The notes beneath the pieces were generated by a model. That model was given only the letters and a program-made list of their open reading frames with translations. It did not search any database and had not been told where the DNA came from. From Bacteroidota bacterium (lineage in GTDB: Bacteria; Bacteroidota; Rhodothermia; Rhodothermales; Bin80): a DNA stretch of 39,152 bases. The position numbers were made by a program, and so were the translations under genes. Shown here piece after piece: positions 1 to 39,152 of the stretch. The stretch is from the NCBI GenBank assembly GCA_026709065.1, contig JAPOTS010000096.1, positions 1 to 39,152 of the forward strand, in the 5' to 3' direction. Every line of letters begins with the position of its first letter. The stretch's first letter is position 1.

Positions 1-90
1 ACCGATCGCTTACCCTCCTTTTCTGCCTTCTCCCACTTAAAAAACGGAAGCCCCTTATTTTTGGACTATTAAGATTATATTGACCCTCGT

Positions 91-945
91 TCAAGCACCA
101 AGGAAAGGTTCAATGTGGAGTTCCCCCATCCCGTATACTGTTCCCTTACCAAGATGACTCCATTGCGCCGCAGATAAAAGTGGCCATAGATTCCCCGGCC
201 CGTCAGGTAGGAAAATTGATCCAGTCACACCAAATAGTTCAACCTCATTCTGTTGTGTAGCTGACCAACGTACAAGATTACATTTTTCACCAATCCACTT
301 ATTCGCGACAATCTGCTGAGATTCTTTCCTGACTGCCCGTATCATGCTTGCGTACTCATCCCCGCGATTTAATCCAGCTAATCCTGAAATTCTACGGACA
401 GAAGCAACTATCAAGTCTGTATAATTAGGAGCGTCAATCAGTTGAGATTTCTTGATTAACCTTAGGGGTACATTAGCTTGCAAAACGCACGGATTAGACG
501 AAGGATCACCAGTCAAAGGCCAGCCAATTTCTGCTAATGTCCAAGAGCGTTTCTGATCTGTATTGCTTGGAGAAATAACTATAATTTCACGAATCAAAAA
601 GGGGCTACGATCTTTACCAAGACCCATTCCACAGGCAATGTCCCATGCTCTCCAAAGCATTTTTTCATGATTTTGATTAACATTAAATAGAATCCAATCA
701 AGTGCGGGAGCGGTGTCAGGATCATAAGGCGCAGGACGAATGATATATCTTGGTAGGCTTTGTCCATCTGCTGTCTCACCTACAAATACAAGACTATATA
801 GATTTTTGTCAAGATTATTTAGGGCTCGTCCCCATACTCCGCGAATCATAGGAGTGGAGGCAAAAACATCAGGAGTTTTTAACAAGAGTCTAAATGCGCT
901 CACCTTGACCTTGTTTAACAGTAGATATAGATGTTTGCTCAGCAT
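91..945 (-). CDS. cas6: CRISPR RNA-processing endoribonuclease Cas6
   Basis: A 284-residue protein ending in the glycine-rich loop typical of Cas6 RAMP proteins (HLGKGTVYGMGELHIEP, about residues 264-280). This resembles the Cas6 C-terminal domain found with type III loci. By family knowledge it would cut the repeat RNA at the base of the CCCC/GGGG stem and leave the 8-nt ATTGAAAC handle on crRNAs. It diverges from the cmr operon with about 480 bp between starts, so it has its own promoter. The N-terminal half is less conserved, and no catalytic histidine can be assigned by eye. Confidence 0.88.
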   Translation of the reverse strand: MLSKHLYLLLNKVKVSAFRLLLKTPDVFASTPMIRGVWGRALNNLDKNLYSLVFVGETADGQSLPRYIIRPAPYDPDTAPALDWILFNVNQNHEKMLWRAWDIACGMGLGKDRSPFLIREIIVISPSNTDQKRSWTLAEIGWPLTGDPSSNPCVLQANVPLRLIKKSQLIDAPNYTDLIVASVRRISGLAGLNRGDEYASMIRAVRKESQQIVANKWIGEKCNLVRWSATQQNEVELFGVTGSIFLPDGPGNLWPLLSAAQWSHLGKGTVYGMGELHIEPFLGA

Positions 946-1425
946 GATAGAGACTTTGGTTTAGTGTTATGAAGCATCTAGGAAATGATACAATTGCAAA
1001 CAAAAGATACCCCATTAATAGGAATCACGATTATACAAGTATTACAAGTCATGCCTTATTGGAGTGATCCTATATTTTCATTCGGCATACTTCAGTCTAC
1101 CATGATCTATGATCAATGGAGTAGAATCAGATTAAGTTTGGTCGAATTAAATGAATAGTCTTTATATTTAATTCAGAACTGACATTGTCTTCTCTTCGCT
1201 ACGGCGAGACTGAAAATCATTTGAACATCTTGCACTTTCTTATCAATACAAATCGTTGATGTTGCATTTGTTCAGCTCTCATGTTAAGTTACTGCACCAT
1301 GAGGTTGCTAAATTTACTTGCTCTCTAATGAAAATGCACGAATAATTGAATAATGTTTTTAAATTGTCGGATAAATTATCCTCTTCACCAATGGACAAGA
1401 TTTGCAATTCATTGAGAGCTTAATC
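946..1425. other. Divergent intergenic region between cas6 and cmr2
   Basis: 480 bp of AT-rich sequence that must hold the promoters of cas6 (minus) and the cmr operon (plus). I find no repeat copy, no strong hairpin and no clear sigma-70 promoter. A 10-codon ORF (ATG at 1391, TAA at 1421-1423) ends just before the cmr2 start; it is probably chance. Confidence 0.5.
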
Positions 1426-3984
1426 ATGTTTAATAAATTTGAGACGGACTGGGAATTAATCTTACGGGCATGGATGCATGACCCTGTAGATAAGGCTTTG
1501 TCCATTCAGAATCATGAAAGCCGTGCTGGACATTATCTATCAGTTGCTCTCAATGATGAATCCTTTTCTATAAACCAATTCAAATCTGTCAAATCTGCTG
1601 ATATAAACGCTTCAACGGCCGATAGGCTACCAATGCCCAAAGCTGGAGTAAAAGGTGAACGAGCGGTAGGCCCTAAGGATGGCCCAATTAAGGTGTATCA
1701 TCCTATCAGTGCACAAAAGCATCAACTGGCTGAGTACGAAATAGATATGAATGGAGTTGCTGAGGTGATCAATGGAATTGTCAGAGGACTCCCATCATCT
1801 CCCAAGATCCGCTTCCTTGCACTTTGGAGACTGTTGCCAGATGCTCTCAATAAACGTTTTGGATTTGACTTTACAAGATTACCTGCAGATACAAGAGTTC
1901 CAGATCACTCACTCATTCAGCATGTAGATATTACAAGCGGATTGATGGCAGCACAACAACAGAAGCATGGTTATGCGATTTTATCTGTGAAAATTGGCCC
2001 AGTCCAGAAGTTTATTCAGGACGCTAGAAGTGTTCGCGACTTATGGTCTGGAAGTGCAATATTGTCATGGCTCATGTTTCAGGGGATGCGTCCAATAATT
2101 GACAGTTTGGGCCCTACAGTATTCGTTTTTCCAGCATTGCGCAGAAATCCGCTGGTTGACATTTGGTTACGCAGTTTATCTGATGAGCTTAATCAGTTGA
2201 TCAATTTGCCCTCTTTACAAACACGAAAGGCACCATCTCTGCCAAATTCATTTGTAGCTTTATTACCTAATGGTCGTGATGGTAAAACTGCACTAGAATT
2301 TACGCGTCAATGCGAGACACGTATCCGATCAAAATGGCGCGAAATGTCAAATACAGTTCTAGAAAGACTTGATAAGGAGTTTTCCAACTACGACCCAAAC
2401 TGGGCTCTGAACTGGAATGCTCAAATTGATAGTTTCCTTGAAATTACCACTTCAATATGCCCTACACATAAATTGCATGATATGGAAATGGCGAGCCTAA
2501 TTGGAGACAAAAAGACATTTGGAGAGGTATGGAAAGATGCCCATCTTGTCCGTCAAATGGGAAATGACATTCCCTCGGAAGACGCACCAATGTTTCGCCA
2601 AGTGAGTGCAGGACAATGGCAAGCTCAGTTAGAAGTTTCCTCACGGATCGCTGAAGCCCAGCGAACTGTTCGCCATATACCACAGGTATCACTGACCAGA
2701 CCTGCAGGTCCTAAATGCAGTCTAATGGGAACTTATGAGCAAGTAGGACCAGCTAATCTTCAAGAATCAGCTGACTTTTGGGCTGACATATGGGAGCACA
2801 AGTGGGAATTTCAATATAGAATTCGGAAACCTGACAGACTCTGTGCAGTCGCATTATGTAAGCGTTTTGCACCAGATTTAGTCCTTAATAATCAGTTCAA
2901 ATTGGATGAGAGTAGTGTACCATTCCCTGATACTACAACGATTGCTGCTCAACAGTGGATGGATGATTATAATATTACGGGCAATAGTGAAAAGATTTGG
3001 AATGGTAGATGGATTCACCAAAAACGCCCAGATGAAAATGGAGAATCTGCTCCAGAGGAGCTGTGGTCACAGATCAAAAGAGCAAAGAAAGACTCCACTC
3101 CCCCATCGTATTATGCCGTTCTTGTGATGGATGCAGATGATATGGGACTCTGGCTGAAAGGAGAAAAAGCACCTTTGGTCAGAGAAGTGATGCATGAAAA
3201 ATTAATTCATTATTTTGAACAATTGAAACCTAATGGACTTGAAGCTAAACGCCCTTTACATCCTGCATTACACTCGTCTATTAGCGAAGCATTAAATAAC
3301 TTTGCCAGCGTAGTAGTACCTAACACCGTGGAACGCTTTAAGGGTACTTTGATATACTCAGGTGGAGACGATGTACTTGCGCTTCTTCCGACGCGTAATG
3401 CAGTTCAGTGTGCTTTTGAATTGCAAAGAGCATTCATCGGTCAAAATGATCGATACCCTGGCTGGACAGAAATTGAAGGGCAGCAATTTCTAATGATGGG
3501 TTCCAAAGCGACGCTTTCAGCTGGAATTGCATTTGTTCATTACAAAGAAGATTTACGATTAGCATTACAGGCTGGACGAGATGCTGAAGGAAAATCTAAG
3601 TCTGTGGAGGGTAAGAATCGACTAACCCTCCATTTTATGCGTCGATCAGGTGATCATCCAACAAGCGTTATTTCATGGGATCTTGTGCCTTGGTTTCAAC
3701 AGGCCGTGAAAACATTTTCGGAGGACATCTCTGATCGTTGGCTATATCAATTGCGGCGTGAATCACACGTCCTTTCCGATCCAAATCTTCCTCCCGATGC
3801 GGTGAGTGCTGAGATTAAACGTTTGCTTTCTAGATCTGATGTAAGCGATGATGTATTCACTTTTGAAGGCAAAACTTGGTGGTCATATTTCTGTGATCAA
3901 GAGCATGAAGTGAACGATAGACTTCAGAAATTTATAAAGCTTTGTTTAGGCGCTTCATTTGTGGCCCGTGGATATGATGCATAA
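1426..3984 (+). CDS. cmr2: Type III-B CRISPR Cas10 protein Cmr2
   Basis: Large subunit of the Cmr effector, 852 residues from ATG 1426. I prefer this start to an upstream TTG at 1402 because GAGAG lies about 6-10 nt before it. HD sits at residues 18-19 in WMHDPVDKAL, the Cmr2 N-terminal nuclease motif. The palm domain has VMDADDMG (D569-D572) and an intact SGGDD (G646-D649), so cyclic oligoadenylate synthesis is expected. A mid-protein CSLMGTYEQVGP segment occupies the zinc-ribbon position but shows only one cysteine. It is the first gene of the plus-strand operon, and its end overlaps cmr3. HD cleavage activity is inferred from the motif alone. Confidence 0.95.
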   Translation: MFNKFETDWELILRAWMHDPVDKALSIQNHESRAGHYLSVALNDESFSINQFKSVKSADINASTADRLPMPKAGVKGERAVGPKDGPIKVYHPISAQKHQLAEYEIDMNGVAEVINGIVRGLPSSPKIRFLALWRLLPDALNKRFGFDFTRLPADTRVPDHSLIQHVDITSGLMAAQQQKHGYAILSVKIGPVQKFIQDARSVRDLWSGSAILSWLMFQGMRPIIDSLGPTVFVFPALRRNPLVDIWLRSLSDELNQLINLPSLQTRKAPSLPNSFVALLPNGRDGKTALEFTRQCETRIRSKWREMSNTVLERLDKEFSNYDPNWALNWNAQIDSFLEITTSICPTHKLHDMEMASLIGDKKTFGEVWKDAHLVRQMGNDIPSEDAPMFRQVSAGQWQAQLEVSSRIAEAQRTVRHIPQVSLTRPAGPKCSLMGTYEQVGPANLQESADFWADIWEHKWEFQYRIRKPDRLCAVALCKRFAPDLVLNNQFKLDESSVPFPDTTTIAAQQWMDDYNITGNSEKIWNGRWIHQKRPDENGESAPEELWSQIKRAKKDSTPPSYYAVLVMDADDMGLWLKGEKAPLVREVMHEKLIHYFEQLKPNGLEAKRPLHPALHSSISEALNNFASVVVPNTVERFKGTLIYSGGDDVLALLPTRNAVQCAFELQRAFIGQNDRYPGWTEIEGQQFLMMGSKATLSAGIAFVHYKEDLRLALQAGRDAEGKSKSVEGKNRLTLHFMRRSGDHPTSVISWDLVPWFQQAVKTFSEDISDRWLYQLRRESHVLSDPNLPPDAVSAEIKRLLSRSDVSDDVFTFEGKTWWSYFCDQEHEVNDRLQKFIKLCLGASFVARGYDA

Positions 3985-5068
3985 TCAATCCGACATATTA
4001 TGCCTATCATTGCGTCCGATTGATACCCTTTTCTTTCGGGATGCTCGTCCATTTGGGCCATCTAGGCAAGCGAACTCAGGTCTACCTTCACCTCAAACAT
4101 TGGCTGGTGCGATTCGTACCCTTCTACTTGAAGCACATGGTGTTAACCTCCAGAAATTTGGAGAAAAAGTTCGTGCAACAAAATCTTTTGATCAAGCACT
4201 CCGAGAAATGGGAGGCGATGTTTCCGCGATTGCAGACGTTAAAATTGCTGGACCGTGGTTGTGTAGGAATGAGGATATCCTAGTTTCAATGCCGGCCAAC
4301 CTAAAATCAACTAAATCATTATTGTCATCATTCACCCAAGAAGATCTTGTTCGGTTAGATCCATTAAGAACACCCCCTCACGGATGGCAACCAAAGGAAA
4401 AAGGACTGCTTCCGCTTTGGTATTATGGGAGAAAATCTCTAAAATCATTAAACGAATGCTATCTGACACTTAAAGGAATGGATGCATATCTAAACGGTGG
4501 CATACCAGAAATCAATACCATTGTCAATGTAGATAAATTGTACACGATTGACCGTCGAGTGGGAATTGGAATTGATGGAAAACTTAACACTACAGCGGAG
4601 GGATTAATTTACTCTGCAGGTATGTTGTCTCTTAAAAAAGATGTCTCGTTTTATGCTGAAGTGAAAGGTCACAGTAGTACGATTGATCCATTAAACCAAT
4701 CCAGCATACTGATGAAATTCGGGGGAGAGGGAAGACATGTGGAGGTTTCGACTCGTACAGGTGCAATTTGGCCAGAAGTATCTTCTAAGGGTGGAGACGG
4801 AAATTTATTGGTTCTTACGACACCTGCATGGTTTGATGGCTGGAAGCCTAAGAATCTTTCTTGTATGGCTGCAGCCGTCCCTGGGTTTGATGGAATTTCC
4901 GGTTGGGATTTAGCATTAGGTGGCCCAAAACCAAATCGGTTTATGGTTCAATCTGGTTCAGTTTATTATTTGCGACATAATGAGAAGTTATCACGAGATT
5001 TGGTAAATTATGATGATTCACTCGTTGGATGGGGAAAAAATTTAAAAGGAATTTGGAAATATGTATAA
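3974..5068 (+). CDS. cmr3: Type III-B CRISPR RAMP protein Cmr3
   Basis: About 364 residues. The N-terminus is typical of Cmr3: LRPIDTLFFRDARPFG followed by GLPSPQTLAGAIRTLL, the beta-alpha start of this Cas5-like RAMP subunit. By family knowledge it binds the 5-prime handle of the crRNA next to Cmr2. The open frame extends to a TTG at 3959, but ATG 3974 (or 3977) is the better start. It overlaps the cmr2 stop by 11 bp, which suggests translational coupling. Confidence 0.93.
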   Translation: MMHNQSDILCLSLRPIDTLFFRDARPFGPSRQANSGLPSPQTLAGAIRTLLLEAHGVNLQKFGEKVRATKSFDQALREMGGDVSAIADVKIAGPWLCRNEDILVSMPANLKSTKSLLSSFTQEDLVRLDPLRTPPHGWQPKEKGLLPLWYYGRKSLKSLNECYLTLKGMDAYLNGGIPEINTIVNVDKLYTIDRRVGIGIDGKLNTTAEGLIYSAGMLSLKKDVSFYAEVKGHSSTIDPLNQSSILMKFGGEGRHVEVSTRTGAIWPEVSSKGGDGNLLVLTTPAWFDGWKPKNLSCMAAAVPGFDGISGWDLALGGPKPNRFMVQSGSVYYLRHNEKLSRDLVNYDDSLVGWGKNLKGIWKYV

Positions 5069-5939
5069 CAATGCAATTATGTTTGTGCATGCTCTTACGG
5101 GGCTCCATCCTGGAGGTGGAACAGCACTTGGTGTCATTGATCTGCCAATACAGCGCGAACGACATACAGAGTGGCCTATAATCCCAGGCTCATCGCTAAA
5201 AGGTGTTCTTCGCGCTAAATGCAATGATCTGTCAGATTATCAACCTAATCAATGCCCCGATGTGTTGGCTGCATTCGGATCTGACACATCTTCCGAATCT
5301 GATCACGCTGGCGCTATGTCAATCACGGACGCTCGCATATTAGCATTTCCCGTGCGATCACTTTCTGGAGTCTTTGCTTGGGTGACATGCCCCGAGGTAT
5401 TACTACGGTTTTCACGTGACTGTAAAATCCTAAATGCAAGTAGTTTAGACAGTGTTCCTCAACCCGAAAAAGACAATGCTATCTGTAGGCGTAAGAGTCC
5501 TTTAATAGTAGGAGAGGACAAAATAATCCTTGAAGAGTTTGAGTTTTCAGTCATGTCTCACGACATAAACTTTGAATTCGCAGATAAAGCCTTTGCAGAT
5601 ATGAATACTCAAAACCGTTTTAGAGACCATCTGGTGATTTTACACGATGATGATTTCACTTATTTCGTGCGCAATGCTACGGAAGTTGTTGCCCGAATAG
5701 GGTTAAATTATGAAGATAAGACAGTACGTAAAGGAGCTCTATTTTATGAAGAATACCTGCCTGCCGAGACGCTTCTCTATGCACTTGTACTTTGCAATAA
5801 AAGTCGCCTCAATCACCATGAGCGTTCGTCTGATCAGATTTTACAGTGGTTGAATGATCAGCATATCAAATTTCTGCAGATTGGTGCTGGCGAGACGATA
5901 GGCAAAGGACTCTGTGGTATAAACATCACCCGATTATAA
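5061..5939 (+). CDS. cmr4: Type III-B CRISPR RAMP protein Cmr4
   Basis: Cas7-family backbone subunit, 292 residues. The N-terminus reads LTGLHPGGGTALGVIDLPIQRERHTEWP and then PGSSLKGVLRAK. The Asp of IDLPIQRE (D27) matches the position of the Cmr4 residue that cuts target RNA every 6 nt. The C-terminus has the glycine loop GAGETIGKGLCG. ATG 5061 overlaps cmr3 by 8 bp and has AAGGA about 10 nt upstream. An internal ATG at 5079 is a possible alternative start. Confidence 0.94.
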   Translation: MYNNAIMFVHALTGLHPGGGTALGVIDLPIQRERHTEWPIIPGSSLKGVLRAKCNDLSDYQPNQCPDVLAAFGSDTSSESDHAGAMSITDARILAFPVRSLSGVFAWVTCPEVLLRFSRDCKILNASSLDSVPQPEKDNAICRRKSPLIVGEDKIILEEFEFSVMSHDINFEFADKAFADMNTQNRFRDHLVILHDDDFTYFVRNATEVVARIGLNYEDKTVRKGALFYEEYLPAETLLYALVLCNKSRLNHHERSSDQILQWLNDQHIKFLQIGAGETIGKGLCGINITRL

Positions 5940-5948
5940 GATCATTTC

Positions 5949-6368
5949 ATGAATAAGGCTACCCAAGAACAACTTCGTGCCAGACATGCTTGGAACGTTG
6001 TTGATAAGGCATGCAATCAGCGATCAAAAGATTTTGCGGGAGATTTTGCAGCAGAAGTCAAGCGTCTTCCCATTAGGATTCGTACTGTTGGACTTGGACA
6101 AGCAATCCGTTTTGTTCTTGCAAAGTCAAAGAATGATGATCATCGTAGTTATCTGTTAATTGCTCTTGGGGAGTGGCTTTTGAAAGAGCAAAAACTTGAT
6201 ACACGGCATAGGAATGGATCTATTGATGGCTCTGCACTTATCTTGGCGATTATAAATAATGATGCGAATTTTCTGCGTAGAGCTACTGAGGAATCTCTAC
6301 TTTATCTGCAATGGCTGACACGTTTTTGTGAAGCAACTATCAAGGAAAATGGAAGTGAATCAGAATAA
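5949..6368 (+). CDS. cmr5: Type III-B CRISPR small subunit Cmr5
   Basis: A 139-residue, mostly alpha-helical protein lying between cmr4 and cmr6, the usual place for the Cmr small subunit. The N-terminus (QLRARHAWNVVDKA) and the segments PIRIRTVGLGQAIRFVLAK and YLLIALGEWLL fit the Cmr5 family. It would form the inner filament along the target RNA. It starts 9 bp after cmr4 and its end overlaps the next gene by about 20 bp. Confidence 0.9.
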   Translation: MNKATQEQLRARHAWNVVDKACNQRSKDFAGDFAAEVKRLPIRIRTVGLGQAIRFVLAKSKNDDHRSYLLIALGEWLLKEQKLDTRHRNGSIDGSALILAIINNDANFLRRATEESLLYLQWLTRFCEATIKENGSESE

Positions 6369-8634
6369 AAATATTTTGATTCGAGAAGGGCCGGTGATAC
6401 CCGACCCTACTTATTCTTTGGTCAAGGATATACTATCAGGGTCCCAAGAAAATGTCCATACCGGATTAATGCTTGATAAGTTCTCCATCTTCCCCCAGTA
6501 TAGCAGCCGCCAGAATGCGGAAGGAACTATGGAAACTCAGAAAGACGCGTTGCTGTCAATATGTGAATCTATGAGCGACCAATCTTTGTTAAGCGAATTG
6601 AATGCACGTCGAATAGCCATGCTTTCAGCGATGGATGCTCAATTACTATCAATGCGGACTCAGGGAGCGTTGACCCTGCACTTATCTCGCCCAGGCGTTT
6701 GGGAAAACGCTGGCATTTTATTACACCCGATCTATGGTTTTGTCTATTTGACAGGTAGTGGTCTAAAAGGCCTTGCACGCTCCTATGCTGAAACTGTATG
6801 GGCACCTGCTCAATCTAATGAAGAATCAGCATGGCATAGTATTGAGGAGGCGTTTGGATTTACAACCAGCTCTGAAGGGCACAAAATCCAAACACATGAC
6901 TCTGGATGGCGCCCGTCTGAGATACCTTTTCCCGACTGTACTGCCACTGGTCGTTTGATTTTTCATGATGCATGGCCTTCAAAATGGCCACAACTTGAAG
7001 TGGATATCGCAAATAGCCATCACAGTAAATACTACCAGGGTCATGGACAACACCCTGACGATACCGAAGATACAATCCCAGTGTATTTCCTTGCTGTGGG
7101 ATCAGGTGTAGAGTTTCAGTTTGCAGTTTCTGACAGGAAGCACCATTCAAACTCTCTGGTTGAGCAAGGTATTTGTTGGCTTCGAGATGCATTAATTGCT
7201 GAGGGTGTAGGCGCTAAAACCGCTGCAGGATATGGCCACTTCATTGCAGATAAGATGGTGAATGTGGCACAAAGTCATTCGGTTATTCGCAGGGAGCATG
7301 ATTTAGAGTTGATTTCCATGGCCTTTTTGGCTGGTGCAAATCAGTCAAAAGAGGATTGTGATCTTAGACCTGCTACACTACGAGGGTTGCTGCGATGGTG
7401 GTGGCGCACGATGCACACTGGACATGTTGATTTGGATACTCTGCGGAATCTGGAGTCAGCCATTTGGGGCGATACAGATAGAGGAAGCCCTGTTCAAATT
7501 TTATTGGATAGAGTATTTTCCCCAGAGATAGAACGTTTTAATAAAAATAAAATCAAACGGGATCTCAATAGTCAACATTCAGGGTATCGTGCAAATAAAA
7601 CTAATCTTGGATTAGCTTATGCATCTTATGGCATGGACGAACGGGACAGGAAGTCTCAACAACGGAAACAACGTTGGTATATGCAGCCGGGTAGCAAATG
7701 GCATCTTACTGTAAATACGAGGTCTGGATATTACATATCTGACGAGGGTAAGAAGCGATTGAAACCTGAGATTATACACCGTCAAGTTGATGCTGCACTA
7801 TGGTTATTTGCAAAATATGGGGGTGCAGGCTCAAGATCTCGCAAGGGTTTTGGCTCGTTTGAAGCTATTCCCATCAAGGGAATCAATTCCATTGACGACT
7901 GTAAAAAAATTGGCGAAAGTCTTAGAAAAAAGTGTAAAGTGTATTCTTCAGGGAATGTCAGGGCACCCAACATGGAAGAGGCAATAATATATAAATCGCA
8001 ACCAGTTACGAATTATCCTAACTTGGCTATCAGTTGGATTGGTGAGATAATTCAGAACTTTGCAAAACAACTGAAAGATGAGGGGTGTAGTAGAGAATCA
8101 CTCGGTTTACCGCGCAAGTCTAACCTTCAACGCCATGCTTCCCCTGCAGTATGGAGCCTATCACGAGATAAGAATGGAGATTTGAGTATACAATTGATTG
8201 GATTTCCGAGCGACAAGTTGCCTGACAGTGAGCAGGTCTTAAAGGATTTATGTCGTTACGCAGAAGAGAGACTCAAAGAAAAACATTTTATATCTATCTC
8301 AAGTCAACAAGAGCCGAGATCAGCCAGAGTTATTGCATCAAATCAACTAGATCAAAATATTATTTCAGCAGGAGTCGATCAAAAATCATCAAGACCCTCT
8401 ACTGGGGATCATATACGGGTCGTTGTATTAGATGAGAAAACTAAGAAAGGCAATGTCAAAGCAAAGCATTTAGATAGTGGGCTTATTGGTTCCATGGTGG
8501 ATACTAACAATGAACCTAATGATATAGAAGTAGGGCAAGAGAAGGTAGTGATTGTTCACTCTGTGAACGAAAATACTATTTCGTTCAGGTGGGAGCCGTT
8601 ACCGCGAAAAAAGAAACTATCACTACGTAAATAA
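6349..8634 (+). CDS. Fused Cmr6-Cmr1 RAMP protein with an extra C-terminal domain
   Basis: One uninterrupted frame of about 761 residues carries two RAMP subunits that are normally separate. Residues 1-300 look like Cmr6: YLTGSGLKGLARSYAE near 133-148 and the glycine loop GVGAKTAAGYGHF near 286-298. From about 310 on it looks like Cmr1: LRPATLRGLLRWWWR near 339-353, a following AIWGD segment, and a second glycine loop (GGAGSRSRKGFGSFEA near 490-505). The last 75 residues (TGDHIRVVVLDEK, then GLIGSMVD, IEVGQEKVVIVHSV and ISFRWEP) resemble a small OB/S1-like barrel; that reading is inference. ATG 6349 or GTG 6355 are the likely starts (AAGGA at 6342-6346). No separate cmr1 or cmr6 is present in the window. 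Confidence 0.88.
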   Translation: MEVNQNKNILIREGPVIPDPTYSLVKDILSGSQENVHTGLMLDKFSIFPQYSSRQNAEGTMETQKDALLSICESMSDQSLLSELNARRIAMLSAMDAQLLSMRTQGALTLHLSRPGVWENAGILLHPIYGFVYLTGSGLKGLARSYAETVWAPAQSNEESAWHSIEEAFGFTTSSEGHKIQTHDSGWRPSEIPFPDCTATGRLIFHDAWPSKWPQLEVDIANSHHSKYYQGHGQHPDDTEDTIPVYFLAVGSGVEFQFAVSDRKHHSNSLVEQGICWLRDALIAEGVGAKTAAGYGHFIADKMVNVAQSHSVIRREHDLELISMAFLAGANQSKEDCDLRPATLRGLLRWWWRTMHTGHVDLDTLRNLESAIWGDTDRGSPVQILLDRVFSPEIERFNKNKIKRDLNSQHSGYRANKTNLGLAYASYGMDERDRKSQQRKQRWYMQPGSKWHLTVNTRSGYYISDEGKKRLKPEIIHRQVDAALWLFAKYGGAGSRSRKGFGSFEAIPIKGINSIDDCKKIGESLRKKCKVYSSGNVRAPNMEEAIIYKSQPVTNYPNLAISWIGEIIQNFAKQLKDEGCSRESLGLPRKSNLQRHASPAVWSLSRDKNGDLSIQLIGFPSDKLPDSEQVLKDLCRYAEERLKEKHFISISSQQEPRSARVIASNQLDQNIISAGVDQKSSRPSTGDHIRVVVLDEKTKKGNVKAKHLDSGLIGSMVDTNNEPNDIEVGQEKVVIVHSVNENTISFRWEPLPRKKKLSLRK

Positions 8635-8642
8635 AATAACCA

Positions 8643-9980
8643 ATGGAGAAAGAGAAAGTCCCGTATATCCAGCAAAGGGTTTTGGTTCTAACCGTTGGTA
8701 CGGGAAGTGAGAAACAGTTGGAGAAGACGTTAATCAAGCCCATATTAAAGAGCATAGACGATGGCGAATGGGATACTATTATTTTGCTCCCATCTCATAA
8801 AACTTTACCTCATGCTCAAAAAATTCTTGATAGGACCAACACTTCCAATGTCATTTGTAAGCCTCTAAATATTTCTGGAATTGAATCCGATGCAGACAAA
8901 TGTTTTGGTCATTTTGATCGTGTGCTTGGTGAATTGATTCATCAGGGATTTGATCGGTCTAATATCACATTGGATTTTACCCGTGGAACTAAGGCAATGA
9001 GTGCTGCATTACTTATGGCGGGTATGTCAAGAGAAATTTCAAATATTCGCTATGTATCTGGAGATGAGCGTGATGATCGAGGAATGGTCAGGTCTGGTAC
9101 AGAGAGAATAGAGCAGGTTAACACCCGAGTGGTTGATACAAGGCAGTTACTCAATAAGTCCGAGAATCTTATGCAATGTGGCAATTTTGAAGCGGTGTGC
9201 CTCCTTCTCCAAAATAATTCTACCTCAGAATCGGCTGGATATCTATCCACATTGGAAAATGAGCTGAGAGAGATTAAAGCATCAGCTATAGTTTATCTTG
9301 CATGGGATAGATTTGATTATCAAGATGCAATTAACCAGTACAATGACAGAAGGAATCAATTTATTAATGGACGTTTTTCGCCGACTTTGGATATGCGTAA
9401 CTGGGTTGAATCCTTAGCAGATTATGATAGACACCAGTGTATTAGATCACAAACAACGTATGTACAGAAACTCTCATGTGATATGTTAGCCAATGCTGAA
9501 CGCCGCATGCGTGATGGGTTATATGAAGATGCTTACGTTAGATGTTATCGTGTCTTGGAGTTGATAGGACAGTACTGCCTCTTTAGTAACGGTTACGATA
9601 GTGGAAAACTGCCCCTTAGTGATCAAAACATTATAGCATTTGAGGAAAAACTCTTGAAAAAATCTGCAGAGCTGGGAAGAATCAAAAATGGTCAGTATGC
9701 TACAGCAGGGCGACTTCAGGTAGCCCGTTTACTTAAATTTTTGAATGATACTCGGGGGGAAAAACTTATTGATCTTGGCGATAAACACGATAGATATATA
9801 ACAAAAAACAGGAATAATAGTATATTATTTCATGGATTTACAGCAGCGAACACCGACCAAATAGCGAAACTTAATGATGCAATGAAGGATTTGGAAAATT
9901 TTTTGCTGGAGGATAGTAATTTCCCTGAGGCAAAGCAGTATTTAGATATCGCCCGAAGTATAAAATTTAGCCTAAATTAA
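8643..9980 (+). CDS. CARF-HEPN ancillary CRISPR protein, Cas02710/TIGR02710 family
   Basis: 445 residues. The N-terminal half is a Rossmann-like CARF domain: VLVLTVGTGSEKQLEKT at about 13-29 and LDFTRGTKAMSAAL with D111-K117, the ligand-pocket strand seen in this family. The helical C-terminal half ends with RNNSILFH (R390 to H397), which fits the R-x(4-6)-H ribonuclease motif of HEPN domains. Expected role: a non-specific RNase switched on by cyclic oligoadenylate made by Cmr2. It starts 8 bp after the cmr6-cmr1 fusion and 3 bp before cas1, so it is co-transcribed with both. The ring size of its ligand cannot be read from the sequence. Confidence 0.85.
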   Translation: MEKEKVPYIQQRVLVLTVGTGSEKQLEKTLIKPILKSIDDGEWDTIILLPSHKTLPHAQKILDRTNTSNVICKPLNISGIESDADKCFGHFDRVLGELIHQGFDRSNITLDFTRGTKAMSAALLMAGMSREISNIRYVSGDERDDRGMVRSGTERIEQVNTRVVDTRQLLNKSENLMQCGNFEAVCLLLQNNSTSESAGYLSTLENELREIKASAIVYLAWDRFDYQDAINQYNDRRNQFINGRFSPTLDMRNWVESLADYDRHQCIRSQTTYVQKLSCDMLANAERRMRDGLYEDAYVRCYRVLELIGQYCLFSNGYDSGKLPLSDQNIIAFEEKLLKKSAELGRIKNGQYATAGRLQVARLLKFLNDTRGEKLIDLGDKHDRYITKNRNNSILFHGFTAANTDQIAKLNDAMKDLENFLLEDSNFPEAKQYLDIARSIKFSLN

Positions 9981-9983
9981 AAC

Positions 9984-11030
9984 GTGCCAACACTCTATAT
10001 TACAGAACCTGGTGCTACAATTCGGTTCTCCTCAGGATCTATTGTCGTTACAGTTTCCAAGGATCCAGATGGCAGTGGACCATTGCCGACCAAGACCCAG
10101 CAACTAATTGAAGTAGAACCCCACCGTATAGAGCTCATTGCAATCGTAGGACGGATCCATATTACAGGTCATGCTGTTCGATTTTGCCTTGAAAATGGAA
10201 TCCCTGTGTCATGGTTCAAGCGAAATGGAGATTATTTGGGAAGAATGGTACCTGAACTTTCTCGTACAGCTGATATTCGCTTAGCACAGTATTCAACAGC
10301 AACTGATGCCAATCAATCACTGGCATTAGCAAAAGAATTCGTATCTGGTAAAATTCATAATTCCATTCATGTGCTGTCATCCATTCGTTCAAATCGCCCG
10401 AGTCATCCAGAACTTGGTTCTTCTCTGAATCGATTAAAGTCACTTCATGACGCGGTCTCAGATGTGACAGATCTATCATCATTATTAGGGTATGAGGGAA
10501 CGGCTGCACGAACTTATTTCAGTGGGCTTAAAGTTGGATTTGATGGTGAAATTCCGTTTAATGGTCGTGAAAAGAGGCCTCCACCCGATCCATCAAATGC
10601 TTTGTTATCATTGGGATATGTAATTTTGACAAATTGGTTGGCAAGCACAATAGAGTCTCATAATTTGGATCCATATCTTGGGTTTATGCATCAGCGTAGA
10701 TCAGGACGACCAAGTTTGGCATTGGATCTATTGGAAGAATTACGTGCACCAGTCGTAGATCGTTTTGTACTTAGAATGTGTAATCGTAGACAGTTGAGGA
10801 TGGAGCATTTCGAGAACGACTCGGAGGATAGAGGAGTTAGGCTTACTCGAAGCGGCTTGAGAATTTTCTTTCGTGCTTGGGAATCTATGTTGGACAAGCC
10901 TATTGCAGGGATTAGAACTGAGGATTCCCTTGAATCAATGATACGTTACCAAGTAAGTCTACTATCAAATCATTTAAGGCATAAAGAGAAATATCGTTCG
11001 CTTCGCCTTGGACAGGCATCCACACATTAA
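9984..11030 (+). CDS. cas1: CRISPR adaptation endonuclease/integrase Cas1
   Basis: 348 residues with a GTG start, 3 bp after the CARF-HEPN gene. Catalytic-site signatures are visible: E171 in GYEGTAARTYF, H236 in LGFMHQRRSGRPSLALDLLEELR, and the acidic pair D248/E251 after it. The N-terminal beta domain precedes GRIHITGHAVRFCLENGIPV. With Cas2 it inserts new spacers at the leader-proximal repeat. The protein is of normal length and is not fused to a reverse transcriptase. Confidence 0.95.
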   Translation: MPTLYITEPGATIRFSSGSIVVTVSKDPDGSGPLPTKTQQLIEVEPHRIELIAIVGRIHITGHAVRFCLENGIPVSWFKRNGDYLGRMVPELSRTADIRLAQYSTATDANQSLALAKEFVSGKIHNSIHVLSSIRSNRPSHPELGSSLNRLKSLHDAVSDVTDLSSLLGYEGTAARTYFSGLKVGFDGEIPFNGREKRPPPDPSNALLSLGYVILTNWLASTIESHNLDPYLGFMHQRRSGRPSLALDLLEELRAPVVDRFVLRMCNRRQLRMEHFENDSEDRGVRLTRSGLRIFFRAWESMLDKPIAGIRTEDSLESMIRYQVSLLSNHLRHKEKYRSLRLGQASTH

Positions 11031-11032
11031 TC

Positions 11033-11320
11033 ATGCCTCGATTTGCAATTGCATACGATATCTCTGATAATTCTCGTAGGCGTAAGGTAGCCAATTGCCT
11101 TGACTCTTATGGGGATCGAGTCCAGAATAGTGTTTTTGAGATGGTTGTCACCCAATCAATGTTGCAAGACTGCCTTATTCAAGTGAGGGATATCATTGAT
11201 TCTGCTGAAGATAAGGTGGTAGTTTATTTCATATGTAGCAATTGTGAATCAAAACGAATGTATTTCGGTAAAGGTGAGGAAGTTCGTAATATCGGAGAAG
11301 AAGATGTCTTTTTTGTGTAG
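11033..11320 (+). CDS. cas2: CRISPR adaptation protein Cas2
   Basis: 95 residues beginning MPRFAIAYDISDNSRRRKVA, with the ferredoxin-like first strand and conserved Asp (D9) of Cas2. It starts 2 bp after the cas1 stop and is the last gene of the cmr-cas operon. It would dimerise and bridge two Cas1 dimers. The CRISPR leader begins directly after its stop codon. Confidence 0.94.
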   Translation: MPRFAIAYDISDNSRRRKVANCLDSYGDRVQNSVFEMVVTQSMLQDCLIQVRDIIDSAEDKVVVYFICSNCESKRMYFGKGEEVRNIGEEDVFFV

Positions 11321-11647
11321 ACTATAAAGTCGTAACCTCAAATGACCGAAAAACATTGCTTGGTTACGAATGATTCCAAGTCATATACGGATATATCCTT
11401 TCGCCCCAACTAATTTAATGATTAGAATAATTAATGTATTTATAAGTAGTTCATAACCATGGGTTACGAAAAATGATGATATAGATGAACAGGAACTTAT
11501 ATGCAGCTATAAAATTGAGAATTCATTTTTTTCAATTATGGTTCGTAAACGCCAATAAAATATATCTTTTTCTCAAAATGACAATTCATATTTGATATTT
11601 TCCGTATATTGCAAAAGGAGCGAAGATGATTCTCAGAATATGGTGCT
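11321..11647 (+). promoter_or_regulatory. CRISPR leader
   Basis: 327 bp of AT-rich DNA between cas2 and the first repeat. GGTTACGAA occurs at 11362-11370 and again at 11462-11470, exactly 100 bp apart, and the inverse CGTAACC is at 11331-11337. A likely -10 element, TATATT, is at 11605-11610 inside TTTTCCGTATATT, about 40 nt before repeat 1; no good -35 is seen. Leader identity follows from adjacency to cas2, the handle orientation of the repeat and repeat decay at the far end. AGGAG followed by ATG at 11626 would open a 23-codon frame running into repeat 1, probably by chance. Confidence 0.8.
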
Positions 11648-14043
11648 CTATCAATGACTGCCCCGCTCATCAGGGGATTGAAACTCACTGGTCCTAGGAG
11701 AGATTGGATTTCATTTTCTTTTCGGCTATCAATGACTGCCCCGCTCATCAGGGGATTGAAACAGAATGTAAATAAATACTTCGTATAACATAGTTAGTAT
11801 ACTATCAATGACTGCCCCGCTCATCAGGGGATTGAAACCATAAATTTCATCATAACAGGTATCGCACTCCATCAGATCTATCAATGACTGCCCCGCTCAT
11901 CAGGGGATTGAAACGATGAGGTAGGTCCCTAAGAAGCGATCAATCAGGTGCCTATCAATGACTGCCCCGCTCATCAGGGGATTGAAACCTCGCATTAAGC
12001 GCGTCCTGAAAACTGTCGTGGGATTGCTATCAATGACTGCCCCGCTCATCAGGGGATTGAAACGGTTGGTGACGCATTAACAGCGTCCTGGAATGATTCG
12101 TCTATCAATGACTGCCCCGCTCATCAGGGGATTGAAACCACAGTGATGTATTGGTCCATTGGTTTAATGGATGTATCTCTATCAATGACTGCCCCGCTCA
12201 TCAGGGGATTGAAACACTTAATGGTGACGGGGCCGCCGGTAATAGATGTATCCGCCTATCAATGACTGCCCCGCTCATCAGGGGATTGAAACGATATGAA
12301 GACTTACAGGTTGTGATATAATTATACTCAACCTATCAATGACTGCCCCGCTCATCAGGGGATTGAAACCGGTTGGGTCTGCAATAGGGTAACGCTTGAG
12401 AATTTTAATTCTATCAATGACTGCCCCGCTCATCAGGGGATTGAAACTATTGTAAAAGACTGGATAACCCGGACGTGCTTTAACAACCTATCAATGACTG
12501 CCCCGCTCATCAGGGGATTGAAACGTTAAGCGCATCCTGGAAGCTGTTGTGGGATTGGTTACTATCAATGACTGCCCCGCTCATCAGGGGATTGAAACTA
12601 CTGCTTTACAGATGGACGTGATGCCATGCTTAAAGCATTCTATCAATGACTGCCCCGCTCATCAGGGGATTGAAACAGACACGTCCATTTTCATTCTTGA
12701 ACCGTCTTCATATCCATCTATCAATGACTGCCCCGCTCATCAGGGGATTGAAACCGTTCGTGATTGGATCGAGAAGTTGCAAGATTTCTTGCTATCAATG
12801 ACTGCCCCGCTCATCAGGGGATTGAAACCCATTCTTTAGCTTGGGGTGATAATTGCTGTAACAGCTATCAATGACTGCCCCGCTCATCAGGGGATTGAAA
12901 CTTATGTATTGATCTCTCATGAGATTTAGGTATGTATCCTATCAATGACTGCCCCGCTCATCAGGGGATTGAAACCTACTCCATAGTTCATTTACAACTA
13001 AGATGAAACCTGAAATTCTATCAATGACTGCCCCGCTCATCAGGGGATTGAAACAGAGTCTTGGATCCGTTTTGTGGAACGGGTGGCCTCCTGCTATCAA
13101 TGACTGCCCCGCTCATCAGGGGATTGAAACATATTGCACAAGGCGCTGAACAGGATCCAAAAGCCCTTGCTATCAATGACTGCCCCGCTCATCAGGGGAT
13201 TGAAACATGTCGTCTACTGAAGACATAGATATCACTACCATAGTACTCTATCAATGACTGCCCCGCTCATCAGGGGATTGAAACTTCGGGGAGTCGTTCA
13301 GGTGCCAGTGACACCGACAGCCTATCAATGACTGCCCCGCTCATCAGGGGATTGAAACAGTGGTATAGCAATCCTTTTAGGTCGTTATACTGACTCTTCT
13401 ATCAATGACTGCCCCGCTCATCAGGGGATTGAAACGAGCACTGTTTGGTAGTGATGGAACGTTCGTTAGTCTCCTATCAATGACTGCCCCGCTCATCAGG
13501 GGATTGAAACCTTGCGAGTATCATATCATTATTAAATCGGCACAATGGACTATCAATGACTGCCCCGCTCATCAGGGGATTGAAACTCAGTAGTACTTGT
13601 AGAAAGCACTACCATTGTACTCCCACTATCAATGACTGCCCCGCTCATCAGGGGATTGAAACTGACGAGAAGCTGATTTAATCTTGGGACGTAGTGCTGT
13701 CTATCAATGACTGCCCCGCTCATCAGGGGATTGAAACTCATCCGTAGTGGATGAACTGATCACTACCATAGTACTCCTATCAATGACTGCCCCGCTCATC
13801 AGGGGATTGAAACCTTGACAGTATACTCGCCAAGACGGTTTACTGGTTTCAACACTATCAATGACTGCCCCGCTCATCAGGGGATTGAAACTGGTTTGGT
13901 GGTAACTTCACGTGAGTTCTGCTTACCCCCTATCAATGACTGCCCCGCTCATCAGGGGATTGAAACACCACCTTTTTCAAGGTCTTGTGCGAGGGCTTCA
14001 AGTCTTCTATCAATGACTGCCCCACTCATCAGGGGATTGAAAC
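11648..14043 (+). CRISPR. Type III-B CRISPR array, 32 repeats and 31 spacers
   Basis: The repeat is 37 nt, beginning CTATCAATGACTG and ending GGGGATTGAAAC, and looks identical in all copies except the last. Spacers are 36-42 nt. Inside the repeat, CCCC (14-17) pairs with GGGG (26-29) and TCAAT (4-8) with ATTGA (30-34). Cutting after the GGGG gives the ATTGAAAC crRNA handle of type III systems, so transcription is on the plus strand. The 32nd repeat (14007-14043) has one change in the loop (G18 to A), as is usual at the old, leader-distal end. Related spacers are described under findings. Confidence 0.98.
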
Positions 14044-14078
14044 ATAATACCAAGGTTAAAGGTTAATATCACACGTAT

Positions 14079-14116
14079 TTGTCAATTGGCTCCCCTGCTC
14101 ATCACGGCAATTGAAC
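14079..14116 (+). repeat. Decayed 33rd CRISPR repeat
   Basis: After a 35-nt spacer-like stretch (14044-14078) comes a sequence that aligns with the array repeat: it keeps TCAAT, the CTCATCA loop and a TTGAAC end, with many substitutions and small shifts. It now has a 7-bp inverted repeat, TCAATTG/CAATTGA. Its spacing (72 nt from the previous repeat start) matches the array period, so it is most likely an eroded terminal repeat. Confidence 0.75.
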
Positions 14117-14143
14117 AGAATTAATTTGCATCCCATTGATCCT

Positions 14144-15040
14144 ATGAAAAATCTTAACCTATTTTCTATAGTCGTTACTTTGCTATTTATTACATTTGAG
14201 GGGTTTCATTCAGCATTTGCCCAGAGTTGCAATTTCTCTTATGGGGCTTCGTCGCAAAACACTTCCTTGCAGAGTTCTTCCAACTCGTACTCAGTCCAGA
14301 GCTTAAATGTCCCGTGCTCAAGCCAGAGTAATATCAACCTGTACTCCGGTCAGAGCTACTCTAACCCGTCCTCCGATCAGAACTACTCTAACCCATACTC
14401 AGGTCAGAACTACTCTAACCCGTACTCCGGTCAGAACTACTCTAACCCGTACTCCGGTCAGAACTACTCTAACCCATACTCAGGTCAGAACTACTCTAAC
14501 CCGTACTCCGGTCAGAGCTACTCTAACCCGTACTCCGATCAGAACTACTCTAACCCATACTCAGATCAGAACTACTCTAACCCGTACTCCGATCAGAACT
14601 ACTCTAACCCGTACTCCGATCAGAACTACTCTAACCCGTACTCCTATCAGAACTACTCTAACCCATACTCAGGTCAGAACTACTCTAACCCGCACTCAGG
14701 TCAGCGTCCCTCTAACTCGTTCTCAACCCAGAGCGATATTGACCAGTACTCTATAATCAGGTTACAGGAACTTGTGCGTGGTGTCGTACCATTTGAATAC
14801 GAAGCAAAACGCCACAGGCAGTATTTAGAGGACCTCAGAGGGAAATTATGGTCTGCTTGTATCAGAGGAAACGGAGTTTGGGGGCCAACCCCAGAAGAAT
14901 GTACTGAAATAAAAAAGGATATTCAGGAAGAAATGGACAAGGTGAAAGCTACGATAGACTATTATTCTGGGCGTGCAAACGAATATTATAAGATGATGAA
15001 TGAGTACGGCGGAGATCCCCGTCGGAGTAATAACGATTAA
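14144..15040 (+). CDS. Exported low-complexity protein with tandem 9-residue repeats
   Basis: 298 residues from ATG 14144. A signal peptide (MKNLNLFSIVVTLLFITFEG, cleavage near AFA-QS) is followed by a Ser/Asn/Tyr/Gln-rich region with about 14 units of QNYSNPYS(G/D), then a charged helical C-terminus of about 100 residues containing two Cys (WSACIRG and PEECTEI). The family is not recognised. The repeat region is likely extended and surface-exposed (inference). The gene starts 27 bp after the decayed CRISPR repeat, so its promoter must lie in or before the array end, or it is read through from the array. An upstream TTG at 14111 is in frame but would put extra residues before a good signal peptide. 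Confidence 0.72.
   Translation: MKNLNLFSIVVTLLFITFEGFHSAFAQSCNFSYGASSQNTSLQSSSNSYSVQSLNVPCSSQSNINLYSGQSYSNPSSDQNYSNPYSGQNYSNPYSGQNYSNPYSGQNYSNPYSGQNYSNPYSGQSYSNPYSDQNYSNPYSDQNYSNPYSDQNYSNPYSDQNYSNPYSYQNYSNPYSGQNYSNPHSGQRPSNSFSTQSDIDQYSIIRLQELVRGVVPFEYEAKRHRQYLEDLRGKLWSACIRGNGVWGPTPEECTEIKKDIQEEMDKVKATIDYYSGRANEYYKMMNEYGGDPRRSNND
14351..14728 (+). repeat. 27-bp tandem repeats inside the low-complexity gene
   Basis: About 14 head-to-tail copies of a 27-nt unit (AACTACTCTAACCC followed by a variable TACTCCGGTCAG-like half). Units differ mainly at CCA/CCG with TCA/TCC and at the GGT/GAT/TAT codon. Runs of identical neighbours suggest recent expansion. Because 27 is a multiple of 3, copy-number changes keep the frame. 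Confidence 0.9.
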
Positions 15041-15249
15041 ATGACTCTAAGATTTCTCATATACAATTGAACGACCGTAACTAGGCATCCGCCTCAACCT
15101 CGTTTAATCTGAACGAAAAAAACCCAAATTTCTTGATAAAAGACCTCGGAATCTTTACGAATCTGTTAAAATTGTATAGAGACTAGACAGTTCAACGAAT
15201 AATCGTATTCAAGTTTCTATCCAATTAGCCCATAGGCCTGATGATTGCA

Positions 15250-18200
15250 TCATCGAAAATGTACAAAGCGACCTGTCTGACTTTCTCTGCCCAGTGACGA
15301 TTGGGTTACCACTTGATACACATAGAGCCCTGATGGCAATGTCTCGGTATTGATAGATAACGTCTTTGACCATCCAGCCTCCATTTGCCTTTCTGGAAGG
15401 CTCAAAACCTTCCTTCCACTGATATCTGTGACCTCTACCTTGAGATGTGCTGAAGATGGAAGATCAAACGTCAGTAGTGTGTGATCCTGAAAAGGATTGG
15501 GATAATTACCATGAAGTGTAAATACTTTAGGCATAGATTCATCTTCGTTTGATACGGATGAACGAATATCCATCTTGAAGGATAACCGCCCCACAGCTCC
15601 ACTGTCATCCCTGGCTGAATACGTGAATTCAATCGGCATCTCAGTGATGGCCGATGGCGTTCCAGTCAGGGTGCGTGTTGATGACTGAAAACGCAACCCA
15701 CTTGGTAACGATGGGCTAATTGAATAGCTGATTGGTTCAATACCACTAGTGACAACTGGGAAAATCACTGGGGTGATTGGATGGTCTAAGACAAAATTCT
15801 GATCCTCTATTGGATGACTAAAAGCAAGGATACCGCATGTGCTACCCCGTACATTGGCAATCCTTTCCAACCATGCCTGATACTCCCTATCCTGAGGCGC
15901 ACATAACCCCTGCCCTTCAAACAAAAATGTATCCAGACTATCTAGGGCTAAAAGCTCTCTTGGTAGCGAACCACTAAAATCATTGTCTGAAAGATTGAGC
16001 CGCGTTAATCTCGTTAAACGTCCTAACTCAGACGGAACTCTACCAGATAATTGATTGCCTGACAAGTCTAATATTGACATCTTGGAAAGACTGGTAAGTG
16101 CAATTGGAATAGATCCCGTCAATGAATTTTGTGAAAGATCCAATAGCTCAAGATTCGTAAGATTTTTAAGTTCGGATGGGATCTCCCCTGTTAAGGAATT
16201 TTCTGGTAGAACAAGCCATTTCAAATGAGTGAGATCTCCGAACTCTATCGGAATCGTACCAGATAATAAATTCTCTCCCAAGTCAAGATACATTAGTTGG
16301 GGTAGTGCTCCCAGTTCGTGAGGAATTTGCCCTGATAACTGATTGTCACGTAACCCCAACCATTCAAGCTTCCAAAGATTTGACAGATCTAGGGGGATTT
16401 CACCCGTTAATGAATTTCCTTCAAGATTGAGCGACTTCAACTCGGATAGATTTCCCAGAGAAGCGGGAATGTCGCCATTAAACGAATTATCAAATATATC
16501 TAATACTCTTAGATGGCTCAGTTTCCCCAGCTCAGCAGGAATTGGGCCCGAAAGTGAATTCACTGAAAGATTCAACCTCTCCAACTCAGTAAGCCTCTGA
16601 ATTCCATCGGGGATTAGGCCCGAAAGCCTATTTCCCGACAATAACAATGTTCTTAACTGAGTAAGATTTGTTAGTTCATCAGGAATTTCTCCAACTAAAT
16701 TATTGTACTGAAGATTTAGCTCAGATACCCATCCATCAATTATCGTGAGACCATACCACTGCTGAAGCTCTTCTTCATTTGGAATGTCCCTGATATTCCA
16801 ATTAGAATTGTTACGCCATCGGTCGCCTGCAGTTCTAGTATACAAAACACTTAAACTATGGTGAATGGCTTCTATTGAACGATTAATAGGAAGTGAGAGG
16901 ATATGAGCAATATCTTCAATCCCATCCCCCTCAACTCGCGTATAGAATCGGACTCTTTGATTCGGCATTGCATCTGCTGTAACCCTAAACTCAAAGATCG
17001 CTTCGGCGGAATCTGCACCTGACAAGCCTCCAATAGAAACTTGATCTGTGGTCATCTCAAGAAATGAATAGGAGGACATGGGAATAATGGATACAGAGAC
17101 ATTAGAAGCATCCGAGAGATAATTAACAAAATTCGCCTTTATTTTAACATGATCTCCAGAGGTAATGCTTTGATTTCCATCATCATCTACCCATGACCAT
17201 TCTTTCAAACGAATTCCAGAAATTACGGAGTCTTGAACTACTGATAACGCATTGATAAAACCCCGTCCTAATTGTTGACGATACGCTGGATTCTGAGCAT
17301 CTATACTTTCTGCCGTGAATCGAATTTTTTCACGAATCGCATCGGGGGACAGATCTGGAAATTTCGTCTTCACAAGGGCCGCTACTCCAGAAACCAATGG
17401 AGCAGAAAATGAAGTTCCACTCACCTTTATGTACCGATTATCTGTTGCTGTCGTCAAAACAGACACGCCTGGAGCAAAAACGTCAACCAATCGTCCAAAA
17501 TTTGAGAATCTTGAGATCTGAGTGCTTCCTTTTTGGGTTGCACCAACTGAAAGAACTCTTGAGTGACCTGCAGGATAATAGGCAAATCGATCTATATTTG
17601 ATGCATTATTGCCTGCTGAAGCAATGATGAGTGCACCCATATCTGTGGCTAAATCCAACGATTGATTCATGAACTGAACATTCGAAATCTCGTCCACAAA
17701 ACCTCCCCAACTTACATTAATGATATCTGCTCCATTTGATGCCGCATAAAGGATTCCCTGATAGCCATATTTAATGCCTAAGCCAGATTCATGAGATGCG
17801 TTTATATGCATCAACGATGCATTCCATGACGTACCAGCAATTCCAATACGATTATCCGTCACCGCGGCTGCAATTCCAGCGGTCGCAGTTCCGTGCCAAG
17901 TAGGGGGAGCAACATTAGGTTGCCTGTCTGGATTGTTATCAGCTTCATCGTCATCCGATAAATCAATCCCATGAACATCATCAATAAATCCATTATGATC
18001 ATCATCTATACCATTGCCTGGGATTTCATCCTCATTTGTCCAGACATTTTCTAAAAGATCTTCATGCGCCCACTCTCCACCCCCATCCACGATGGCAATG
18101 ACTATTTTTGGATTCGCTGATTCACTTTTAACCTCATCCCAGACATCTGGAAACCCCATCTGATGGAGATCAACTTGCGATTCAAATTCTGGGTCATTCG

Positions 18201-18639
18201 GATCGGCGATCCCTATCAATGAATAGGTGTGTAAACGATGAATTACCACAGGCTCTGCATAAACAACTCCTTGAACAACAGAGAAACTCTCAGATACTTC
18301 AAGCGGAGCAACCTGTGCATGATAACGGACATAGTAGGTTCGTCGAAGGGCTAATAAATTTTTCCGAGTCGTTGGGGTTGGAGTGACGTGATCCAAGAAC
18401 GGATAAACACGCTCTATTTCATAGACTTCAAAGGTTGATCCCATCTGATCAAACGCAATCATCCCCGTATGGAGAGATTTTCTCTGAATATGTATCGTTG
18501 AATCAAACTGCACAATCACTACGCCAGATTGCACCTCGGGTATTCTCTGAGCAGACGAAACCGAAACAAAACACACAGAGACCAGACCAACGAATACCGC
18601 TAGGATATGACGGGAGCAGATACACCGTTTCATAACCAT
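15250..18639 (-). CDS. Exported subtilisin-like serine protease with leucine-rich repeats and T9SS sorting domain
   Basis: About 1129 residues from ATG 18639 (AGGG 7 nt upstream); an upstream in-frame ATG at 18744 would put 35 residues before the signal peptide. Order: signal peptide ending VSSAQ; peptidase S8 domain with catalytic D185 (AIVDGG), H249 (TWHGTATAG), the oxyanion-region NVSWGG and S410 (SGTSFSAP); 11 plant-type leucine-rich repeats with the L-x-G-x-IP pattern (about 635-910); a putative Ig-like domain (about 940-1025); and a T9SS type A sorting domain beginning near VFTLHGNYPNPF (about 1040-1129). It is probably secreted or surface-anchored through T9SS and degrades or binds external protein. 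It stands alone, convergent with the repeat-protein gene. Confidence 0.9.
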   Translation of the reverse strand: MVMKRCICSRHILAVFVGLVSVCFVSVSSAQRIPEVQSGVVIVQFDSTIHIQRKSLHTGMIAFDQMGSTFEVYEIERVYPFLDHVTPTPTTRKNLLALRRTYYVRYHAQVAPLEVSESFSVVQGVVYAEPVVIHRLHTYSLIGIADPNDPEFESQVDLHQMGFPDVWDEVKSESANPKIVIAIVDGGGEWAHEDLLENVWTNEDEIPGNGIDDDHNGFIDDVHGIDLSDDDEADNNPDRQPNVAPPTWHGTATAGIAAAVTDNRIGIAGTSWNASLMHINASHESGLGIKYGYQGILYAASNGADIINVSWGGFVDEISNVQFMNQSLDLATDMGALIIASAGNNASNIDRFAYYPAGHSRVLSVGATQKGSTQISRFSNFGRLVDVFAPGVSVLTTATDNRYIKVSGTSFSAPLVSGVAALVKTKFPDLSPDAIREKIRFTAESIDAQNPAYRQQLGRGFINALSVVQDSVISGIRLKEWSWVDDDGNQSITSGDHVKIKANFVNYLSDASNVSVSIIPMSSYSFLEMTTDQVSIGGLSGADSAEAIFEFRVTADAMPNQRVRFYTRVEGDGIEDIAHILSLPINRSIEAIHHSLSVLYTRTAGDRWRNNSNWNIRDIPNEEELQQWYGLTIIDGWVSELNLQYNNLVGEIPDELTNLTQLRTLLLSGNRLSGLIPDGIQRLTELERLNLSVNSLSGPIPAELGKLSHLRVLDIFDNSFNGDIPASLGNLSELKSLNLEGNSLTGEIPLDLSNLWKLEWLGLRDNQLSGQIPHELGALPQLMYLDLGENLLSGTIPIEFGDLTHLKWLVLPENSLTGEIPSELKNLTNLELLDLSQNSLTGSIPIALTSLSKMSILDLSGNQLSGRVPSELGRLTRLTRLNLSDNDFSGSLPRELLALDSLDTFLFEGQGLCAPQDREYQAWLERIANVRGSTCGILAFSHPIEDQNFVLDHPITPVIFPVVTSGIEPISYSISPSLPSGLRFQSSTRTLTGTPSAITEMPIEFTYSARDDSGAVGRLSFKMDIRSSVSNEDESMPKVFTLHGNYPNPFQDHTLLTFDLPSSAHLKVEVTDISGRKVLSLPERQMEAGWSKTLSINTETLPSGLYVYQVVTQSSLGRESQTGRFVHFR

Positions 18640-18847
18640 TTGATTGCCCTGAAGTACATCTAACCCAATTTCAGTGAAGGCCTTTAAAGCACTGATGATG
18701 GATTGGATTATTGATAGCATGAGCCATGAAAGAATTTTACTCATTCCGAAATAAACAAAATTCTTGCCCTCTATGGAACATTTCAGTCAACCGTTCATAT
18801 ATTGTTGGATGGGTATACCTTTGGGTATTATGTTGGTGTTTGGTGAA

Positions 18848-18875
18848 CACGGGAACTGCGCAAGCAATTCCCGTG
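18848..18875 (-). terminator. Strong hairpin, probable terminator of the nitrilase-M20 operon
   Basis: An 8-bp stem CACGGGAA/TTCCCGTG continues after one mismatch into TGC/GCA closed by a GCAA tetraloop. It lies 64 bp downstream of the minus-strand M20 stop and upstream of the subtilase. The U-rich tract (ATTTTCTTT) is on the plus-strand side, so minus-strand termination would be weakly intrinsic. The hairpin could also be part of the subtilase 5-prime region. Confidence 0.5.
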
Positions 18876-18938
18876 ATTTTCTTTAGACGATTCTGTTAAG
18901 ATTCGTAGTCAATGCAATAAGTACTTTATAGAAAAGCC

Positions 18939-20363
18939 CTATTTTCTGTAATCCAACGGTGGAGGCCTGTCGCCAAGCAGAGGGTGATATTCAAAATCCG
19001 AGCCTCTTCTTTCTTCAAACTCCTGTGTTGCAGCATACAGTAAGTCCTCATCCAAGACAAGATCTACCGCAGTCATTGCTAAGACCTTCGAGGCCATGAC
19101 TAACCCTTTCTTTCCTATACTCATTCCTCCAGCCGATACGGCCTGCCAACTGTGTGCACCGGTTCCTGGAACCCATGTCGCAGCAATAAAGCCAACCGTT
19201 GGGGCCATGTAGCTGACATCTCCGACGTCAGTAGACCCTCCTGATCTTCCGGGTGTAAAGGGCTGGATCGTGGATTGTGATCCCAGAGGAATAGAATTCT
19301 GATCTAATGTCTTGCGAATCTCTTCCGCGAATATCTGTTCCTGTTCATCATACTCAATGCCCCCTACCGTTTCCATGTTTCCCAATACCGCACGAGCGAG
19401 GACATGATTGGGAAGCACACTATGAAGACCATGAATAATTTCATATTCCATGGTTGTCCCTGTCCCTAATGCTGCCCCTTCGGCCGCTTTCACAACTCTT
19501 GGAAATATTTCTTCCAAAGTTGCGGCATAGGGATGACGGACATAATAGTATACCTCTGCATAATCAGGAACGACATTGGGCGCGAGACCACCACGCGTGA
19601 TGACATAATGAATACGAGTTCCTTGTGGTACATGCTCACGCAGTAAATTCGTCATCATATTCATGGCTTCAATTCCATCCAATGCACTCCGCCCCTGTTC
19701 AGGTGCGGAGGATGCATGAGATGAGCGTCCATAGAACCTGAACTTTGCCGATCGGTTTGCTAATGACGTTTTTGGGCTCGCATCATTACGATCCCCCGGA
19801 TGCCAATGAAGTACCGCATCTACATCCTCAAAAAATCCCTCTCTGACGAGATAAACCTTCCCTGCACCCCCCTCCTCTGCCGGTGTGCCATAAACTCGGA
19901 TCGTTCCACTATGCCCGCTATTGCGTAGCCAATCCTTGATTGAAATTGCCGCTGCAACGGACGCGGTTCCAAATAAATGATGCCCACACCCATGGCCAGT
20001 CCCTTCCTCAACCAGCGGCTCACGAACGGGAAGAATTTTCTGAGATAACCCCGGTAGCGCATCAAATTCTGCTAACATGCCAATCACAGGAGAACCACTC
20101 CCATATTCAGCGATGAAGGCTGTTGGAATTCCAGCAACTCCTGACTCGATAGAAAACCCTTCATTGGTGAGCGTCTCCTGAAGAAGAGAACTACTCCTGT
20201 GCTCCTGATAGCCTAACTCTGCCCATTCCCAAATTTTGAGGGCCACCTGAAAATACTCATCTGCTCTCGCATCAAGCTCTTGAGAAATCTCAACTTTCTG
20301 TGCAAATAACACATAAGGACAGATGACTAAAATCGTGGCAACGATGATAAATTTGAAATTCAT
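18939..20363 (-). CDS. M20D-family amidohydrolase with signal peptide (AbgB-like)
   Basis: 474 residues from ATG 20363, just before the signal peptide MNFKFIIVATILVICPYVLF (cleavage near FAQ). Metal-site motifs of M20D carboxypeptidase/aminoacylase enzymes are present: GHGCGHH with C126 and H128, catalytic glutamates in TPAEEGGAG (E163/E164), and LHWHPGD (H186). It resembles the p-aminobenzoyl-glutamate hydrolase B and IAA-amino acid hydrolase group, which cleave N-acyl amino acid amides; the actual substrate is unknown. It starts 7 bp after the nitrilase stop, so the two form an operon. The exported form is notable beside a cytoplasmic partner. Confidence 0.88.
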   Translation of the reverse strand: MNFKFIIVATILVICPYVLFAQKVEISQELDARADEYFQVALKIWEWAELGYQEHRSSSLLQETLTNEGFSIESGVAGIPTAFIAEYGSGSPVIGMLAEFDALPGLSQKILPVREPLVEEGTGHGCGHHLFGTASVAAAISIKDWLRNSGHSGTIRVYGTPAEEGGAGKVYLVREGFFEDVDAVLHWHPGDRNDASPKTSLANRSAKFRFYGRSSHASSAPEQGRSALDGIEAMNMMTNLLREHVPQGTRIHYVITRGGLAPNVVPDYAEVYYYVRHPYAATLEEIFPRVVKAAEGAALGTGTTMEYEIIHGLHSVLPNHVLARAVLGNMETVGGIEYDEQEQIFAEEIRKTLDQNSIPLGSQSTIQPFTPGRSGGSTDVGDVSYMAPTVGFIAATWVPGTGAHSWQAVSAGGMSIGKKGLVMASKVLAMTAVDLVLDEDLLYAATQEFEERRGSDFEYHPLLGDRPPPLDYRK

Positions 20364-20370
20364 GATTACT

Positions 20371-21192
20371 TTATAATTGTTGTTGAAGAACCTTATTCCA
20401 GCCATTAACATAGGTTTCGGCTGGCCAATCTAAATATCCTGGATATGCCTTACGAGCATCACTGACCTCTTGTAGATCAATCTCATAGGTTGACAGGCAC
20501 TCTGTTGTTTCAAGTACAACATCCCCCATCGGATTAACAATCAGAGACGGGCCTCCAATCTCAATACCGAATTCCGATTGAGGTCTACACACCGATAACA
20601 CCCATGCGGAAGTAGTTAAAGCCATAGCTCGATAGGCTAAACGCCATCGAGCCCACGAAGCAGGGCTTGTAGCACGGGGAGCAAGAATGACCTGTACACC
20701 TTGTGCCCCTAATAACTGAGCTGCGGTGGGGCGATTCGCATCCGAGCAAATCTGAATACCCAGCTTTGCCCGTTGAAATTCAATGATCTCTGGCGGATGT
20801 TGGCTTGGTTGGTAATGATCACATTCCCAAAACCCTTCTTCATCGGGTAAAACATGTTTCTCCGATGCCCCTATGATTTCCCCGTTTGCGTCAACCAAGA
20901 GTGCCAAATTGATACGATGTCCATCGGACAATTCACGAATCAATCCTCCGAGAACTGCGATACCTATCTTCTTCGCGGCATTACGTAGTGTCATTTCACG
21001 GGGACCACCTGCCGGCTCTGCATCTTTTGGATTGACAATTTTCGTAGCGGGTGACCAAGCGTTGAAGGGGAGTTCTGGGAGGACTGCGAGTTCGGCACCC
21101 TCTTCATTAGCTTTCATTAGGGATTCAACCAGAGCATCTTCTGAATAGAAAACTTCACTAATGAGTGCGACACTAATAGATTGTCCTTCCAT
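20371..21192 (-). CDS. Carbon-nitrogen hydrolase (nitrilase superfamily)
   Basis: 273 residues with the Glu-Lys-Cys triad of the superfamily: E40 (VLPELPF), K112 (SEKHVLPDEEGFWE) and C149 (IQICSDANRP). Length and lack of a signal peptide fit a cytoplasmic amidase, such as an N-carbamoyl or omega-amidase type enzyme. It is the first gene of a two-gene minus-strand operon with the M20 amidohydrolase, which suggests successive amide-bond hydrolysis in one breakdown path (inference). The substrate cannot be read from sequence. Confidence 0.88.
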   Translation of the reverse strand: MEGQSISVALISEVFYSEDALVESLMKANEEGAELAVLPELPFNAWSPATKIVNPKDAEPAGGPREMTLRNAAKKIGIAVLGGLIRELSDGHRINLALLVDANGEIIGASEKHVLPDEEGFWECDHYQPSQHPPEIIEFQRAKLGIQICSDANRPTAAQLLGAQGVQVILAPRATSPASWARWRLAYRAMALTTSAWVLSVCRPQSEFGIEIGGPSLIVNPMGDVVLETTECLSTYEIDLQEVSDARKAYPGYLDWPAETYVNGWNKVLQQQL

Positions 21193-21777
21193 TTAATTCA
21201 ATAAAAAGTATGCCGAGAAATGCCTAAATAATTTACGATACATAACACTCTGTTATCACGTAACCATTAATATAAATCAAAATATCTTCCATGATGTTGT
21301 GTATCGGAATGGTTCACCATCAATAGTACTCAAACAGAATCTGATGATTCTAAGGGTGGATCTGAGTGCTAAGTTACAATTACTATGGTTGAATATTGTT
21401 TATTTTGATTAAGTCGCGTATCTCCAGAAATGTTTCATGTACTCCATGCTTTCAACATTCATTATTGTAAACTCATCGTTAGGGTAGCGGTTCTATTCAA
21501 GCATTCAATAATGACTACGAACCTTAAAGAAGGATAGAACGCCCATGTACGACAGCGTAGATATCTCATTGAGAAAGTTATACTGATCCCGAATCTCCTA
21601 GTGATGCAACACGCGTGGATTTATCTTGCCAGATGCGCTGCCTGAGGAGATTCATCAGGCAATTAGATGATTAAATGCACGAACAAATCTATGGACATTT
21701 TGGCTTAGTGCATCTTGCTAAAATCAATCATAACAGAGTGTGGCATAGCCCAGCAAGGATGTGCGGTGATCAAGGAT
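21193..21777. other. 585-bp region without a recognised gene
   Basis: No ORF, tRNA or repeat is convincing here. It holds the upstream region of the nitrilase gene and the downstream flank of the broken ATPase gene. A 7-bp hairpin, TGCCTGA/TCAGGCA (21639-21661), lies about 115 bp past the ATPase stop and could end its transcript, though no U-run follows. Confidence 0.4.
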
Positions 21778-22961
21778 CTAACCCACGAGCGCCTCTCCCT
21801 CGTAGCAGAGTGTGTATGACCTATCGTTCCATGCTGATCCACCCTGCCACTTTCCATTCGCATACTTTTCTACCAACCACCAATGGAGGGAGGGGATGGG
21901 AATGCCATAGAGTCCGTCTTCGCGCTCGTTAAGGATGCCTTGCTGGAGGGCCTGCATAAACTTCGCCATTGCGACCTCCTCGGGGTACTCTTTGCTGAGC
22001 GCATTCACTACTTCGCGCCTCCGCACGGTACCCCCAATGGGTATTTGGGCAATGACGCTCGCGATCGCCTCGCGTTGTCCATAAGTTATATCATGAGCTC
22101 GGGCATTGTAGTAGCGTTCCTGCGCACTGCGCCCCTCCTTGAGAACCTCCTCTAAGTCGGATGAGGAGGGGGGACGCTGCAGTGGAGCAAGTAAGTTACC
22201 CGCCGCGTTGACATAAACCACGATGTGTTGAGGCCAGCCTTGTGATCTCTGGGCAAGGGGCTCAACCCAGTCATCGGGCACATCGCACCCGAACTCCCCA
22301 TATACGAAGTCGGTTATGACATCTTTCGCAGGTTCTCTATCCAAAGGGCCAAGCCTGATTCTATTTAGATCGGTAATCCTTGTACACTTAGGGCGGCAAA
22401 GGCTTTGGTAGATGTATCCAGTCCAGCTGCGAGAAAAACCACGGGGTATCCTATCTTCCCGTTGTGGAGTGCCTCAAGTGCCGCCTCCGCATGTTTCTTG
22501 TCTTCGGGTATATCCGCAAGGGTCCTGAGGCGTTGGGCCTCATCTAAAACCAGAAGGAGGGGCTGGGAACGGGCCGCGTCTCGGAGAATGTCCGCAACCA
22601 TGGGCACATTTTCTCTTTCGCTTTTCCATGAGTGACTGTATATTTTCCCGTCGACCTGCGCAGACCTAGTATGGAGGGATTTGTATTCCACATCAAGCAC
22701 CTTCGCCATCCTTGCGGGGCTTGCGAGCTGTGCTGGAGACAGATCCTGCACTACACGCCACCCCATCTTTGATGCATCATCGGAGAGAGCCGAAAGTAGC
22801 GCGGATTTACCTGCACCAGGCGCACCTGTAACTAGGATGGTAGATCCACCCCTTAGGTGCTCATAGTGATTTAGCCGTGCAGCGAAAAAGCCTCGTATAT
22901 CGTCGCGGCCTTGAAAATACTTCGCGGGGGCACGATCATCTGGGAAGATAGGTGGATACAT
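21778..22961 (-). pseudogene. AAA ATPase gene split by a frameshift
   Basis: Two adjacent minus-strand frames make one ATPase. The 5-prime part (22365-22961, 198 residues) has a Walker A (TGAPGAGKS) and a Walker B (LLLVLDEAQR). The 3-prime part continues with an ITDLNRIRLGPLDREPAKDV segment, helical lid residues and a winged-helix-like tail. Shifting frame between about 22365 and 22400 joins ...FAALSVQ to ITDLNRIRLGPL directly, as expected from a one-base loss. Base composition is visibly richer in G+C than the neighbours, which suggests transfer. It could be a true pseudogene, a sequencing error or a programmed shift. The family of NTPase cannot be narrowed; a defence or mobile-element role is only a guess. 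Confidence 0.75.
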
Positions 22962-23251
22962 CTATAAACAGGGGCATTGAAGGATTTTCAACAGGAGGCA
23001 CTGATAAATGTTCGCTACTAGCGTTCTTGGTGATGATACATACACTCATGCAAGCGTTTTAAATTATGTCTATTACTGGGGCTGATGCCAGCACGATTAC
23101 CGAAACCCATCTCCGCATATGCCACCTTGTAGTTCAATGACCCCTCATGAATCTATGACGGAGTCGTTCTTGATTGTACGATCAGACAAACTCTTTGAAG
23201 GGGAATTGTAAACGCGTGAATAGTGTCAATTATTTTTTGGATCACAATAAG
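22962..23251. other. 290-bp gap between the broken ATPase and PIG-L genes
   Basis: No gene, tRNA or clear repeat is seen. It would carry the upstream region of the ATPase remnant and the terminator of the PIG-L gene; neither can be pinpointed. Confidence 0.35.
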
Positions 23252-24151
23252 CTATTCATCAAAAAATGGGAATAGTGCCTTGAGTTCCTCGCGAGTGGGT
23301 TGACTCCCAAACTCAGATACCTCAAATGCTTCCGCAAATTCTATCGCATTGCCCCGCTCTTCACCATAATACTCAACAAGCAAATTTCTGTAACTATTAG
23401 CTGTATTGGCATCCCAACCCTCAAAGCGCTCTCTGACCCATGCCATCCTTGCCTCCTCTTCCTGTGGGACCTCATCAAGATACCCCCCATGCCACGCATT
23501 CCAATCAGAAAACTGACTTCTCAATGCGGCCATACATTCATATTTTTGATCCCCAACCGATCCAATATCAACAATTACGTCAGGTTCAAACGGATACGGT
23601 TTCTGGAATCGGTCATAATAATATAGAACCACTGGATTTTTTTCTACTCTTGGTACTGTAGGTGTAAAATAAGGAACTGTCACCATGAAGGCAGCATCTT
23701 GAACCAAGATTGCAGTATAGCGATGATCTGGGTGATAGTCATTGGAACGCGGAGTGAGAACTATATCAGCCTGCCAGTCTCGGATAAGCCTAGCAACAAT
23801 TTTTCGATTTTCCAAAGTGGGCATGAGCTCTCCATCATGAATGTCCAACATGATTGATTCTTCAATGCCCAATATTTCAGCACAATCTTCAATTTCGGCT
23901 TTTCGAACCAGCGCAAGTGGGCCACCAGCCATTGCATAATGACCGATATCGCCATTGGTGAGCGAAACGAATTTGACCTTGTGTCCCATGGCAGCCCACA
24001 TTGAGGCGACCCCAGCAGCTCGCACCTCACAGTCATCGGGATGACCTCCAAATGCAATTATTCGTAGAGGCTCCTGTGCAGATACTGATGATACTGCCAT
24101 AATCAATAGTAACAAATAACATACCTGAGAGAATAAGTTTTGAAGCTTCAT
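23252..24151 (-). CDS. Exported PIG-L family deacetylase
   Basis: 299 residues with a signal peptide (MKLQNLFSQVCYLLLLIMAV, cleavage near VSA-QE). Zinc-site motifs of the PIG-L/LmbE family are clear: FGGHPDD (H37-D40) and DYHPDHRYT (H140-H143). Members remove N-acetyl groups from sugars such as GlcNAc derivatives; the substrate is unknown. The start lies only 26 bp from the start of the divergent serine hydrolase. Confidence 0.9.
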   Translation of the reverse strand: MKLQNLFSQVCYLLLLIMAVSSVSAQEPLRIIAFGGHPDDCEVRAAGVASMWAAMGHKVKFVSLTNGDIGHYAMAGGPLALVRKAEIEDCAEILGIEESIMLDIHDGELMPTLENRKIVARLIRDWQADIVLTPRSNDYHPDHRYTAILVQDAAFMVTVPYFTPTVPRVEKNPVVLYYYDRFQKPYPFEPDVIVDIGSVGDQKYECMAALRSQFSDWNAWHGGYLDEVPQEEEARMAWVRERFEGWDANTANSYRNLLVEYYGEERGNAIEFAEAFEVSEFGSQPTREELKALFPFFDE

Positions 24152-24177
24152 TGTAAAATCCTAAATTAGATGATTGA

Positions 24178-25503
24178 ATGGTAAAAATACGTTACATATT
24201 AATTCTTTGTCTGATCCTCCTGAGCATGCCCGCAAATGGGCAAGACCTCGAAATCAGAATTGATTCGCTGTTTTCTTCTGTCAACCACACTGAAAAACCC
24301 GGTGTAGCAGTAGTCATCATTCGGGGAGATAGCATTCATTTCGCCAAGGGCTATGGAATGGCTGATTTGGAACATAAGATTCCCATTTCAACCAATACAG
24401 TCTTTATGGCAGCGAGTGTTTCAAAGCAATTTACAGCATTTGGAATTGCTCTGCTGACAACGCAAAACAAGATCTCACTTCAAGATACAGTGACAAAATA
24501 TCTCCCAGAGCTAAACCATTATAATCCTCCCATTACAATTCAACATCTGATCCACCACACTAGTGGATTGCGGGACGAATTTAATCTTCTGGCATTGGCA
24601 GGATATCGAATGGATGATGTGATCACAAAACCAGATATTCTGAGATTAATCTACAGCCAAACTGATCTAAACTTTGAACCAGGTGCTCGGTATGTGTACA
24701 GCAACTCAGGCTATACATTGCTATCAGAAATCATTGAACGCGTCACTCAACAACCCTTTTCCAAATGGATGGATCAAAACATCTTCCAACCGCTTGGAAT
24801 GCAAGAAACTCATTTCCGCTCTACCCCAGGAAAAATTACCCCAAATGTCGCTTCGGGCTACATCACCACCAAAGATAGTTACAAAGCCCAACGGGTGAAT
24901 TATTCCAGTGTCGGAGCCAGTGGTCTCTATACAACTGTGTTGGATTTAGGGCGGTGGCTGATCGCGTTAAACAAAGGGAGCATTGGTGGAAAAACGACAT
25001 CTGATCTTGCAATTACCAGAGGCGTTTTATCCAACAGTGACACGCTCTCATATGCCTTTGGACTCAGATATGGTCGCTTTCGTGGAACTCAATATATTGG
25101 CCACAGCGGCTCCCACCGCGGATATCGTGCTTGGGCTGGGCGGTTCCCAGATCATGACCTCGGAATCGCAATCCTTGCCAATCTTGAGGAATTCAACCCA
25201 TCTGATGCGTCCCTTAAAATCGCCTCCCTATTCATTGAAGAAAAAAGCCTATACCCCTATGAAGGTGCCTACCAGAGTCCAGAGCTCAAAAGCACATTCT
25301 TTATCAGTCTTGAAAACGATACCCTTCGCGCAAACTCTCAACGAGGACACTTAGCAACCTTATCGCGCTCAGGGCGTGATTCTTTTTCCAGTGATGTCTG
25401 GTACCTGCGATCTCTTGAATTCATCCGTGAAAACGGGAACATCATGGGCGTAAACATCAGTTCTGGACGTGCTGAAAATGTTTGGTTCCAAAAGATTGAT
25501 TAA
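24178..25503 (+). CDS. Exported serine hydrolase of the beta-lactamase class C / D-aminopeptidase family (copy 1)
   Basis: 441 residues. Signal peptide ends near ANGQ. The penicillin-binding fold motifs are complete: S80-V-S-K83 in AASVSKQF, the Y174-S-N176 triad in YVYSNSGY, and H309-S-G311 in the KTG position. HHTSGLRDEF is the usual strand before the active site. A short beta domain (about 360-441) follows. Likely acts in the periplasm on peptides or D-amino acid compounds; true beta-lactamase activity is not implied. Its stop overlaps the next ATG by one base. Confidence 0.9.
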   Translation: MVKIRYILILCLILLSMPANGQDLEIRIDSLFSSVNHTEKPGVAVVIIRGDSIHFAKGYGMADLEHKIPISTNTVFMAASVSKQFTAFGIALLTTQNKISLQDTVTKYLPELNHYNPPITIQHLIHHTSGLRDEFNLLALAGYRMDDVITKPDILRLIYSQTDLNFEPGARYVYSNSGYTLLSEIIERVTQQPFSKWMDQNIFQPLGMQETHFRSTPGKITPNVASGYITTKDSYKAQRVNYSSVGASGLYTTVLDLGRWLIALNKGSIGGKTTSDLAITRGVLSNSDTLSYAFGLRYGRFRGTQYIGHSGSHRGYRAWAGRFPDHDLGIAILANLEEFNPSDASLKIASLFIEEKSLYPYEGAYQSPELKSTFFISLENDTLRANSQRGHLATLSRSGRDSFSSDVWYLRSLEFIRENGNIMGVNISSGRAENVWFQKID

Positions 25504-27113
25504 TGAAATACTTACTCTTTATATGTTTTACCTTGATTATTAAAGCTCCTGTTAATGCTCAAATTGACAATCTTTTCAGTCCATGGAATCATGATACTAC
25601 CCCAGGATTAGCGGTTGCTATACAATACAGGGGGGCGACTTTGCATCAGAAAGGCTATGGAATGGCTAATCTTGAACATCATATTCCAGTCACACCTACC
25701 AGTGTATTTGATCTTGCCTCTGTATCAAAACAGTTCTGCGCCTTTGCCATTGCCTTGTTAATTGACCAAGGAAAACTAAATCTTGATGATGATATACGAA
25801 CTTTTTTGCCCGAACTACCCGATTTTGGGCATGTAATCACAATTCAACATTTACTCTTCCATACCAGTGGAATTCGGGATTGGCCTGGAATGCTTGGACT
25901 ATCTGGCCGAGACATGCAAGATGTAATCTCTATGAAAGAAATTCATTCTTTTGTGACGCATCAACAAACACTGAATTTCAATTCTGGAACCAAGTACAGC
26001 TATTCTAACACTGGCTACAATCTACTTGCCATGATCATTGAGCAAATCAGCGGACAATCGTTTCGCTCCTTTATGGATGATACCATCTTTTCTCCCCTAC
26101 ACATGACCCAGACGCATTTTCAAGATGATCACGAAGAAATCGTCATCGGACGTGTCACAAGTTATGGATCTTACTATGGGGAGTTTCGCCGAATCGGCAA
26201 TGGACTCATGGCGCTTGGATCTAGTTCTCTGCATTCAACAACAGAGGATCTGATCAAATGGGTTGATAATTTTGAGAATCCAGTTGTGGGTTCAGCAGCA
26301 GTTCATTCCATGATGAATTCGCATGGGTATCTTAGTGATGGAACTCCAATCCCTTATGGATTTGGCTTAATTCATGGAACATATCGTGGATTAAAGACGG
26401 TTTCACATTCGGGTAGCTGGGCAGGATTCCGAACGATCATTCTCCGCGTTCCAGCCCATGAATTCACAGTCATTCTTCTTGGTAATCACAGCATCATGAA
26501 TGCCACTCAATTAGCACAACGAATCGTTGAGTACTATCTGGGAGCATTCTTAGATCCTGATCCATCAGCTTTATCATCCCCCCAAGTCACCTACTCGCCA
26601 GAGGATTATGAGGGAGTCTATGACTTTCACAACGGACTGGTCATCCAATTAAACGCAGACAATACCTCACTGACTGCAAAGATCCCACCATTGAGTAGCG
26701 TTCCAGTACAATTTATTTCTGTAGACTCATTGATGATTCCTGCTCACAATTTAACGATAGGCTTTATCAGTGATTCTACGTTGCAAGTCACTCATGGGGT
26801 AATGAAAGACATCAAATCTCAGAGACTTCCTTTACCCGATGAAGAGCCCCCACTCCCTGCCCTTGAAGCTTGCTATACAAGCGAAGAACTCAATGTGTCC
26901 TATCAAGTGATAATTCAAAATAGCCAATTGATGATTGAGGACCCTCGTGGTATACATCATTCTCTCAAAAAACTAACCGATACTTTATACCATAGCGATA
27001 CATGGTATATGCCAGTGATCCGATTTTTCGTGAATCAAGACAAAAATTCAGTGTCCCACTTTGAAACCAGCAGTTCACGTAATCAAAGAGTAGCTTTCAA
27101 ACAGAGTTGCTAA
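25503..27113 (+). CDS. Exported serine hydrolase of the beta-lactamase class C family (copy 2)
   Basis: 536 residues, a paralogue of the gene just upstream with which it shares a TAATG junction. Signal peptide is MKYLLFICFTLIIKAPVNAQ. Motifs are S73-V-S-K76, Y167-S-N169 and H302-S-G304. It is longer at the C-terminus (about 345-536), with two similar beta-rich segments (YSPEDYEGVYDF and ACYTSEELNVSYQV), like the DUF3471-type tails of this family. Its stop codon overlaps that of the convergent propeller gene. Confidence 0.9.
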   Translation: MKYLLFICFTLIIKAPVNAQIDNLFSPWNHDTTPGLAVAIQYRGATLHQKGYGMANLEHHIPVTPTSVFDLASVSKQFCAFAIALLIDQGKLNLDDDIRTFLPELPDFGHVITIQHLLFHTSGIRDWPGMLGLSGRDMQDVISMKEIHSFVTHQQTLNFNSGTKYSYSNTGYNLLAMIIEQISGQSFRSFMDDTIFSPLHMTQTHFQDDHEEIVIGRVTSYGSYYGEFRRIGNGLMALGSSSLHSTTEDLIKWVDNFENPVVGSAAVHSMMNSHGYLSDGTPIPYGFGLIHGTYRGLKTVSHSGSWAGFRTIILRVPAHEFTVILLGNHSIMNATQLAQRIVEYYLGAFLDPDPSALSSPQVTYSPEDYEGVYDFHNGLVIQLNADNTSLTAKIPPLSSVPVQFISVDSLMIPAHNLTIGFISDSTLQVTHGVMKDIKSQRLPLPDEEPPLPALEACYTSEELNVSYQVIIQNSQLMIEDPRGIHHSLKKLTDTLYHSDTWYMPVIRFFVNQDKNSVSHFETSSSRNQRVAFKQSC

Positions 27114-28162
27114 ACCCTTTCCAGTTTGATCGGATAGGTCTTACCTGCATTCCATTGGCAAACATAAAGATTTTCATCTTTATCCACACATACATCATGG
27201 CAATGGTTGAATATTTTCTCTTGTTGCAACATGAGTTGTAGTTCACCATTTTCATATTCTGGTGCAGTGCCTCCAGGATTTGAAACAACACGATCGGTCT
27301 CATCAAGAATCGTTACAAACCCCGAATCAGGAGTCTGATTTAGATACCGAAGACGGGACCAACACACCCCCGAATATAGCATCTGATTATGTATGACGGC
27401 CCTGCATACGTAAGCACCTGGCAAAAAGATCGTTGAAAGATACTCGCCATCCAGTGTAAATTTTTTGAAAGCATTATGTCCACGACTGGTACACACCAAA
27501 GAGGGTATGTCTGGATTACGTAGATCAACACACACTCCATGAGCTGTCTGAAATTGATGATCCGCGTCTCCTTGGCCTCCAAATTTTCGGATATACTCTC
27601 CCCTGTAATTGAATTGTAGAATCCATTGAGACCCATACCCATCGGCAACATAGATATCCCCATTTGGTGCAACCGCAGTTTCGGTGGGATGGTATGGATC
27701 GGACTGGTCATATATTCCAAGTTCGTGCGGATGATTCAGTCTCATGATGACGTCACCGGTCAAAGTCGTCTTGACAACTTGCGGGTTACCATCAAAGCCG
27801 TTATCACAAATAAATAGCACATCTTCTCCGCCTTCATCCCAAAGTGTCAACCCATGTCCAAAGGGATATTCACTGCCCCAAGTATCTATAATTTTCCCAT
27901 CGGTATTGTAGATCAAGATGTTATTGCGGATATCATCTCCGATCATGAGCAAGCGCCCTTGGCGATCTTGCACCATTTCATGGCAATTATTTACGGGCAC
28001 GAGTGACGGATCCTGCTGCCCCCAATCCTTATGAACACGATATTGATAGTCCCCATGCCCAATAATTTCATCTGCCTGAGACATTTTACTGATGATGTTC
28101 ACTGGAAAAAATGTGAGCGCAGCGACTTGGGCACTCCTCTGAGTAAATTGACGGCGATTCAT
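27110..28162 (-). CDS. Tat-exported NHL-repeat beta-propeller protein
   Basis: 350 residues. The N-terminus MNRRQFTQRSAQVAALTFFP is a twin-arginine signal. The rest shows repeated blades with an NHL-like pattern (ETAVAPNGDIYVADGYGSQWILQFNYRGEYIRKFG; HEMVQDRQGRLLMIG; HDVCVDKDENLYVCQWN), so a six-bladed propeller like the lyase domain of peptidyl-glycine alpha-amidating enzymes is likely. Catalytic function is not shown. It is convergent with serine hydrolase copy 2, with overlapping stop codons. Confidence 0.82.
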   Translation of the reverse strand: MNRRQFTQRSAQVAALTFFPVNIISKMSQADEIIGHGDYQYRVHKDWGQQDPSLVPVNNCHEMVQDRQGRLLMIGDDIRNNILIYNTDGKIIDTWGSEYPFGHGLTLWDEGGEDVLFICDNGFDGNPQVVKTTLTGDVIMRLNHPHELGIYDQSDPYHPTETAVAPNGDIYVADGYGSQWILQFNYRGEYIRKFGGQGDADHQFQTAHGVCVDLRNPDIPSLVCTSRGHNAFKKFTLDGEYLSTIFLPGAYVCRAVIHNQMLYSGVCWSRLRYLNQTPDSGFVTILDETDRVVSNPGGTAPEYENGELQLMLQQEKIFNHCHDVCVDKDENLYVCQWNAGKTYPIKLERV

Positions 28163-28222
28163 GAGTGATGGGCTTTATTATGAAAATTATAACCCCAGCG
28201 TTACTGCTTTGGGGTATAGCGC

Positions 28223-28399
28223 TCAGTATTGGGACTTGTTGATCTTCGTCTTTCGATCTTTCAATAGCTCATCAAACGCTTGCCTGTACGTCATTCCCTT
28301 GAAGCACTCATCTGGAACAGGCTTATCTAACAGGTCGTCAAACGAGGGAGTAGATTGTTGTTGATCTTTCTGCTTATTGTTCTGGTTTGGGTGTTTCAT
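28223..28399 (-). CDS. Small hydrophilic protein downstream of the DNA methyltransferase
   Basis: A 58-codon frame beginning MKHPNQNNKQKDQQQSTPSF and ending in DELLKDRKTKINKSQY. It lies 34 bp after the methyltransferase stop on the same strand. The composition (an N-terminal Gln/Asn/Lys-rich stretch, then an amphipathic TYRQAFDELLKD helix) looks protein-like, but no family is recognised and no clear ribosome-binding site is seen. It may be a small partner of the R-M gene or a chance frame. Confidence 0.45.
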   Translation of the reverse strand: MKHPNQNNKQKDQQQSTPSFDDLLDKPVPDECFKGMTYRQAFDELLKDRKTKINKSQY

Positions 28400-28433
28400 G
28401 GGTTAGTTCACTTTTTATTATTCATGAATCATT

Positions 28434-30062
28434 TTAGAATAGCCAAGGAAGCATTTTCTTCCCTGTGTAAGGATCAGCAAGTGGTGGCATTAGGGGCTGT
28501 AGGTTTTCAAAGTGATTTTCAATTGACCATAACTGAGCACGCGGAAATTCCGTAACTCCAAATTTAATTTTTCCCTTTTCACCTATCGCCGAATGTGCAT
28601 TATGAGACTTAACAGAACTGAGCGTGATATAAACCCCCATGGCAGCTTTATTGGAATCAATTACGCCAAGAAAATCTCTTAATGCACTGGCGTGATGTTT
28701 CCCTCCTTTAACTTGTGCAAGTACCAGTTTGGAGTCATAATTATTTGGTCTCTGCAACAATATACCTCGTCCATCTATTCCTCCATCTCCAACCTGTTTA
28801 TCATTTGGAGCAATACCTGGAATCCGACAAACTGCCCACTTTTCAAAATCAAAAGGATTATCGCGGGCGAGTCTTTTTGCACCAAGAAGATCTTTGGGGA
28901 CTCCCTTAACTTCAAGAGCAATACCCTTCATGCGGTGACGTTCAATCAGGTTAATAGCATAGGGTGAAATATCAATGCCAATCCAATTGCAATTCAAATT
29001 ATGAGCTGCTTCAATCGTTGTACCACATCCACAAAAAGGATCAAATACAATTCCATCTTTGGGCAAAGAGGCCTGAATGATTCGCTCTACTAACTTAACA
29101 GGTTTTCGCGTAGGATAGTCTTTGATAAACTCGTTGCTGTCTTCCAGCGCTATGTCCGTCCATATGTCGTTAACCTTTGGCCCAGAGTTTGCAGCTTCTG
29201 CGGGACGGAATAGACGTGGGATGCCGTTTTTTGAAAATCGGATCAATCCCTTTTCGTTCAGTGCATCCAAACGGTCATGCACACCTTCAATATCCAAGTA
29301 TCCAGGTATTAGATTTTGATCCAACCATTCCGCGTAAGTACCTGTTTTGGGAACTGACCAATGTCTTCCTCTTCCAGATTCAGCAGGATCATAACCTTCC
29401 CAAGGCTTTCCAGATTCTCCTTTTGCTATTCCTGCTCCAGTTAAAGGAATGGTTTGCTCACCACCTACAACTAGTCCACCTTCTTCATATTGATTTCGCC
29501 ATGTAGCTCCTTTAGTGGCGTAGTAGAGAATAGAGTCTGAGATACGTCCATACCTGTTCCCGTCTCCTCGTGAAGTGGTTCGCTTCCAAGCAATATCATT
29601 CTGAAAATTGTGTGCGCCAAAGATACTATCCATGAGGATTTTTAGATAATGACTCATGGTAGAATCGCAATGTAAGTAAACACTCCCGATGGGCTTCAGA
29701 ATCCGTTTCATAGCAGCTAATCGCTCTGCCATATAGGATAGATAGGCTAACGCACCAGTTTCCCCAATCACTTCGCGAAACGCCTTAATTGCCCTGTGTG
29801 CAGGGTGGGCAGTAGCATTGGATAAATCTTTGACTCGCTGATAGGCTAACTCATCCCATTTCCACGTATCATGAAACGCCATAATTTGGGCAAGATGGGT
29901 TTTACTTTCACCATTTTTTGAGTCGGGATTAGGGAAAAAACAGTTGTAATTTGATTTGCTGTTGAACGGTGGGTCTAAATAAATCAGGTCAATACATGAA
30001 TCGGGAAACTCCTGCATAATCTCCAAGCAGTCTCCATAATACAGTGAATTGGGATGTATCAT
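28434..30062 (-). CDS. DNA methyltransferase fused to an Mrr-like restriction endonuclease domain
   Basis: 542 residues. Motif IV DPPF (30-33, YLDPPFNSKSNYN) comes before motif I FDPFCGCGTT (340-349), the beta-class order of amino-methyltransferases (N6-adenine or N4-cytosine). A target-recognition region lies between them. The C-terminus (about 405-510) carries GDGGIDGRG (D430) and AQVKGGKH (Q450-x-K452), the PD-(D/E)xK pattern of Mrr-type endonucleases. One polypeptide could therefore both modify and cut DNA. No separate restriction gene is adjacent. The recognition site cannot be deduced. Confidence 0.87.
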   Translation of the reverse strand: MIHPNSLYYGDCLEIMQEFPDSCIDLIYLDPPFNSKSNYNCFFPNPDSKNGESKTHLAQIMAFHDTWKWDELAYQRVKDLSNATAHPAHRAIKAFREVIGETGALAYLSYMAERLAAMKRILKPIGSVYLHCDSTMSHYLKILMDSIFGAHNFQNDIAWKRTTSRGDGNRYGRISDSILYYATKGATWRNQYEEGGLVVGGEQTIPLTGAGIAKGESGKPWEGYDPAESGRGRHWSVPKTGTYAEWLDQNLIPGYLDIEGVHDRLDALNEKGLIRFSKNGIPRLFRPAEAANSGPKVNDIWTDIALEDSNEFIKDYPTRKPVKLVERIIQASLPKDGIVFDPFCGCGTTIEAAHNLNCNWIGIDISPYAINLIERHRMKGIALEVKGVPKDLLGAKRLARDNPFDFEKWAVCRIPGIAPNDKQVGDGGIDGRGILLQRPNNYDSKLVLAQVKGGKHHASALRDFLGVIDSNKAAMGVYITLSSVKSHNAHSAIGEKGKIKFGVTEFPRAQLWSIENHFENLQPLMPPLADPYTGKKMLPWLF

Positions 30063-30580
30063 TGCTACGCTTCTCTCACCAAATCATTATATCAGAGTTG
30101 TTTTTCTAGCATGCCTTCTAACACTTTCTCTATCTGATCAATCGTATTCAAATAATAGTAAATTGTTAATCGGGAAACCATTACATTGTTCTTAGCTCTT
30201 TAAAGCTAATTCCTTAGCGGTAGGATCTCTCAGGTCCTTTTTTGACTTTATTATCAAGCCTCACTCTTGAGAGTCAATGCATGCGAAATATACAACAATT
30301 CTCAATACCAGTGTGCAGAGTTTGGTCTATAATTTCCATCTATATGATCTTGGGGTAATGTATTATTCTACTATCCCTTTATACCCATCATTAGATTTCG
30401 ATTGTTTCCATTTCTCCTTCCATTAGGATCTCTTGATGAGAATGGCTATGACAAGACATTCTCAACCCCACCCTGATCTGGTAATTATGTCATGACCGTC
30501 CAAATCAGTTTGAAATGTTAAAGTTGAGTATCCGAAATACCATGATTTAGAGAGTTTGATGAAATGGTTGATTTCAAATA
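30063..30580. other. 518-bp intergenic region
   Basis: AT-rich DNA upstream of the methyltransferase and downstream of the TPM lipoprotein gene. No tRNA, conserved ORF or strong hairpin is visible. Regulatory sites for the methyltransferase are presumably here but cannot be named. Confidence 0.4.
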
Positions 30581-31330
30581 TCAAAATGCATAATCAACGT
30601 CCAGATTCAATACACGAATCACAAGTGGATCATTTTCATCAATACGCCCCGTAAAGCCAATCACATCGTCAATGGAAAGGACAGGAGAATCTGCGGGAAC
30701 AATCAAACGTGCCTCAATGCCATCAGAATCCTGCACGATCACCTCATCTTCATCAAATCCAATGATGACTCCCTCGGTTGAAATAATCTGATTCAAGCTA
30801 CCGATGGAATCACGTAGTGTGTGCCCTAAACTGGTATAAGCAATCTCCCATGATACAGAATTAACGCGGCGCATTAATAGATCAAAGCCTGATTCAAACC
30901 CACGGCGGAAGTCACCATTAGCAAATAGATCCGCCATGATAATTTCAACTGAATCCAAAGCCTGAGAGGTAAATACCTCTTGGGCAATACCGCTTCCAAC
31001 TTCAATATGTACTAATCGATCTTCAATCAATAACAAGACAATGATACCATTATGAGTCTCTGTATTTCCTACTTCCCATGATTGGTACAAAGATTGGGCG
31101 AAGGATTCAACAGTCAAATCTCCGACTGACTCAAGTGTGATGCCAACAACTGCAACGGATGTGCTATCATAGAAATCTGACAATCTGTTGATGAGATCAT
31201 TTTCATCTTGGGGATCTAATACATTTGCCTGATCAACAATCCAATCGGGTTTGAGGATCGGAGGCTCAGACAGACAACCAACCGCCAGAATGAGTATCAG
31301 AGTGATTATACAATTCTTACATTTAGCCAT
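30581..31330 (-). CDS. TPM-domain lipoprotein
   Basis: 249 residues from ATG 31330. The open frame runs further upstream, but that part overlaps hisI and the chosen start gives a lipoprotein signal (MAKCKNCIITLILILAVGC, lipid Cys at 19). The mature part begins WIVDQANVLDPQDENDLINRL, followed by VAVVGITL, NGIIVLLLIEDRLVHIEVG and ALDSVEIIMADLFANGDFRRGF: the TPM (TLP18.3/Psb32/MOLO-1) fold. Its biochemical role is unknown. It lies in the same direction 94 bp after hisI. Confidence 0.8.
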   Translation of the reverse strand: MAKCKNCIITLILILAVGCLSEPPILKPDWIVDQANVLDPQDENDLINRLSDFYDSTSVAVVGITLESVGDLTVESFAQSLYQSWEVGNTETHNGIIVLLLIEDRLVHIEVGSGIAQEVFTSQALDSVEIIMADLFANGDFRRGFESGFDLLMRRVNSVSWEIAYTSLGHTLRDSIGSLNQIISTEGVIIGFDEDEVIVQDSDGIEARLIVPADSPVLSIDDVIGFTGRIDENDPLVIRVLNLDVDYAF

Positions 31331-31424
31331 CACAGCATCTACTTTTGATATAAGCACAGATAACAGACCGCCACGAATCCTGATGTTTTGATTGAGATGA
31401 TTAGACGATGCGTTCGCACAACTA

Positions 31425-31784
31425 TCAATCACTCGTAGCACAGTGAGGTTTAATTTCTCCAAAAAAACATGTTCTTGCTCCAGTATGGCAGGCACATCCT
31501 CCGCGCTGCTCCACCTGAAACAGTAATGTATCTGCATCACAATCAAGTCTGACAGTTTTGACAATTTGATAATTTCCACTGGTTTCTCCTTTGACCCAGA
31601 CACATTTTCTTGACCGACTCCAGTAGGTCATCAGACCAGTTTTCAGTGTTTGTGTCAATGTATCACGATTCATATATGCTAACATCAATACTTCTTGATC
31701 TTCAAAATCTTGAACGATCACTGGCACAAGGCCTCGATCATCAAAGGATACATCGTTGATATTTTTTTCCTCTAAATCATGCAT
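31425..31784 (-). CDS. hisI: Phosphoribosyl-AMP cyclohydrolase
   Basis: 119 residues that match HisI throughout: [39 protein letters not shown], the metal-binding DCDADTLL, and the zinc-cysteine segment [14 protein letters not shown]. It opens the ring of phosphoribosyl-AMP in histidine synthesis. It is the stand-alone form without HisE, and no other his genes are nearby, so the pathway is scattered in this genome. Confidence 0.95.
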
Positions 31785-31880
31785 TTATTCAACTTAATTT
31801 GAGAATGAAATGGTTTAATAAAATGATAGCCATATGATCTTATCGAACTCTCATAGAATCACTAGTATTTGGGGGAATCA

Positions 31881-32765
31881 TTAATCATCAGTTAACTTCT
31901 GGATCTCAGTTTTTTTACGATTATTTCCAAGTGTAGCACCAGATTTGTCCTTCCATGACGCGGGTCCACTAGCGGGTTTACCAAGGCATACAGATGCAGC
32001 AGCCGATGGAGATTTAAAGTCCCAATCTCTTTTAAAAACAAGTTGATCCCCTGACTTTTGTAACACATCATCTCTTCTGAGTTGTTTTCTCAAATCATAA
32101 TATCCAGGTACTCCTTTTTTCATGCCTGCAACCTCATCTAGTCTAGCGATAGAGTCCTTTAAAACCATAAATCCCTCAGAAGTCTCAACTCCCTTAGCTT
32201 TGCAGTAGTCTTTTTCTACTAATTCATAGACTGTCGTGTTAACTTTTGTATTCTCGATAGACTCAAAGAATGAGATCCCTAAGACTGGAAGGATCGTCAA
32301 CAACTCGTCCATATACCCTTCCATTTCGGCTTGGTCCGCCTCGGAAAGTAGCGGCCTTTTGGGTGTAACTTTGTTTGCGAGACTAGACCGACCAGATTGA
32401 ACTGCTAATTCAAGGAGGCATGCCTCAAGGTATTTAATTTGGGCCTTATTTAATGGCGTTCCTCTGGTGGTGAATATAAATGTCTTTTGCCAAAATTCTT
32501 TTTTATCATCGGAGATATGGTAATTAAGACGCTCTCTAATTACATCCGCCTCACCTATATATAAATCAGGCAGTAGGCCTTCGTCATTTCCAACTAATAA
32601 ATACACCCCACTACTTGAAAATTCCTCACGATTCTTTGCCTGTGAATACCTTCCACGAGGAAAAACAATCCCCAAACCGTTCCAATTTGACTTCTCAACC
32701 AGCCGTAATCCGTCTGGAATTCCGTCAACTACAAGTATGTTAATCTTGAATGATCTTTGTTTCAT
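31881..32765 (-). CDS. GIY-YIG nuclease domain protein with DUF4357
   Basis: 294 residues. GVYLLVG (53-59) and LYIGEADVIRERL (68-80) are the GIY and YIG motifs with the following Arg, and E114 (YLEACLLEL) fits the catalytic Glu. The C-terminal SPSAAASVCLGKPASGPASW (about 250-270) is the DUF4357 signature, often found at the end of GIY-YIG or restriction-associated proteins. Stand-alone members of unknown target occur in many genomes. It is close to the R-M gene but separated by hisI and the TPM gene. Confidence 0.85.
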   Translation of the reverse strand: MKQRSFKINILVVDGIPDGLRLVEKSNWNGLGIVFPRGRYSQAKNREEFSSSGVYLLVGNDEGLLPDLYIGEADVIRERLNYHISDDKKEFWQKTFIFTTRGTPLNKAQIKYLEACLLELAVQSGRSSLANKVTPKRPLLSEADQAEMEGYMDELLTILPVLGISFFESIENTKVNTTVYELVEKDYCKAKGVETSEGFMVLKDSIARLDEVAGMKKGVPGYYDLRKQLRRDDVLQKSGDQLVFKRDWDFKSPSAAASVCLGKPASGPASWKDKSGATLGNNRKKTEIQKLTDD

Positions 32766-33270
32766 GATTTTAATTAGCCACTTGTGCTTGCATTAATGAT
32801 GATTGAAATCTCATTCAAAAAAAATACAATCAATCACCATTAGTACAAATCTTCATCGACTTTGATCTATAAATCTATTCAATTTCGGTAAACTCACCTA
32901 CTCTTGTAAGAAATAGAATGAAGTGTATTACAGGTATAGAGATTGATAATACCAAGAAATGAATCACTATGTTGAATCGGAATTGTTAAGGCTTTTCTAT
33001 TGTTTTCAAGATTCATTCAGGCTCTCCTATAATGATCATTCATTGATATGGAATGACTACGCTAATGAAATTCTGATCCGAATCATCAAGTGAACAGATC
33101 TCAATGAATACAGTAATCCTCAAGATGGGTTCTTTCTCCGTGATAAACCGACAAAATTCTTTCATAACCTCTGCTGTCTTACAATCCTCACTTAACATCA
33201 AAATGAATATATTGCAGGACTTAGATGTAAGTGATAGAATCCTAATTGAAACCACACTACTATTGGCAAG
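32766..33270. other. 505-bp AT-rich intergenic region
   Basis: Separates the minus-strand GIY-YIG gene from plus-strand yidD. A 71-codon minus-strand frame with a GTG start (33040-33255) covers part of it and reads somewhat like protein (CRFITEKEPILRITVFIEIC), but no family, ribosome-binding site or context supports it. Confidence 0.35.
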
Positions 33271-33531
33271 ATGTTAATGCTCCGAAAAATTTTTACCTTT
33301 CCGATACGTGTCTACCAACTTGTCGTGTCACCTCATCTTCCCAATGCATGTCGATACACACCTTCATGCTCCAACTATGCTATTGAAGCAATCCAAAAAT
33401 ACGGCCCCTTAAAGGGAATCATATTAGCCATCTGCCGTATTTTGCGATGCCACCCATGGGCAAAGCACGGCTATGACCCTCCTCGTTGGTTTGGTGAACC
33501 ACCTCAGCAAGTGATTGATGAACCCAAGTAA
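33271..33531 (+). CDS. yidD: Membrane protein insertion efficiency factor YidD
   Basis: 86 residues with the full YidD signature: [34 protein letters not shown] and RILRCHPW...GYDPP. A small, amphipathic membrane-associated protein that helps YidC insert membrane proteins. Start may be ATG 33271 or 33277. Its end overlaps the moaB-like gene. Confidence 0.95.
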
Positions 33532-34018
33532 ATTAGATCATTCAATCAAGCTCAAATTTTCACTGATAACGATCAGTGATACCCGAACAACTAAAACCGA
33601 TCGTAGCGGTCCATGCATGGCACAATCTGTGGAAAATGCGGGACATCACATCGTTTCCCAACGTATCGTTCATGATGAACCAGATATGATCCAAAAAGCA
33701 GTTTATGCTCAATCAGGAATTGCGGATGTAGTCTGTTTGAGCGGCGGAACTGGAATCAGCCCCAGAGACCAAACCTTTGAAGCCATTGCCCCCATCCTTG
33801 ACAAATCATTACCCGGATTTGGTGAACTCTTTCGTATGCTCTCATGGGATCAAGTAGGAAGCCGAGCGATGCTTTCCCGGGCGCTTGCAGGAACATACAA
33901 AGACCTTATCATATTTGTGCTTCCTGGGTCCCCAAAAGCCGTTGAACTCGCCATGGATGAACTGATTCTTCCAGAAGCACATCACTTAGTCGCTGAATTG
34001 AATAAGCAGAATTTATGA
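33518..34018 (+). CDS. moaB: MoaB/MogA-type molybdopterin adenylyltransferase family protein
   Basis: 166 residues from ATG 33518, overlapping the yidD stop. Conserved features: [17 protein letters not shown] at the start, [14 protein letters not shown] (the nucleotide/molybdopterin-binding loop) and [16 protein letters not shown]. These fit the small MoCF-domain proteins that adenylate molybdopterin or belong to the MoaB branch. No other molybdenum-cofactor gene is nearby. The ATGA junction with the next gene suggests coupling. Confidence 0.88.
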
Positions 34019-34617
34019 AATCCCACCTCATATTTATCGGTTTAATTTACTGGGCTGGATTTACAATTTCCCCCATTTCCGCACAAGAGGTGAGTACTAA
34101 TCAAGAACTCTATCAAAACCTTGGTCATGCATGCTTAGAGTCGATTCCCTCTTTCACGGACTCACTCATGATTGATCCTCCCGATGGACTTCCCTATCTT
34201 ACGAGTCACTTGATTCAGCAGTGGCAAGATCAAGACATGGTTTTGTTCTCTTATGATTCTACCCGAACCTACCAAGCCAACTTCTATCTATCCTGGGATA
34301 TGACAGATGCCTCAATCTCATATACTCGGGAGAGTCGAAAAAATTTTACCCGCACAGCAAATCTATCGATGGTTTACACCTTAATAGACCAAAATGGAGA
34401 ATTTATTGCTCATGAGAATTGCCAAAAATCACGCTCAGATACTATCCCGAAGTCTATAGTCTCTCACATAGAATCTGAACTATTTCCAGAAACCCAAGGC
34501 GAAATTCCTCCCGATCGCTGGGTGCGACGCCATCTGGAACCCGTCATAATTGCGACAGCGACTGCACTGGCCGCGTTTCTTTTCTTTAACTTACGAAACA
34601 GTAGTAGTGGCTCGTAA
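34015..34617 (+). CDS. Exported or membrane-anchored hypothetical protein
   Basis: 200 residues: signal peptide ([20 protein letters not shown], cleavage near ISA-QE), a beta-rich middle containing LSMVYTLIDQNGEFIAHENC, and a C-terminal hydrophobic segment (about 178-193, IIATATALAAFLFF) with a short polar tail. The family is not recognised. It starts on the moaB stop (ATGA) and overlaps the next gene by 11 bp, so it belongs to the yidD-nnr cluster. Confidence 0.75.
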   Translation: MKSHLIFIGLIYWAGFTISPISAQEVSTNQELYQNLGHACLESIPSFTDSLMIDPPDGLPYLTSHLIQQWQDQDMVLFSYDSTRTYQANFYLSWDMTDASISYTRESRKNFTRTANLSMVYTLIDQNGEFIAHENCQKSRSDTIPKSIVSHIESELFPETQGEIPPDRWVRRHLEPVIIATATALAAFLFFNLRNSSSGS

Positions 34618-36253
34618 GGTTGTATTTGTCATAATTCTGATCGTCTGCGGTTGCGCAGATCCCCGCCCACCAACTGGTGGACCACGCGATGAATTGCCCC
34701 CATCTATTGTGTCTACCGAACCCCCTAACGAAACAGTCAATACATCTCCCTCTGAAATCAGAATTAATTTCTCTGAGTTTGTCAACGAAGGTTCGTTCGC
34801 GCGGGCTTTATCTATTGTTCCAGATCCCCTAGGTAGACTGAGTTTTCGGTGGCGTAGACGATCTGTAACCATCCGACTATCGGAAGAACTACGAGATTCC
34901 ACCACCTATGTTATCACACTAAGTGACGAATTCCGTGACTGGCGTGGAGTTCGCCTTCAACGGCCATTATCCTTTGCATTCTCAACCGGCCCCGTGATTG
35001 ATCAAGGGCAACTAAGAGGACGAGTCATTGATGCTGTTCAGGGAATTCCAGTGGCTGGACTCACCATCTTAGCTTACCCTGCAAATGCCTCATTCAGTGA
35101 TCCCCCAGCCTATCAGACACAAACAGATTCGGATGGGAAGTTTGATATTCGCTATGTTAGGGAGTCAGATTTTGTTGTAATTGGGCTAACAGATTTGAAC
35201 CGCAACCTTTCACCTGATCCCCAAGAATGGTTCGCCATTGCTCCACAAAGAATCATGTCAGCAACTTCCGATACAAGCGGCCCTTATCTCGACTGGATCT
35301 ATACTCAATTAGATACTCTAAGACCAAAAATTGAGCGTGTACGCGCAATGACAAATCAACTCTTGGACATCCGTCTGAGTGAGGATGTGACTTTGACTGA
35401 TCTATCAAGAGATGCTTGGGAGATCTCAGACTCAGTGAGTCATGCCCCAATCACGGTCTATTCCAGTTATCAACTCACCTCTAATCCAAGGTCAATTTTC
35501 CTCACCGTTGATCCCTTAAAAGAAACGATCTATTCGCTTATCCCATCGTTAAGTGTTCAAGATTCTAGTGGAAATTCTATACTCACTGATACAGTTTATT
35601 TTAATGGTTCTAATAATATTGCCGACAACATCCCCAAATTCATTGAATTCTTAACAAAAAATGGAGAAACTCCCTACCAACTCGCACCATGGGAAAATCC
35701 TCAACTGGTTTTCAATCAATCTATTGAGAGAAAATTACTTGATAGCCTTGTTACCGTTGTAGATTCTACTGGCACACCAACCAATTTTGAAATTCAAACA
35801 CCCAATGGAACGACCTATTTATTAGCTGATCTCATTGAACCCGCTCAGATTTATCAGGTGTCTGTACAACAACCTGACAGCACCTATACCCGTTTGTTTG
35901 AGAGACTTGGTCCACGATCATTGGGGACATTGAGTGGTGTCACCTTACCCTTTGGTGATACGGTCTTGGTCGCTCTCACAGATGAAAATGGAAAAATCAT
36001 ATCTATGCAAAGGTCTGATTCGCTTGGACATTTTTCATTTCATCAGCTACCAGAAGCCCGTTACCAATTGCGTGCATTCATTGATCAAAATCAAAACGGT
36101 CAATGGGACGGAGGACAGATTCACCCCTATCAGGCACCCGAACCCATCACATGGGTCAACGACCCCTTTACGATTCGCCCTCGTTGGGATACCGAACTCC
36201 CCGACACACTCAGAATTAGAACACCCTCCTTTAGTCCAAATTTTGATCTCTAA
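34607..36253 (+). CDS. Ig-like (Big_5/SbsA type) domain lipoprotein
   Basis: 548 residues from GTG 34607, chosen because it gives a lipoprotein signal MARKVVFVIILIVCGC with Cys16. The sequence after it, PPTGGPRDELPPSIVSTEPP, is the N-terminus common to Bacteroidota/Rhodothermota Ig-like lipoproteins; the Big_5 domain covers about 28-125 and ends with LSFAFSTG. A carboxypeptidase-regulatory-like segment follows (LRGRVIDAVQGIPVAGLTIL, DSDGKFDIRYV). Near the end a second one reads RSDSLGHFSFHQLPEARYQL. Probably an outer-membrane surface protein of structural or unknown role. Confidence 0.82.
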   Translation: MARKVVFVIILIVCGCADPRPPTGGPRDELPPSIVSTEPPNETVNTSPSEIRINFSEFVNEGSFARALSIVPDPLGRLSFRWRRRSVTIRLSEELRDSTTYVITLSDEFRDWRGVRLQRPLSFAFSTGPVIDQGQLRGRVIDAVQGIPVAGLTILAYPANASFSDPPAYQTQTDSDGKFDIRYVRESDFVVIGLTDLNRNLSPDPQEWFAIAPQRIMSATSDTSGPYLDWIYTQLDTLRPKIERVRAMTNQLLDIRLSEDVTLTDLSRDAWEISDSVSHAPITVYSSYQLTSNPRSIFLTVDPLKETIYSLIPSLSVQDSSGNSILTDTVYFNGSNNIADNIPKFIEFLTKNGETPYQLAPWENPQLVFNQSIERKLLDSLVTVVDSTGTPTNFEIQTPNGTTYLLADLIEPAQIYQVSVQQPDSTYTRLFERLGPRSLGTLSGVTLPFGDTVLVALTDENGKIISMQRSDSLGHFSFHQLPEARYQLRAFIDQNQNGQWDGGQIHPYQAPEPITWVNDPFTIRPRWDTELPDTLRIRTPSFSPNFDL

Positions 36254-36258
36254 CCGCT

Positions 36259-37860
36259 ATGACCATCTCACTAGATAAATCATCAGCTTCAATCCCTGAT
36301 CCTCTCCGTACTGGTTTTCTACCTGTATTGACTGGCAGCATGCAACAAAAATTTGATCAATTTGCCATTGAAAAGTTTGGTTTGCCATCACTGCTACTCA
36401 TGGAAAATGCCGCGCATGGTGCAGCCACCGTGATTGAAAAATCTTATGGTCCATTAAACGATTGTCAAGTCGTGATCTGTTGTGGGACTGGTAATAATGG
36501 TGGGGATGGACTCGTCGTCGCACGCGCGCTGTTAAATCACGGTGCACAGGTTCATGTCGTTTTACCCAGACCACCCACAACACCCGATGCGAAACGTAAT
36601 TTGGAATTCCTTACTAAATTGGAACAGTTAGTGCCATCTAATCTCCTCCAAATTATCACGAACTCCGACGGACAACTCCCTCATGGAGATCTATACATTG
36701 ATGCCATCTTTGGAGTTGGATTAAATCGCCCACTTGAAGGGAATGTATTAAACTACATAATTTCTCTCAATCATCTGAATGCACCAGTTATTGCCCTAGA
36801 TCTACCATCTGGACTTCATGCAGATACAGGTTACCCATTTGATACTGCGATTCATGCAGATATGACTATTACATTCAGTGCCTATAATCCTGGATTGTTA
36901 TTGGGAGAGGGCCCCAAATATTCAGGCCAGATAGAACTTGTCCCGATTGGACTTCCAGTTTCTGGTGTTCTGGATGAAGATGCTCTCAGAGTGGATTGGA
37001 TTTCAACTGATGCAGCTGTGGCTTCTATTCTACCCAAACGCGGTTTACAAACGCACAAATATCGCGCAGGTATGACGCTGATTATTGGCGGGTCAACGGG
37101 CTTTTCTGGCGCGCCCATGTTGGCAGCACTCGCAGCTGCGCGTGCTGGAAGTGGCTATGTAGCTTGCGCCGTTCCAGAGCAAATTCAAACCATCGTGGCA
37201 AGCTCAATCACAGACATTCCATCTATTGGTTTGCCTCAAGGCCCAAACGGAGGAATTGATGACAGCTCAGCATTAGAAATCCTGCAGCCATGGATTGATA
37301 AGGCCGATGCAATAGTCATTGGACCTGGGCTTGGCAAATATCCCGATTCTCAGCAATTTGTCCATTCTCTTCTTGATCAATGCCCGCTCCCAATGGTGAT
37401 TGATGCCGATGCGCTTGCTGTTGCAAGCGAATTGCTAAGTTCTAATGGACATGAAAAAAATTGGATACTCACCCCACATGATGGAGAATTCAACCAAATG
37501 ACTGATGAAACCGAAACGCCACATCAATTAGAGTCTGCCATAAAATGGTCTTCTAAATGGAACTGTACTCTGGTTCAAAAGGGTTACCCAACGATTATTT
37601 CAGATGCTATGGATGGCGCGGTGATCTGTGGGACTGGAAATACTGCACTCGCCACTGCGGGAAGCGGTGATGTGCTTGCTGGTTTATGTGGTGGCTTTCT
37701 CGCACAAGGATGTAGTAGATTTGATGCTGCGATTTGTGCGTCTCATATTGGGGGATTAGCCTCAGATCTATATGCCTTACAAAACCATCCTAACACGATG
37801 ATTGCCTCTGATATGTTGGAGAAAATCATCCAAGCCTTGACTTCTATTCAAAATATTTGA
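36259..37860 (+). CDS. nnr: Bifunctional NAD(P)HX epimerase/dehydratase
   Basis: 533 residues joining the YjeF-N epimerase (about 25-240; MENAAHGAA and GTGNNGGDGLVVAR at 76-90) and the C-terminal dehydratase (about 255-533; IIGGSTGFSGAP, VIGPGLGKYPDS and AGSGDVLAGLCGG near 467-479). It repairs hydrated NADH and NADPH, with ADP or ATP as cofactor for the second step. Normal length and domain order. It follows the Ig-like lipoprotein by 5 bp. Confidence 0.95.
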   Translation: MTISLDKSSASIPDPLRTGFLPVLTGSMQQKFDQFAIEKFGLPSLLLMENAAHGAATVIEKSYGPLNDCQVVICCGTGNNGGDGLVVARALLNHGAQVHVVLPRPPTTPDAKRNLEFLTKLEQLVPSNLLQIITNSDGQLPHGDLYIDAIFGVGLNRPLEGNVLNYIISLNHLNAPVIALDLPSGLHADTGYPFDTAIHADMTITFSAYNPGLLLGEGPKYSGQIELVPIGLPVSGVLDEDALRVDWISTDAAVASILPKRGLQTHKYRAGMTLIIGGSTGFSGAPMLAALAAARAGSGYVACAVPEQIQTIVASSITDIPSIGLPQGPNGGIDDSSALEILQPWIDKADAIVIGPGLGKYPDSQQFVHSLLDQCPLPMVIDADALAVASELLSSNGHEKNWILTPHDGEFNQMTDETETPHQLESAIKWSSKWNCTLVQKGYPTIISDAMDGAVICGTGNTALATAGSGDVLAGLCGGFLAQGCSRFDAAICASHIGGLASDLYALQNHPNTMIASDMLEKIIQALTSIQNI

Positions 37861-37880
37861 ATTTAGGGAACCATTCCTTT

Positions 37881-37908
37881 TTTACAATGTAAGAGATTTC
37901 CGTATATT
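37881..37908 (+). promoter_or_regulatory. Probable sigma-70-type promoter of the TonB-family gene
   Basis: TTTACA (37881-37886) and TATATT (37903-37908) are separated by 16 nt, about 40 bp before the tonB-like start. TTTCCGTATATT here also occurs in the CRISPR leader. Confidence 0.5.
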
Positions 37909-37947
37909 TAGCTGTTGTCTTAGATCTTAGTTTAAACTCACATTAAA

Positions 37948-38613
37948 ATGGCTCTACGTAAAACACCCAATGCTGATCTAAAAAGGACCTACGGTTTCTT
38001 TGTTCAGGTTGGTATGATTATTTCACTCCTTTTACTCATTGTTGCATTCACCACAAATATTCAACGTGGAGATACCATGGAGATTGAGCAAATTGAGCAA
38101 GAGGTGGTTCAGATGGACGAGATTCTCCAAACCGAGCAGATCCAAAAACCGCCGCCTCCTCCTCGTCCTCCAGTACCCGTTGAAGTTCCAAATGATGAGA
38201 TCTTGGAGGATGAAGATTTGGATCTTGATTCTATGCTAGATTTTGATACTCCAATCAACGTACCTCCACCACCGCCTCCACCTGATGAGGAAGAAGAATT
38301 TGATGAGCCTGAGATCTTTGAGATTGTGGAGCAAATGCCAGAACTCATTGGTGGAATCGGTGCCTTACAGGCGAAAGCACGTTACCCTGAAATTGCTCGA
38401 AAAGCAAATGTTGAAGGACGAGTGATTGTTCGGTTTGTTGTTGATGAAAATGGTAATGTCACAGATCCTACCATCCTGAGAGGAATTGGTGGTGGATGTG
38501 ACATAGAGGCGATCCGAGTGATTACTGAACATGCCAAGTTCATTCCTGGTCGTCAGCGGGGACGTGCTGTACCCGTGAAATACACGTTACCTATTGTATT
38601 TAAGTTACGTTAG
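37948..38613 (+). CDS. TonB-family energy transducer
   Basis: 221 residues. One transmembrane helix near 18-36 (VQVGMIISLLLLIVAF), a periplasmic Pro-rich and acidic linker (KPPPPPRPPVPVEVP and NVPPPPPPPDEEEEFDEP), and a TonB C-terminal domain (about 140-221: ARYPEIARKANVEGRVIVRF, VDENGNVTDPTILRGIGGG). The linker places the C-terminal domain at outer-membrane receptors. ExbB/ExbD genes are not in the window. The gene is monocistronic with its own promoter. Confidence 0.93.
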   Translation: MALRKTPNADLKRTYGFFVQVGMIISLLLLIVAFTTNIQRGDTMEIEQIEQEVVQMDEILQTEQIQKPPPPPRPPVPVEVPNDEILEDEDLDLDSMLDFDTPINVPPPPPPPDEEEEFDEPEIFEIVEQMPELIGGIGALQAKARYPEIARKANVEGRVIVRFVVDENGNVTDPTILRGIGGGCDIEAIRVITEHAKFIPGRQRGRAVPVKYTLPIVFKLR

Positions 38614-39152
38614 TCTACTAACTTGTAATTCGTACATTAGGTGTAGGTTGTCACTTTGATTTTTCACTGGTTCTACTCCAAGATGTAGATGCCAGTTAAA
38701 CTCTTGGCAGTCAACGGGTGAACCACGAGCATGAGGCTTGTAAAAAAAGCCTTGTGGTACCAAACCAAGAATGAAACGCATGTTTCATTCTACATTGCAT
38801 ATAGGTTAAAGGCCCTCTCTGGTATGCTTTCTGCTCAGATCATTAGTATGCCATTGCTGATCATGCCATGATTGAAGAGATGGCGTAGCACAAGATAATT
38901 AGTGGCGGACAGTATTGGAGTTCATCTCTGGCCGATGATCCCTCTGCTCCATCATATCTGAGACGTATGATGGTCATTGAACTCTTGGCCAAAAAGGTTC
39001 AAGGGGAATAAACATAATTTGGTTAAACAGATCAATGTTGGCTTATCCCTAAATTTCTCTAAAAATGGAATATGAGTCACTGATGAATCCAGTGATGGGG
39101 GTTGTTTCAAATCTTGTTGAAACTTTTGGTTCCATACGTGACTGATAGGGCA
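38614..39152. other. Terminal intergenic region with hairpins and a gene remnant
   Basis: Two inverted repeats follow the TonB-family gene: AGGCTT/AAGCCT (38734-38752), flanked by CCAC/GTGG, and a 9-bp stem GAATGAAAC/GTTTCATTC (38769-38790). Either could serve as terminator, though neither has a U-tract. An open stretch ending at about 39011 (QYWSSSLADDPSAPSYLRRM, then MVIELLAKKVQGE) lacks a start codon before its internal ATG and may be a decayed gene. No full gene is seen. Confidence 0.4.

Follow-up and report, generated by a model that had tools for sequence, protein, structure and literature searches.

A type III-B CRISPR-Cas locus with Cmr6, Cmr1 and an S1-type domain in a single chain

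Separate and joined Cmr1 and Cmr6 in described systems

Canonical type III-B systems of the Cmr-alpha kind, such as those of Archaeoglobus fulgidus, Pyrococcus furiosus and Thermus thermophilus, have all six Cmr functions, as does the locus described here. In these systems Cmr1 and Cmr6 are separate proteins, and cmr1 usually precedes cas10 or is found between cmr3 and cmr4, whereas in our locus the two are fused. Going outward from the Cmr4 backbone of a Cmr complex, Cmr6 comes first and Cmr1 second. In T. thermophilus the Cmr1/Cmr6 heterodimer cradles the exposed 3' end of the crRNA, and binding of the target begins at the 3' seed and needs both Cmr1 and Cmr6 (PMC8376896). The original prediction made for this DNA, that the two subunits are neighbours at the crRNA 3' end, agrees with that work.

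Joined forms are also on record. A 2025 paper reported a protein, ‘Cmr1-6’, that unites Cmr1 and Cmr6 in a III-B locus (Cluster 4) of Microcystis aeruginosa FACHB-524 (PMC11855584). Going by its published description, it resembles our protein in having both domains in one chain; an S1 tail goes unmentioned there. Being cyanobacterial, it probably belongs to the III-Bv group, whose representative on plasmid pSYSA of Synechocystis sp. PCC 6803 does not encode its own Cas6 homolog and relies on RNase E for crRNA processing (PMC9762709). We found that the Synechocystis protein WP_242018641.1 (649 residues, annotated as ‘RAMP superfamily’) matches Cmr6 at residues 99–297 (8.9e-18) and Cmr1 at 343–606 (4.5e-10), with no S1 tail found in it. 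As in our locus, a separate cmr1 is not annotated, and cas10, cmr3, cmr4, the gene for a Cmr5-type protein and the fusion all point in the same direction. However, the two fusion proteins share 16% identity over their alignment, and our locus has a cas6. A Nostoc plasmid locus has the same fused, tail-less form, and in Anabaena cylindrica the Cmr1 half of the fusion was weakly recognised; no S1 tail was found in the cyanobacterial fusions.

The type III-E effector Cas7-11 (gRAMP) likewise carries several Cas7-type domains per chain. In III-E, however, Cas7 and Cas11 parts are joined and the Cas10 complex is absent, whereas our locus joins the head alone and keeps the other parts of the complex as several subunits. 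Fusion of Cmr6 and Cmr1 is thus already known, or sits unremarked within a known system. Our search of the open-access literature turned up no account of the S1-tailed form or of how widely it occurs, and the widespread S1-tailed lineage, its Cmr5-joined member and its Cas10-less Sericytochromatia offshoots seem undescribed so far.

The locus and its fusion gene

The window (the whole stretch of 39,152 nucleotides that was analysed) holds a complete type III-B CRISPR-Cas locus. A cas6 gene on the minus strand (91..945; PF10040 and PADLOC Cas6) is followed on the plus strand by cas10/cmr2 (1402..3984), cmr3 (3959..5068; also PF09700), cmr4 (5061..5939), cmr5 (5949..6368; also PF09701), the fusion gene, a gene for a Csx1-type CARF-HEPN RNase (8643..9980; TIGR02710), cas1 (9984..11030) and cas2 (11033..11320), the last two recognised by profile matches. 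The array, also on the plus strand (11648..14043), has 32 repeats of 37 nt, 31 of them perfect, and 31 spacers of 36–42 nt. The Cas10/Cmr2 protein is of the III-B type (TIGR02577, 239 bits against a cutoff of 79.4), Cmr3, Cmr4 and Cmr5 exceed the cutoffs of TIGR01888, TIGR02580 and TIGR01881, and the Cmr1 and Cmr6 functions are both present in one chain. Cas10 retains an HD motif (H26-D27) and GGDD (654–657), Cmr4 the GVIDLPIQRE loop of target-RNA cleavage with D27, and the Csx1-type RNase its HEPN R390-x6-H397, all of which we take to be active motifs; their retention would fit target cutting and cyclic oligoadenylate synthesis. Of two spacer-derived patterns searched against viruses, a 30-mer gave no match and a 16-base pattern gave 11 short ones, compatible with chance.

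The fusion gene (6349..8634, plus strand) is a single open frame of 761 codons from an ATG at 6349 to the stop ending at 8634, without an internal stop; the frame is open from a GTG at 6328. Its start overlaps the 3' end of cmr5 by 20 bases in a different frame. The N-terminal half matches the Cmr6 profile TIGR01898 (NCBIfam) at residues 101–298 with 106.8 bits against a cutoff of 51.1, and the next part matches the Cmr1 profile TIGR01894 (NCBIfam) at residues 320–505 with 42.1 bits against 28.65. Since each exceeds its own cutoff, the halves belong to two different families, Cmr6 then Cmr1, and not to a single one, which would have changed the reading. A PDB sequence search with the 761-residue protein gave the same division. 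Each half keeps its glycine loop, GVGAKTAAGYG at 286–296 and GGAGSRSRKGFG at 491–502, with the glycines invariant in 12 aligned proteins.

The domain limits were taken from profiles and from an AlphaFold2 model built on an alignment of 12 relatives (mean pLDDT 71). In this model the Cmr6 domain (residues ~26–300; 6424..7248) resembles solved Cmr6 proteins (3x1l_H, Z 16.7; 9x25_I, Z 15.7). After a linker of about 11 residues (7249..7281), which is short in relatives too, comes Cmr1 (residues ~312–645; 7282..8283), whose residues 312–640 resemble solved Cmr1 proteins (9l7c_A, Z 22.8; 4l6u_A, Z 20.5; 4w8x, Z 20.1) across both RAMP domains. Each half thus folds, as modelled, like its canonical counterpart. 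A RAMPs profile (PF03787) run over the whole genome (completeness 98.37%) found Cmr4, the two fusion halves and nothing else, so neither cmr1 nor cmr6 has a separate copy elsewhere; such a copy would have changed the original reading. The observation of a fusion is confirmed: the 761-residue protein comprises Cmr6, Cmr1 with both RAMP domains and a separate tail domain in one chain.

Residues 52–654 of the model also match type III-E Cas7-11 (Z ~11), a likeness that reflects common RAMP domains and not descent. The fusion had been read as a possible parallel partial step toward III-E effectors. This was not supported, as Cas10, Cmr3, Cmr4 and Cmr5 are encoded by separate genes and the sole further joining seen among relatives is one Cmr5-Cmr6-Cmr1 fusion. 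A direct link to III-E was ruled out, because Cas10 and separate backbone genes are retained.

Beyond Cmr1 lies a variable linker (residues ~646–684; 8284..8400) that is gappy in alignments and modelled with low confidence (pLDDT below 50 at 654–680). It leads to the tail domain (residues ~685–749; 8401..8595) and a basic C-terminus delimited by sequence comparison (8596..8631). Modelled separately from 43 sequences (pLDDT 80), the tail forms a five-strand barrel. Its Foldseek and VIA-align matches are headed by S1 domains, those of eIF2alpha, NusA, ribosomal protein S1, RNase R and exosome subunits (Z 8–9) along with those of Spt6 and Tex, the best being eIF2alpha 2a1a_A (Z 9.3 and an rmsd of 2.7 across 70 residues). 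The tail as modelled on its own is an S1-type OB domain, as the original prediction had suspected. It was identified by fold search alone: against Pfam, PADLOC and PDB sequences it gave weak or chance matches, and it stayed below the curated cutoff that Pfam sets for S1 (PF00575), with weak matches in two of 43 tails (best E 0.0079) and none for the window's tail. We therefore speak of an S1-type fold and not of a member of the Pfam S1 or another named family. Matches of the tail to CD4 in a sequence search were set aside as chance. OB-type additions at this part of the complex have parallels, since fusions to S1 domains are on record for other type III variants, ones that have Csx10 (PMC3150331), and the solved Cmr6 9arw_H is annotated as CSD-domain-containing.

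The PADLOC model PDLC01212 (499 positions) spans the Cmr6–Cmr1 junction of the window protein, and most of the model aligns with the cyanobacterial fusions; its name and type are Cmr6 only. Fused proteins have therefore gone unnoticed within a ‘Cmr6’ family. Pipelines call such a protein Cmr6 and then find Cmr1 lacking, which is what occurred in PMC11855584, so that many III-B loci may wrongly pass for incomplete.

Relatives and origins of the fusion

An alignment query of GTDB genomes recovered 68 related loci; the same query found no locus in viruses, and a single-sequence scan of GTDB contigs and IMG/VR found no relatives. Cmr6 and Cmr1 are in one frame, in this order, in 65 of the 68, which come from more than ten phyla and mostly share 30–47% identity with the window protein. 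Going by record titles, these include Rhodothermota, Binatota, Latescibacterota, Pseudomonadota, Acidobacteriota, Planctomycetota, Bacillota, Nitrospinota, Thermodesulfobacteriota, Omnitrophota, Hydrogenedentota, Sumerlaeota, Sericytochromatia and others. Ten other genomes of the window's own order carry the fusion, mostly as near full-length matches with 40–47% identity. L109 was left out of the fused count because its contig ends before the Cmr6–Cmr1 junction. L108 is cut short or carries a frameshift, and in L110 the locus begins with a cmr1 of the usual, separate kind. Gene order in the relatives is nearly constant: cas10-cmr3-cmr4-cmr5-[cmr6~cmr1~S1]-csx1-cas1-cas2. The survey of cmr loci that had been proposed thus returned the same order, and the rarity implied by the original prediction gave way, both to this spread and to the already published Cmr1-6 (PMC11855584). 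The interpretation given then is supported in part, the window protein being a variant, found in many phyla, of a fused III-B type that was already known.

The S1 tail is in frame in 42 relatives and the window; in L101 a break inside Cmr1 puts it in a second frame. At least nine relatives have a complete, unbroken Cmr1 region without a recognisable S1 tail, and some relatives lacking it carry another, shorter barrel-like tail instead. A profile of the S1 tail gave 12 matches in 99 related genomes, every one inside a fused frame, and none in those genomes with separate cmr1 and cmr6.

Given the normal position of cmr1, the fusion required its relocation behind cmr6. In a tree of concatenated Cas10, Cmr3 and Cmr4, 34 of 36 fused non-cyanobacterial rows formed one fully supported clade, and two Bacillota rows fell just outside it with unsettled placement. 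AU tests on 25 rows, in trees with long branches and the root unplaced, did not reject a single clade of all non-cyanobacterial fusions (p = 0.108) and rejected one that included the cyanobacterial fusions (p = 0.023). As the branches are long, this is moderate evidence that the cyanobacterial fusion arose separately, giving two origins. The window locus shares the fusion with III-Bv, but by the same test it stands outside the clade of the cyanobacterial fused systems, and unlike the Synechocystis type it has a cas6 of its own. With two fusions in this order, probably of independent origin, evolution would more than once have joined subunits that sit side by side along the guide RNA.

We considered whether the joining was close to neutral, cmr1 having come to lie behind cmr6 and a stop codon having been lost, with co-assembly as the sole new function. 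Several observations are in keeping with this. In a third group, from Bacteroidota (L122–L128), cmr6 is directly followed by an unfused cmr1, plausibly the stage before fusion; the cyanobacterial fusion looks independent; L101 is split inside Cmr1; and one relative has joined cmr5 as well. In that relative, from a single-contig genome (L048/L010 in G011), Cmr5, Cmr6, Cmr1 and S1 share a frame of 897 residues, 876 from the likely start, and the Cmr5 part scores 45 bits with TIGR01881 against a cutoff of 27.9. Against neutrality, nearly all relatives have stayed fused at these identities across many phyla, and an S1 domain was gained and retained, which suggests selection for a single chain. We consider a near-neutral origin less likely than not.

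A proposed seed-end head and its S1 arm

From the position of Cmr1 and Cmr6 at the crRNA 3' end in T. thermophilus, the fused protein is most likely that head in one chain. Our favoured reading, which by analogy and from the models we consider probable, is that Cmr6 and Cmr1, as one chain, form the head of a III-B complex, closing off the Cmr4 backbone where the crRNA has its 3' end, and carry an S1 RNA-capture arm. The head would present the 3' seed of the crRNA, and fusion would fix Cmr6 and Cmr1 at 1:1 and place them together. With less certainty, the S1 domain, which is tethered by a variable linker and in many relatives precedes a longer, Arg/Lys-rich C-terminus, may act as a flexible arm that captures RNA. 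Because crRNA and target pair antiparallel, such an arm would meet the 5' flank of the target or the free 3' end of the crRNA and could strengthen seed binding. The original prediction had suggested such contacts near the target 3' end, which is the wrong side, since the end with Cmr6 and Cmr1 lies toward the target's 5' side. Target binding would then turn on Cas10 to make cyclic oligoadenylate that activates the Csx1-type RNase, and Cmr4 would cleave the target, as in other III-B systems. In the window the S1 domain is mildly acidic (net charge −3) and its basic end is short, a weak RNA-binder profile, and the capture role is accordingly a proposal. The S1-less relatives and the cyanobacterial fusions indicate that the domain is not essential to a fused head.

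The main rival to a capture arm is a role in crRNA maturation, in which the S1 tail would hold the crRNA 3' end or recruit host RNases for 3' trimming. RNases and the proteins that work with them often contain S1 domains, those of RNase R and the exosome are among the tail matches, the 3' processing step of type III crRNAs is uncharacterised (PMC8376896), and the fused Synechocystis III-Bv system relies on host RNase E (PMC9762709). However, the window locus carries its own cas6, and the RNase E-using Synechocystis fusion has no S1 tail, so RNase E use and the tail are not coupled. We regard a trimming role as rather unlikely. Less likely still is that the barrel binds protein instead of RNA, docking the Csx1-type RNase, Cas1 or a second complex. 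In many relatives csx1 lies immediately 3' of the fusion, the window's barrel is slightly acidic, and S1/OB barrels can bind proteins, as in eIF2alpha–PKR, eIF2alpha (2a1a) being the best tail match. On the other hand, in many S1-tailed relatives no full Csx1 was seen in the retrieved flank, and CARF-HEPN enzymes of III-B systems work through a diffusible signal. That two genes were merged by an assembly error or frameshift, conceivable for a contig from a 139-contig draft, is refuted by the same fusion in ten genomes of the order and in the other relatives, many from unrelated assemblies, and deserves practically no credence.

Cmr1 and Cmr6 are both needed for target binding at the 3' seed, and natural single-chain heads with S1 offer a direct test of how the seed end is built; S1-bearing heads would also allow a test of whether added RNA contacts alter sensitivity, a question that matters for RNA diagnostics based on type III systems. 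What a specialist would find new is the S1 arm, the repeated fusion and the offshoots without Cas10. More speculatively, and with less confidence than in the head itself, the S1-tailed Cmr6~Cmr1 proteins might mark a large unnamed III-B lineage with a single RNA-grasping 3' seed head, independent of the cyanobacterial fusion and still consolidating (Cmr5 joined once), from which a Sericytochromatia offshoot without Cas10 and Cmr3, Cmr4-Cmr5-[Cmr6~Cmr1~S1] with the Cmr4 active-site loop lost, might have passed to another RNA-related job.

Three loci, L094 and L099 from Sericytochromatia and L100 from a record labelled Cyanobacteria UBA7694, consist of cmr4, cmr5 and the fusion only, with no adjoining cas10, cmr3 or array. 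Their Cmr4 proteins are without the active-site loop and its Asp. The S1 tail is present in L094 and L099, and the L100 fusion is cut by the contig end. No Cas10, Cmr3 or Cas1 was found in the L100 genome, whose completeness is not established. These loci look like a RAMP assembly that has departed from CRISPR immunity; the L099 genome has a complete fused III-B locus elsewhere, plus a cas1.

Arrangements of cmr6 and cmr1 in related loci

The ‘RAMP superfamily’ protein WP_242018641.1 of the Synechocystis plasmid pSYSA is a Cmr6~Cmr1 fusion (L114:20204-22153, minus strand; coordinates are counted within each locus), the Cmr1 half of which is masked by its annotation. PADLOC types the profile PDLC01212, which also matches such fused proteins, as Cmr6 only. 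In a single-contig Rhodothermales genome we found a triple subunit fusion, in which one open frame of 897 residues joins Cmr5, Cmr6, Cmr1 and an S1 domain; this single gene is seen both at L010:1180-3810 (minus strand) and at L048:5527-8217 (plus strand).

Loci L122-L128, whose hosts belong to the same phylum as the window organism, carry cmr6 followed by an adjoining, unfused cmr1 at the operon end (e.g. L122:9243-11668). This order is a plausible intermediate stage of gene order, and the relocation of cmr1 in these loci was probably an independent event. The Cmr5 profile matches two neighbouring frames in six of them (L122 and L124-L128). A fused relative with an interrupted frame was found in an Acidobacteriota MAG (L101:5956-8036). 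The frame break falls between the two Cmr1 domains, leaving Cmr6~Cmr1a and Cmr1b~S1, and may reflect either re-splitting or a sequencing error.

Orphan operons lacking cas10

Orphan cmr4-cmr5-[cmr6~cmr1] operons occur in Sericytochromatia-type genomes, with the S1 tail present at L099:4017-8355 and L094:3876-8442; the third, L100:4313-7710, ends at the contig end. At all three, cas10, cmr3 and an array are absent, and Cmr4 has lost its active-site Asp loop. A separate, complete fused III-B locus is present in the genome that holds L099. The orphan operons could possibly represent a domesticated RAMP complex.

Spacers and other genes of the window

Spacers 5 and 12 of the window array have in common a 30-base core, with four differences between the two copies, and a core of 15-16 bases recurs in spacers 21, 26 and 28. 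All five are on the same strand (11952-12599 and 13170-13817). The shared cores look like repeated captures from one and the same conserved viral sequence; an IMG/VR search with the 30-mer returned no matches.

Just beyond the array, a 309-aa frame (14111-15040, plus strand) has a signal-peptide-like start, after which 9-residue units of the QNYSNPYSG type (27 nt each) follow one another; it had no Pfam matches. Further along are a secreted subtilase of 1164 aa that combines leucine-rich repeats with a putative Ig domain and a Por secretion tail (15250-18744, minus strand), and two adjoining beta-lactamase/serine hydrolase family genes (PF00144; 24178-27113, plus strand), probably a tandem duplication. 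A 542-aa protein near the CRISPR locus (28434-30062, minus strand), in which an Mrr-type nuclease domain comes after an N6/N4 DNA methylase domain, is a possible single-chain restriction-modification enzyme.

Follow-up and report, generated by a model that had tools for sequence, protein, structure and literature searches.

The CRISPR locus and its array

The window (the whole stretch of DNA analyzed, 39,152 nt) encodes a cas gene cluster followed by a CRISPR array (Table 1). Judged from profile matches, Cas10/Cmr2, Cmr3, Cmr4, Cmr5, Cmr6, and Cmr1 are all present, and the locus is a complete one of type III-B. In the Cas10 translation, where motifs were read directly, GGDD occurs as YSGGDDVLALL and an HD dipeptide lies near the N-terminus. 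The locus combines the GGDD motif, predicted to serve cyclic oligoadenylate synthesis, with a CARF effector. The Cas1 protein matches Cas1 profiles alone, and no reverse transcriptase was detected in the cas1-cas2 cluster. Reverse transcriptase hits in this genome sit on two contigs (C75 and C115), outside the CRISPR locus. The one on C75 is group II intron-like and interrupted by stop codons, and the one on C115 is a long ORF with an RVT_1 domain that is possibly a defense-type reverse transcriptase.

Table 1. Features of the CRISPR locus, with positions in the window
Feature	Position	Strand	Evidence or reading
cas6, putative endoribonuclease (crRNA processing)	91..945	-	Pfam PF10040, E 4.9e-9
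Cas10/Cmr2, GGDD palm motif and N-terminal HD dipeptide	1402..3984	+	TIGR02577, 239 bits
Cmr3	3959..5068	+	PF09700, TIGR01888
Cmr4	5061..5939	+	TIGR02580
Cmr5	5949..6368	+	PF09701, TIGR01881
One ORF with Cmr6-like and Cmr1-like RAMP domains	6328..8634	+	TIGR01898 (residues 108-305), TIGR01894 (residues 327-512)
CARF-HEPN effector of the Csm6/TIGR02710 kind	8643..9980	+	TIGR02710, 109 bits; PF09670
Cas1, 348 aa, without reverse transcriptase domain	9984..11030	+	TIGR00287, 273 bits
Cas2-like ORF, 95 aa	11033..11320	+	assigned from position and appearance
CRISPR array	11648..14043	+	32 repeats of 37 nt, all identical except the one at 14007, which has a single mismatch; 31 spacers; predicted leader at low end
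Spacer 5, family A	11989..12026	-	antisense QSHDSFQDALNA
Spacer 6, family A	12064..12101	-	antisense ESFQDAVNASPT
Spacer 12, family A	12525..12561	-	antisense NQSHNSFQDALN
Spacer 21, family B	13207..13247	-	antisense STMVVISMSSVDD
Spacer 26, family B	13587..13625	-	antisense GSTMVVLSTSTT
Spacer 28, family B	13738..13776	-	antisense STMVVISSSTTD

The repeat terminates in ATTGAAAC, and degenerate repeats are found at the high-coordinate end of the array (14007 and about 14076). For repeats of this kind we take such an ending, together with distal degenerate repeats, to place the leader at ~11647 and the crRNAs on the plus strand. On these grounds crRNAs carrying the 5' tag ATTGAAAC should be produced from the plus strand. 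On its own, the repeat has no distinctive predicted fold (z -1.43).

Two families of related spacers

Spacers 5, 6, and 12 (family A) are related, as a preliminary description of this DNA had proposed; the coordinates, spacer numbers, and three peptides that it gave were all correct. Spacers 5 and 12 are identical at 28 of 33 aligned nucleotides (local score 44), spacers 5 and 6 at 22 of 31 (local score 27), and spacers 6 and 12 at 17 of 26. For comparison, the array-wide maximum local score over 200 shuffles had a median of 21, a 95% level of 25, and a maximum of 35. The earlier count of four differences between spacers 5 and 12, three of them at third positions, needs revision: there are five, of which four are synonymous third-position changes (AAT/AAC had been overlooked). 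The D/N change reported between these spacers stands.

For every pair in family A, the same minus-strand frame is the best of the six. It reads QSHDSFQDALN/QSHNSFQDALN for spacers 5 and 12 and DSFQDALNA/ESFQDAVNA for spacers 5 and 6. Over whole codons the latter pair differs only by D/E and L/V, and a serine is preserved via a three-base switch (AGT/TCA). BLOSUM sums in this frame are 53, 38, and 32, versus at most 39, 22, and 18 in the other frames, and pairs show one to two amino acid changes alongside three to four synonymous codons. Under random substitutions, a frame score of this size has p 0.0023 for spacers 5 and 12 and p 0.0029 for spacers 5 and 6; with positions fixed and bases random, the values are 0.005 and 0.057. 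The ends of the family A spacers are shifted by 5, 7, and 12 nt.

We identified a second related triplet of the same pattern, absent from the preliminary description, in spacers 21, 26, and 28 (family B), which have up to 17 identical nucleotides in common. The family B antisense frame (STMVVISMSSVDD/GSTMVVLSTSTT/STMVVISSSTTD) is gap-free and scores 40, 43, and 32, with two to four amino acid changes and two to four synonymous codons per pair; spacer ends are shifted by 3, 3, and 6 nt. Because the sense frame is open as well, although with lower scores (27, 23, and 19), the orientation of family B is less certain than that of family A. Another antisense frame, EYYGSD/EYNGSA, is attractive by eye but was rejected, as it scores 24, 20, and 15 versus 40, 43, and 32 for the STMVV frame, which needs no gap. 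A sequence in IMG/VR (L071) ends in KYNGSAFYDTNP, which resembles this rejected frame.

Overall, one antisense frame is best for all pairs in both families, and the simulated p per pair is 0.002-0.03 with random positions and 0.004-0.06 with fixed positions. Given that the spacer ends are offset (3-12 nt overall), we regard the families as separate captures and not as duplications within the array. True duplications in relatives look different: two arrays (L277 in G003 and L279 in G005) each contain an identical spacer duplicated at adjacent positions. Both families thus consist of related spacers with differing boundaries and a common coding frame. The suggestion made earlier for family A, that diverged homologues of one coding site were captured repeatedly, is well supported by the synonymous pattern and the offset boundaries, and family B strengthens it. 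Three further pairs in the array (7/8, 29/30, and 11/15) did not rise above the shuffle level.

When 31 spacers were drawn uniformly from a 5-kb source in a Monte Carlo simulation, two triplets within 12 nt arose with P 2.5e-4; with a source of at least 10 kb, they arose in 0 of 20,000 trials. Uniform sampling from any source of at least 5 kb would not be expected to give two such single-site triplets (p <= 2.5e-4). As kinship is recognizable only when spacers overlap, the small offsets within families are partly a detection effect, which touches only the closeness of the offsets and spares the number of related spacers.

Strand and source of the targets

An open antisense frame is present in all 31 spacers and an open sense frame in 26 of them. 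A codon model favors the antisense strand in 20 of the 31 (sign-flip p 0.019-0.022), and the antisense bias is also found when families A and B are left out (p 0.005-0.009). This array-wide bias is moderate evidence, since strand calls by the model on 39-nt pieces are right for only 62% of viral and 78% of host pieces. Not every spacer fits the antisense rule, and spacer 19 (13055-13093), a clear exception, appears to code on the sense strand, opposite to families A and B; here the sense strand reads RVLDPFCGTGGLL, with a methyltransferase motif (Pfam UPF0020, E 0.01). For both triplets we infer that plus-strand crRNAs would be complementary to the target mRNA, as had been proposed, and the array as a whole points weakly the same way.

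No protospacer was found with blastn and tblastn searches of phages and plasmids, in IMG/VR with degenerate patterns, in GTDB genomes with one pattern, or in relatives at the DNA and protein levels. Within the organism's own genome there is no self match to the spacers and therefore no autoimmunity conflict. Pfam and PHROGs profiles run on the short peptides returned nothing for either family, with family B scanned in the rejected EYYGSD frame. Because the peptides have just 12-16 residues, the target gene cannot be named.

The GTDB pattern [..]SFQDA[x]NA had 42 matches, none with the flanking residues. In our reading, several of these lie opposite other conserved genes, as open frames on the antisense strand; one match is the gpT also found in IMG/VR (see below). 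A match in G423, in a glycosyltransferase-like gene, was set aside as an antisense coincidence. Some weak similarities at the DNA level turned up in relatives, G047 among them and some to spacer 28, but none makes coding sense.

The single lead to a target, for family A, is the N-terminus of the Mu-like major capsid protein gpT (PF10124). In IMG/VR, 16 of 18 matches to a FQDA[x]xA[ST]PT-type pattern are gpT N-termini (for example, SKAFQDALTATPTDW), and the 10-residue part FQDA[LV]NASPT scores 17.1 bits on the gpT profile, a value reached by 3e-6 of background windows. However, the whole 16-residue composite scores 5.8 bits, where genuine gpT sequences score at least 22.4, and its NQSH clashes with the hydrophobic residue found in 79 of 79 gpT sequences. 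Moreover, of 294 relatives only one gave a gpT hit, and that a partial one; the gpT N-termini of Salinibacter phages fail to match family A, and the motif was picked after the fact. We consider gpT an unlikely target.

Origin of the spacer families

The locus is a known kind of system, and its two triplets apparently record that related invaders, most likely phages, infected repeatedly. We consider it quite probable that each family comprises independent captures from one coding site as it occurs in diverged relatives of a single invader, and that the crRNAs pair with the mRNA of that gene. The phage source, transcription on that strand, and selection bringing captures to one site are what we infer here. 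Cas1-Cas2 would integrate DNA fragments in either orientation, and cells would retain spacers antisense to transcribed invader genes, as those alone would activate Cas10. Activated Cas10 would then produce cyclic oligoadenylate, which would switch on the CARF-HEPN nuclease. Families of related spacers could arise if sequence variants of the invader infected recurrently and selection favored a productive target, one that is conserved or well transcribed.

Two studied systems bear on this mechanism. Thermus thermophilus type III also has Cas1 without reverse transcriptase and spacers of 35-42 nt; there, spacers come from both strands and the strand bias arises from selection (PMC7515739). Retained spacers in Thermus are antisense to phage transcripts and clustered, which we count as a likeness, whereas the phage was known and the bias measured in that work, and here we deduce diverged variants of one site from the array. 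Because the cas1-cas2 cluster likewise lacks a reverse transcriptase, selection for functional DNA-derived spacers is the likely cause. Type III-B immunity requires spacers antisense to transcripts, and the system of Marinomonas mediterranea resembles the one described here in its Cmr-type effector with this need; unlike the Cas1 of this locus, its RT-Cas1 can take spacers from RNA (PMC5576922).

Arrays with similar repeats are present in several relatives. One parallel is in the relative G014 (L289/L283), which shares the type III-B layout, a similar repeat, Cas10, RAMP proteins, a Csm6-type HEPN protein, and Cas1. It also has a long two-stretch RAMP ORF (L289, 13471-15828) resembling the Cmr6-like/Cmr1-like ORF. 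In contrast to the triplets, related spacers in the G014 array (L283) occur in pairs only. Pair 4/5 reads ISGVAVFR/ISGVALFR on the antisense strand with five synonymous codons, and its score of 34 is marginal against a shuffle 95% level of 35. Pair 9/12 is related at the DNA level (score 28; shuffle maximum 30, 95% level 23), with no clear frame. From these pairs, related-spacer families may recur in loci of this kind, although this is not established. None of 92 spacers from the genomes of five relatives is related to family A or B.

The related spacers could instead derive from repeats inside a single gene, or from paralogues in one invader, and not from diverged relatives met over time. This would account for diverged motif copies and for clustering without a hotspot, and it agrees with the Monte Carlo rejection of uniform sampling from one genome. 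We nevertheless find it fairly unlikely, as two triplets would need two repeat families, and array positions 5, 6, and 12 and 21, 26, and 28 represent different times if addition is leader-proximal, a pattern that one invader met repeatedly could still produce. Chance similarity, or a noncoding conserved DNA element, is extremely improbable. The sequences are short, and 15-nt words do recur in large collections (45 matches to a 15-nt family B word), but a score of 44 was never reached in the array-wide shuffles and 34 is near the maximum of the 200. Furthermore, the differences are of a kind that the codons tolerate, AGT/TCA serine switches among them, and this holds in one frame only.

Capture might also be steered to the site, either through a preference of Cas1-Cas2 for certain sequences or DNA ends, or by an older crRNA that matches in part and draws new capture there (priming). 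Both triplets are on the same strand with offsets of at most 12 nt, uniform sampling is rejected, and crRNA 12 could still bind RNA matching spacer 5, with four G-U pairs and one mismatch. We think steering quite unlikely, given the overlap needed for recognition, which in part explains the small offsets, and the explanation of strand and position bias in Thermus by selection (PMC7515739). Type III-A tolerates six mismatches in some settings (PMC5754349); in light of this tolerance, and of the slight mispairing of crRNA 12 with spacer-5 RNA, near-duplicate spacers are not obviously needed. Independent captures from diverged relatives raise the question of why a mismatch-tolerant system keeps near-duplicates, for which escape, a hotspot, or priming could be considered. 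It is very unlikely, in our estimate, that type III systems re-capture, in a priming-like feedback, at sites which an older spacer already matches in part, and so build a variant series for one mRNA site.

Families A and B show that the array alone, through comparison of its related spacers, can reveal the coding strand and frame of a target, with no protospacer needed. Such comparison offers a test of the type III antisense rule in uncultured hosts, and the variant series is apparently a record of repeated meetings with diverging relatives of one invader.

Other genes in the window include an ORF just past the array (14111-15040) with many tandem YSNPYSGQN-like short repeats and no Pfam match. 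A large predicted subtilase (15250-18744) has leucine-rich repeats and a type IX secretion sorting tail, and a further ORF (28434-30062) has an N6/N4 DNA methylase domain and also matches, weakly, an Mrr-type endonuclease.
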